This document shows positions 1-50,664 of a stretch of DNA of 50,664 nt, piece by piece. Position 1 is the first letter of the stretch, and each line of letters starts with the position of its first letter. Source of the stretch: Gammaproteobacteria bacterium (GTDB taxonomy: Bacteria > Pseudomonadota > Gammaproteobacteria > Nitrosococcales > Methylophagaceae); NCBI GenBank assembly GCA_014859375.1, contig JACUUH010000012.1, positions 1 to 50,664 of the forward strand. Direction: 5' to 3'. The position numbers and the translations under genes are program-made. Below the pieces are notes generated by a model. The model saw only the letters and a program-made list of their open reading frames with translations, was not told where the DNA came from and searched no databases.

Positions 1-76
1 GGGGGGAAGTGTGGGAATAACAGGGAATGCATGGAAATGATCTTTTTTTCAGCCTTGATTAATAAAGCCTAGCCCA

Positions 77-364
77 TCAATAAATACTCGGATACAAATC
101 GGTCCAAGCAGGATTGTTCTGTTCTATCAGCTCGATTTTCCAAGCTCTATTCCACTTTTTCAACTGCTTTTCTCGTGCCAAGGCCGAATTCATCTGTTGG
201 TGGGTTTCATACCAAACCAAATTATGGACATGGTATTTCTTAGTAAAATCATCAAGCTCATTATTCTTATGTTGCCAAATACGTTTAATCAAGTCAGAGC
301 TAAGGCCGATATATAGTGTTCCATTCTTTTTGCTTGCCAGCATATAAACACAGGGCTGTTTCAT
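77..364 (-). CDS. GIY-YIG superfamily nuclease-like protein
   Basis: A 95-residue protein matching the small single-domain GIY-YIG proteins often annotated as putative endonucleases or excinuclease subunit C-like. The N-terminal YML...LYIG pair (residues 7-19) forms the GIY-YIG strand signature, followed by SDLIKRIWQHKN, where the conserved Arg and His lie. YETH (residues 52-55) and EKQLKKWNR (residues 65-73) are typical of this family. It starts at an ATG and stands alone, running away from the fhc operon. Two palindromic repeats lie immediately upstream. The biological role of this short family is not settled; a nuclease fold is well supported, but activity and target are inference. Confidence 0.85.
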   Translation of the reverse strand: MKQPCVYMLASKKNGTLYIGLSSDLIKRIWQHKNNELDDFTKKYHVHNLVWYETHQQMNSALAREKQLKKWNRAWKIELIEQNNPAWTDLYPSIY

Positions 365-397
365 ATGATCATTCCTTGATCGTTTGTTTAGGTTTTA

Positions 398-486
398 TGG
401 ATCCCCGCCTTCGCGGGGATGACGAGTAACCTCAATTGTTTGTCCTTCGTTTTGATCCTGGATCCCCGCCTTCGCGGGGATGACGA
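398..486. repeat. Two copies of a 28-bp REP-like palindromic repeat
   Basis: Identical 28-bp units occupy 398-425 and 459-486. Each begins TGGATCCCCGC and ends GGATGACGA, and contains a perfect inverted repeat with arms ATCCCCGC and GCGGGGAT around a 4-base CTTC loop (401-420 and 462-481). They are much more GC-rich than the flanking DNA and lie between fhcC and the GIY-YIG gene. The form (short, GC-rich, direct copies of a hairpin in an intergenic gap) is that of REP-like elements. Neither hairpin is followed by a clear T-tract on the minus strand, so a role as an intrinsic terminator for fhcC is possible but not shown. Confidence 0.85.
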
Positions 487-509
487 AGGTGTTTAGGGGA
501 TAACAAAAA

Positions 510-1331
510 TTAAATTTTAACTAAAATCTCACCCATACCTATACCAGCCAAGTCACCCGCATAACGTTGAACGCGTGAAAATGATTCTAGTTGAGCGAAC
601 TTGCTATCTAATTTAGCAAATGATGCAAACAATAAAGGTAAGAACGCCAAGGTATGCGAACCACAATCATTAAAGTTAGCAGAAATACCACGTGACGGTG
701 TTTGAGTGAGTAACACGGTGCCGCGTTTCATGGCATAACCTAAATGAGCACCCGTATCGCCTAATACCGCAATCGTGCCTGATACCATGCGAGCAGCACA
801 GTAATCACCGGCATTGCCTTCAATTAGAATCATGCCGCGACGCATATGATCACCAGTACGATCACCCGAATTACCTGTGATAATAACTGTACCACCTGCC
901 ATGCCGTTTTTACGACCCGGACGTGCTCCACCAACAAAGTCACCAGCATTACCATTGATTTTGATTTGGCCAGATTTCATTTCACAGGCGGTATAAATGC
1001 CGGTATCACCTGTTATTTCAAGTTCACCACCATACATAAAGATCCCGAAATACGCTCCGACATTACCTTCAACAGTGATTTTTCCGGTCGTCATGCTATG
1101 ACCAACAAAATCAAGTTTGTCGCTGCTGTTGGCAAATACAATGTTAGTAACATCGTCACCGCTAATATCAAATAGACTATCAGCTCGAACGGTTGTATTA
1201 CCTGTTTGTAATTTAATCGCGGCAATATCATTTAATGATTTTTCAGCAAGCGCATCTGATGTTAATGGTGAACAATCTATACGTTGCACAGGTGCAGGTG
1301 CAGTTTTAAGTGTGAATGTTAGTGCACTCAT
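510..1331 (-). CDS. fhcC: Formyltransferase/hydrolase complex subunit C (FhcC)
   Basis: Homologue of formylmethanofuran dehydrogenase subunit C, 273 residues. The centre of the protein is a run of G-x-x-G-x-x-x-G units (GNVGAYFG, GDTGIYTA, GNAGDFVG, GNSGDRTG, GNAGDYCA, GDTGAHLG) forming the beta-helix shared with the C-terminal domain of glutamate synthase. In methylotrophs FhcC is a structural subunit of the complex that moves the formyl group from formyl-H4MPT to methylofuran and hydrolyses it to formate. It is the last gene of fhcBADC, and its ATG overlaps the fhcD stop by 4 bp, which suggests translational coupling. The product acts in the cytoplasm. Confidence 0.95.
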   Translation of the reverse strand: MSALTFTLKTAPAPVQRIDCSPLTSDALAEKSLNDIAAIKLQTGNTTVRADSLFDISGDDVTNIVFANSSDKLDFVGHSMTTGKITVEGNVGAYFGIFMYGGELEITGDTGIYTACEMKSGQIKINGNAGDFVGGARPGRKNGMAGGTVIITGNSGDRTGDHMRRGMILIEGNAGDYCAARMVSGTIAVLGDTGAHLGYAMKRGTVLLTQTPSRGISANFNDCGSHTLAFLPLLFASFAKLDSKFAQLESFSRVQRYAGDLAGIGMGEILVKI

Positions 1332-2224
1332 GCCATGATCTCCTGCAAATGAAAGTGGAACGGCCCTAATTTACCGCCATAGTTACCAGCACTAATGCGA
1401 CGAATACCATGTTCAGCACCCAAGTCACAGACCGCTTGAATACCGACCCGCATCGCTTTATCAATATCTTCTTTACTTAAACCGTCAATAACGATTTCCA
1501 TGACTGATTCAACTTCAGGTGATAAATCACTCTTTGTTTGGCCTTTTAAGGTTGGGCAAAATGCATCATTGGTCGAGGCATTCAATGCTTTATATTTAGA
1601 ACCGACTTTTGAACCTGAGCGTACAACACCACCCGGGAACGGCATGATCACGTTTGGTATTTTTCTCATTTGTTCGATTGCTGCTTCACAAGCGACCAAG
1701 GCTTGGGCTTGTGATTGTGCTAACACCAAGAAGTTACCACCGCCGACAGAACTAACTACACCGGTTTTTTCTTGAGTTAAGAATTCACCATCCATAACAG
1801 GAATACGCCAGTAACGTTTACCATCTATCATTTTAGAAATTTGGAAACCATCACCAAAAAAGCGTAGGTTTTGACCTAACGCCATTTCTGTTTCACCTTC
1901 AACACCAGCAAATAAAGCCGATGTAGGCGAAGTTAATACACACTGACCAGCACGAGTTTCAACTTGTTTGGCAAGACCTTTGCCGCCCATAGCAAAAATC
2001 AGTACAGCCACACCATGACGACCATCCGGTGTTTCTGAAGGATCAAGTTCGCGCTCGATACCAGCTTCACACCCACAAGCAATAACGGATGTCGCAAAAC
2101 CGGTAAAGGCTTGTGCAGAAATCATTGCCCATTTAGTATTGTGTGCTGTGATGATGATTCGGGTACCTTTCATCGGAAACGCTTCAGCAAAGGTAGGATC
2201 AATTGTTACGCCATTAATAATCAT
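1328..2224 (-). CDS. fhcD: Formylmethanofuran:H4MPT formyltransferase (FhcD)
   Basis: Ftr family, 298 residues, close to the usual length. It catalyses formyl transfer between tetrahydromethanopterin and the furan cofactor; in methylotrophs the flux runs from formyl-H4MPT to formylmethylofuran. The N-terminal IINGVTIDPTFAEAFPMKGTRIIITA and the later MPFPGGVVRSGSKVGS and RRISAGNYGGKLGPFHF segments are characteristic of the family. The gene sits between fhcA and fhcC with 4-bp overlaps on both sides (start 2224 inside the fhcA stop, stop at 1328 inside the fhcC start). The assignment is firm from sequence and context. Confidence 0.95.
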   Translation of the reverse strand: MIINGVTIDPTFAEAFPMKGTRIIITAHNTKWAMISAQAFTGFATSVIACGCEAGIERELDPSETPDGRHGVAVLIFAMGGKGLAKQVETRAGQCVLTSPTSALFAGVEGETEMALGQNLRFFGDGFQISKMIDGKRYWRIPVMDGEFLTQEKTGVVSSVGGGNFLVLAQSQAQALVACEAAIEQMRKIPNVIMPFPGGVVRSGSKVGSKYKALNASTNDAFCPTLKGQTKSDLSPEVESVMEIVIDGLSKEDIDKAMRVGIQAVCDLGAEHGIRRISAGNYGGKLGPFHFHLQEIMA

Positions 2225-3888
2225 ATTCTGCCCCCTGCATGTAATGGCTGCACTGTAATACTACCTCGTCCATCATCAATAATTTCATCATCACTAATTT
2301 TGAAGTTGCCCATTTTTTGAGTGTGGTAACGGTCAAAATAGGGTTTCAATTGTTTTTCGATGCTGATGTCATAGTTTGGTTTAACTACATGGGTTGTACC
2401 CCAAGTCACTTCTATCAATTGACCATCTTTAACGACCATTTTTCCATCTTTAAATACATAGTCTGGTGTAGTGAACATTTTTTCACGATCAGGATTATCG
2501 GTGTAAACCGTAATATCGGCTGCACCGCCAACACCTAGGTGACCTCGATCAGCAAGACCAACTAATTTAGCGGCACCGGCACGGGTCATTATCGCAATTT
2601 CATACAAGCTATATTCACGATCGAGTGATGCCAAATGGCTGGCCTTTTGTGCTTCTGGATGCAATTGTGATAACACGTCATTGCGGAAGGTTTTATCCAT
2701 TAACAACTTGATCAAATGTGGATAACTAGTAAACGGTGCACCATTTGGATGATCGGTTGTTAAGAATACGCGCCATGGATCATCAGCCATTAAGAAGGTT
2801 TCAAGACCAATCATCCATTGCAATGCATTTACATAACTTTGATCTTTGTATTTAAATGGCAATACACCACAGCCTGCATCACATTCGATATCCATACACA
2901 CCCATTTATTTGGATGGGCATGAGGGTGTGCTGCATGTTGACGCATATTATCACCCGATGCAGTCACAGTTTGACCAAACAAAATCTGACCGACATCGAC
3001 TGTGATATTTTTGTGTTTGTTGATCTGTTCAGCAATTTGAGCTGAACCTGATGAGAACTTAAAATCACCTTCAGTACCATAACTATGGAACTGGATATGT
3101 GTCAGATGCATTGGTAAACCGTCGATACCTTCTATCGTATCTAATGTTGTACCCATATTTCCCGGTACTCCCAAGTTACAACCATGGACATGCAGTGGAT
3201 GCGGTACACCCAATTCTTTAACGGCTCTTGCTAATCGCAATAAGATGTCACGTGGTGTCACACCGTAATAGTTATTTTTCTCGTCTAAATCTAATTTACG
3301 TTGATTAAATTTAAAGGCATTGATACCACCTGGATTAACGACTTTGACGCCGATGGCATGACTGTGATTCATTGTCCAAGCGACGTAGTTGTTAATGGCT
3401 TCTTGATCATTATTTGCCGCCATCATCCGTAGTAAGAAATCATCACTACCCAACATGACATAACCACCTTTATCAATGATCGGTGTGTCATGCATTTCCA
3501 TATGGGCTTGGCGCGCATTTACTGGCAATATTGCAGGCTCAAACCCTGCGGTATAACCCATTTCAGCATAGCGATAGCCAGCAGTTAATGTGCTTGGTGC
3601 GGCATGACCACAGCCAGAGCGCATTAACTCTGTTCTAGCAACCACATCAGCTGCGTGATCTTCTGGCAACATGGTACGAGCAATATTGACTTTACCACCA
3701 CCAATATGAGTGTGCATATCAATCGCACCCGCCATAATCACTTTGCCGCGAACATCAATCTCTTGATCGATTTTGACATCGGTAGGTCGTTCAACAATAC
3801 GACCATTTCTTACATAAATATCTCGGACATCTCCATCAATCCCATGAGCGGGATCGTAGATTTTGCCACCTGTAAGTTTCATTAACAT
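2221..3888 (-). CDS. fhcA: Formyltransferase/hydrolase complex subunit A (FhcA)
   Basis: Amidohydrolase-fold subunit homologous to FwdA/FmdA, 555 residues. The metal-binding DMHTHIGGG motif (about residue 58) follows the leading beta domain, and VKVVNPGG near residue 183 carries the candidate carboxylated lysine. HVHG, THIQFHSYG and TTDHPNGAPF supply further His/Asp ligands. In methylotrophs this subunit hydrolyses formylmethylofuran to formate. The start at ATG 3888 follows a GGA-type ribosome site; an ATG two codons later is possible. The gap to fhcB is 16 bp and the stop overlaps fhcD by 4 bp. Confidence 0.95.
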   Translation of the reverse strand: MLMKLTGGKIYDPAHGIDGDVRDIYVRNGRIVERPTDVKIDQEIDVRGKVIMAGAIDMHTHIGGGKVNIARTMLPEDHAADVVARTELMRSGCGHAAPSTLTAGYRYAEMGYTAGFEPAILPVNARQAHMEMHDTPIIDKGGYVMLGSDDFLLRMMAANNDQEAINNYVAWTMNHSHAIGVKVVNPGGINAFKFNQRKLDLDEKNNYYGVTPRDILLRLARAVKELGVPHPLHVHGCNLGVPGNMGTTLDTIEGIDGLPMHLTHIQFHSYGTEGDFKFSSGSAQIAEQINKHKNITVDVGQILFGQTVTASGDNMRQHAAHPHAHPNKWVCMDIECDAGCGVLPFKYKDQSYVNALQWMIGLETFLMADDPWRVFLTTDHPNGAPFTSYPHLIKLLMDKTFRNDVLSQLHPEAQKASHLASLDREYSLYEIAIMTRAGAAKLVGLADRGHLGVGGAADITVYTDNPDREKMFTTPDYVFKDGKMVVKDGQLIEVTWGTTHVVKPNYDISIEKQLKPYFDRYHTQKMGNFKISDDEIIDDGRGSITVQPLHAGGRI

Positions 3889-3904
3889 AATCTTTATCCG
3901 TTTC

Positions 3905-5179
3905 TTATAAAGCGTTTTCGATAGCAGTTAGTACGTCATGTGTACTAGGTAAACCACTATCGCGTAATTTTCTTAAAGGTATTGAAACCACAGTATCTAA
4001 ACGGAAAGTACGGCCGACATGATCAATGCCCGGTACACCGACAGGAATAAATACCTCAGGTTCTTGTTCAAATGTCATGCCTGAGCGACCAATCACAATC
4101 GTTTTAGCCAACGATTGTGGTGGTGTGCGTTGTACATTAAAACTCGACACCCAAACCAAGGTATCAACTTCATCATTAGCCAACATACGGTTGCTATCAG
4201 AAAGATAAGGATCGTAATCTGGGAAACCACGACTAAAATTGGTACGCATTGGATAACCTGATTGCCATGCCGAAACTTGATTCGCTGTCATCGCACCATC
4301 TCGACCACCCAAAGGTAAACCACTAGAACGTGTTTCTAAATTGAGATCTTTAACTAATTCACAGATCATTTGCACACTGGTTTCAGCATGATCAAAATCT
4401 AAATTACCTGCTGACCACGTCACTACTGAATATTTCGCTTGTTTTAATGTTTCAGCTAAAGCATCTAAGTCAGATACAGCAAGTCCACCAACCTGTTTTG
4501 CCTGAATCTGTTTACCTTTAATCAAGGCGCGTAAAACAGATAATACTTCTGGCAGATCAGCATCGTCACACGCTAACACTTGGGCTTTTTTTCCTTTTGG
4601 CGAAGTTGAAGCATCACCTGACGGTGTTTTACCAAGATAAATCACTTGGCGTGATTCGATATCCTGATTAAACATACTTTCTTTATTCCACACCATACGT
4701 TCATAAAAACGGGGGAAATCAGATTCAATATCTGTACCTACAACCAATAACACATCAACGCGGTTACGAACCTCGGTTAATGTTGTTGTCATCCAACCGG
4801 TATCTTGCAGTACCAACAAATTACGGAAGGTCGGGGTTGAATCCATATTATCAACTGTAGCACGACTTTTATCTGCTAACGCCATGGCTGCGCGACAACC
4901 GTTTAAGTCTGTTGCTAAACCGCCAATAACAGGTTGTTTGGCATCACGAATTAACTGTGCAGCATAAGATACAGCCTCATCTAATGGAACATCTTTACCA
5001 TTAATTCTGGGAGAAAGATCGGTAATGGCTGTTTCAAAGCCTGCTTTGGTAATAGCATCACCATTTTCTAAAATCGTGACATTATTACCATCAACTTTTA
5101 TCACGAGATCATCAGAAGCAATCCCACAAAATGGGCTTGGCACCTCTTGCCAAATACCTGGTTCGGTCATTTCTGTCAT
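3905..5179 (-). CDS. fhcB: Formyltransferase/hydrolase complex subunit B (FhcB)
   Basis: Homologue of the molybdopterin-type subunit FwdB/FmdB, 424 residues from the start chosen here. The reading frame is open to 5287, but that extension lies inside the upstream gene; ATG 5179 is preceded by AAAGG at good spacing and places the first conserved block, PSPFCGIASDD, at residues 14-24. In redox-active archaeal enzymes this block carries three cysteines for an iron-sulfur cluster (C-x2-C-x3-C type); here two are replaced by Ser15 and Ser22 and only Cys18 remains. That fits the known loss of dehydrogenase activity in methylotroph Fhc complexes, where the subunit is structural. Confidence 0.93.
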   Translation of the reverse strand: MTEMTEPGIWQEVPSPFCGIASDDLVIKVDGNNVTILENGDAITKAGFETAITDLSPRINGKDVPLDEAVSYAAQLIRDAKQPVIGGLATDLNGCRAAMALADKSRATVDNMDSTPTFRNLLVLQDTGWMTTTLTEVRNRVDVLLVVGTDIESDFPRFYERMVWNKESMFNQDIESRQVIYLGKTPSGDASTSPKGKKAQVLACDDADLPEVLSVLRALIKGKQIQAKQVGGLAVSDLDALAETLKQAKYSVVTWSAGNLDFDHAETSVQMICELVKDLNLETRSSGLPLGGRDGAMTANQVSAWQSGYPMRTNFSRGFPDYDPYLSDSNRMLANDEVDTLVWVSSFNVQRTPPQSLAKTIVIGRSGMTFEQEPEVFIPVGVPGIDHVGRTFRLDTVVSIPLRKLRDSGLPSTHDVLTAIENAL

Positions 5180-5189
5180 CTTGGTACCT

Positions 5190-5567
5190 TTAATCGTACT
5201 TAATGTATTTAAAACGTGGATCAGAAGGTGTACCCTCAAGTGCACTACCTTCGTGTAAAGCCGGCTGCCACTGCACGACCTGTTCAATTTTTTTAGCTAA
5301 TTCAAAGTCTTTATCGGTAACGCCTTTAGCACTGTGTGTTGTTAACTTAACAACGACAAATGCATAAGACACGGTCAAATCAGGATGATGCCACGCGGCT
5401 TCGGCTAGATGTCCAACCGTATTCACTACCATTAACGTGCCTTTCCAGCCACTGGTTTTATATTTACGCCGAATCCAGCCATTCTCAAAAAACCAATACG
5501 GCAATTCATCTGCTAACTTTTGTGCTATCTCTTGTTCTGTATATGTTTTTTCTGTTTGTTCAGACAT
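5190..5567 (-). CDS. Pterin-4a-carbinolamine dehydratase family protein
   Basis: A 125-residue protein of the PCD/DCoH (PhhB) family, with the diagnostic HLAEAAWHHPDLTVSYAFVVVKLTTHSAKGVTDKDFELA block reduced here to its key residues: the His-His-Pro near residue 61 and the TTHSAKGVTDKD segment. The classical reaction dehydrates 4a-hydroxytetrahydropterins, but proteins of this family lie beside fhc genes in methylotrophs with no aromatic hydroxylase nearby, so a role with methanopterin or the Fhc complex is plausible inference. It ends 10 bp before fhcB and starts 31 bp after the SPOR gene; GAGG precedes its ATG by 9 bases. Confidence 0.85.
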   Translation of the reverse strand: MSEQTEKTYTEQEIAQKLADELPYWFFENGWIRRKYKTSGWKGTLMVVNTVGHLAEAAWHHPDLTVSYAFVVVKLTTHSAKGVTDKDFELAKKIEQVVQWQPALHEGSALEGTPSDPRFKYIKYD

Positions 5568-5598
5568 AGTGTTTAGCCTCTGATCTCAAGATATTGAT

Positions 5599-6141
5599 TT
5601 AACTATGTTTAGCACGCATTAACAGTGAATCAATATTATTTTCTTTTAATTGTTTTTGTAAGGCATCAGCTTTATCACGACCTGAAATCGGTCCTATTTG
5701 AACCCGATGCCAGGTATCTTTATTATCAATAGTCACTGTTTGAACTTTTGATTCTAACCCTAAAAATGCCAATTTTGCTTTAAAGCCATCAGCATCAGAT
5801 AATTTTTTAAAAGAGCCAACTTGCAACATATAACTGATTTTTTCAAGCTTTTCTGTTGAATTATCAGGTGATGATTTTTCAGGTGGCGAGGTAACAACTT
5901 CCGGTTGTGCCTGTTTCGGATTGGTTACAACCGTTTCCATCTCAGGTAATAAGGTATAAAAATCAAAGGTCGGCTTGATTGTTTTTTCTATTTTTTTGTC
6001 TTTTTTGTCGGATGAAACAGGTTCAACTGGCACATTATCGTTCAAATGCATTAAGAACATAATAAACGCGCCCACAACAAAACTGAGGATCATAGGCCCC
6101 CATGGTAGTGATTTTTGTTGATTATTTCGCGATGCAGCCAC
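5599..6141 (-). CDS. SPOR domain cell-division protein (FtsN-like)
   Basis: 180-residue bitopic membrane protein. A short basic cytoplasmic tail (residues 1-13) is followed by one membrane helix (PMILSFVVGAFIMFLMHL, about 16-33), a charged and proline-rich periplasmic linker, and a C-terminal SPOR domain starting near residue 105 (YMLQVGSFKK...WHRVQIGPISG). SPOR domains bind glycan strands stripped of stem peptides at division sites, so septal peptidoglycan is the likely target. The gene starts with GTG directly after the argS stop (no gap), the usual argS-SPOR pairing of gammaproteobacteria. It is FtsN-like in layout, but the short FtsN essential region is not identifiable by eye. Confidence 0.85.
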   Translation of the reverse strand: MAASRNNQQKSLPWGPMILSFVVGAFIMFLMHLNDNVPVEPVSSDKKDKKIEKTIKPTFDFYTLLPEMETVVTNPKQAQPEVVTSPPEKSSPDNSTEKLEKISYMLQVGSFKKLSDADGFKAKLAFLGLESKVQTVTIDNKDTWHRVQIGPISGRDKADALQKQLKENNIDSLLMRAKHS

Positions 6142-7902
6142 TTACATAGTCTCCGGTGCTGATACACCCATCACAGTTAAGCCATTAGCAATAACTTGTC
6201 TAATTGCTGAAATCAAGGTTAACCGTGCCTGACTTAAATCAACATCATCAACAATAAAGTGATGTGCATTGTAGTAAGTATGGAAATCACGAGCTAAATC
6301 CATTAAATAATGCGCCAAAATATGCGGGGTATGATTTAACGCTGCTGACTCCAATACTTCTGGATAACGTGCTAATGCTGTTAACAAGTCTGTTTCGTGT
6401 TGCTCGGTTAGGCGCGCCAGTTGCTGCTGACCGTGTTGTTGATCCCAACTAAGGCCACGCTCAGCTAATTGTCTAAACACGCTGCAGACACGCGCATGGG
6501 CATACTGAACGTAATAAACAGGGTTATCACTACTTTGTGATTTGGCTAGTTCAAGATCAAAATCCATATGTTGATCAGCGCTACGTAACACATAAAAGAA
6601 ACGGGCGGCATCTTTACCAACTTCATCACGTAATTGACGTAAGGTTACAAACTCACCACTACGGGTCGACATACCGACTTTTTCAGTACCGCGATATAAC
6701 ACCGCAAACTGCACCAATAACACTTTTAACTTGCTGACATCTTGTTTGGTTGCTTCAATCGACGCTTTAACACGTGGAATATAACCATGATGATCAGCAC
6801 CCCAAATATCAATAATGTGATCAAAGCCACGTTGGTATTTATTTAAGTGATAAGCAATATCAGATGCAAAATAAGTCGCTTGGCCATTATCACGAATAAC
6901 AACACGATCTTTTTCATCACCATAATCGGTTGTTCTAAACCACCACGCACCTTTGTCTTGATATAAAACATCGGCTGCTTTTAATTGTTCGATTGCTTTA
7001 TCAACAACACCTGATTCAACTAATGAACGTTCTGAAAACCATTCGTCAAACTCAGTACCAAATTCAGCCAAGTCATCGCGAATATCATTTTTAATGGCAT
7101 TTAAACCTTTATCAAACACAAGTCGATAATCATCAGCTCCTAATAAAGTTTTGGCTTTATTAGTTAATGCATCAATGTGCATTTCTTTGTCGCCACCTTC
7201 TGGTTCATCTTCAGGAATACCATTAAAGATTTGTTTCGCATCGTGACGAAATTGTTCACCATAAAGGTCTTTAAGTTCATTGGCGATATCTTTGACGTAG
7301 TCGCCTTGATAACCATTACTTGGGAAAGTGAAGTGTTCACCACAGGCTGACAAATAACGTAACCAGACACTGGTTGCCAAAATATCCATCTGGCGGCCAG
7401 CATCATTGACATAATATTCACGGTGAACATCAAAACCCGCTGCCATTAATAAACTACTAACAACCGAACCATACGCAGCACCACGACCATGACCAACATG
7501 TAAGGGTCCTGTTGGATTTGCTGAAACAAATTCAACTTGAACAGATTGACCTTTACCGACCTCACTACGACCAAATTGATCACCAGCAGCTAATACATCC
7601 TTAACAATTTGCAGTACTGAATCTGCACTCATCGTAAAGTTAATAAAGCCGGGACCTGCAATGTCAACCTTGCTAATAAAATCGACTTGTCCAATTGCAT
7701 CAACCAATAGTGTGGCTATTTGACGAGGATTCATTTTACTAGGACGAGCCAAAACCATGGCTATATTGCAGGCAAAATCACCATGAGACTTATCTTTAGT
7801 GCGGTCAATCTGTACTTCTGGCAGATCAATTTGTGGCAAAGCACCAGTTGAAATTAACTGTGCTAATGCCTGTTCAAGCAGTTTTATAAGCTGTGCTTTC
7901 AA
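6142..7902 (-). CDS. argS: Arginyl-tRNA synthetase
   Basis: Class I aminoacyl-tRNA synthetase, 586 residues. The N-terminal Add-1 tRNA-binding domain is followed by the HIGH signature as HVGH (residues 135-138, in [20 protein letters not shown]), and the KMSK-equivalent region reads [10 protein letters not shown], lacking a canonical KMSK as is normal for many ArgRS. The C-terminal helical anticodon-binding (DALR) domain ends with [13 protein letters not shown]. The only suitable start is TTG at 7902, with AGG about 11 bases upstream, a weak initiation region. It is the first gene of the run continuing into the SPOR gene and fhc. Confidence 0.97.
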
Positions 7903-8023
7903 TGTTGGAAAACCTGAAATGGAGTTAATCGAAGCATTTTAACCGATCATAGGCCATTGATCACATCATTGATTTGATTGATTTTGATCTTGATTACTAG
8001 ACCTTACTAAAGTGACCGTGAAT

Positions 8024-10198
8024 TTACATTAAGTCGATAGGATCAATATCGATAGACCAACGTACTTTTCGAGCTAATTTTAATGCCGAAATTTGCTCTA
8101 TTGTTCGATCGAGCAATTGATGAATTGGCTTTCTATGTTGGCTTGATAATAATAATTGAGCTCGATATCGTCCTGCCCTTTTTTCCATAATGGCAGGAAC
8201 AGGACCAAATACCATGACTTGTGCATGTTTATTTTGATTAAAAAGCGCCAACATAGCATTAAGCAATGTCATTGCTATTTCCTGTTGTTTATCTTCGGCT
8301 CGAATAATACATAAGGAACCTGCTGGCGGCATCATTAAATCTTGCCGTTCTTGTAATAATTTTTTAGCGGTATAGCGATAACCGTGCTTGAGTAAATCCT
8401 TCCAAAATGGATGTTGCGGTTGCGATGTTTGAATAATTACTTCCCCAGCTTTTTCACCACGACCAGCACGGCCAGTTACCTGCACAATTAATTGAGCCAG
8501 GCTTTCAGTTGCTCTAAAGTCTGCACTAAACAAACCTTGATCAGCATCTAACACACCTACCAAGGTTACATCATGAAAATCGTGACCTTTAGCCAACATC
8601 TGAGTACCAACTAAAATCCTTGCTTCCCCTTTATTGATATCTTCAATTAAATCGCTAAATGCATTAATACGTTGAGTACTATCCCGATCGATGCGTAACA
8701 CGGGTGTGTTTGGGAAAAATGTTTGTAAATTTTGTTCTATTTGTTCAGTACCAGCGCCATAGGTATTAAGTTCTGTGTTAGCACAATCAGGACATTGATC
8801 AATAAGACGCTGCATTGCACCACAATGATGACAACAAAGAAGATTGCGTCGTTGATGTACGATCATTTTGGCATCGCAATAGGTACATTTTGCTTGCCAA
8901 CCACAGTCATGACACATTAAAACAGGTGCAAAGCCACGACGATTTATAAAGAGTAAGACTTGATTACCGGCTTTAATTTCTTTATCAATTGCATGATACA
9001 AAATACTTGATAGTGCTTTATCCGCTTTTGGCCCACCACTATCAACCAATGTTATTTTCGGTAGCTTTGCTCCGGTTGCTCGCTGACTTAAAGTTAACAG
9101 TTGATATCGTTGTTGTTGTACGTTGTAGAGACTTTCTAAAGAGGGTGTTGCACTGCCCATTATGATCGGAACTGAGGCACGTTGGGCTCTTATTAGGGCC
9201 ACATTTCGAGCATGATAACGTAAACCATCTTGCTGTTTATACGAGCTATCATGTTCTTCATCAATGATAATTAAACCAAGCCGAGGTAAGGGCGTAAACA
9301 CAGCCGATCGTGTTCCTATAACGATATCAGCTAAACCTTGTTGTGCTAGTAACCAGGCTTGTTTTCTTTCACCGTCTGACACAGATGAATTTAATACAAC
9401 AATTGTTGCGGCAAGTCGTTGTTTAAACCGTTGTACAAACTGACTGGTTAAACCAATTTCGGGAATTAACACCAACACCTGTTGGTTATTTTCAATGCAT
9501 TTTCGAGCAAGTTCAATATAAACTTCTGTTTTACCGCTACCCGTAATTCCATCAAGTAAATACGGGGAAAAAGTCTTATCTCCATTCGATACAGTTTCAA
9601 CTACCCGTTGCTGTTCGAAATTGAGTTGAAATGGTTCGGAACGAGCAATTTGGTATGGTTTTTTAAACCTAACTTCTTGTTCTATTATGCTTTTCTGTTG
9701 CAAACCTAACAATGATGTTCGGCATGGTCCTAAGTGATTATATAACTCAGTTTGACTAAGACCGTGACAATACTTTTTAAGTAAATCGATTATTTGTTGC
9801 TGTTTTTTGCCTAATTTTAATTGCTGTTCTTGTTTAAATACCCAAAAAGATTCCTGTTGAATATCAGCAGGATCACCCAAACGTAATCGTTTCGGTAACA
9901 CCGTTTGAAAACAATCCCCAATGGGATGATGGTAATAATCACTAATCCAAACGGTCAATTGAAATAAATCAGATGGAATGATGACTGTAACATCAATGCA
10001 ACGCGTAATCTGTTTTAATTTTTGTGTGTCGCTATCTTCTGCTGTTTTTATATTTACAACAATACCGATAAGTTGGCGTGATCCAAAAGGTACTTCAACT
10101 CGCATGCCTTTTTGCCAAATTTTTATTACAGGATCAGCAATATAATCGAACGTTTGTCTTAAGGGACAAGGGACAGCAATTTCTAAAAGTGTGATCAT
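8024..10198 (-). CDS. priA: Primosomal protein N' (PriA helicase)
   Basis: Replication-restart DEAH-type helicase, 724 residues. An N-terminal 3'-DNA-binding domain precedes the helicase core with Walker A GSGKT (220-224) and Walker B DEEH (313-316). A zinc-binding insert of paired cysteines (MCHDCGWQAKCTYC...CCHHCG...CPDC, about residues 428-475) follows, then the second RecA lobe with VTGRAGRG. It loads the primosome at stalled forks. The gene stands alone between argS (121 bp) and the DnaA-box region upstream of its start, so its promoter lies inside that possible origin region. Confidence 0.97.
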   Translation of the reverse strand: MITLLEIAVPCPLRQTFDYIADPVIKIWQKGMRVEVPFGSRQLIGIVVNIKTAEDSDTQKLKQITRCIDVTVIIPSDLFQLTVWISDYYHHPIGDCFQTVLPKRLRLGDPADIQQESFWVFKQEQQLKLGKKQQQIIDLLKKYCHGLSQTELYNHLGPCRTSLLGLQQKSIIEQEVRFKKPYQIARSEPFQLNFEQQRVVETVSNGDKTFSPYLLDGITGSGKTEVYIELARKCIENNQQVLVLIPEIGLTSQFVQRFKQRLAATIVVLNSSVSDGERKQAWLLAQQGLADIVIGTRSAVFTPLPRLGLIIIDEEHDSSYKQQDGLRYHARNVALIRAQRASVPIIMGSATPSLESLYNVQQQRYQLLTLSQRATGAKLPKITLVDSGGPKADKALSSILYHAIDKEIKAGNQVLLFINRRGFAPVLMCHDCGWQAKCTYCDAKMIVHQRRNLLCCHHCGAMQRLIDQCPDCANTELNTYGAGTEQIEQNLQTFFPNTPVLRIDRDSTQRINAFSDLIEDINKGEARILVGTQMLAKGHDFHDVTLVGVLDADQGLFSADFRATESLAQLIVQVTGRAGRGEKAGEVIIQTSQPQHPFWKDLLKHGYRYTAKKLLQERQDLMMPPAGSLCIIRAEDKQQEIAMTLLNAMLALFNQNKHAQVMVFGPVPAIMEKRAGRYRAQLLLSSQHRKPIHQLLDRTIEQISALKLARKVRWSIDIDPIDLM

Positions 10199-10413
10199 TA
10201 ATAATAATTATAAGTATTTAAAAGATAAAAGATGTTGATGATTATTGCCTGTGTGTAACTGTATAAGGTTTTTTTTCATATAATTTACATCATGTTAAAG
10301 CTGATCTTTGGTGTTGATAAGTTTATGTTGATCAGGCTGATCTCTTGTGGATAAAAGTGATAGTTATCCACAGCTAAAATTATCCACAGCTTATGATCAG
10401 TTTTATACGTCTG
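10199..10413. other. DnaA-box cluster; candidate replication origin
   Basis: Three perfect 9-mer DnaA boxes lie within 43 bp: 10346-10354 (minus, TGTGGATAA), 10364-10372 and 10380-10388 (both plus, TTATCCACA). The first two face each other across 9 bp. Four GATC sites lie at 10303, 10330, 10339 and 10395. To the left, 10199-10300 is very AT-rich with runs such as ATAATAATTATAAG and a T-run near 10270, suitable for an unwinding element. No ORF is supported here. The composition matches a gammaproteobacterial oriC; a DnaA-regulated promoter for priA or a DnaA-titration site are the alternatives. Confidence 0.55.
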
Positions 10414-12060
10414 TTATACCTCAGTTATGATCTCATCATTGTCATTATATTTTTCAAGCGTTTTAAGTGTTTCGTAATAAACAAATGCTTTGAATGCTTG
10501 CTGTGAAATTCGTCTAATTTGGCTAATTGATGTCATGGTTTTATCCATTTTAGCTATGGATAATTGACCTTCTGCTCCTCGTCTTAATAATAATGCTTTT
10601 AGTGATTGATACTCTTTTTCAAGCTCTTCGAGTTGTTTAGCTAATACTTCTTTAGGCGTCGTTGTATCGATGCCGGTATTATCAAGCAAACTTACACTAT
10701 GATTAAAAAATACGTTTAATTGTTGTTCAATATCTGGATTGAGAGAGGTTGAAATTTGCTTTTTGCCAGTATTAACCATTACCGATAATTCTGAAATAGC
10801 ATCATAATATTGTGCTACTCGTAAAACACTAGGTAATTTTTCAGAAATATCTTCGGTTAAATTTTGTTTATAAAGTTCGGCTGTGTAGTCACCAATAGCA
10901 AGAGTTAAGCTTTCTATTACTCTATCTTTAGTAGTGAATTTATTTGAATAGGATTCAAAGTTTATACTATCTTTTGCCATTTCTAAGGCATAGTCAGCTA
11001 CCCGTTTTAATTCCATTTTTAATGCACGTAATGCCAACGAAGGTAGCGATAAAGAATGTTTATCCAGATACATTGGCTTGGCCAGATCTTCATCTTTTGT
11101 TTTAAAATGATTTTTTAACCATGACACCAATGTATCTGCAAGTGGCCACATTAGTAAGACGCCTAACACATTAAATACTGTATGAAACAGGGCAAGTGTT
11201 GTTATTGTTGAGCCAGTATCATCCCATAACGATTGAACAAAAACGATGCCCGAAAGTAACGGCGTAATTAGAATTAAAGACACTATTGCTGTAATAACAT
11301 TAAAAATAACATGGCTGGCAACAACTCGCTTTGCGACAGGATTTGTACCGAAGGATGAGAAAATGGCGGTAGTAGTACTTCCCAGGTTGCTTCCTATGGC
11401 AATTGCAGCAGCGGGTAATAAGGTCATAATGCCACCTGCCAATGCCGTCAGCGTGATTGCCAAGGTTATACTTGATGATTGCATTAATACTGTTATTAGA
11501 AAGCCAAAACCGACGTATAACAAGATATTGATTAATCCATCTTGTCTAACACTATCGAAAGATACTTGTTCACCTAATATTGAAAAGGTGTCTTTTAGTA
11601 CATCGATACCCATAAATAAAATGCCAAACCCGACCAAGGCTTGACCAAGCGCTCCAATACGAGATTCTGATTGTACTAACTTTAACAGCATGCCAATACC
11701 AATCATTGGAAGCGCAAAGGCGCTAATTTTGAAATTAAATCCGATTAAAGTGACGAACCAGCCGGTTGTAGTGGTACCTATATTGCTGCCAAATATAATC
11801 CAGATTGCGCGTCGTAAACTCAATAAACCAGCATTAGTAAACCCAATAGTCGCAACCGTAACAGCACCTGATGATTGAATCAGTGATGTCAGGAAGAAAC
11901 CAACACCTAAACCGCGGAGTCGGGTTTTAGTCCAATGATGTAAAAAATGATTGAGTGCATCACCTGCAGCCATTCTCAAGCCATCAGACATGAGCCACAT
12001 ACCTAATAAAAATAAGCCTAAACCGCCAATACCTGCACTGATCATTGCAAAAACAGACAT
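10414..12060 (-). CDS. Na/Pi cotransporter family protein with PhoU-like tail
   Basis: 548-residue membrane protein of the NptA/YjbB (PF02690) group. The N-terminal half holds two inverted repeats of hydrophobic segments with the family Q-S-S motifs (TSLIQSSGAVTVATIGF and VLMQSSSITLAITLTAL), which form the sodium and phosphate site in NaPi-II carriers. From about residue 340 the protein is soluble, helical and charged, resembling PhoU. It probably exports or exchanges phosphate with sodium; direction cannot be read from sequence. ATG 12060 is preferred over GTG 12066, because AAAGGG is spaced 5 bases from the ATG but touches the GTG. Confidence 0.88.
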   Translation of the reverse strand: MSVFAMISAGIGGLGLFLLGMWLMSDGLRMAAGDALNHFLHHWTKTRLRGLGVGFFLTSLIQSSGAVTVATIGFTNAGLLSLRRAIWIIFGSNIGTTTTGWFVTLIGFNFKISAFALPMIGIGMLLKLVQSESRIGALGQALVGFGILFMGIDVLKDTFSILGEQVSFDSVRQDGLINILLYVGFGFLITVLMQSSSITLAITLTALAGGIMTLLPAAAIAIGSNLGSTTTAIFSSFGTNPVAKRVVASHVIFNVITAIVSLILITPLLSGIVFVQSLWDDTGSTITTLALFHTVFNVLGVLLMWPLADTLVSWLKNHFKTKDEDLAKPMYLDKHSLSLPSLALRALKMELKRVADYALEMAKDSINFESYSNKFTTKDRVIESLTLAIGDYTAELYKQNLTEDISEKLPSVLRVAQYYDAISELSVMVNTGKKQISTSLNPDIEQQLNVFFNHSVSLLDNTGIDTTTPKEVLAKQLEELEKEYQSLKALLLRRGAEGQLSIAKMDKTMTSISQIRRISQQAFKAFVYYETLKTLEKYNDNDEIITEV

Positions 12061-12163
12061 GAACACCCTTTGTAAATTTAAAATAGATTTTTAGACTGAT
12101 AATACCTGATATTTTACGAGCTGGTATCATGCTGGTTGATTGTTTTGTTAAGGTTTGATGCTA

Positions 12164-12652
12164 ATGAAAATCGCGATAATAGTTGCAATGGATCAACGAG
12201 GTTTGATTGGAAAAAATAATGATCTTCCTTGGAAGTTATCAGCTGATTTGCAGTATTTTCGCCGAGTAACGATGGGTAAACCTATTATTATGGGTAGAAA
12301 TACCCATGAATCGATTGGTCGCCCATTGCCGGGCAGAACTAATATTATTGTGACTAAAAATAAAGACTATGCCGTTGATGGTTGCATTGTTGTCAACACA
12401 ATTGAAGATGCAATTAAAGCCTGTGGTGATGCTGAAGAAGCGATGATTATGGGCGGGGCTTCACTTTATCAACAGTTTTTACCTTTGGCTGATAGGATTT
12501 ATCTGACCCAGGTTCATGCCAATCTGGAAGCGGGTGATACCTGGTTTCCAGACTGGCAAAAATCTGATTGGCTAGAACTGAATCGTGAAGATCATCCTGC
12601 GGATGAAAAAAACCAATACCCATTCAGTTTTATTATTTATGATCGATGTTGA
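12164..12652 (+). CDS. folA: Dihydrofolate reductase
   Basis: Reduces dihydrofolate to tetrahydrofolate with NADPH; about 162 residues, the usual length. The N-terminal IAIIVAMDQRGLIGKNNDLPWKL contains the flexible loop and the Asp/Trp substrate region, MGRNTHESIGRPLPGR binds NADPH, and IMGGASLYQQFLPLADRIYLT is the second nucleotide motif. Three in-frame starts are close (TTG 12155, ATG 12158, ATG 12164). I chose 12164, because AAGG at 12150-12153 is 10 bases away and the protein then begins right at the first strand; 12158 is possible. Confidence 0.95.
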   Translation: MKIAIIVAMDQRGLIGKNNDLPWKLSADLQYFRRVTMGKPIIMGRNTHESIGRPLPGRTNIIVTKNKDYAVDGCIVVNTIEDAIKACGDAEEAMIMGGASLYQQFLPLADRIYLTQVHANLEAGDTWFPDWQKSDWLELNREDHPADEKNQYPFSFIIYDRC

Positions 12653-12658
12653 GGTTAT

Positions 12659-12895
12659 TTAGGTTGCACTAAGAATACGAAGCGCTGCTTGAGTATGTTC
12701 CGCTGCTTCATGGCCAAGATCGGTTAAATAACCACCATCTTCACTATCAACCAAGCCTTTTTGATGAAGACGTTTGACCGCAGAGATTAAACCCTCACGC
12801 GCAGTGTGATGTACCTTAATTCCTTCTTGTGTTGTTTCAAGGTTATATCGAAGCAGGATCTCAATTTCGTCTACCAATTCTTGTTTTATTGTCAT
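12659..12895 (-). CDS. TIGR02647 family protein
   Basis: A 78-residue protein resembling the TIGR02647 family of gammaproteobacteria, recognised by ELVDEIEILLRYNLETTQEGIKVHHTA and the C-terminal GGYLTDLGHEAAEHTQAALRIL. The arrangement (an AVKRLHQKGLV helix, then a GGYLT wing) looks like a small winged-helix DNA-binding fold, but no target is known. It is convergent with folA (6 bp between stops) with no visible terminator there. The family match is from memory of its sequence pattern; the function is unknown. Confidence 0.8.
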   Translation of the reverse strand: MTIKQELVDEIEILLRYNLETTQEGIKVHHTAREGLISAVKRLHQKGLVDSEDGGYLTDLGHEAAEHTQAALRILSAT

Positions 12896-13024
12896 ATTGT
12901 CATCTCTATATTCGTTGTTATAAGCGTCTTAAATCCTACACTTTTTAATTAAAATATCTATAGCTTTTATAGATGGTCTGCTATTGTGCGACGATTTTAA
13001 AATTAATTGTCCGAGTAAACTGCT

Positions 13025-13876
13025 ATGACAACAAATACGTCACAAATTAAACAAGCCTTATTTGAATTACATCAAAACAAATTATTTGAACTTTTTGTCA
13101 TCACAATCATCGTGTTATCAGCACTTTTAACCGGTGCAAAAACCTATGATGTCGGCTCAACAGCAAACCTAATCATCAGTTGGTCTGATAACTTTATTAC
13201 AGTCTTTTTTTTAGTTGAAATTTTAATCCGATTATCTTCAGAACCGAGATTGTTAGATTTCTTCAAAAAAGGTTGGAATGTGTTCGATTTTATAATCGTT
13301 GTAGCGAGTTTATTACCGTTAGAAGGTAATGATACGGTATTACTGGCTCGATTATTACGTATATTTAGGGTGTTACGCTTAATATCATTAATCCCTGAAT
13401 TACGTTTATTAATTAATGCATTATTAAAAGCGATGCCCACAATGGGGTATGTTGTCTTACTGATGTTTATTATTTTTTATATCTATGCTGCCATTGGTAG
13501 TTTTATGTTCGAACATATCAACAATGAATTATGGGGTAATATTTCAATTTCGATGTTAACGTTATTTCGTGTTGCGACTTTTGAAGATTGGACGGATGTC
13601 ATGTATGAGACTATGACAGTGTATCCTTTGAGCTGGATTTTTTATCTTAGTTTTATTTTTTTAACAGCCTTTGTTTTTCTCAATATGATGATTGGCGTTA
13701 TTCTTGATGTTATGCAAAAAGAACAAGAGCAGTATCAGCGCGATCAAGGTGAAGGTGAAGCAGCAGAGGTTCATTGGTTAAAACAGCATGCACAACAAAT
13801 GGAGTTACGATTGGAACGGATTGAGCAGTTATTAATCCAAAATGTTAATAGTGTCACAAAGCGGCATGATTTATAG
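13025..13876 (+). CDS. Voltage-gated cation channel (BacNaV-like ion transporter)
   Basis: Single-domain six-helix voltage-gated channel, 283 residues. The S4 voltage sensor carries arginines at every third position (R109, R112, R115, R118). The pore loop reads T185-F-E-D-W-T-D191, aligned with the bacterial sodium channel filter TLESWS. S6 (about 204-230, FLTAFVFLNMMIGVILDVM) has the conserved Asn. A C-terminal coiled coil (about 232-272) should assemble the tetramer. The extra acidic residues D188 and D191 resemble filters engineered for calcium selectivity, so sodium versus calcium selectivity is open. It is monocistronic or leads into the next two small genes. Confidence 0.9.
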   Translation: MTTNTSQIKQALFELHQNKLFELFVITIIVLSALLTGAKTYDVGSTANLIISWSDNFITVFFLVEILIRLSSEPRLLDFFKKGWNVFDFIIVVASLLPLEGNDTVLLARLLRIFRVLRLISLIPELRLLINALLKAMPTMGYVVLLMFIIFYIYAAIGSFMFEHINNELWGNISISMLTLFRVATFEDWTDVMYETMTVYPLSWIFYLSFIFLTAFVFLNMMIGVILDVMQKEQEQYQRDQGEGEAAEVHWLKQHAQQMELRLERIEQLLIQNVNSVTKRHDL

Positions 13877-13948
13877 TTAACTAATTTACTTCAATAACCA
13901 GAAGTTGTAATCTAACCTTCTGAATCCTAAATAATTAAGGAGTATGTT

Positions 13949-14197
13949 ATGGAAATTCCTGGAATTGCACCATTCAGCGGTCAGCCAACACTAACAAACC
14001 CTTTATCTCAGGAAGCTGAGCTAACAGGGCGGCAAACCCAGGCACGGTCTAGCAATGAAACTCAAAATACTGTGACTGCAAATGAACAGCAATCAACAGC
14101 GCTTAGTAGTGTTAATGTGGTCAATGAATCTACCGAAACGCAGCAAACAGGGTTTAATCCCAATAATCCTGGTGGAACAATTGATATCACAGCATAA
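13949..14197 (+). CDS. Low-complexity hypothetical protein
   Basis: An 82-residue protein I do not recognise. It is rich in Gln, Asn, Thr and Ser, has no Cys and no membrane segment, and is probably disordered; the start MEIPGIAPFSGQP and the end NPNNPGGTIDITA are the only distinctive parts. It has an AAGGAG ribosome site just before its ATG and ends 11 bp before the pentapeptide-repeat gene, which supports it as a real gene co-transcribed with that one. No function can be assigned. Confidence 0.65.
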   Translation: MEIPGIAPFSGQPTLTNPLSQEAELTGRQTQARSSNETQNTVTANEQQSTALSSVNVVNESTETQQTGFNPNNPGGTIDITA

Positions 14198-14208
14198 GGA
14201 TAAATTGT

Positions 14209-14553
14209 ATGGCAGCACCTCGAATTTCAGATGATCCACTTTATCGTTTATTGCGAGATGGAAAAGTGGCTGAATTTAATCAGCGCATTCAGGCTGGGGA
14301 AACTGTCGATCTAACAGGGTGTGACTTTAGGCATTTGAATTTACAAGGTCTTGTTGCTGTTGGACTTGATTTTTCCAACAGTTATTTTCGTCAAGCAGAT
14401 TTACGCGGTGTCGATTTTTCAGATTGTGATAATCTAGAAGGTGCAAGTATTCATGCTGCCAAAATATCAGGCTGTTATTTCCCGAACACTATTCGAGCCG
14501 AAGAAATTTTACTGTCTCTAGAGCATGGTACTCGTATGCGATATAACACTTAG
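14209..14553 (+). CDS. Pentapeptide-repeat protein
   Basis: A 114-residue protein with a short run of A(D/N)Lxx-type pentapeptide repeats: VDLTG CDFRH LNLQG LVAVG LDFSN SYFRQ ADLRG VDFSD, covering about residues 33-74. These build a right-handed quadrilateral beta-helix. The stretch gives only about two coils, much shorter than the gyrase-protecting Qnr/MfpA proteins, so quinolone protection is not suggested. The N-terminal DDPLYRLLRDGKVAEFNQR and C-terminal AEEILLSLEHGTRMRYNT are helical caps. It lies downstream of the low-complexity gene and is convergent with tatC. Function unknown. Confidence 0.8.
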   Translation: MAAPRISDDPLYRLLRDGKVAEFNQRIQAGETVDLTGCDFRHLNLQGLVAVGLDFSNSYFRQADLRGVDFSDCDNLEGASIHAAKISGCYFPNTIRAEEILLSLEHGTRMRYNT

Positions 14554-14565
14554 TTTAAGCATAAG

Positions 14566-15306
14566 TTAACCATCATTTTGTTCGCTGGAATTTTTAGGTA
14601 AAAAACGAGCACATAGTAAACCACCCTCAAATAATAACCAAACGGGCAAGGCTAATAAGGTTTGTGAAATGACATCTGGTGGTGTTAACAACATACCTAC
14701 AACAAAGGCGCCAACAATAATGTATGGGCGTTTCTCCGCTAAGCTTTTAACCGACGAAATACCGGTCCAGATTAATAATAATGTTGCTATAGGCACTTCA
14801 AATGCCAATCCAAAAGCAAAAAATAATTTCAAAACGAAATCCAGATAACTGCTGATATCAGTCATCACAGCCACACCTTCGGGTGCGGCCTGAGTTAAAA
14901 AGCCAAAAATAAGTGGAAACACCACAAAGTAAGCAAACACAATACCCAAGAAGAACAATAAGGTACTTGCAAGCAATAATGGAAACACCATTTTGCGCTC
15001 ATTGTCATATAAACCTGGAGCAATAAATGCCCACAACTGATAAAGCAAGACGGGAATGGCCAGCATGATGGCGACGCTTAATGTGAGCTTGAAAGGTGTT
15101 AAAAATGGCGACGCTACTTCGGTAGCAATCATTGTGCTTGACTCAGGTAAATGCCGTAATAACGGTTCTGCTAAGAAATGATATAAGTCATTAGAAAAGG
15201 GTAATAAACAGGCTGCAATAATGAGTACAGCAACGATGCCTCGCAATAAACGGTCTCGTAACTCAATCAAATGCGAAATCAATGGTTGTTGGTTATCCGT
15301 TTCCAT
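14566..15306 (-). CDS. tatC: Sec-independent translocase TatC
   Basis: Core membrane subunit of the twin-arginine translocase, 246 residues with six predicted helices. The conserved cytosolic N-terminus ([14 protein letters not shown]) binds the twin-arginine signal, and [22 protein letters not shown] is the late-family signature. With TatB it recognises folded cofactor-containing substrates and with TatA it forms the transport pore. The start overlaps the tatB end by 14 bp, indicating coupling. It is the last gene of the his-hinT-tat run. Confidence 0.97.
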
Positions 15307-15571
15307 TGTCGCCCTTACCTGATTTTTGATTGTTGCTTTCTGAGATGGCTTTATCTATATCTGTTACATCAATTGTTTTATTCAGCGCCTGTTTGAGTTC
15401 TTCAGCGCGTAATTCTTGACTAATATCATTTCGGATTGATTGTAATGATGCGTTGGCTCGACCAACCCACATTCCTGTCACACGAATCAGCTTAGGTAGG
15501 CGCTCTGGCCCAACAACAACTAAGGCAACAACGGCAATCAGTAATAATTCCCAAAAACCGATATCAAACAT
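15293..15571 (-). CDS. tatB: Sec-independent translocase TatB
   Basis: 92-residue single-pass protein that works with TatC in signal-peptide recognition. The short membrane helix ([21 protein letters not shown], given here as residues 6-26) contains the conserved Glu8 and GPERLPK hinge. It is followed by an amphipathic helix and a charged tail ending in glycine and asparagine. It lies 2 bp after tatA and overlaps tatC by 14 bp. The GPERLP hinge separates it from TatA, whose hinge is FGTKKLR. Confidence 0.95.
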
Positions 15572-15573
15572 AT

Positions 15574-15813
15574 TCAGTTGTTCGAGTGTGTGTCTTTTTC
15601 AGAGGCGTGTTGATTAGAAGCGGTTTGCTCGTGATTTATTGCAGCATCGTCATCGTTAACGCTATCTTCACCTTCACGTACAGATTGTTTGAAGTTTTTG
15701 ATTGCACTGCCTAAGTCACCACCTAAAGAGCGTAATTTTTTGGTTCCAAATAATAAGATGACAATCACTAAAACAATCAGTAATTGCCAAATGCTAACTC
15801 CGCCTAAACCCAT
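15574..15813 (-). CDS. tatA: Sec-independent translocase TatA
   Basis: 79-residue pore-forming subunit of the twin-arginine translocase. It has one short helix ([20 protein letters not shown], residues 8-27), the [21 protein letters not shown] hinge and amphipathic helix signature in reduced form around residues 22-42, and an acidic tail. It starts 9 bp after hinT and is followed by tatB, in the common gammaproteobacterial arrangement his-hinT-tatABC. Confidence 0.95.
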
Positions 15814-15822
15814 AATATGCTC

Positions 15823-16161
15823 CTAATTAAACCCAGGTATCTTACTGCCACCGAGAATATGAAAGTGTAAATGCCCAACTTCTTGGCCGCCATCGGGACC
15901 CGTATTGATAATTGTTCGAAAACCGTTATTGAGACCTTGGCTTCGAGCGATTTCGGGCAGTTTCAACGTCATATATCCCATTAAATCCTGCTGGCCATGA
16001 TCAAGGTGATCAAGGCTGTCGATATGCGTTTTGGGGATAACTAATACATGGACCGATGCTTTAGGGTTGATGTCTTTGAACGCAAAGATTTTGTCATCTT
16101 CATACACTTTGGATGAGGGGATGTCGCCCGCAATGATTTTACAAAAGATACAATCAGTCAT
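15823..16161 (-). CDS. hinT: HIT-family purine nucleoside phosphoramidase (HinT)
   Basis: 112-residue histidine-triad protein that hydrolyses AMP-lysine and other nucleoside phosphoramidates. The triad H-x-H-x-H is seen as HLHFHI near the C-terminus, preceded by GGQEVG; the N-terminal CIFCKIIAGDIPSSKVYEDD is the family opening. Its ATG overlaps the hisE stop by one base. Its place between hisE and tatA is common in related bacteria and does not imply a histidine role. Confidence 0.95.
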   Translation of the reverse strand: MTDCIFCKIIAGDIPSSKVYEDDKIFAFKDINPKASVHVLVIPKTHIDSLDHLDHGQQDLMGYMTLKLPEIARSQGLNNGFRTIINTGPDGGQEVGHLHFHILGGSKIPGFN

Positions 16162-16478
16162 TATTTGCTCCTACTGGCTTTTTCATCGATGCCAGATAGT
16201 CCAAAGCGACGATCGAGTTCATCCAGAATTTCTTGTGGGCTAATGTTGTTATGGGCTAACAATACTAAACTGTGAAACCAAAGATCAGCGGTTTCATAGA
16301 TGATTTCTTCGCGAACACCACCTTTGCCTGCAATCACTGTTTCGGTCGCTTCTTCACCTAATTTTTTGAGAATTTTATCGGTACCAGCATGATACAAACT
16401 GGCGACATAGGAGCTATCTTTATCCGCCTGTTTACGAGCTTCGAGTACTTGTGCCAGCTTGTTTAGAATGTCGCTCAT
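16161..16478 (-). CDS. hisE: Phosphoribosyl-ATP pyrophosphatase
   Basis: Second step of histidine synthesis, releasing pyrophosphate from PR-ATP; 105 residues. The MazG-like helices include [17 protein letters not shown] with the metal-binding E-E-x-x-E residues, and [15 protein letters not shown]. It is a stand-alone gene here, not fused to hisI as in enteric bacteria, and overlaps hisI by 4 bp and hinT by 1 bp. Confidence 0.96.
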
Positions 16479-16855
16479 TTATAGATCTCTTTAGGGTCTT
16501 TAAGTACCGATTCGGTAATTTGCCATTGACCATTTTCTAGCTTGTTATAAAAACAATGATGGCGACCAGTATGGCATGCAATACCACCCAATTGCTCAAC
16601 TTCTAGCAAGATAGCATCATTATCACAGTCTAAACGAATGGATTTAACCAATTGCTGGTTGCCAGACTGTTCACCCTTATGCCACAACTTTTGGCGAGAA
16701 CGAGACCAATAAACGGCATGACCGGTATCAACTGTCAGTTGTAATGATTCTTTATTCATCCATGCTAATGTGAGTACTTGCTTGCTTTTATGCTCTTGTG
16801 TGACAACAGGGATGAGACCCTGGTTATTCCATTTAACTTGATCTAACCAGTTCAT
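16475..16855 (-). CDS. hisI: Phosphoribosyl-AMP cyclohydrolase
   Basis: Third step of histidine synthesis, opening the adenine ring of PR-AMP; 126 residues. [32 protein letters not shown] (given as key residues W-S-R-S-R and W-H-K-G-E) and the zinc/magnesium region [13 protein letters not shown] followed by [10 protein letters not shown] are all present. Start at ATG 16855 directly follows the hisF stop, and the stop overlaps hisE by 4 bp. Confidence 0.96.
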
Positions 16856-17629
16856 TTAGAGTCTTACCTCTATGCCTTGGCTCGCCATTTGTTGCTTGGC
16901 TTCTTGCACAGTATGTTGGCCAAAGTGAAAGATACTGGCGGCAAGCACAGCATCGGCTCGACCCAGTTTTACACCATCAGTCAGATCCTGTAATTGACCA
17001 ACACCACCCGATGCAATAACAGGAACAGCAACGGCATCACTTACTGCACGTGTCAGTTCAAGATCAAAGCCAGATTTAGTGCCATCACGATCCATGCTGG
17101 TCAGTAGAATTTCACCGGCGCCATAATCGACCATTTTTTTGGCCCACTCAACAGCGTCAATACCAGTGCTAGTACGACCGCCATGAGTGAATATTTCCCA
17201 TTTATTGGGTTCACCATCGGCTGAGACGCGTTTTGCATCAATTGCAACAACAATACATTGCGAGCCAAATTTTTCTGCGGCTTGTTTTACAAATTCTGGG
17301 TTTTTAACTGCTGCGGAGTTGATCCCCACTTTATCTGCACCGGCATTTAACATTGTTCGAATATCATCTACGGTACGAATACCGCCACCAACCGTTAGAG
17401 GTATAAATACCTGACTGGCAACAGCCTCTACAACATGAACCATGGTGTCTCGATCATGATGTGTTGCCGTTATATCAAGAAAGGTGATCTCATCTGCACC
17501 TTGTTGATCGTAGCGTTTAGCTACCTCGATAGGATCACCCGCATCCCGAATATCAACAAACTTTACACCTTTGACAACACGACCATCATCAACATCAAGA
17601 CAAGGAATAATGCGTTTGGCTAGACTCAT
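16856..17629 (-). CDS. hisF: Imidazole glycerol phosphate synthase cyclase subunit
   Basis: TIM-barrel subunit, 257 residues, that uses ammonia from HisH to form imidazole glycerol phosphate and AICAR. The two catalytic aspartates are in [12 protein letters not shown] (D11) and [13 protein letters not shown] (about D130). Phosphate-binding glycines appear in VGGGIRT and ASGGVG. It lies 10 bp after hisA and is contiguous with hisI, with HisH encoded just upstream of hisA. Confidence 0.97.
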
Positions 17630-17639
17630 GATAATTCCA

Positions 17640-18389
17640 TTAAATTTTAAGCGGTGGATTAAGACGATCTGCTAAAGCTTGAGCTTCTGCCAGATCGATT
17701 GTGCCTTCATAAATGGCTCTGCCAACAATCGCGCCCATAACACCTTCACTTTCGTAGTGACAAAGTGCTTTAACATCATTTAAATCAGTGACACCACCAG
17801 ATGCGATAACAGGGATAGTGATCGCTCGCGCCAGATCGCGGGTTGCTTCAAGATTAACGCCTTGCATCATGCCATCACGACTAATGTCAGTATAAATAAT
17901 GGCCTCAATACCATCTTGTTCAAAATGTTTAGCGATATCTTTAACGTCATGATTTGACAATTTTGACCAACCATCGATAGCTACTTTGCCGTTTTTTGCA
18001 TCTAAACCAACGATAATGTGGCCTGGAAATTCTGCACAGACATCGCCAATAAAATGTGGTGCATTAACAGCTTTAGTGCCGATGATGACGTAACGGGCAC
18101 CTGCTTCCAAATAAGTTTGAATAGTATCTTCATCTCGTATGCCACCACCAATTTGAACATCAAGGTTAGGAAACGCTTTGCAGATTTGATGAACAACATC
18201 GGCATTGACTGGGTTACCGGCAAAAGCACCGTCCAGATCAACCATATGTAGACGTTTGGCACCCGCCTCAACCCACTTGGTTGCTACCGCAAGTGGATCT
18301 TCTGAGAAAACCGTATTATCTTCCATGCGTCCCTGACGCAAACGAACACAGTGACCTTCTTTTAGATCAATGGCAGGGATTAACAACAT
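17640..18389 (-). CDS. hisA: ProFAR isomerase (HisA)
   Basis: TIM-barrel isomerase, 249 residues, fourth step of histidine synthesis. Catalytic aspartates are in [15 protein letters not shown] (D8) and [14 protein letters not shown] (about D130), with phosphate motifs IGGGIRD and ASGGVTD. It resembles HisF, as expected from their shared ancestry; the LRQG and KEGHCVRL motifs distinguish it. It sits between hisH (30 bp gap) and hisF (10 bp gap). Confidence 0.97.
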
Positions 18390-18419
18390 AAAGATTTCTC
18401 CATTTAATGCAAAGTTAGC

Positions 18420-19064
18420 TTAGGCGTGGCCATCCCACGCGATAAAGTTTTCAAGTAATTTTAAACCAGCATGCTGGCTTTTTTCTGGGTGAAACTGCAC
18501 TGCAAACACATTATTCTTATGAATAGCACAGGTAAAGGTATCGGGGTAATCTGAGCTTGCTGCTATTACAGTATGCTCTTTTGGATCAACATAATAGCTA
18601 TGGACAAAGTAAAAACGACTATCTTGATCAATATCTTTCCATAAAGGATGTTGTACCGTTTGATGAACTTGATTCCAACCCATGTGAGGCACTTTTAAGT
18701 GATCACCATTCTCATCGGTTGCGAGTTCAAAGTGGCGAACATTTCCGGCAAAAATATCGAGGCAATCAATACCTGAATTTTCTTCACTATGTGTTAATAA
18801 TGCTTGCATACCAAGGCATATTCCAAGAAAGGGTGTGCCGTTTGCAATAACCTGACGAATGACATCATCCAGGTTTAGTCGCGCTAGCTCAGCAATGCAG
18901 TCGCGGATAGCGCCAACACCTGGGAATACAACATGGCTGGCGGCTAAAATACGAGCAGGATCAGCTGTTACTTCGACAGAAATACCATTTGATACGGTTT
19001 CTAATGCTTTCGACACAGATCGTAAATTACCCATGCCATAATCGATCACCGCTATGTGACGCAT
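18420..19064 (-). CDS. hisH: Imidazole glycerol phosphate synthase glutaminase subunit
   Basis: Class I glutamine amidotransferase, 214 residues. The nucleophile Cys is in FLGICLGMQALL and the His-Glu pair in AVQFHPEKSQ; the N-terminal VIDYGMGNLRSV is the HisH signature. It supplies ammonia to HisF. It follows hisB after 66 bp, the largest gap in the his run, and no terminator is evident in that gap. Confidence 0.97.
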   Translation of the reverse strand: MRHIAVIDYGMGNLRSVSKALETVSNGISVEVTADPARILAASHVVFPGVGAIRDCIAELARLNLDDVIRQVIANGTPFLGICLGMQALLTHSEENSGIDCLDIFAGNVRHFELATDENGDHLKVPHMGWNQVHQTVQHPLWKDIDQDSRFYFVHSYYVDPKEHTVIAASSDYPDTFTCAIHKNNVFAVQFHPEKSQHAGLKLLENFIAWDGHA

Positions 19065-19130
19065 AAAATTTCCATCAGTTTTATTTCAAAATACTATTTT
19101 ACGTAATAAAGTTACTAGATACGATAAAAA

Positions 19131-19724
19131 CTAAAGCGCACCTTTGGTTGAAGGTAACTGTTCAAGCGCGCGTTGATCTAATGTAACCGCCATACGTAAA
19201 GCGCGCCCAAACGCTTTGAACATCGTTTCGGCAATATGGTGTGCATTACGACCTTTTAGTGAGTCTATGTGTAATGTAACACCAGCGTGATTCACGAAAC
19301 CCTGGAAGAATTCATAAAATAAATCGACATCAAATTCGCCAATTTTATCGCGCGTAAATGTAACCGCAAACTCTAGTCCGGGACGTCCAGATAAATCCAA
19401 TACAACACGGGATAATGCTTCATCTAAGGGCACATAACAATGGCCATAACGAACAACACCTTTTTTATTACCTAATGCTTGCTTGAATGCCTGGCCTAGG
19501 GTGATGCCAATATCTTCAACCGTGTGATGGGCATCAATTTGTAGATCACCTTTTGCATTGACCGAAATATCAAAAAGACCGTGACGGGCAATTTGCTCCA
19601 TCATGTGATCAAGAAACGGCAGCCCTGTTTCCGCATCAAATTGACCTTTACCATCAAGGTTAATACTGACCTCAATTTGTGTTTCAAGCGTGTTTCGCGT
19701 AACCGTGGCAGTACGAGAACTCAT
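19131..19724 (-). CDS. hisB: Imidazoleglycerol-phosphate dehydratase
   Basis: Monofunctional dehydratase, 197 residues, without the N-terminal phosphatase domain found in the E. coli bifunctional protein; the histidinol phosphatase must be encoded elsewhere. The two manganese-site repeats are [13 protein letters not shown]...[10 protein letters not shown] and FVNHAG...[10 protein letters not shown]. The frame is open to 19757, but ATG 19724 has AGGA 6 bases upstream, and the family normally begins shortly before RNTLET. It heads the his-hinT-tat run and is divergent from the FNR gene. Confidence 0.96.
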
Positions 19725-19823
19725 CATATTTCCTGATTTCGTAATATAAAACCGCATAATAACTGTTTCAGAGAGCGGTTTGAAGGGGTATCATGATCTC
19801 TTATTGACAGAATTGGATATCAG

Positions 19824-20573
19824 ATGGCTGAATTAGTTAACGTAATGCCGCTCTTTAACGATCTAGCAAAGATTGAGCACGAGCATCGCGTTGCCTGCCA
19901 AGATTGTTCTTTATTTCGGCTTTGCCTGCCGTTAGGCCTCCAAAACAGTGATCTCGCTCAACTTGATACCATTATCAAACGCAGCCAAAGTTACAAACGC
20001 GCGCATACGCTGTTCTCAACAGGCAATGAATTTAAATCCTTATATGTTGTGCGATCAGGTTCATTCAAAACCACAATTTCAGCTGTAAATGGGCGCGAAC
20101 AAGTAACCGGGTTTTATTTCCCCGGCGAGTTTATTGGTTTGGATGCGATCCATCAGCAATCGTATCAATCAAATGCCAAAGCCTTGGAAACCAGCTCGGT
20201 TTGCGAATTACCGTTTGAAAATTTGCAAGATATTGGCAAGCAAATGCCACAACTGCAAATTCAACTGTTAACCCGTTTAAGTAAAGAATTATCTTCAGAT
20301 AAAAACTTAATGTTATTGCTGGGCAAAAAGACTGCCGATGAAAAAATAGCAACATTCTTATTATCTTTATCAAAACGATTCCATGATCGTGGGTTTTCTG
20401 CAACAGAGTTTCAACTTACAATGTCACGCAGTGATATCGCTAATCACCTTGGTTTAGCGGTTGAAACAGTCAGTCGAGTTATGTCGCGCTTTCAGGAAGA
20501 CGGTTTAATTGAAATTAATGGTAAAGCAATTTCATTGCTAAATACGACTGCAATCAATGTTATGTGTGGCTAA
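19824..20573 (+). CDS. fnr: FNR/ANR-type oxygen-sensing regulator
   Basis: Crp/Fnr family protein, 249 residues. Four cysteines match the FNR [4Fe-4S] ligands: C25, C28 and C34 (C-x2-C-x5-C) and C127. A cyclic-nucleotide-type beta barrel (about 40-150) is followed by a winged helix with LAVETVSRVMSRFQ, the E-x2-S-R recognition pattern that reads TTGAT half-sites. It should activate or repress genes under low oxygen. The next gene, ompW, has an FNR-type site at its promoter. A weak hairpin at 20591-20610 without a T-run follows the stop. Confidence 0.94.
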   Translation: MAELVNVMPLFNDLAKIEHEHRVACQDCSLFRLCLPLGLQNSDLAQLDTIIKRSQSYKRAHTLFSTGNEFKSLYVVRSGSFKTTISAVNGREQVTGFYFPGEFIGLDAIHQQSYQSNAKALETSSVCELPFENLQDIGKQMPQLQIQLLTRLSKELSSDKNLMLLLGKKTADEKIATFLLSLSKRFHDRGFSATEFQLTMSRSDIANHLGLAVETVSRVMSRFQEDGLIEINGKAISLLNTTAINVMCG

Positions 20574-20661
20574 ATAACCACAATAAAGTTAGAAACTAGC
20601 TTAAGTTTCTCTGATAACCTTGCATAAATAAAGTTTATGTCTAAAATTTACAACAGATCTC

Positions 20662-20702
20662 TTGATATAGATCATGGAAATAATCTGTCATCACCGTATG
20701 AT
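20662..20702 (+). promoter_or_regulatory. FNR-type site and -10 box of ompW promoter
   Basis: TTGATATAGATCAT at 20662-20675 matches the TTGAT-N4-ATCAA consensus at nine of ten defined positions. TATGAT at 20697-20702 is a good -10 element. A start site near 20710 would centre the FNR site at about -41.5, the class II activator position. This agrees with known FNR control of ompW in E. coli, though here it is only inferred from sequence. Confidence 0.7.
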
Positions 20703-20762
20703 CCTTTCCAATATCCAAGTAAAGAACATCCAAATTAAAGTGTAATTCTCAAGGAGAAACAA

Positions 20763-21449
20763 ATGAAAGTAACAAAATTAGCAGTAGCATTGTTAGCTGC
20801 AACAGGATTATCAGCTATCGCTACTCCAGCAATGGCGTATGAAGCAGGTGATTGGCTAGTGCGTGGTCGTATTGCTCATATCAACCCAAATGATGATAGT
20901 GGTAGTTTATTCGCAGATGGTGTTAATTTAGGTCCAGGTGTGAAAGTCGATAATGACACCATTCCTGAATTAGATATCACTTATATGATTTCACCTAATT
21001 GGGGTGTTGAATTAATTTTAGGTTATTCTAAACATACCGTTACTGGTGAGAAAGGCGATGTTGCAACAAGTTTAGGCAATGTAATTAATACTAAAGTATT
21101 ACCACCGACATTGACATTACAGTATCATTTTGCTCCAAACTCTAATATCCGCCCATACGTTGGTGCTGGTATTAACTACACCTATTTCTTTGATGAAAAA
21201 ACCGCAGGCGCTGTTGCAGGTACACCTGGCTCTAAAGTTAGCCTAGAAAGTTCTTGGGGTTTAGCGGCGCAAGCGGGTGTTGATATTGCAATTAATGATG
21301 ACTGGTTCTTTAATGCTGATATCAAATACATCCAAATTGATACCAAAGCAAAATTCTCAAATATTGCTGATGGAGAGTATTCTGAAGCTCATATTAGCGC
21401 AGATATCGACCCGTTTGTATACAGTATCGGTGTTGGTCGCCGTTTCTAA
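20763..21449 (+). CDS. ompW: Outer membrane protein OmpW
   Basis: Eight-stranded outer-membrane beta barrel, 228 residues. A signal peptide (residues 1-25, basic start, hydrophobic core, TPAMA cleavage box) leads to YEAGDWLVRGRIAHINPND, the OmpW opening. Alternating strands, VGAGINYTYFFDE, and a terminal Phe (GVGRRF) that serves as the Bam signal complete the pattern. Small hydrophobic molecules are the usual cargo proposed for the family. AAGGAG lies 6 bases before the ATG, an FNR-type promoter is upstream, and an intrinsic terminator follows. Confidence 0.95.
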   Translation: MKVTKLAVALLAATGLSAIATPAMAYEAGDWLVRGRIAHINPNDDSGSLFADGVNLGPGVKVDNDTIPELDITYMISPNWGVELILGYSKHTVTGEKGDVATSLGNVINTKVLPPTLTLQYHFAPNSNIRPYVGAGINYTYFFDEKTAGAVAGTPGSKVSLESSWGLAAQAGVDIAINDDWFFNADIKYIQIDTKAKFSNIADGEYSEAHISADIDPFVYSIGVGRRF

Positions 21450-21476
21450 TCTAAACACAATTTAGATAGTCCATTA

Positions 21477-21501
21477 GGCCCTCAGATGAGGGCCTTTTTT
21501 T
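21477..21501 (+). terminator. Intrinsic terminator of ompW
   Basis: Stem arms GGCCCTC (21477-21483) and GAGGGCC (21488-21494) with an AGAT loop, followed by seven T (21495-21501). It ends ompW transcription before the convergent murJ. Confidence 0.92.
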
Positions 21502-21522
21502 GTCTGGCGTTTATGCAAAAGC

Positions 21523-23073
21523 TTAAGAAATAGTGTGTGTATTAGGCTTTAATAAACTTTTAATCGTAATACCAACAGCATAGAGCGCAGCAAAATAGAC
21601 GATAATTGCCGCAGCAATAAGTCCTGTTAGCATTGATATACGATGCCATGCATCCCAGTTAAACCAGTCAATACTGGTCGGTGTTAACCAATACAAGATC
21701 AATAACAAAGCACTATTTGGGATCAGTAATTTCAATATGAATCTGCCCCAGCCAGCAACAGGTTGATATACACCTAACTTTCTAAGGCCGAAGTACAATA
21801 AACCGGCATTAAGTACAGCAGAGAGAGAGGTGGCAAGCGCCAGACCGACATGAGCAAATTGCATCATCAAGATAACATTTAACACCATATTGGTTACCAT
21901 GGCGATGATGCCTATTTTGACCGGTGTTTTGGTGTCCTGACGCGCGAAATAGCCCGGCGCTAATACTTTAATAAAGATAAACGGTAATAATCCCAAACCA
22001 TAAGCCATAAGGCTTAATGATGCTTTATGGGTATCGGTTGACGAGAATTCACCATATTGAAATAAGGTTGTTAATAACGGTTCAGCTAAAAATATAAGCC
22101 CAATCGCAGCTGGCGTACCAATAATAAAGACCCAACGTAACGCCCAGTCAATGGTATGTGAAAATGCCTGTTTAGAAGCAGAGGCATGTTTATGAGATAA
22201 GCTGGGCAAAATCACCGTTGATAAGGCGATGCCGACGATTCCAAGTGGAAACTCAACCAAGCGGTCTGAATAATACAGCCATGAAATGCTGCCAGTAACC
22301 AAAAACGAGGCTAACAAGGTATCTAACAGTAAATTTATTTGTGCCACGGAAACCCCAAACATAGCAGGGATCATCAACTTGAGAATTTTTTGTACCCCAC
22401 TTTGATGCCAGCCCCAACGGGGTTTAGGTAACAGTTTTAATCTTAATAAAAACGGAATTTGAAAAATTAGCTGAACTACACCACCAATGAAAACACCCCA
22501 AGCCAGTGCTGTTACCGGTTGTTCAAGTTGTGGTGATAGCCATAAAGCCGCAGAAATAAGTGATAAATTAAGAAAGACAGGTGTAAAAGATGGGATCGCA
22601 AATTGGCCAAAACTATTTAAAATCGCGCCAGCCAGTGCGGTTAACGAGATAAAAAACAGGTAGGGAAAGGTAATGCGTAATAAATCAGTGGCTAACGTTA
22701 CTTTTTCAGGATCATCAATAAAGCCAGGAGCGAAAATCATAATTAATAATGGTGCGGCAATCACCCCTATCAGTGTGATAGCAAACAGGATGGTTGCCAG
22801 TGTGCCACTGGTATTGGCGATTAATAATCGTAAATCGTTTTGACCGCTGCGCTTATATTCAGCTAATACTGGAATAAATGCTTGGGAGAACGCCCCTTCT
22901 GCAAATAAGCGGCGTAAGAAATTTGGGATTTTAAATGCCACAAAAAACACATCAGCGCCAAGGCCGGCACCAAACATGCGAGCAATGACAATATCGCGTA
23001 CAAAGCCTAAAATTCGAGAGATAAAGGTCATCATGCTAACAATTGCTGTTGACTTGAATAGTGTCTCACTCAT
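21523..23073 (-). CDS. murJ: Lipid II flippase MurJ
   Basis: MATE-like flippase of the MOP superfamily, 516 residues with about 14 membrane helices. The N-terminal block STAIVSMMTFISRILGFVRDIVIARMFG, the motif DVFFVAFKIPNFLRRLFAEGAFSQAFIP with conserved Arg and Glu, and YSDRLVEFPLG are diagnostic. It moves lipid II across the inner membrane for peptidoglycan synthesis. The frame is open to 23142, but ATG 23073 (MSETLFKST) matches the family start; the upstream part would run into the divergent SCO gene. Confidence 0.95.
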   Translation of the reverse strand: MSETLFKSTAIVSMMTFISRILGFVRDIVIARMFGAGLGADVFFVAFKIPNFLRRLFAEGAFSQAFIPVLAEYKRSGQNDLRLLIANTSGTLATILFAITLIGVIAAPLLIMIFAPGFIDDPEKVTLATDLLRITFPYLFFISLTALAGAILNSFGQFAIPSFTPVFLNLSLISAALWLSPQLEQPVTALAWGVFIGGVVQLIFQIPFLLRLKLLPKPRWGWHQSGVQKILKLMIPAMFGVSVAQINLLLDTLLASFLVTGSISWLYYSDRLVEFPLGIVGIALSTVILPSLSHKHASASKQAFSHTIDWALRWVFIIGTPAAIGLIFLAEPLLTTLFQYGEFSSTDTHKASLSLMAYGLGLLPFIFIKVLAPGYFARQDTKTPVKIGIIAMVTNMVLNVILMMQFAHVGLALATSLSAVLNAGLLYFGLRKLGVYQPVAGWGRFILKLLIPNSALLLILYWLTPTSIDWFNWDAWHRISMLTGLIAAAIIVYFAALYAVGITIKSLLKPNTHTIS

Positions 23074-23133
23074 CCGCGTACTCGTGTTAATGATAATATT
23101 GACAGCAATTTTATACTTTTGAAGGACTGCTGT

Positions 23134-23784
23134 ATGGCCCAACCTTGTAAAGGCCTTAATTCTAAGTGTTTTTTGTTTACTTATCTTCTGATTGTGGGAT
23201 TTTTGTTGGTTTTATGGATGAACCGATTGCCTTTGCTTTATGATGATCAGCGACAAATTCCACAGGATTTGCAGCCATACCTTGAGTCACCACCCCGACA
23301 ATTAAGTGATTTTTCTTTAGAAACAGTCAATAAATTAACCTTAACTAACAGCTGGTTTGACAATAAATGGTCTTTTGTTTATTTCAGCCATCTTAATTGT
23401 TTGCCGCAGTGTCAGTCTTCTCTTGAGACCTTATCAAAATTAGACAATGCTTTTGCCAGTAATCAGATTCAGTTTTTAGTTATTGGTTTAGAACAACAGG
23501 ACGAATCACTAACCCAGTTAACTCAGTTTTTGAACAGACACAATGTCTCTGTGCCGGTAGCAACAGCGGATGAGACTACGATTGAACAACTCGCAAAAAC
23601 ATTGATTGCGCTGTTTCTTAAAACGGATTATTCCGACGGTAGCTATCAAATAGAGCAAGAGCATCATATTTTTATCGTTGATCCAAAGGGGCGTGTCTAC
23701 GCAACATTTAGACCGCCTTATGATGCAGTGAAGATTACTGAGCTATTCTCAAAAATCAGATTATTTTATGCAAAGTCTGAATAA
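23134..23784 (+). CDS. SCO1/SenC-like copper chaperone or thioredoxin-fold protein
   Basis: 216 residues with an N-terminal membrane anchor (about 13-29) and a thioredoxin-like periplasmic domain. The copper/redox motif C-x3-C is C89-L-P-Q-C93, slightly off the usual CxxxCP, and the His ligand is probably H177 or H178 in EHHIFIVDPKGR. SCO proteins deliver copper to, or reduce, the CuA site of cytochrome oxidases. AAGGA is 7 bases before ATG 23134, which is preferred to TTG 23119. It is divergent from murJ with only 60 bp between them, and no oxidase genes are near, so the partner is unknown. Confidence 0.78.
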   Translation: MAQPCKGLNSKCFLFTYLLIVGFLLVLWMNRLPLLYDDQRQIPQDLQPYLESPPRQLSDFSLETVNKLTLTNSWFDNKWSFVYFSHLNCLPQCQSSLETLSKLDNAFASNQIQFLVIGLEQQDESLTQLTQFLNRHNVSVPVATADETTIEQLAKTLIALFLKTDYSDGSYQIEQEHHIFIVDPKGRVYATFRPPYDAVKITELFSKIRLFYAKSE

Positions 23785-23828
23785 AAAACGTAACTAACCT
23801 TAACTCGGGATAAAAACGTCAGATTACG

Positions 23829-23866
23829 ACCCACAGGATAGTACTGTGGGTTGGACTTCAGTCCAA
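23829..23866. repeat. Tandem small palindromes (REP-like)
   Basis: Two adjoining hairpins: ACCCACAG (23829-23836) with CTGTGGGT (23844-23851), then TTGGACT (23851-23857) with AGTCCAA (23860-23866). A further GGGTTGAACCCC palindrome follows at about 23880. There is no T-tract. The dense, GC-richer palindromes between two convergent genes look like an intergenic repeat element rather than a simple terminator; copy number elsewhere is unknown. Confidence 0.6.
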
Positions 23867-23921
23867 CATCGGGCTTGTCGGGTTGAACCCCAACCTTTAT
23901 ACAAAGCTTAGGTAGCTCAAG

Positions 23922-24824
23922 TTAACTCAGAATTTTTGAGAAAAGTTGAGCTAACTCTTTTAAGGTAGCTACTCTACGATAACTCGGTCGCCAGACTAAA
24001 CCCAATGAACGCATAGGCTTATTGCCTTGACTGATCAGTGGTCGAACACTGATATCGGCATGTTTGACCATATCTGAATTTATTGCCATTTCAGGAATTA
24101 ATGTTATACCTAAGCCCCCTGCAACCATTTCAATCAAAGTATATAAGCTTGTACCCTGCATACTCATACGGTGGCTAGTACTGGGCAGTTTACAGGCGCT
24201 GAGCGCATGTTCACGCATACAATGGCCTTCTGACAGCAATAAAAGATCATCTAAAGGTAAGTCGGTTGCAGTGAGTTGCTTTTTTTTAGCAAGAGGATGT
24301 TTTTTGGGTAAGGCGACCCAAAATTGCTCCTCGGCAAAAAGCTGTTTGTTTAAGTCACCAATATCAAATGGAAATGCCAAAATCGCCAAATCAATTTCAC
24401 CACTGCGTAAACTGGATAATAGGCGTTCAGATTGATCTTCTATCAATACAACTTCAAGTTCAGGCAAGGTGCTGCGAATAGTGGGTAATACTTTTGGTAA
24501 CAAAAAGGGACTGATACTAGGAATAACCCCAATTCGTATTCGGCCCACCAAAGGATTACGCTCAGACTGGGCTAGATCAACTAGATCTGCAGACAGCGAT
24601 AATATATGTTGCGCCCTACTCGCTATTTCCAGACCCAAGGCTGTGGGCATAACCTTACGATTGGTTCGTTCAAACAGCGATGTACCTAATATTGTTTCAA
24701 GATCCTGAATACCTGCGCTTAAGGTTGACTGGGTAACAAAGCACCGTTCAGCCGCTTGTCCAAAGTGATTAACCTCAACTAAAGTCGTTAAATAATGCAG
24801 TTGGCGTAACGTTGGTAAATTCAT
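23922..24824 (-). CDS. oxyR: Peroxide-sensing LysR regulator OxyR
   Basis: LysR-family protein, 300 residues. The N-terminal helix-turn-helix (LRQLHYLTTLVEVNHFGQAAERCFVTQSTLS) is followed by an effector domain carrying the OxyR redox pair, C202 and C211, in LSEGHCMREHALSAC with the same C-x8-C spacing as E. coli C199/C208. Hydrogen peroxide forms the disulfide and activates target promoters. ATG 24824 is preferred to GTG 24839. It is divergent from the rubrerythrin operon, which it probably controls from the 131-bp gap; an OxyR site could not be confirmed by eye. Confidence 0.92.
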   Translation of the reverse strand: MNLPTLRQLHYLTTLVEVNHFGQAAERCFVTQSTLSAGIQDLETILGTSLFERTNRKVMPTALGLEIASRAQHILSLSADLVDLAQSERNPLVGRIRIGVIPSISPFLLPKVLPTIRSTLPELEVVLIEDQSERLLSSLRSGEIDLAILAFPFDIGDLNKQLFAEEQFWVALPKKHPLAKKKQLTATDLPLDDLLLLSEGHCMREHALSACKLPSTSHRMSMQGTSLYTLIEMVAGGLGITLIPEMAINSDMVKHADISVRPLISQGNKPMRSLGLVWRPSYRRVATLKELAQLFSKILS

Positions 24825-24955
24825 AATCGGAAATTCCACTTATAATAAACTAAATAATCTGTTGGATCTAAAATAGCACACAGCGTAGACTTATTTCCAA
24901 TCCTGAATAAAACAGGACAACGAAATATTTAGCTTGTTGGAGCGGGGTAAACATT

Positions 24956-25429
24956 ATGACAACCGACAATGAATCGAAAACACTAAAAAACCTGGAAGCG
25001 GCATTTGCAGGTGAAGCCATGGCAAATCGAAAGTATTTGTATTTTGCAAAACAATGTCGTGCGATCGGTGCGGATGATATTGCCGCCGTATTTGAAAAAA
25101 CAGCGGAACAAGAAACTGCGCATGCGTTTGGACATCTTGAACTATTATTTCCGCCTTCATCTTTGACGGTTGAAAAGATGCTTCAGCTTGCTGTTGATGG
25201 CGAAACCTATGAATATACAGAAATGTATCCTGAGTTTAGAAACACTGCTTTAGAAGAAAGAAATGCAGCTGCTGTTTCTGAAATGGATGAACAAATAGAC
25301 GAATCTAGAGAGCATGCACAAATGTTTGCTAAAGTATTGGCGACCGCAGAAAAACGATTTGCTGCATTGGCAAAAGTTGAGCAGCGTCATGCACAGCATT
25401 ATCAAGATGTATTAGATGCACATAAATAG
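24956..25429 (+). CDS. Rubrerythrin-family diiron peroxidase
   Basis: 157-residue four-helix protein. Two pairs of iron-ligand motifs are visible: AFAGEAMANRKYLYFA (Glu) and EQETAHAFGHL (E-x2-H), then ALEERNAAAVSEMDEQIDESREHAQMF (Glu, E-x2-H). It lacks the C-terminal rubredoxin domain of classical rubrerythrin, but a free rubredoxin is encoded directly after it. The family reduces hydrogen peroxide to water using electrons from rubredoxin. It is the first gene of an operon facing oxyR. Confidence 0.9.
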   Translation: MTTDNESKTLKNLEAAFAGEAMANRKYLYFAKQCRAIGADDIAAVFEKTAEQETAHAFGHLELLFPPSSLTVEKMLQLAVDGETYEYTEMYPEFRNTALEERNAAAVSEMDEQIDESREHAQMFAKVLATAEKRFAALAKVEQRHAQHYQDVLDAHK

Positions 25430-25459
25430 CAGTTATATATCAATTTAGGAGAATAAAAA

Positions 25460-25624
25460 ATGAGACAGTGGCAATGTGTTGTTTGTGGCTTTATTTACGA
25501 CGAAGCCAAAGGTTTACCAGAAGAAGGTATTGCGCCAGGCACAAGCTGGGACGATATACCCGAAGATTGGGAATGCCCAGAATGTGGTGTTGGTAAAGAT
25601 GATTTCGAAATGGTTGAAATCTAG
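25460..25624 (+). CDS. rubA: Rubredoxin
   Basis: A 54-residue rubredoxin, just long enough for the fold. Its single iron is held by C6-V-V-C9-G and C39-P-E-C42-G, with aromatic residues W4, Y13, W30 and W38 packing the core. It is expected to carry electrons from the reductase downstream to the rubrerythrin upstream. AGGAG lies about 8 bases before ATG 25460. It follows the rubrerythrin gene by 30 bp and precedes the reductase by 58 bp. Confidence 0.95.
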
Positions 25625-25682
25625 CTTTTGATGGGGAGGAAGTTCTCTCCTCTCCATTTTTATTGGTTTTAGGAATGTATAA

Positions 25683-26837
25683 ATGGATCCCATTGTTATC
25701 ATAGGTACTGGTGTTGCTGGTTATACTCTGGCCAGAGAGTTTAGAAAGCTTAATACAGAGCAGGCTTTGATCATGATAACCAGTGATAGTGGTCATAACT
25801 ACCCGAAACCAATGCTATCGAATGCATTAACAAAAGGAAAAACAGCCGACCAAGTAGCTATGTCGGATGCTGGGAAAATGGCTGAAACGCTGTCAGCAAG
25901 CATTATGACAGAACAAACGGTTGTTAAAATTGATCGCCAAAATAGACTCATTTCTTTGGCTTCAGGCGAAGTAATTAAATATAACAAATTAGTGTTAGCG
26001 GTTGGTGCAGAGCCAGTACGTCTCAAGCTTGAAGGTGATGCTGCTGACGCTGCACTTTCAGTGAATAATTTGAATGATTACACCGCATTTAGAAGCAAAC
26101 TTGCAACAGCAAAACATGTTGCAATTATTGGTTCGGGCTTAATTGGATGTGAATTTGCAAATGACCTTGGCAATGTTGGTATTGCAGTTTCAGTCATAGG
26201 CCCAAGTGACGTGCCGATGAAGCCATTATTGCCACAACAAGTTGCTATCGAATTACAACAAGCATTAACCAATATTGGTGTAAAGTGGCATCTAGGCACT
26301 ACTGCAACAGCGATTAATTCTGTTAATGAGCAGTATGAAATACAACTTGAATCGGGCGATTCCGTTGTTGCCGATCTTGTGGTGTCGGCAGTCGGGTTAA
26401 AAGCAAATAGTGCATTAGCACAATCAGCAGATTTGGCTGTCAATAGAGGCATTGTTACGGACACATATCTGCAAACATCAGATCCTAACATTTATGCTAT
26501 TGGTGATTGTGCTGAAGTGTCTGGTTATCATTTAATGTATATTGCTCCCATACTGTTAGCAGCTAAAGCACTTGCACAAACATTAGTAGGAGCACCAACC
26601 TTGGTTAACTACCCCGCTATGCCTGTTGCAGTAAAAACACCCAGCTATCCATTGATTATCTGCCCGCCTCCAATACATGTCGACGGCTCATGGCAGTTTG
26701 AACATGACAAAATAGGTAGCGGTATAAAAGGTTTATTTTTTGATAAAAATGGTGTTTTGCTCGGGTTTGTATTAAGTGGCGATATGATTGGGCAAAAGCA
26801 AACCTACACTAAAATGTTACCCGATTTGTTGAGCTAA
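25683..26837 (+). CDS. NAD(P)H:rubredoxin reductase, FAD-dependent
   Basis: 384-residue two-dinucleotide-binding flavoprotein. FAD is bound by VIIGTGVAGYTLAREF at the N-terminus and TSDPNIYAIGDCAEVSG near 270; NAD(P)H is bound by VAIIGSGLIGCEFANDLGNVG at about 143-163. The C-terminal part resembles AlkT/rubredoxin reductases. Placed after rubrerythrin and rubredoxin it completes an NAD(P)H to rubredoxin to rubrerythrin peroxide-reducing chain. Specificity for NADH or NADPH was not judged. Confidence 0.88.
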   Translation: MDPIVIIGTGVAGYTLAREFRKLNTEQALIMITSDSGHNYPKPMLSNALTKGKTADQVAMSDAGKMAETLSASIMTEQTVVKIDRQNRLISLASGEVIKYNKLVLAVGAEPVRLKLEGDAADAALSVNNLNDYTAFRSKLATAKHVAIIGSGLIGCEFANDLGNVGIAVSVIGPSDVPMKPLLPQQVAIELQQALTNIGVKWHLGTTATAINSVNEQYEIQLESGDSVVADLVVSAVGLKANSALAQSADLAVNRGIVTDTYLQTSDPNIYAIGDCAEVSGYHLMYIAPILLAAKALAQTLVGAPTLVNYPAMPVAVKTPSYPLIICPPPIHVDGSWQFEHDKIGSGIKGLFFDKNGVLLGFVLSGDMIGQKQTYTKMLPDLLS

Positions 26838-26923
26838 ATACTGGTTTATAGATCAGTATAAATCTAGTAGAGTGAGTGGTTATTTATTATTTCATAAACA
26901 CTTAGCATTTACGGAAATATAAT

Positions 26924-28003
26924 TTGGTGCTTACACAACTCGTTATTTCCAATCTGAGGAATATAACGGAACTAAAATTTACCCCCTATTCTGGTATCAA
27001 TTTAATTATCGGTGATAATGGATCTGGTAAAACAACACTGCTGGAAGCAATCCATCTACTTGCTTTGGGCCGTTCTTTTCGTACACGCTCGTTAAAAAAC
27101 ATTGTTCAATTTAGTCAGCAACGCAGCCTTATTCTTGCAAAATTGCCTAATGATATTCCGATTGGAATTGAGTACTCCTTGTCTTCCGGATTGAAAATTC
27201 GATTGAATAGTGCACCTGTTACTAAATTATCTGAACTTGTGGCACACCTTCCTTTGCAATTCATCCCCGCTAACTGCCACCAAATATTTGAGCAGGGTCC
27301 ACGTTATCGCCGTCAACTTCTTGATTGGGGTGTGTTTCACGTGGAACAGCAGTTTAATTATCACTGGCAATCGTATAAAAAAATAATACAACAACGCAAT
27401 TCTGCTTTGCGGCAACGAAAGAATAATGATGAGATTACATTATGGGACCAGCAATGCGTATTACATGGTGAAACAATTACTAACTATCGTATCAACTATT
27501 TAGAGCGGTTATTAGAAGAGTTTATAAATGTATTTACTAGCTTATGCCCAGAACTAAAAGGTTCAGAGTTTATAATTAAGTATAAAAATGGCTGGGTGAA
27601 AGGTTCATCACTTCAACAGGCATTGCTCGATAGTTTAGAACGTGACAAACAATTGTTGTATACAAAGTCTGGCAGTCATGCTGCTGACTGGATAATAAAA
27701 ATAAATGATGGTGATCCTGCTGAAATCTTATCAAGAGGACAGCAAAAACTGTATTTTATAGCGCTATCTTTGGCGCAAACAAATATTGCTAACAAAGCAA
27801 ATGGTTCAAAAAAAAGCGGGTCACTATTGATTATTGACGATCTTAGTTCTGAACTTGATATCGATCATCAACTGCTGGTGCTACAAGCGTTATCTCGTAC
27901 GCCTGCACAATGCTTTATAACAACAACAGATTACTCGTTGTCTGAGCGATTAAAAGACATAGATCATAGAATGTTTCACGTGAAACATGGGCGGTTAGTC
28001 TAG
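26924..28003 (+). CDS. recF: DNA repair protein RecF
   Basis: SMC-like ATPase, 359 residues, that loads RecA at gaps. Walker A is GDNGSGKTTLLEAIHLL (about 30-46), the ABC signature is LSRGQQKLYFIALSLAQ, and Walker B is LLIIDDLSSELD. TTG 26924 is in-frame with GTG 26927 next to it; GGA at 26913-26915 fits the TTG. Two parS motifs lie inside the gene, both encoding Phe-His-Val. Upstream is the rubredoxin reductase gene, not the usual dnaA-dnaN; gyrB follows. Confidence 0.96.
   Translation: MVLTQLVISNLRNITELKFTPYSGINLIIGDNGSGKTTLLEAIHLLALGRSFRTRSLKNIVQFSQQRSLILAKLPNDIPIGIEYSLSSGLKIRLNSAPVTKLSELVAHLPLQFIPANCHQIFEQGPRYRRQLLDWGVFHVEQQFNYHWQSYKKIIQQRNSALRQRKNNDEITLWDQQCVLHGETITNYRINYLERLLEEFINVFTSLCPELKGSEFIIKYKNGWVKGSSLQQALLDSLERDKQLLYTKSGSHAADWIIKINDGDPAEILSRGQQKLYFIALSLAQTNIANKANGSKKSGSLLIIDDLSSELDIDHQLLVLQALSRTPAQCFITTTDYSLSERLKDIDHRMFHVKHGRLV
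27333..27348. promoter_or_regulatory. Putative parS site (ParB binding) in recF
   Basis: TGTTTCACGTGGAACA matches the chromosomal parS consensus TGTTNCACGTGNAACA, with one asymmetric arm position. It lies inside the recF reading frame at GTG TTT CAC GTG GAA CAG. A ParB dimer would be expected to nucleate here for origin segregation. No parAB genes are in the window. Confidence 0.75.
27972..27987. promoter_or_regulatory. Putative parS site, perfect palindrome, in recF 3' end
   Basis: TGTTTCACGTGAAACA is a perfect 16-bp palindrome and an exact parS consensus; the flanking A and T extend it to 18 bp (27971-27988). It is placed 639 bp from the first site and within the last codons of recF (Met-Phe-His-Val-Lys-His). 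Confidence 0.85.
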
Positions 28004-28004
28004 C

Positions 28005-28093
28005 GGCTGTTTTTCCGCCCTACGGCGTTGCAAATGACTTATGTAGAATAACTACATTGCATCATTTCCGCCTTGTTCGACCCAAAAACAGCC
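28005..28093. repeat. 89-bp imperfect inverted repeat between recF and gyrB
   Basis: The ends GGCTGTTTTT (from about 28005) and AAAAACAGCC (to 28093) are inverted, and the centre has TGTAG (28042-28046) and CTACA (28052-28056) around AATAA. Between them the arms match only partly: TTGCAAATGACTTATGTAG on the left against a similar stretch read from the other strand. The whole could form a long cruciform or RNA hairpin. It may be a miniature repeat element or a remnant; no coding sequence or T-tract is associated. Confidence 0.65.
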
Positions 28094-28226
28094 ACCAGCA
28101 GTGGTGGCGATGAAAGATCAACAGACCCTGGTAGATTGATCCGAAAGTGCTATGGCGCTATCAACTGACTAGTATAAAGAGTAAAATAGTTTCTTTATGC
28201 AAATCATCCTGTTATTTAATGGATAA

Positions 28227-30647
<2,421 letters not shown>

Positions 30648-30673
30648 TTGCAAGTGGAATTATTCCAAGTTAC

Positions 30674-30710
30674 AAAGGTCATAAGTTTTGAAAATTATGG
30701 CCTTTGTTTT
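30674..30710 (+). terminator. Probable intrinsic terminator of gyrB
   Basis: Arms AAAGGTCATAA (30674-30684) and TTATGGCCTTT (30695-30705) pair fully in the plus-strand RNA with one G-U wobble, followed by GTTTTTATTT. Confidence 0.75.
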
Positions 30711-30738
30711 TATTTATTAAAGAGTATGGAGATTACAA

Positions 30739-31290
30739 ATGAATAATGCGAGATATGATCGTGTTCAGATCATCTTACATTGGCTGATAGCCTTAATGAT
30801 CTTTGCAATGATCGGTCTTGGGCTGTTTATGGTCGAGTTGCCAAAGCAGTCAGAGCTTCCACCTGGTGTTGAAAGTGTGCGAGCTTTCTATTTTCTTCTA
30901 CATAAATCGATTGGGCTAACCTTAGCTGGATTGATTATATTGCGTTTGATTTGGCGTTTAACGCATAAAGCCCCTGCACTACCAGATACTGTACCAAAAT
31001 GGCAGCAGAAGGCTGCTGGAGCCGTTCATACATTATTTTATATGGTAATGGTGGCAATGCCTTTAACGGGCTATTTGCAGTCGATGTATAGCGAATATGA
31101 CACCAAGTTTTGGGGGATTGTGCTACCGCGACTTGCAGTGGCTGATGACAGCATGAGAGAGTTGTTCACGGCGGCACATGCGTTTTTTGCGTTTTGCTTG
31201 ATTGGCTTAATAATTATACATATAGGTGCTGTAATTAAGCATAGTATAGCTGGAACGGGTGTTTCAGAACGAATGTCCTTAAGAAAGTAA
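30739..31290 (+). CDS. Cytochrome b561
   Basis: 183-residue four-helix di-haem b membrane protein of the bacterial cytochrome b561 (CybB) family. Haem ligand candidates are H14 in ILHWLIAL, H55 in LLHKSIGLT, and histidines of AAHAFFAF and IIHIGAVIKH in the last helix. It moves electrons within the membrane, possibly from quinol to oxygen-reactive species as proposed for E. coli CybB. It is monocistronic, between the gyrB terminator and a bidirectional terminator shared with the NDH-2 gene. Confidence 0.92.
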   Translation: MNNARYDRVQIILHWLIALMIFAMIGLGLFMVELPKQSELPPGVESVRAFYFLLHKSIGLTLAGLIILRLIWRLTHKAPALPDTVPKWQQKAAGAVHTLFYMVMVAMPLTGYLQSMYSEYDTKFWGIVLPRLAVADDSMRELFTAAHAFFAFCLIGLIIIHIGAVIKHSIAGTGVSERMSLRK

Positions 31291-31305
31291 TTCACTAGTT
31301 TGTAT

Positions 31306-31335
31306 AAAAAAGCCCGTAAAATACGGGCTTTTTTT
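31306..31335. terminator. Bidirectional terminator
   Basis: Arms AGCCCGTA (31311-31318) and TACGGGCT (31322-31329) with a 3-base loop, A-run upstream and T-run downstream (to 31335), so it works for the cytochrome b561 gene on the plus strand and the NDH-2 gene on the minus strand. Confidence 0.93.
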
Positions 31336-31371
31336 ATTTTTACGAGAGTGTGGTTTCGCCGAATATCCCAA

Positions 31372-32697
31372 TTAGTGAAGTTTGATTTTAGGGTGCACGC
31401 TTCTACGAAATAAGTGAGATAGCGATAGCATGCCGACCCGGAATAAGCCAAATAATGCCACTTGATGCATTTTATAAAGTGACAGATACATAATCCTCGC
31501 CATAAACCCTTCTATCATCAAGCTACCTTTACTGAGATTACCCATCATATTACCAACAGTGCTATAGCGGCCAAGCGATACCAGTGAGCCATAGTCATGA
31601 TAATGATATTCTGGTAACTCTGTTTTGCCTGCAAGTCTTAATGTGATGGACTTGAACACATGAGAAGCCATTTGATGGGCTGCCTGCGCCCGTGGAGGCA
31701 CGTTTTGATCTTGCCCTATCCATTTGCAGGCGGCGCAATCACCGATAGCATAAATAGCATCATCAAGCGTCGTTTGTAGTGTTTGGTGAACAACTAATTG
31801 ATTCATCCAGTTGGTTTCAAGGCCTGCAATATTTTTTAGGAAGTCAGGCGCTTTAATGCCTGCAGCCCAAACTTTGATTGCGGCAGGGATAACTTTGCCA
31901 CTTTCTGTTCTGATTTCAGAATCAGTAACTTCAACGACACGTTCATTTGTAAGAACAGAAACCCCTAATTTTGCCAATTCAGTTTCTGTCGCTGCTGATA
32001 AGTTTTCAGGTAGACCAGGTAAAACACGAGATGCCGCTTCGATGATGCTGATTTTAACGTCAGTCGGCTTGATTTCATCAAGACCATATGCCATTAACAG
32101 ATGTGAAACTTCGTGTAATTGAGCACTCAATTCAACACCTGTAGCACCCGCACCAACAATAGCAATATCAAGCTGACCTTTATCAAGAGGTTTGCCTTGG
32201 GTATGTGCGCGCAAATAGCTTTCTAATAATTGCGATTGGAAGTTTTCGGCTTGTGAAGTGGTATCTAAAAATAAACAATGTTGTTCGACTCCTTTGATGC
32301 CAAAATCATGGCTGACACTGCCAATAGCGATGACCAAATAATCATAATCAAATTTACGACGAGGAATAATTTCTTCACCAGCATCATTATAAGTTGGTGC
32401 TACCGTGATGCATTTATTGTCACGATCCAGTCCATCCATTTTACCTAGACGAAAACGAAAGCCGCTACATAGTGCTTGACTAAGATATTCGATTTCATCT
32501 TCATGTGAATCAAGGGTGCCTGCCGCAACTTCATGAAGTAGTGGTTTCCAGATATGGGTGTGAGAACTATCAACAAGAGTGATCGATGCTTTGCCTTTTT
32601 TACCGAGTTTTTTACCTAACTTAGTAACGAGTTCTAAGCCGCCTGCACCGCCTCCGACGACTACAATGTTAGGTATGTGATCTTCCGTTTTAGTCAT
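31372..32697 (-). CDS. ndh: Type II NADH dehydrogenase (NDH-2)
   Basis: FAD-dependent, non-proton-pumping NADH:quinone oxidoreductase, 441 residues. The N-terminal FAD motif is IVVVGGGAGGLELVTKLGKKLG and the NADH motif is IAIVGAGATGVELSAQLHEV. AIYAIGDCAACKW and PPRAQAAHQMASHV (quinone-side) complete the family pattern; the C-terminal end is amphipathic and hydrophobic for membrane binding. It stands alone on the minus strand with its own promoter region in the 138-bp gap facing the flavoprotein gene. Confidence 0.93.
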   Translation of the reverse strand: MTKTEDHIPNIVVVGGGAGGLELVTKLGKKLGKKGKASITLVDSSHTHIWKPLLHEVAAGTLDSHEDEIEYLSQALCSGFRFRLGKMDGLDRDNKCITVAPTYNDAGEEIIPRRKFDYDYLVIAIGSVSHDFGIKGVEQHCLFLDTTSQAENFQSQLLESYLRAHTQGKPLDKGQLDIAIVGAGATGVELSAQLHEVSHLLMAYGLDEIKPTDVKISIIEAASRVLPGLPENLSAATETELAKLGVSVLTNERVVEVTDSEIRTESGKVIPAAIKVWAAGIKAPDFLKNIAGLETNWMNQLVVHQTLQTTLDDAIYAIGDCAACKWIGQDQNVPPRAQAAHQMASHVFKSITLRLAGKTELPEYHYHDYGSLVSLGRYSTVGNMMGNLSKGSLMIEGFMARIMYLSLYKMHQVALFGLFRVGMLSLSHLFRRSVHPKIKLH

Positions 32698-32835
32698 TGT
32701 GATTAAGCTCCGGTAAACGTGTAATTAGTGAGGTAATTCTATCGTATAACCCTTTATGAAAACTATCTTAATTTTTACTCAAGAGTGATAGTCTGGCAGA
32801 ATTTATTAATTAGATAGATGAATTAGGGTTTTTAA

Positions 32836-33381
32836 ATGCAAGCACGACCAGAAAAACCTAGGTTGGCGTGGGCGGTGACAGGCTCAGGACATTACCTAGA
32901 AGAATGTATAGAAATCATTCGTGGTTTAGATGATGTTGACTTGTTTTATAGTCAGGCTGGCGAAGAAGTAATAAGGATGTACGGTCATGATCCTAAAGCG
33001 ATAACATCGGGTAGAGTGTATCGTGATCGGGCGGCCAGCTCTCCTCCTGTTGGCCTGTTTTATCGTGGTGATTATCACACTTTGGTTGTGGCTCCTGCCA
33101 CCTCCAACACAGTAGCCAAGATGGTATTAGGTTTATCCGATACCCTCGTTACTAATGTCTATGCTCAAGCAGGAAAATGTCGGATCCCAAGTATAGTGTT
33201 AGCGTGTGATACCGAGCCTGAAATGGATACACCTGCTCCAGATCGTATTGTTAAAGTCTGGCCGAGAGAAATAGATTTAGCGCATACTCATAAATTACGA
33301 TCCCATGAAGCAACGACCGTGGTTGAAAACCCAGGCAAATTATTAGCCGCATTGCGCACACGTCTAGCAGAAGTAAGCTAG
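32836..33381 (+). CDS. Flavoprotein, dihydromethanopterin reductase-like (DmrX/AfpA)
   Basis: 181-residue protein of the flavoprotein/decarboxylase-like (HFCD) fold. WAVTGSGHYLEECIEII near the N-terminus and VVAPATSNTVAKMVLGLSDTLVTN (residues about 84-107) are the nucleotide-binding segments. It lacks the mevalonate-like or coenzyme A motifs of Dfp. In archaea and methylotrophs relatives reduce dihydromethanopterin to H4MPT or act as archaeoflavoprotein AfpA. As first gene of a cofactor block it is a strong candidate for the last reduction in H4MPT formation, but this remains inference. Confidence 0.8.
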   Translation: MQARPEKPRLAWAVTGSGHYLEECIEIIRGLDDVDLFYSQAGEEVIRMYGHDPKAITSGRVYRDRAASSPPVGLFYRGDYHTLVVAPATSNTVAKMVLGLSDTLVTNVYAQAGKCRIPSIVLACDTEPEMDTPAPDRIVKVWPREIDLAHTHKLRSHEATTVVENPGKLLAALRTRLAEVS

Positions 33382-33386
33382 CTAAA

Positions 33387-34796
33387 ATGGCAAATAAAGT
33401 CTTATTTCTCACGGGTAAGCTAGCCGAGCCGAGCTTACATAAGGTGTTGAAACAAATGACAACATTGCCTTTTGATTATCGTGTTCATCAGCTAGGCCTT
33501 TCGGTTGCTGCGTTGATGACAGATAAAATGATTGCGCGGCGGCTAACACCAGAAATAATTGCTGATAGCGATCAAATTATTGTGCCAGGTCGTTGCCGAG
33601 GCGATTTGGACGCCTTAAGTAAACAGCTTGGAGTACCAGTGATTCGCGGCCCAGATGAAGTAAAAGATTTACCGATCTATTTTGGTCAAGCACGTAAAGC
33701 CAGCGATTTAAGTCGTTACGACGTTAATATCTTTGCTGAAATAGTTGATGCACCCGAACGTGATATTGCTGGCATTTTAGATAGGGCAAATTACTATAGA
33801 CAATCAGGTGCAGATGTAATCGATATTGGTTGCCTGCCAGAACAAGTGTTTCCTCATCTTGAAGATGCAATTGTTGCATTGCATGAATCGGGCTTTAAAG
33901 TCAGTGTCGATTCTTTGGAGCAAGCTGATTTGAAGCGTGCTGGTAAAGCTGGTGCTGACTATTTATTAAGTTTGACTGAAAAGACCTACCAATTAGCAGA
34001 AGAAACAGATGCTGTTGCCATTTTAGTACCTGCTGAAATGGGCTCATTAGCCTCGCTCGAACGAGCGATGGAATTAATGGATAAAATAAATCGACCATGG
34101 ATTGCCGATCCAATTTTAGATCCAATCCATTTTGGTTTAACGAACTCTATTGTTCGATACCATGAATTACGCCAAAAATATCCTGATGCCGCGATCATGA
34201 TGGGTGTGGGAAATCTGACAGAATTAACAGATGCAGACACCAGCGGCATTAATGCGATTTTATTCGGAATAATTTCTGAACTTAATATAAACAACGTGCT
34301 TGCAACCGAAGTGAGTCCTCACGCACGAAGAGCAATAACCGAAGCAAATGTAGCACGAAGAATGATGTATGCTGCACGTGAAGACAGTGCTTTACCACGA
34401 GATTTCAGTGCTGATTTGTTGGTGGCACATGAGCGTAGACCGTTTCCTGATAGTGCCGAAGATATCGCGGCATTAGCTGAGAATATCAAAGATCCTAACT
34501 TTCGCATTAAAGTTGCAGAGCAAGGTATCTTTATGTTCAATCGTGACGGTTTGATGCAAGAAAGTGATCCTTTTGCATTTTATCCACAACTTAAATTGGA
34601 CGGTGATACCGGTCATGCTTTTTATTTAGGGGCGGAATTGGCGCGAGCACACATTGCCTGGCAATTGGGTAAACGCTATATCCAGGATCAAGAACTCAAG
34701 TGGGGTTGTGCAGTGGATTCAGAGCCAGAAGATCTGACCCAGCAAACCGCTGAGGGCACAACACTAACAACAGGGAGAAAATGTGGCACGGCTTGA
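33387..34796 (+). CDS. Dihydropteroate synthase-like protein of H4MPT biosynthesis (DUF6513)
   Basis: 469 residues. An N-terminal part of about 100 residues (DUF6513-like, VLFLTGKLAEPSLHKVLKQM) is followed by a pterin-binding TIM barrel: ADVIDIGCLPEQV, VSVDSL and IMMGVGNLTEL line up with DHPS strands. This is not FolP, since the usual pABA loops are not evident. It probably joins the pterin precursor with the ribofuranosylaniline phosphate, the H4MPT counterpart of folate synthesis; this is inference from family and context. It lies 5 bp after the flavoprotein gene and overlaps the next gene by 14 bp. Confidence 0.8.
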   Translation: MANKVLFLTGKLAEPSLHKVLKQMTTLPFDYRVHQLGLSVAALMTDKMIARRLTPEIIADSDQIIVPGRCRGDLDALSKQLGVPVIRGPDEVKDLPIYFGQARKASDLSRYDVNIFAEIVDAPERDIAGILDRANYYRQSGADVIDIGCLPEQVFPHLEDAIVALHESGFKVSVDSLEQADLKRAGKAGADYLLSLTEKTYQLAEETDAVAILVPAEMGSLASLERAMELMDKINRPWIADPILDPIHFGLTNSIVRYHELRQKYPDAAIMMGVGNLTELTDADTSGINAILFGIISELNINNVLATEVSPHARRAITEANVARRMMYAAREDSALPRDFSADLLVAHERRPFPDSAEDIAALAENIKDPNFRIKVAEQGIFMFNRDGLMQESDPFAFYPQLKLDGDTGHAFYLGAELARAHIAWQLGKRYIQDQELKWGCAVDSEPEDLTQQTAEGTTLTTGRKCGTA

Positions 34797-35367
34797 AAGT
34801 AAAATTCATGAAGTTATTGTGACGACATTATCGGATGATGGTAAGCCTCATTCTGCGCCGATGGGTATTTCAGAAGTAAATGCTAACTTCGTTATTAAGC
34901 CATTTAAACCATCATCCACCTACGAAAATTTAAAGCGCCATCGACAATGTACTATCAACTATACCGATGATGTACGTATCTTTGCAGGATCACTAACTGG
35001 ACGACGTGACTGGCCCACCCTACCCTGCCAACAAATTCAAGGTTTCTATCTGCAACAGGCTTTAGCTCATACTGAATTAGAGATAACATCTTTTGATGAC
35101 GATGATCCTCGGGCCTGTTTTTATGGCCGTGTTATTTGTGATGTTAATCATCGACCCTTTAGAGGGTTTAATCGCGCCCAAAGTGCCGTGATTGATGCCG
35201 CTGTCTTGGTCAGTCGCTTGCAAATGTTGCCAACAGAAAAAATTCAGCAGGAAATTGCGTATTTAATGATAGCAATTGAAAAAACGGCTGGCCCGCGAGA
35301 ACGTGAAGCATGGGGCTGGTTAATGAATAAAATTGATGAAGCAGGAATTGATCAAACGCATGACTAA
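34783..35367 (+). CDS. DUF447 family protein (H4MPT cluster)
   Basis: 194 residues with an N-terminal flavin-reductase-like split barrel: VTTLSDDGKPHSAPMGI resembles FMN-binding barrels, and CTINYTDDVRIFAGSLTGR continues it. The rest is helical. DUF447 proteins are found with methanopterin genes in methanogens and methylotrophs; their reaction is not known. The GTG start overlaps the end of the preceding gene by 14 bp, with GGGAG upstream, and its stop overlaps mfnB, so it is part of a tightly coupled operon. Confidence 0.8.
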   Translation: MARLESKIHEVIVTTLSDDGKPHSAPMGISEVNANFVIKPFKPSSTYENLKRHRQCTINYTDDVRIFAGSLTGRRDWPTLPCQQIQGFYLQQALAHTELEITSFDDDDPRACFYGRVICDVNHRPFRGFNRAQSAVIDAAVLVSRLQMLPTEKIQQEIAYLMIAIEKTAGPREREAWGWLMNKIDEAGIDQTHD

Positions 35368-36049
35368 ATGGCTTGCCAGTATAAAGTCTCTAAATGAAGC
35401 AAAACAATTAGAGTCTATGTTCCCTGATATTTTAGATATGAAGGATCCTTCAAGAGGGGCGTTGGGTGCTTTGACGGTAACAGAAGTTGCAGAGATTGTT
35501 AGATTTGTAGCAAAACGTTGTCAAACCAGTGCCACCATTGGCGACTTAGCCATGGAGGTGAATGTAATAAAGCCAGCGATAATAGAGATGGCGAGTAGTG
35601 GTGTGGATTTTGTCAAAATCGGCCTGTTTCCCGATTCTAATTTGCAGCATTGTCTTGTAGGTTTAGCCGATACACTTCATAAACTAAAAACACCTGTTAT
35701 TGCCGTATTATTTGCTGATAAACCAGTAGCTAAAGCACTATGGCCTATTCTGAAAACAGTTGGTTTTCATGGGGTGATGGTTGATACCGCGCTTAAAAAT
35801 GGACAGCATTTATTAGATCACTGGGATCGCTTGAAGTTGCAAACGTTTGTTGCTTCGATACAAGAGCAAGGTTTGTTATGTGGCTTAGCGGGGGCATTAC
35901 GCTATGAGGATATTGCTACGCTCAAGCCATTAGGCGCAGACTATCTTGGTTTTAGAAGCGCATTGTGTCAGGCCAGACTTAGAACGGCTCAGATAGAATT
36001 AAATCGGGTCGAAACGATTAGCAAAGCCATTCACTCATTGCCAGATTAA
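35360..36049 (+). CDS. mfnB: (5-formylfuran-3-yl)methyl phosphate synthase MfnB
   Basis: DUF556 family, 229 residues. MfnB condenses two glyceraldehyde 3-phosphate molecules into the furan phosphate precursor of methanofuran. The conserved DMKDPSRGALGAL carries the Schiff-base Lys; FVKIGLF and the C-terminal LGADYLGFRSALC are the other barrel motifs. ATG 35360, which overlaps the DUF447 stop, is preferred to the TTG/ATG at 35333-35336, because MTKWLASIKSLNEA fits the family start. It supplies the furan of methylofuran, on which FhcABCD in this same window acts. Confidence 0.9.
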   Translation: MTKWLASIKSLNEAKQLESMFPDILDMKDPSRGALGALTVTEVAEIVRFVAKRCQTSATIGDLAMEVNVIKPAIIEMASSGVDFVKIGLFPDSNLQHCLVGLADTLHKLKTPVIAVLFADKPVAKALWPILKTVGFHGVMVDTALKNGQHLLDHWDRLKLQTFVASIQEQGLLCGLAGALRYEDIATLKPLGADYLGFRSALCQARLRTAQIELNRVETISKAIHSLPD

Positions 36050-36078
36050 CACTATTTTTGCAGATCATGAAAAATGAG

Positions 36079-36108
36079 TGCATCCGATCCGAATCAGGAT
36101 CAGATGCA
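36079..36108 (-). terminator. Probable terminator of metE
   Basis: Arms TGCATCCGATCC (36079-36090) and GGATCAGATGCA (36097-36108) pair over 12 positions with a 6-base loop; in minus-strand RNA the single mismatch becomes a U-G wobble, and CTCATTTTTC follows on that strand, which supports termination of metE. Confidence 0.65.
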
Positions 36109-36120
36109 GTCATCTACCCG

Positions 36121-38406
36121 CTATTGTGTCAGGGTTTTACGCAGGCTATGGCTGGCTGAAACAAGCGCCTTTAAAGCCGGCGTAACTTCGTCCCATCCCC
36201 GCGTTTTTAATCCACAATCTGGGTTTAACCATAACTTTTCGATATCAATGCGCTCAGCTGCCAGGGTCATTAGAGACACAATTTGCTCGACGCTTGGAAT
36301 ATTAGGCGAATGAATGTCATATACGCCAGGACCAATATCATTGGGATAATTAAACTCATTAAATACATCTAGTAGCTCCATATCTGAGCGTGATGTTTCA
36401 ATAGTGATGACATCAGCATCCATGTTAGCGATGGCATCAATAATATCGTTAAACTCGGAATAGCACATATGGGTGTGAATTTGTGTGCTATCCGACACGC
36501 CATTAGCACTTATCTTAAAGCTGGTGACCGCCCAGTCGAGATACTGTTGCCATTGTGATTGACGCAAAGGTAAACCTTCACGCAACGCGGCTTCATCGAT
36601 TTGTATGATTGATATACCCGCCTGCTCCAGATCAAGCACTTCATCACGTATTGCCAGGGCAAGCTGTAAACAGGTTTGTGACCGTGGTTGATCATCACGA
36701 ACAAACGACCAGTTCAACATGGTGACAGGTCCAGTCAACATGCCTTTAACGGGCTTTTTGCTGAGTGACTGGGCATAACAAGCCCATGCTACCGTCATCG
36801 GGTTTGGACGTGAAATATCACCATAAATGATGGGTGGTTTGACACAACGCGATCCATAAGACTGAACCCAGCCAAACTCAGTAAAAGCATAACCATCGAG
36901 TTGTTGACCAAAATATTCCACCATATCATTGCGTTCAGCTTCACCATGTACCAGCACGTCCAAACCAATTTCTTCCTGAATATCAATCGTGTGTTTGATT
37001 TCTGATTTGATGAATTGTTCATAGTCTGAATGATTAAGCTGACCATTTTTATAGTGTTTCCTCGCCTGACGAATTGCATTGGTTTGAGGAAACGATCCTA
37101 TGGTTGTGGTCGGAAACAGTGGTAGTTTAAACCGCTTTTTTTGAGTTAAAGCACGGTGTTTATAGTCACTTTGTCGTTGTGACATGGCATTGCTTATTTC
37201 AGAGCTACGAGTTTTAACAACAGGATTGTGTACCCGATCAGAATGCTGGCGTGAGGCTATGGCGGCAGCATTGTGTTGTAATTGTGATGCTACTGATGAA
37301 CGACCATAATTGAGTGCATGAGCAATCACACTTAATTCTTCAATTTTTTGAACTGCAAATGCCAACCAGGATTTTATTTCCTTATCGAGACAATCTTCAT
37401 TTGTCAGATCAACGGGCACATGGAGTAATGAGCAAGATGGTGCTAACCAAAGCCGGTCTTTTAGGCGTGTAGCGATAGGTTCTAGCCAGTCCAGTGTTGT
37501 GTTGAGGTCAGTTTTCCAAATATTACGGCCATTGATAATGCCTAACGATAAAACTTTAAGTGGCGATAACCAATCAACCACCTTGCTTATTTCGTCAAAA
37601 CCAGTGATAGCATCAATATGCAGACCGTCAACAGGTAATTCACATGCAAGTAATAGATTATCTTTTAATTGACCAAAATACGTTGTTAACAACAGTTTTA
37701 CAGGTGTTTTGTGCAGAGAAAAATAGGCTTGTTTCAGAGCATGTTGCCACGACGGATCGAGTTCTGTGACAAGAATAGGCTCGTCAATTTGTACCCACTC
37801 TACCCCTTCATCAGCTAAACGGATTAAGAGCTGTTCATACACCACAACCAGATCATCAAGTAGACTGAGTTTGTTAGTTTCATCCTTGGTTTTGGCTAGC
37901 CATAAATAGGTGACAGGGCCAACGATAACCGGTTTGACATTATGATTTAATGCCTTGGCTTCACGGACTTGGTTAAGTAAATTGTCAGCATGTAAAGCGA
38001 AGCGAGTCTGATTATCAATTTCTGGCACGATATAGTGATAATTGGTATCAAACCATTTGGTCATTTCGCCAGCAGCACAATGATGTTCGCATGTTGTACT
38101 GTTTTGCTGGGATTGACCACGAGCGATTTGAAACAAGCGATCCAGCGTATTAGCGTCAGGGTTGACCCGACCTGGTTCATTACCAACCAGAATGCTGGTG
38201 TCTAACACATGATCGTAAAAAGAAAAATCCCCAACAGGTTGAAAGTCTAAGTTCCCTTGTAATTGCCAGTGTTGTTCTCGCAGAGATTGGCCAATGTTAA
38301 GCAGTTTTTGTTGTGAAATTTCAGATCGCCAATAGCTTTCCAAGGCAAATTTCAGTTCTCTGTTTTTCCCTATTCGCGGGAAGCCTAAGTTATGCGTTCT
38401 AATCAT
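36121..38406 (-). CDS. metE: Cobalamin-independent methionine synthase
   Basis: Transfers methyl from methyl-tetrahydrofolate polyglutamate to homocysteine without B12; 761 residues, the usual length, with two homologous barrels. The start [20 protein letters not shown] is diagnostic. Zinc ligands are the His and Cys of THMCYSEF and the Cys of [11 protein letters not shown] in the C-terminal barrel. The frame is open to 38457, but ATG 38406 has AAGGA 8-9 bases upstream. It is divergent from metR, its likely regulator. Confidence 0.97.
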
Positions 38407-38503
38407 TGTATTGTCCTTGTACCGATAAAAACCGCTATTGTAGAGAAGGTTATACATGAGTAATAATGATGTTTTTTAGCAAATCTATAAATTTAATTCA
38501 TAT

Positions 38504-39382
38504 ATGATTGAACGCACACATCTTAGAATCATGCTTGCCCTGGCTGAGAACGGTACTTTAACTGCGGCAGCAAATGCCTTGTTTCTGACACAACCAGCGT
38601 TGTCTCATCAAATGCGATACTTAGAGCAAAAGCTGGAAGTCACATTATGGCAGCGCGACGGGAGACAATTACGCCTAACCCAGGCGGGCGAACTGCTATT
38701 ACAAATAGCACGACAGGTATTGCCGGTATTGGAGCAAACAGAAAAAACCTTAAGGGCCTATGGTGAAGGGCGACAAGGCGTTTTACGACTAGGTGTCGAA
38801 TGCCACCCTTGTTATGAGTGGCTAAAAACTATATTGGTAGAATTTTTGGCGGCAATGCCCGATGTTGATGTTGATGTTATTAACAAATTTCAATTTTCAG
38901 GTCTGGAAGGATTATTAAATCATCATGTTGATCTATTGGTGACACCGGATGTGATCAAAAAGACGGGTTTGGTTTATGAGCCTTTGTTCAATTATGAGCT
39001 GGTTTTATTAGTTGCTGAATCGCATGCTTTAGCCGATCAAAAATTCATTGTTGCACACGATTTAATCAGTGAGTTGTTATTAACCTTCCCAGTTGCGCAT
39101 GAGCGACTGGACGTGTTCACACAGTTTTTATTACCGGCAGGAGTGACTCCGAAAACCAAGATAATTGAATCACTCGATATTATGGTGCAGATGGTGAGTT
39201 TAAATCGTGGTTTGACGGTGTTGCCAAATTGGTTAGCAGATGAATATTGCAGCACATTACCCGTTGCAAGTGTTCAGCTTGGCAAGCAAGGCCTTAGCAA
39301 AACCTTATTTGCGGCAATGCGTCAAACCGATGTCACTATTGACTATATAAAAACATTTGTGGCTATGGCTAAGCAGCGTTAA
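38504..39382 (+). CDS. metR: LysR regulator MetR
   Basis: 292 residues. The helix-turn-helix segment reads LALAENGTLTAAANALFLTQPALSHQM, and LRLGVECHPCYEWL is close to the homocysteine-sensing region of E. coli MetR (IECHSC). It activates metE and metF with homocysteine as coeffector. It is divergent from metE over a 97-bp gap; I could not see a clean TGAA-N5-TTCA operator there. A separate ancestor is unlikely given this context. Confidence 0.92.
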   Translation: MIERTHLRIMLALAENGTLTAAANALFLTQPALSHQMRYLEQKLEVTLWQRDGRQLRLTQAGELLLQIARQVLPVLEQTEKTLRAYGEGRQGVLRLGVECHPCYEWLKTILVEFLAAMPDVDVDVINKFQFSGLEGLLNHHVDLLVTPDVIKKTGLVYEPLFNYELVLLVAESHALADQKFIVAHDLISELLLTFPVAHERLDVFTQFLLPAGVTPKTKIIESLDIMVQMVSLNRGLTVLPNWLADEYCSTLPVASVQLGKQGLSKTLFAAMRQTDVTIDYIKTFVAMAKQR

Positions 39383-39424
39383 TTAATCTCGGTTTTGGAT
39401 GGTTATGCTTATTGATAACCGGGG

Positions 39425-40234
39425 TTAGTTATCATCCTTAAATGGCTCGAGATCAAGCGGTGGCAAGTCATCAATATCAGCCGGATCACTTTGTATCATT
39501 TTTGTAGGCTGGGCTGTAGTCTTGTTATCTAGCAAGTCTATGTTTTCGGTCATCGGTTTTTGTGGTGGCTCGAATGCCAAGATTTCAATCTCTTTAGTTA
39601 CTGAGACGACTGGCTCTTGTGCTGATAGTTCGAAATCAAACGAATCATTTTGATCAAGCTCAAATTTGGCGATACCCACATCAGCGTCAACACTATGGCT
39701 GCTGAGCGAGACAATGGTTGGTTTAACCTGTTCAGGTGTTATCGCTGTTGCTGAGAGTGTTGTTTCCGCTAGGCGGCTGGTCATGGATGTGTTTTGTATG
39801 CTATCAACAACTGAATTTAGAGAATGATCTGATGCCTTGCAATCTGTAATGGCTTGCTTCATTTCCAGTAATAATGCCGGCAGGAATTTGGTTTGAACCA
39901 GAGGATAGTCTTTTGTGACTTCGGGATCTAAATACAGAGATAAATGCGTGAGCTTTTTAATACTATCACGCCAATCGGCGCTATCAAGCCCATACTCACT
40001 TGCACACTGAGCCAGAACAGGTTTCCAATACCTTGTTATCAAGGTAATTGCTGGTGCGGGAAGGCCTTTTCGAGTCACATTAGCAATAATTGCATCAATA
40101 TGACGTTCGGTCTCATTATCAATCGCCCCCAGGTTTTTACTAGCAATAGTTTCGGATGTTACTGGTTGAGAGTTTGATGATGTTGACCTTTCATCATCTA
40201 AGCTAAACTCTATTAAATATGAATCATCTGCCAT
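39425..40234 (-). CDS. Acidic hypothetical protein, DUF1631-like segment
   Basis: 269 residues, strongly acidic, without signal peptide or membrane helix. Residues about 50-130 (IDAIIANVTRKGLP, ITLITRYWKPVLAQCASEYG, LDSADWRDSIKKLTHLSLYLDP and FLPALLLEMKQAI as separate blocks) recall the C-terminal part of DUF1631 proteins. The rest is low-complexity and ends in DLPPLDLEPFKDDN. It may be a truncated or rearranged relative that serves as an adaptor. It is on the same strand as, and 239 bp beyond, the two response regulators; function unknown. Confidence 0.6.
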   Translation of the reverse strand: MADDSYLIEFSLDDERSTSSNSQPVTSETIASKNLGAIDNETERHIDAIIANVTRKGLPAPAITLITRYWKPVLAQCASEYGLDSADWRDSIKKLTHLSLYLDPEVTKDYPLVQTKFLPALLLEMKQAITDCKASDHSLNSVVDSIQNTSMTSRLAETTLSATAITPEQVKPTIVSLSSHSVDADVGIAKFELDQNDSFDFELSAQEPVVSVTKEIEILAFEPPQKPMTENIDLLDNKTTAQPTKMIQSDPADIDDLPPLDLEPFKDDN

Positions 40235-40473
40235 AACACTTTATCTACTTTTATCAATAACTATAATTTAACTCAATAAAACTGAGTTGATTATTATTCA
40301 GTACCCTGGTTCACCGTTCGGATAAGCACCAGCATGGCCCTGATACAAATCATGGGCAACTATACCCAGTAGTAGTTTTAAGTCTTGCTGATTAACGATA
40401 GTTGCATAATTTATCGACTACGGGTATAAACCGAAAAATGCCGTGAACTATCAGTTATGCCAGTGTATCGATG

Positions 40474-41625
40474 TTAGTGACAATCAATACTTAGTAATGA
40501 AATATCATCTTGACCTTGATCTTGTTGAATATGTGTCAACACAGACTGTTTTATTTGTTCAAAACGCTGTTTCGGCGCAGTATTTTTTAATATATCAAGC
40601 AACACTTGTTCACCAAATAATTCTCCATTTGGATTAGCAGCTTCTGTTATACCATCGGTAAATGCAAACAGCTCAATAGGTTCTTGCCATTGCCATAGTT
40701 CTGTTTCTGAATCAAATTGTTCGGGCGCTAAAATGCCTATGGCCAGATTAGACGACTTAAATGTCTTGACGATGTCACCTTCAGCATTGACTGCAAGGCT
40801 ATCAGGCAGTCCTCCACACCAGCTTTCGATCGTGCGATGAGAGAAATTGATTAGAAAGATATTTACCGCAACAAAGCGATCGGGCGGCAATAGTGATTTA
40901 GCGCTAGTATTCATTTCGGTAATGATGCCCGACAAGCTATACCTCTTTTTAGCCATAGCATGAAATACTTTAGCAATGATGAATGTGGGCAAGAATGCAC
41001 TTAAACCATGTCCGGTTGAGTCTGCCAACATGACAAAGAGTTTGTCTTTATCAACCAGTTTGGCGGTAATCAAATCACCACTGAAATGTAGGTTTGGCAA
41101 TAACCAATACTCAATAGTGGAATGTTGTAGATCGCCGTCGTTTAGCATTATATCAGCCAAATCTTTGGCGTGTGTTTGTTCTAACTCCAGCTCTTGATTT
41201 GCTGCTTTTAATTTCAAGGTGTTTTGGCGGTTGAGATATTGCAAGTCCACCAAGCGTTGCATGGCATTGATTTTAGCGCGCAGAATATCAAGATAGAACG
41301 GTTTGGCAAGATAGTCATCAGCGCCAGCCTCTATCCCGCGAATAATATCCTCATCTTGATCTGAGGCGCTGAGTATCAAAATGGGTACCCAATAGTCACA
41401 CGTTTGTTTGCGGATTTCTCGAATGGCATCAAGCCCGTTCATAATCGGCATATTGATATCACAGAGCAAAATATCGGGATGATGTTGTGAATATAATTCA
41501 ACAGCCTGTTGACCATTTTCTGCAAGTAAAGGTTGATGCCCAAGCCTGGTGATTGTTTTTGTTAACAATACTTGGGTTGCTAGCGTATCTTCTGCAATAA
41601 GAATAGTGAGTGAGCGATTAGTCAT
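40474..41625 (-). CDS. Response regulator with PP2C (SpoIIE) phosphatase domain
   Basis: 383 residues. An N-terminal receiver (about 8-125) has D54-D/E phosphoacceptor context in LLCDINMPIMNG and K at AKPF. A short coiled coil (about 130-165) leads to a PP2C-type SpoIIE domain with FSGDLITAK, LADSTGHGLSA and AFTDGITEAAN as metal motifs. Such proteins dephosphorylate anti-sigma antagonists or similar partners on phosphorylation by a kinase. It has no anti-sigma or STAS domain, and no kinase is nearby. It overlaps the HD-GYP gene by 8 bp. Confidence 0.9.
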   Translation of the reverse strand: MTNRSLTILIAEDTLATQVLLTKTITRLGHQPLLAENGQQAVELYSQHHPDILLCDINMPIMNGLDAIREIRKQTCDYWVPILILSASDQDEDIIRGIEAGADDYLAKPFYLDILRAKINAMQRLVDLQYLNRQNTLKLKAANQELELEQTHAKDLADIMLNDGDLQHSTIEYWLLPNLHFSGDLITAKLVDKDKLFVMLADSTGHGLSAFLPTFIIAKVFHAMAKKRYSLSGIITEMNTSAKSLLPPDRFVAVNIFLINFSHRTIESWCGGLPDSLAVNAEGDIVKTFKSSNLAIGILAPEQFDSETELWQWQEPIELFAFTDGITEAANPNGELFGEQVLLDILKNTAPKQRFEQIKQSVLTHIQQDQGQDDISLLSIDCH

Positions 41626-42712
41626 TAGTTATTGTTTCATCTAGAATGTCTGTGTCTAAGTGATGGGCACGGAAGGCAAGGACATCATCAAGAACAGACT
41701 CGAATAGTGTCACTAAATTTGGATCGAAATGTCGCCCTTTCTCCTCTCTTAGTACAGTCAAGGCTTTTTCAATCGGCCAAGCTGGTTTATAAGGTCGGGC
41801 TGAGGTCAAAGCATCAAAGACATCACAAATAGCACAGATACGTCCTTCGATTGGAATTTCTTCACCTTTTATGTTATTCGGATAGCCACTGCCGTCCCAT
41901 TTTTCATGGTGAGTCATTGCAACAGCGCGTGCTTTTATTAATAGCGGGTGATCACTGCCGCTGAGCAAATCAGCGCCAATATCAACATGAGTTTTCATTA
42001 TTTCCCATTCGTCAGGATCCAGCTTTCCTTGCTTAAGCAAAATATTATCGGGAATACCGATTTTGCCAATATCGTGCATCGATGAAGCCAGGCAAATTAA
42101 CTCGGCTTCATCATCAGCAATGCCAGCAGCCTTTGCAAGTATTTTGGAATAATTACTCATGCGCAAAATGTGGTTGCCAGTCTCATTATCTTTGTACTCA
42201 GCGGCACGACCTAGACGCTCGATAATTTCAATGCGGCTACGCTCTAATTCTGCGGTACGTTCTTTAACTTTTTGTTCGAGAATCTGATTTTGCTGGCGCA
42301 CTTGTTTATGTAACAACCGCACTTCCAACATATTACCAATACGTTGCAATACTTCAAGTTGATCAAAAGGTTTAGTTAGGAAATCTTTTGCACCACTATC
42401 AAGGGCCCTTGCGCGTGTTTCTGAGGTTAATTCAGCCGTTAAAACCAGTACTGGTAGATAATCATCACTGATTTCGGCTTTCAGTTGTTCCATAACCTCG
42501 AAACCATCGAGGTGTGGCATGCGAATATCAAGCAAGACTAAGTCAATGTCATGTTCAAGGTAGATGGGTTTAGCTTGGCGCGAGTCTGTGGTGCTGAATA
42601 CGTTGCTATAACCAGCGCGACTCAGAATCATTTCTAAAAGCTTCACATTCGGGATTTGATCATCAACAATGAGAATGTTCGCGGACTGGCTATCAGTTTT
42701 TAATGATGTCAT
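41618..42712 (-). CDS. Response regulator with HD-GYP phosphodiesterase domain
   Basis: 364 residues, RpfG-like. A receiver (about 12-130; LLDIRMPHLDG carries the phosphoacceptor Asp) and a coiled coil link to an HD-GYP domain with MHDIGKIGIPD and HHEKWDGSGYPNN as metal and GYP signatures. HD-GYP proteins hydrolyse cyclic di-GMP. The paired gene downstream overlaps by 8 bp. The two receivers probably respond to the same unknown sensor; no kinase is in view. Confidence 0.93.
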   Translation of the reverse strand: MTSLKTDSQSANILIVDDQIPNVKLLEMILSRAGYSNVFSTTDSRQAKPIYLEHDIDLVLLDIRMPHLDGFEVMEQLKAEISDDYLPVLVLTAELTSETRARALDSGAKDFLTKPFDQLEVLQRIGNMLEVRLLHKQVRQQNQILEQKVKERTAELERSRIEIIERLGRAAEYKDNETGNHILRMSNYSKILAKAAGIADDEAELICLASSMHDIGKIGIPDNILLKQGKLDPDEWEIMKTHVDIGADLLSGSDHPLLIKARAVAMTHHEKWDGSGYPNNIKGEEIPIEGRICAICDVFDALTSARPYKPAWPIEKALTVLREEKGRHFDPNLVTLFESVLDDVLAFRAHHLDTDILDETITND

Positions 42713-42990
42713 AAGGCTAAAATCTTCAGAGGTTTACCGCGATTCTACCTATAAACATAGGGTAATAGCTAGTCGATAGCGCTTTTTTATTATTAAACCG
42801 AAGTTTTATAAATAAAGGTAACGACCACACTGAATAAGTGTGCAATTAAATAACCGACCAATTATCAGTGAATAATCGCTACCATGGCTATTAAGTTGAA
42901 GCGATGTGCCGAATAAAAATGAATGGTTTTATAGCGATTTATTAACGACTTGGTTAGGGTTATTGTTTTGTTTGTGAGTTTTAATATCTA

Positions 42991-44244
42991 ATGAAGCCAT
43001 CTTCATCATCATTTGATGTCATTATTTTAGGGGCGGGAGCCTCTGGATTAATGTGTGCAATGACTGCTGCTCAGCGAGGAAAACGGGTTTTAGTAATTGA
43101 AAAAGCCAATAAAGTTGGCAAAAAAATTCTAATGTCGGGTGGTGGACGCTGTAATTTCACTAATTATGTTGTTGATGCGAGTAATTATATTTGTCAGAAT
43201 CCACATTTTTGCAAAGCTGCATTAAAACGTTATACACAATGGGACTTTATCGCCTTGGTCGAGCGATATGATATTGAGTATGAACAACGCAGCCACGGCC
43301 AGTTGTTTTGTAAGCACTCTGCAAAAGAAATACTGGAGATGTTATTGACTGAATGTGATTTGGCTGGCGTCGAAATAAAAACACATTGTGCCATCACTGG
43401 CATTGAGCAGATTGAGCTCAATCGACATTCTGATAAGGATCAGCATGATGATGGTCGAAGTCGTTACCAGATCGACTTACATCAAGGTCACACACCACTT
43501 AAATATGACTGTCATTCCTTAGTCGTGGCAACAGGTGCTTTATCTATCCCATCACTTGGTGGTAGTGGTATCGGTTATGACATCGCTAAACAATTTTCGC
43601 TACCTCTAGTACCCCGTCAAGCCGGTTTAGTACCCTTTATGTTTAGCGATAACGTTAAATTGTTATGTCAACGATTATCGGGCTTGGCCCTAGAAGTTCA
43701 AGTGAGTTGCAATAGCCATATTTTTACTGAAAATATGCTGTTTACCCACCGGGGTATCAGTGGGCCAGCTATTTTACAAATATCCAATTATTGGAAGCCC
43801 GGTGATGACATTACACTTGATTTGCTGCCCAATTTTGATGTTGCTTCATGGTTAATTCAATCCAAACATCGCCACCCTAAGAGCCAGCTGAAAACACGAT
43901 TAAACCTGAAATTAGCAAAAGCCTTGGTCAATGAGTTGCAGGCTTTGTGGTGGCAAGATAATGCTGATACCCCTCTGGCTGAGTTTAGCGATAAACAGCT
44001 AATTGCCATTGGAAACAACATTAATAATTGGCGACTCAAGCCGTCGGCAACAGAAGGCTATCGCACAGCAGAAGTGACCTTGGGTGGTGTTGATACCAAT
44101 GCTGTCAGCTCAAAAACCATGGAAGCAAAACAGCAGCCTGGCTTGTATTTTATTGGTGAAGTATTAGATGTCACTGGACATCTGGGCGGCTTCAATTTTC
44201 AATGGGCGTGGTCATCTGGTTTTAGTGCAGGATCATTTGTCTAA
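42991..44244 (+). CDS. HI0933/YhiN-family flavoprotein
   Basis: 417 residues. FAD motif DVIILGAGASGLMCAMTAAQRG at the N-terminus and SGGGRCNFTN, the family signature, lie near residue 50; the C-terminal GEVLDVTGHLGGFNFQWAWSSGF closes the FAD site. The family is widespread and has no settled reaction. It precedes another FAD enzyme by 65 bp on the same strand. The 278-bp gap upstream of it holds no ORF I can support. Confidence 0.88.
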   Translation: MKPSSSSFDVIILGAGASGLMCAMTAAQRGKRVLVIEKANKVGKKILMSGGGRCNFTNYVVDASNYICQNPHFCKAALKRYTQWDFIALVERYDIEYEQRSHGQLFCKHSAKEILEMLLTECDLAGVEIKTHCAITGIEQIELNRHSDKDQHDDGRSRYQIDLHQGHTPLKYDCHSLVVATGALSIPSLGGSGIGYDIAKQFSLPLVPRQAGLVPFMFSDNVKLLCQRLSGLALEVQVSCNSHIFTENMLFTHRGISGPAILQISNYWKPGDDITLDLLPNFDVASWLIQSKHRHPKSQLKTRLNLKLAKALVNELQALWWQDNADTPLAEFSDKQLIAIGNNINNWRLKPSATEGYRTAEVTLGGVDTNAVSSKTMEAKQQPGLYFIGEVLDVTGHLGGFNFQWAWSSGFSAGSFV

Positions 44245-44309
44245 GGCTTAGTCAGTCAACATGATAAAATTCGGCATATTCACTTCTATATTAGTACTCA
44301 CCGATTTTT

Positions 44310-45947
44310 ATGCTGCGATTAACTGAAATTAAATTACCTCTTGATCATTCTGACGACGATCTTCGTCAGGCTATTTTGTCGAAATTAGACCTTAACCCAG
44401 ATGAGTTGCTGGATTATTCTATTTTCAAACGTAGTTATGATGCGCGTAAAAAATCAGCAATAGTGATGATCTATCATTTAGATATCACGCTATCTGAACA
44501 GACAGAGCGCCGTGTTTTAGATGCTTTTGCAAAAGCATCTTTTGTGATGCCAAGCCCTGATACGTCTTATCAGTTTGTTGCGACGGCACCCGATGACTTT
44601 CCGTTAGCGCATCAACAACGACCAATCATTGTTGGGTTTGGACCTGCGGGGATCTTGGCTGCACTTGTTCTTGCTCAAATGGGGTTGAAGCCCATCGTAT
44701 TAGAGCGAGGGCAACAAGTAAAACAACGCACTAAACAAACATGGGAACTATGGCGACAAGGTAAACTGAATACCGAATCAAATGTGCAATATGGTGAAGG
44801 TGGTGCCGGCACATTTTCAGATGGAAAACTGTACAGCCAAGTAAAAGATAAACGCCATTTAAGTCGTAAAGTGTTGATGGAGTTTGTCAAAGCAGGCGCA
44901 CCGGAAGAAATTCTGTTTGTAAGTAAACCACATATCGGTACCTTCAAACTAGTCAAAATGGTTGAAAATATGCGCGCTGAAATCATACGATTAGGTGGTG
45001 AGATTCGTTTTGAACACAAGGTTGAGAAGGTGCATCGTGACGTTGATGCTGATGGTGTTGCTTGTATTTCCCGACTAAGCTTGAGTAATGGTGAAACCAT
45101 TCAGGCAAATCATGTTGTTTTAGCGATTGGCCATAGTGCTCGAGATACATTTGAAATGTTATTGGATCAAGGTGTTTATATCGAGCCAAAACCTTTTTCA
45201 ATTGGATTTAGAATCGAGCACCCACAATCTGTGATTGATAAAGCACGGTTTGGTGATAATGCGGGCAATCCGATTTTGGGTGCGGCGGATTACAAACTGG
45301 TACATCATTGCAAAAACGGTCGCAGTGTTTATAGCTTTTGCATGTGTCCCGGAGGAACTGTTGTAGCAGCAGCATCAGAACAAGGCGGAGTGGTTACTAA
45401 TGGTATGTCGCAATATTCACGTAATGAACGCAATGCCAATGCAGCGATTGTTGTTGGTATTGAGCCAGAAAAAGACTATCCGGGCCACCCTCTAGCGGGA
45501 ATTGATTTACAGCGCAAGCTAGAACAATTGGCGTATAAATTGGGTGGAGGTGATTATCATGCCCCTGCCCAACTGGTTGGTGATTATCTCAAAAACAAGC
45601 CTTCTAAAGCACTTGGTGATGTTATTCCCTCATATCAACCGGGAGTGAACTTAGGCGATTTAAGTAAGGCTTTGCCACCCTTTGCCAATGAGGCTATTCG
45701 AGAAGCGATTCCAGAATTCGATAAAAAAATTAAAGGCTTTGCAATGCAAGATGCTGTTTTAACCGGGGTAGAGACCCGCACCTCATCACCGATCTGTATC
45801 AAACGTGATAAAGACTTTCAAAGTATTAATACCAAAGGACTTTATCCAACAGGTGAAGGTGCAGGTTATGCTGGTGGTATTTTATCTGCTGCTATTGATG
45901 GAATTAAGGTTGCGGAAGCGGTGGCATTATCACTATTGACAGAGTAG
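44310..45947 (+). CDS. FAD-dependent oxidoreductase, COG2509 family
   Basis: 545 residues. About 90 N-terminal residues form a small alpha/beta domain (LTEIKLPLDHSDDDLRQAI), then FAD is bound by IIVGFGPAGILAALVLAQMG. ESNVQYGEGGAGTFSDGKLYS and FCMCPGGTVVAAASEQGGVVTNGMS are family markers, as is PTGEGAGYAGGI near the end. This group is called an uncharacterized FAD-dependent dehydrogenase; the substrate is unknown. It follows the HI0933 gene and may be co-transcribed with it. Confidence 0.88.
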   Translation: MLRLTEIKLPLDHSDDDLRQAILSKLDLNPDELLDYSIFKRSYDARKKSAIVMIYHLDITLSEQTERRVLDAFAKASFVMPSPDTSYQFVATAPDDFPLAHQQRPIIVGFGPAGILAALVLAQMGLKPIVLERGQQVKQRTKQTWELWRQGKLNTESNVQYGEGGAGTFSDGKLYSQVKDKRHLSRKVLMEFVKAGAPEEILFVSKPHIGTFKLVKMVENMRAEIIRLGGEIRFEHKVEKVHRDVDADGVACISRLSLSNGETIQANHVVLAIGHSARDTFEMLLDQGVYIEPKPFSIGFRIEHPQSVIDKARFGDNAGNPILGAADYKLVHHCKNGRSVYSFCMCPGGTVVAAASEQGGVVTNGMSQYSRNERNANAAIVVGIEPEKDYPGHPLAGIDLQRKLEQLAYKLGGGDYHAPAQLVGDYLKNKPSKALGDVIPSYQPGVNLGDLSKALPPFANEAIREAIPEFDKKIKGFAMQDAVLTGVETRTSSPICIKRDKDFQSINTKGLYPTGEGAGYAGGILSAAIDGIKVAEAVALSLLTE

Positions 45948-45990
45948 CTTATTAGTCTTTGTTGAAATACCGAGATAAAAAATTGATTAA

Positions 45991-46104
45991 ATGAGCAACT
46001 CGAGGCGACAGCTGGAACAAGGTCAAACCTATTATTTTTGTACCTGTGGCCGTTCTGCTAATCAGCCTTTTTGTGATGGCGCTCATACTGCGTTAAGCAC
46101 GTAG
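45991..46104 (+). CDS. Minimal CDGSH iron-sulfur protein
   Basis: A 37-codon ORF that begins at ATG just after an in-frame TAA. Residues 15-34 contain C-T-C-x2-S-x3-P-F-C-D-G-A-H, the CDGSH pattern whose three Cys and one His bind a [2Fe-2S] cluster; upstream residues LEQGQTYYF fit the normal start of the domain. Most bacterial CDGSH proteins are longer and often have two such domains, so this may be a single-domain form or a decayed copy. The ribosome site is poor. It lies 43 bp after the FAD gene; electron transfer between them is speculation. Confidence 0.55.
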   Translation: MSNSRRQLEQGQTYYFCTCGRSANQPFCDGAHTALST

Positions 46105-46325
46105 TTTAACCATACCGTCGCTGCCAAAATAGCAAATAAAGCATTGCTGATGTGAGTATAGCTATAAGTATATCTTATGGTTATATTAAGAATATCTGAT
46201 TTTTATTTATGATTAAAATAGGCTTACACTGATAGTCACTCGAATTTAAACCGTACTACTCTGTTTACAGCACATTAGGGCAACAAGATGCAAACAGGCG
46301 TAATTATAAACGAAAAGGTGACGTG

Positions 46326-47396
46326 ATGGCTTTAATATCAATGCGACAATTATTGGACTATGCAGCGGAACATAAATTTGCAATTCCAGCATTTAATGTC
46401 AGCAATATGGAGCAGGTGCAGGCAATTATGCAGGCAGCTGATGCGGTTGACAGCCCCGTTATTTTGCAAGGCTCTGCCGGATCACGATCGTATGCTGGCG
46501 AACCCTTCTTGCGGCATTTGATTTTAGCTGCGATTGAGCAATATCCTCATATTCCAGTGGTGATGCATCAAGATCATGGTTCTGAACCTGCCGTATGTGC
46601 TCGTTCAATTCAGTCTGGTTTTAGTTCAGTTATGATGGACGGATCATTAATGGCAGACATGAAAACACCATCATCCTTTAGCTATAACGTTGATGTAACC
46701 CAGAAAGTAAGTAATATGGCGCATGCGTGTGGTGTGTCTGTTGAAGGTGAATTAGGTTGTTTAGGATCATTAGAAACCGGCATGATGGGTGAAGAAGATG
46801 GTCATGGCTCGGATGAGAAATTAGATCATAGCCAATTATTGACCGATCCTGATGAAGCGGTGGAGTTTATCAAACTAACGCAAGTTGATGCTTTGGCAGT
46901 TGCGATTGGTACCAGTCATGGTGCTTATAAATTTAGTAAGCCACCTACCGGTGATGTGCTGGCAATTAGCCACTTGAAAACGCTACAGCAAAAATTACCG
47001 TATACCCATTTTGTTATGCATGGTTCGAGCTCAGTGCCACAAGACTGGCTACAGGTGATCAATAACTATGGTGGTGATATTGCACAAACCTATGGGGTGC
47101 CGGTTGATGAAATCGTTGCCGGTATTGAATACGGTGTGCGTAAAGTTAATATTGATACCGATCTACGCATGGCGTCTACCGGCGCAATACGCCACTATCT
47201 TCATCAGCCACAACATGCAGCTGATTTTGATCCTCGTAAGTTTTATAAAGCTGCAACGGCGGCAATGCAGGCCATTTGCCAGGCACGCTATGAAGCATTT
47301 GGTAGTGCGGGTCATGCCGGCAAAATCAAGGTTATGCCTTTGGCTGATATGGTGGCGCGTTATGCATCAGGTGAATTAGCACCAAAATTTTCATAA
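46326..47396 (+). CDS. fba: Fructose-bisphosphate aldolase, class II
   Basis: 356 residues, zinc-dependent aldolase of the Calvin-cycle subtype length. Motifs include PVVMHQDHG (zinc His), [29 protein letters not shown] and [10 protein letters not shown] (phosphate and K+ sites). It condenses or splits fructose 1,6-bisphosphate, and possibly sedoheptulose 1,7-bisphosphate. ATG 46326 is chosen over GTG 46323; AAAGG lies 7 bases before it. The upstream 220 bp after the CDGSH ORF shows no other gene. It leads into fbp and tpiA. Confidence 0.95.
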
Positions 47397-47468
47397 GCAT
47401 TACTAATGAACACGCAATTGCAGGTGAATAATCAGGCCTGCACCAGATATGGTTGTATTGGAGAAATC

Positions 47469-48482
47469 ATGAGTCTACAAATTACCTTAACCCAATTTAT
47501 TATTAACCAACAGCGTTTATTGGATGATGCAACAGGTGACTTTACCTTATTGCTGAATGATATCGCTGTCGCATGTAAACGTATTTCTCACGCTGTTAAT
47601 CGTGGTGCAATCACCGGTAAATTAGGCAGTGCCAATAGTGAAAATGTGCAAGGTGAAACCCAAAAACAGCTCGACATTATTACTAATGACATTATGGTGG
47701 GTTCATTAGAATGGACGGGGCACTTAGCTGGCATGGTGTCTGAAGAAATTGATGACATTATTGCAATTCCGGCACAGTATCCTAAAGGTAAGTATTTAGC
47801 CTTGTTTGATCCTTTGGATGGATCATCGAATATAGATGTTAATTTAACCGTGGGCACCATCTTTTCTATTTTGAAAGGGCAAGAAGGTCATGATGCAAAG
47901 CTGGATGATTTTCTGCAACAGGGCAGTAAACAAGTGTGTGCCGGCTTTGTATTGTATGGGCCTTCAACCATGATGATCCTGACAACAGGACATGGTGTAA
48001 ATGGGTTTACTTTAGATCAAGATATTGGTGAGTTTGTACTCACTCACGAAAATATGACTGTGCCAGAAGACACTAGTGAGTTCGCAATCAATATGTCAAA
48101 TCAGCAATTCTGGGAACAACCAGTGCAACGCTATATTGATGAATGTATGCAAGGCGCAAAGGGTGTCCGTGAAAAACCGTTTAATATGCGTTGGGTTGCA
48201 TCGATGGTGGCAGATGCCTATAGAATTCTGACCCGTGGCGGTATCTTTCTATATCCATTAGATAGGCGTAATCCAGATAAACCTGGCAAGTTACGTCTGA
48301 TGTATGAAGCTAATCCTATCGGTTTTATTATTGAACAGGCTGGTGGCGCTTGTTCGACTGGGCGTGAACGTATGTTAGATGTTTGTCCTTGTGCACTTCA
48401 TCAGCGTGTACCCGTTATCTTAGGATCAAAAAATGAAGTTGATCGTATTGATGCCTATCATCGCCAGTATGATCTGGGCTAA
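47469..48482 (+). CDS. fbp: Class 1 fructose-1,6-bisphosphatase
   Basis: 337 residues, matching the class 1 enzyme. The metal motif [16 protein letters not shown] upstream, and [23 protein letters not shown] (sugar-phosphate side) are present. It removes the 1-phosphate in gluconeogenesis and in ribulose phosphate cycling. The frame is open to 47406, but ATG 47469 has GGAG 6 bases upstream and matches the family start LTQFII. The gap to fba is 72 bp. Confidence 0.96.
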
Positions 48483-48532
48483 GTAAGTGTTTTGTATTAT
48501 CAGAAAAATCGAACAAGTAGAGTTAAAAAAGT

Positions 48533-49348
48533 ATGCGTAAACCATTAGTTGCCGGCAATTGGAAAATGAATAATCCAATAGAGAGCTCCCGTACCTTGCT
48601 CCAAAAGATCTTATATAACGCTGAGATGTTGGATAGCATACTTGCCAAGGAAGAAAATGCCTGTTCGATTGATATTGCCTTGTTTCCGCCTTCTGTTTAT
48701 TTAAGAGAAGCGCAAGAGGTTTTGACCGGATCGGATCTACATTGGGGCACACAAAATGTATCAGCTTATGATGAGGGTGCTTATACTGGAGAAATATCAG
48801 CATCAATGATCAAAGGCTTTGGCTGTGATTATGTGTTGATTGGGCATTCAGAAAGACGTTGTCTTTATGAAAAATTAGAATTAGATCAGTATGTTCTAGA
48901 CCAAATTGTTGCAGAAAAATATGCTCAGGCAATTAGCCATGATTTAACACCGATTGTATGTATTGGTGAAACAAAAGAAGATTATGAGTCAGGTAAAACG
49001 GAACAAGTAATAGCACGATTACTCGATATCTTGATTGAACATAAAGGCGCTCACTCTTTATCGAAAGCCGTATTAGCCTATGAACCTGTTTGGGCTATTG
49101 GAACCGGTCATTCAGCATCACCAGAGTGGGCGCAACAAGTACATGCCTTTATGAGAGCAAGGGTTGCGGCACACGATAAAAAAACAGCACAAGGCCTACG
49201 CATAATTTATGGTGGTAGTGTTAAAGCCAGCAATGCGGCTGCAATTTTTTCAAAGCCAGATGTGGATGGCGGTTTGATTGGTGGTGCATCGCTTGATGTT
49301 GAAGCGTTTACCCATATTTGTTTTGCAGCAGCACTGCATCAAAAATAA
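48533..49348 (+). CDS. tpiA: Triosephosphate isomerase
   Basis: 271 residues, slightly long for TPI because of an insertion near residues 34-50. The catalytic triad is seen as NWKMN (K), GHSERR (H) and YEPVWAIGTG (E). The flexible loop WAIGTGHSAS and the phosphate grip YGGSVKASN and GGLIGGASL follow. It interconverts the triose phosphates, so it links fba products to MfnB's substrate. It ends before a 257-bp region with no other feature. Confidence 0.96.
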   Translation: MRKPLVAGNWKMNNPIESSRTLLQKILYNAEMLDSILAKEENACSIDIALFPPSVYLREAQEVLTGSDLHWGTQNVSAYDEGAYTGEISASMIKGFGCDYVLIGHSERRCLYEKLELDQYVLDQIVAEKYAQAISHDLTPIVCIGETKEDYESGKTEQVIARLLDILIEHKGAHSLSKAVLAYEPVWAIGTGHSASPEWAQQVHAFMRARVAAHDKKTAQGLRIIYGGSVKASNAAAIFSKPDVDGGLIGGASLDVEAFTHICFAAALHQK

Positions 49349-49605
49349 CAATAGGATAAAGATCGACTGCTGCATTGAGTGTTGGTGCTTACTTACGGTT
49401 ATGTTCAAGCTTTGAGTGGCTTACAACACTGGGCGTAGCGCTGATATATCCTCAGAAAAACAGTATGTGTGCTAGCGTAAAGCCAGCTGGTTGGAGTGAT
49501 AAAGGCAGAAGCGAGCTTGTTTTTGGTGTTTAGCAAAGTATGCGGTTGCCCAGTAAAGAAGGCATAATAGCAACACTATTTTTTACTAAAGAGAGTGTTC
49601 GATTT

Positions 49606-50613
49606 ATGCGTGTATTAGGTATCGAATCTTCCTGTGATGAAACCGGCATTGCCCTCTATGATACCGATAAGGGCTTGCTTGCTCACGCCTTATATAGTCA
49701 AATTGAGCTACATGCAGAATATGGCGGGGTTGTACCTGAACTTGCGTCCCGTGATCATATTCGTAAAGCGCTACCGCTGATCAATCAAGTGCTGACACAA
49801 GCAAAGCTCAAACGCAATGATATTGATGCCGTTGCTTATACCGCTGGTCCTGGTTTAGTAGGTGCATTATTAGTTGGTGCGGCAATTGGCCGCAGTATCG
49901 CTTGGGCTTTAGATAAACCAGCCATTGCCATCAATCATATGGAAGGGCATTTGTTATCGCCCTTATTAGAACAGAATCCACCGTCATTTCCGTTCGTATC
50001 TTTACTGGTGTCGGGCGGCCACACCTTATTAGTTGATGTCAAAGGTGTCGGACAATATGAATTATTAGGCGAATCTATTGATGATGCCGTTGGTGAAGCA
50101 TTTGATAAAACAGCAAAGATGTTAGGTTTGGGTTATCCCGGTGGACCGATATTAGCCAAAATTGCTGAACAAGGTACCCCAGATAAATATCAGTTTCCTC
50201 GTCCGATGACTAATCGACCTGGATTAGACTTTAGTTTTAGCGGGCTAAAAACATTTGCGATGAACACATGGCTTGCCAGCGAACAGTCGGAACAAGATCA
50301 AGCTGATATTGCCTTGGCTTTTCAAACTGCTGCTGTTGATACGTTGATTATCAAATGTAAGCGCGCTTTAAAGCAAACACGACATAAAACGATTGTTGTT
50401 GCCGGGGGCGTTAGTGCGAACACAGCACTGAGAAGCAGCCTTAACGCCCTTCCCAATATTAACGCTTATTTTCCACGTCCAGAGTTTTGTAGCGACAATG
50501 GCGCGATGATTGCGTTTGCCGGAGCCATGCGCCAATCGGCAATGACCAAACAAGATAAACCAACGTTTGCTGCCAGACCGCGTTGGCCGCTTGATCAACT
50601 TAAACCTGCTTAA
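49606..50613 (+). CDS. tsaD: tRNA N6-threonylcarbamoyladenosine synthase subunit TsaD
   Basis: 335 residues, ASKHA-fold enzyme transferring threonylcarbamoyl to A37 of ANN-decoding tRNAs with TsaB, TsaC and Tsa[14 protein letters not shown], the metal His pair in [19 protein letters not shown] and GGVSANTAL are all in order. The frame is open to 49540, but ATG 49606 (MRVLGIESS) is the family start with a GAGAG site upstream. In the gap before it (49349-49605) I see no gene. Confidence 0.96.
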
Positions 50614-50664
50614 ATAACCTCAGTTCTGGATAAGCACAGCCATCCAGCACCTTTGTTTTAGCGG

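Follow-up and report, generated by a model that had tools for sequence, protein, structure and literature searches.

How a cluster of DnaA boxes set against the start of priA should be read is the question raised by this locus. The boxes lie in a 50,664-nt stretch of DNA, here called the window, from a host that we term Methylophaga-like because the best named relatives of its priA among the matches listed are Methylophaga sp. NORP65 (62%) and UBA3192 (61%). We conclude, with a probability of about 93%, that positions 10199 to 10428 are the chromosomal replication origin (oriC), which is unusually located in being next to priA. We do so because the block of boxes is conserved and because GC skew switches at or near the block and not at dnaA, and both observations uphold the candidate origin that a sequence-only reading had placed there. 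What is new is the place and, in some relatives, a twin copy of the block, not the kind of element. Ori-Finder 2022, in the accessible part of its description, uses dnaA as the default indicator gene for origin finding, and origins beside priA can therefore be missed. The accessible part of a Francisella paper names priA, together with dnaA, among the marker genes near the oriC of that organism. Among the titles and abstract beginnings listed from the open-licence literature, there was no description of an origin beside priA or of a Methylophaga origin.

The perfect DnaA box, TTATCCACA, occurs three times within 43 bp (10346 to 10388; Table 1), just as the sequence-only reading had reported. 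That reading also had two of the boxes facing each other, but the first two, read as 5'-TTATCCACA-3', point apart and are divergent. Three perfect boxes were found in none of 2,000 dinucleotide shuffles of 10199 to 10413, the number of such triples expected by a Poisson estimate is 6e-6, and no other triple as tight exists in the draft genome of the host (2,353,634 bases, 106 contigs), which has 39 perfect boxes against 29 matches to the reversed control pattern. Within the window, the cluster is the sole site with at least three boxes (at most 1 mismatch) per 300 bp. Sites matching TTWTNCACA number 6 across the window versus 9.4 expected, such that the overall count is unremarkable and the clustering alone is unusual. 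The boxes cluster beyond chance, as in a DnaA-dependent oriC, and they have an AT-rich stretch next to them, as judged by composition only: 10199 to 10413 is 28% GC, and a 40-mer with 4 G+C begins 38 bases before the priA start. The AT-rich flank had been recognized from the letters, as had four GATC sites in about 100 bp, at 10303, 10330, 10339, and 10395 (window mean, 4.82 per kb). Genes to the left had all been placed on the minus strand; this holds for the long open reading frames of 510 to 10198 but not for one overlapping plus-strand frame of 109 amino acids. We note that formylmethanofuran-dehydrogenase-type genes occupy 510 to 5287, next to argS and priA.

Table 1. Coordinates of the box cluster, flanking elements, and neighboring genes in the window
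Feature	Position	Strand	Basis or remark
Perfect DnaA box	10346..10354	-	TTATCCACA match; position conserved in relatives
Perfect DnaA box	10364..10372	+	TTATCCACA match; position conserved in relatives
Perfect DnaA box	10380..10388	+	16 bp from previous box; pair searched for in relatives
DnaA box, 1 mismatch	10312..10320	-	Box search
Box adjoining trios, 2 mismatches in window	10250..10258	-	Nearer consensus in many relatives
Five NAN triplets, DnaA-trio-like	10232..10246	-	Same site in 22/24 aligned rows
AT-rich stretch abutting priA start codon, probable unwinding element	10199..10231		Sequence; aligned in relatives
Conserved ATAAC..GTATAA element, distal block edge	10413..10428	-	Alignment; overlaps 3' end of Na/Pi gene
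argS	6142..7902	-	Pfam
priA, primosomal helicase	8024..10198	-	Pfam
Na/Pi cotransporter gene	10414..12066	-	Pfam; sits between folA and block in some relatives only
folA, dihydrofolate reductase	12155..12652	+	Pfam
recF, contains both parS sites	26924..28003	+	NCBIfam
parS-like site, 1 mismatch	27333..27348		Inside recF
Perfect parS site	27972..27987		Inside recF
gyrB	28230..30647	+	NCBIfam

Conservation of the block is nearly family wide. We searched 57 family genomes for the box pair with 16-bp spacing and compared the hits with the positions of priA. In 44 of the 47 genomes with a priA match, priA has the pair (at most 1 mismatch) immediately upstream on its own contig. In two others the pair and priA are on separate contigs (G013, where both are near contig ends, and G024), and in the third, G076, priA is present and the one pair that the search returned has 2 mismatches and sits on a different contig. 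Ten genomes lack a priA match, and the pair was found in five of them (G059, G070, G072, G073, and G031), which brings the pair-bearing genomes to 51 of 57. The search did not find the pair in G016, G022, G002, and G069, which are 67 to 86% complete, or in G029. The last of these is an assembly of 1.1 Mb that is listed as 100% complete, has neither a priA match nor the pair, and carries 19 perfect boxes in scattered positions. Moreover, in a sample of 369 genomes of the class, the three-box pattern (at most 2 mismatches) was present in all four family members and in none of the 365 others. A looser, 2-mismatch pair occurred outside the family once each in G043 and G049, and that of G049 (G049:C42:1230-1254) is about 130 bp before priA. 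We also note that assemblies break close to the block in L004, G013, G024, G031, and G059 and that one priA match, G063:C1:1439575-1440993, contains an in-frame TAA.

The order of elements within the block is conserved as well. The alignment comprised 24 rows, 23 of them distinct since L008 and L192, equal in length and identical across the block, are apparently one contig. It omitted L004 (whose contig stops 53 bases short of priA), L183 (whose contig lacks priA), and L055 and L071 (other lineages). Toward priA, the rows present the ATAAC..GTATAA element, two boxes, the divergent box, and, as a rule, one more box about 34 bp farther along, followed by a spacer, a box with NAN repeats, the AT-rich stretch, and the priA start. 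The Na/Pi cotransporter gene is beside the block in 8 of the 24 rows. The available text on the basal unwinding system gives a search rule for DnaA-trios, namely, a box, a spacer of at most 16 bp, and at least three NAN triplets (PMC8287927), and the priA-proximal site conforms to that rule in 22 of the 24 rows, with L182 and L191 failing. The likeness to the basal unwinding system is in that arrangement; as far as the available text goes, the difference is that the putative trios here are mostly AAT/CAT/CAA-like, whereas the published consensus is 3'-GAT-5' (PMC8287927). The five triplets of the window were reached by 37 of 500 shuffles; the corresponding counts were 29 of 500 for L175 and 0 of 500 for L180. 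Thus, the run in the window is weak by itself, and its conservation across rows carries the argument for trios.

How initiation at this block might be restrained was considered by comparison with Escherichia coli. There, oriC is by mnmG and not beside dnaA, is controlled through Dam and SeqA, and contains DnaA boxes, an AT-rich flank, and GATC sites. The block resembles it in having TTATCCACA-type boxes, an AT-rich flank, GATC sites, and a location away from dnaA, but it differs in adjoining priA and in lacking two marks of Dam/SeqA control. GATC is not conserved, with 0 to 6 sites per aligned row and none in L187, and no SeqA match was found in any of the 57 family genomes by a search that did return the E. 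coli control. Therefore, sequestration of the E. coli type is unlikely, and we reject SeqA control. As a raw tally, a candidate IHF-site pattern, WATCARNNNNTTR (at most 1 mismatch), recurs near position -100 in many rows; exact matches are found in six rows, five near -100 and that of L190 elsewhere, and the row of the window has none near -100.

GC skew changes sign, from negative to positive, at the block or close to it in the window and in G065, G060, G034, and G018, as sampled in stretches of contigs and not computed over whole genomes, with offsets of 2 to 10 kb and only coarse placement in G018. In the window, skew is -0.091 over 1 to 10198, -0.015 over 10389 to 25000, and +0.080 from 25001 to the end. 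Skew as sampled supports the candidate of the sequence-only reading: the window changes sign and G065 switches at the priA boxes. The cumulative minimum of the window, near 20 kb, is displaced from the boxes by about 10 kb. A run of minus-strand open reading frames at 14566 to 19757 may have shifted that minimum. G065, a single contig of 3.135 Mb (20 stretches, 400 kb), is negative as far as its boxes (305.7 kb); the ten stretches between 315 kb and 1.67 Mb are positive, and the six from 1.8 Mb onward are slightly to clearly negative. Its local cumulative minimum is at 315 kb, 9 kb from the boxes, and there is no switch at dnaA (159.5 kb). G060 (C1, 2.70 Mb; 20 stretches) is negative from 150 kb to 2.0 Mb and positive beyond that point as well as over its first 20 kb, with a local minimum at 1,986,001 within 2 kb of boxes at 1,987,971 and no switch in the 1.80-Mb stretch, the nearest sampled to dnaA (1.865 Mb). 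G018 (C1, 0.92 Mb; 12 stretches) stays negative until about 527 kb, is near zero or slightly negative up to 555 kb, and is positive from 600 kb; the switch can be placed no finer than about 527 to 600 kb, the boxes are at 528.7 kb, and dnaA (453 kb) falls within the negative part. G034 (C3, 2.27 Mb; 21 stretches) switches between about 361 and 371 kb, around boxes at 362.8 kb, and is positive to 1.26 Mb and then negative. Because its skew is about zero near dnaA (149 kb), G034 is undecided between an origin at dnaA and one at priA. The skew arms of G060 and G034, as sampled, are unequal, which counts against the origin reading and may reflect replication arms of different length or assemblies that are rearranged; contig C1 of G034 is mostly negative.

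Sites for chromosome partitioning lie near the block. The sequence-only reading had seen parS motifs in recF 17 kb away, and the window indeed has one perfect site and one with a single mismatch, 17 to 17.6 kb from the boxes. In G065, G060, and G034, pairs of parS sites (0 to 2 mismatches) with a near-constant spacing of 633 bp lie at a distance of 12 to 17 kb from the boxes, and G065 has an additional 2-mismatch site 1.9 Mb away. None was found in seven other stretches of the host genome or in the sampled 80-kb-scale neighborhood in G018, where the only site, with 2 mismatches, is 81 kb off.

Boxes before priA could also serve priA. The cluster might be a DnaA-controlled promoter or a datA-like titrating site for priA, with the origin elsewhere in the region, and indeed, the block abuts the priA start codon and the skew minimum of the window is 10 kb away. 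Two other gammaproteobacteria, L055 (about 9589 to 9798) and L071 (about 8872 to 9083), have box clusters of matching mutual spacing within about 400 bp before priA, yet their skew keeps one sign across 22 and 11.5 kb, respectively. Boxes before priA are thus no proof of an origin, and the 2-mismatch pair before priA in G049 may be counted on the same side. Against a site serving only priA, the trios and the AT-rich stretch have been kept in the block, the window has no other box cluster, and the local minimum of G060 is within 2 kb of its boxes. We consider that explanation improbable, although the block too may have a role in priA control.

Still less probable is a main origin at dnaA or mnmG, with the block at priA as a secondary site or a relic. 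In the sister family, f2 (compared genomes, G036 and G038 to G041), the origin is as a rule between dnaA and dnaN, and all five genomes with a dnaA match have 5 to 10 boxes (at most 1 mismatch) in a dnaA-dnaN gap of 272 to 871 bp. There, priA is 14 to 24 kb from dnaA, and in the three genomes examined the 700 bases preceding priA contained no box. The near-zero skew at dnaA in G034 would also be compatible with an origin there. In the family of the host, the gap is instead only 14 to 27 bp in 16 of 19 loci (71, 72, and 231 bp in G013, G023, and G017), and none of the 19 has a box cluster in it. The gap of the host itself is 15 bp and has no box, unlike an origin of the f2 type. Moreover, skew does not switch at dnaA in G065, G060, or G018. 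In the host, skew is positive in each of the four stretches sampled from the dnaA contig (80 of 135.7 kb) and negative in each of the three from the mnmG contig (57 of 57.4 kb), single 2.5-kb pieces differing, and the surroundings of neither gene have three boxes within 300 bp. A skew minimum with denser boxes elsewhere, for example at dnaA, had been named as grounds for abandoning the candidate, and with neither cluster nor switch on the sampled contigs, we reject an origin at dnaA or mnmG in the host. Outside both families, G044 (24-bp gap) and G050 (116 bp) likewise lack a cluster between dnaA and dnaN, and the genome G037 (one contig, 1.8 Mb) has no dnaA match at the cutoff and a dnaN that starts near base 268 of the contig, such that dnaA is perhaps cut by the contig ends or absent.

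How the oriC block came to lie beside priA may be glimpsed in f2. Its dnaA-dnaN origin has the same succession of outward boxes, inward boxes, spacer, single box, NAN repeats, AT-rich stretch, and gene start, an order compared with G054, G042, and G057 left out, and the basal unwinding system rule applies in four of five f2 genomes, G036 being the exception. The two differ in the number and spacing of boxes and in that dnaN follows the AT-rich stretch in f2 whereas priA does so in the family of the host. A profile of the family block matches the f2 gap with an E value of 3e-8 but also matches the opposite strand and other members of the class, and common descent is therefore only plausible, the sequence likeness being suggestive. 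G036 shares the order formylmethanofuran dehydrogenase-argS-priA with the window, and its opposite flank carries dnaN and gyrB. We infer that an origin once situated in the dnaA-dnaN gap ended up next to priA and that dnaA and dnaN closed up. The dnaA-dnaN pair would now be tens to hundreds of kilobases from the origin (dnaA, searched for in 46 of the 57 family genomes, and the box pair are 74 to 216 kb apart in the 13 with both on one contig), with recF, gyrB, and parS still near. If the family moved its origin, as it seemingly did, while the sister family keeps the old place, the two form a natural experiment on the neighbors of an origin.

Six of the 57 family genomes (G001, G005, G006, G008, G020, and G028) have a second box pair, in the gap between priA and argS. 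The second copy is full length, with boxes, trios, and AT-rich stretch, and is 58 to 70% identical to the upstream copy of its own genome; at so low an identity, an assembly artifact does not explain the twins. Within G001, G005, and G006, and again within G008 and G028, the copies cluster by position, with G020 not placed, and thus predate the species splits within those two subclades. A priA tree covering 29 family members and 3 outgroups requires the trait to have changed at least twice. In G033, a tandem copy, 76% identical, lies upstream of priA, and the window, by contrast, has one copy. Such copies might hint at an integrated plasmid or other mobile element as the source of the boxes, but the place is the same family wide, repeated insertion would be required, and 9900 to 10500 had no match in 72,556 plasmid records, and so we reject a plasmid origin and regard a mobile one as scarcely credible.

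Twin clusters around one gene recall the bipartite origins of Epsilonproteobacteria, which flank dnaA and in which, according to the available part of the report, unwinding occurs in oriC2 only (PMC5043019). The anatomy of six relatives is alike in that box clusters flank a single replication gene and differs, as far as that part of the report describes, in that the gene is priA and both copies have boxes, trios, and an AT-rich stretch (PMC5043019). We speculate, tentatively and with the odds against it, that in part of the family two complete origins about 2.4 to 2.6 kb apart flank priA, that both are selected and able to fire, and that origin and priA, a helicase-loading gene, form one unit coupling initiation to priA expression. 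Relatives with two full-length copies make the firing of adjacent origins testable.

By analogy with known origins, DnaA would bind the three divergent strong boxes and then the weaker boxes toward priA. From the priA-proximal box, a DnaA oligomer would be guided onto the trio-like repeats and might open the AT-rich stretch that touches the priA start codon, whereupon helicase would be loaded and two forks would depart. The block is also a candidate for building replicating plasmids in methylotrophs. Finally, we note that the host genome has a second, weak DnaA-family match (G000:C42:9387-9971; 69.8 bits) with one internal TAA, which is perhaps Hda-like.
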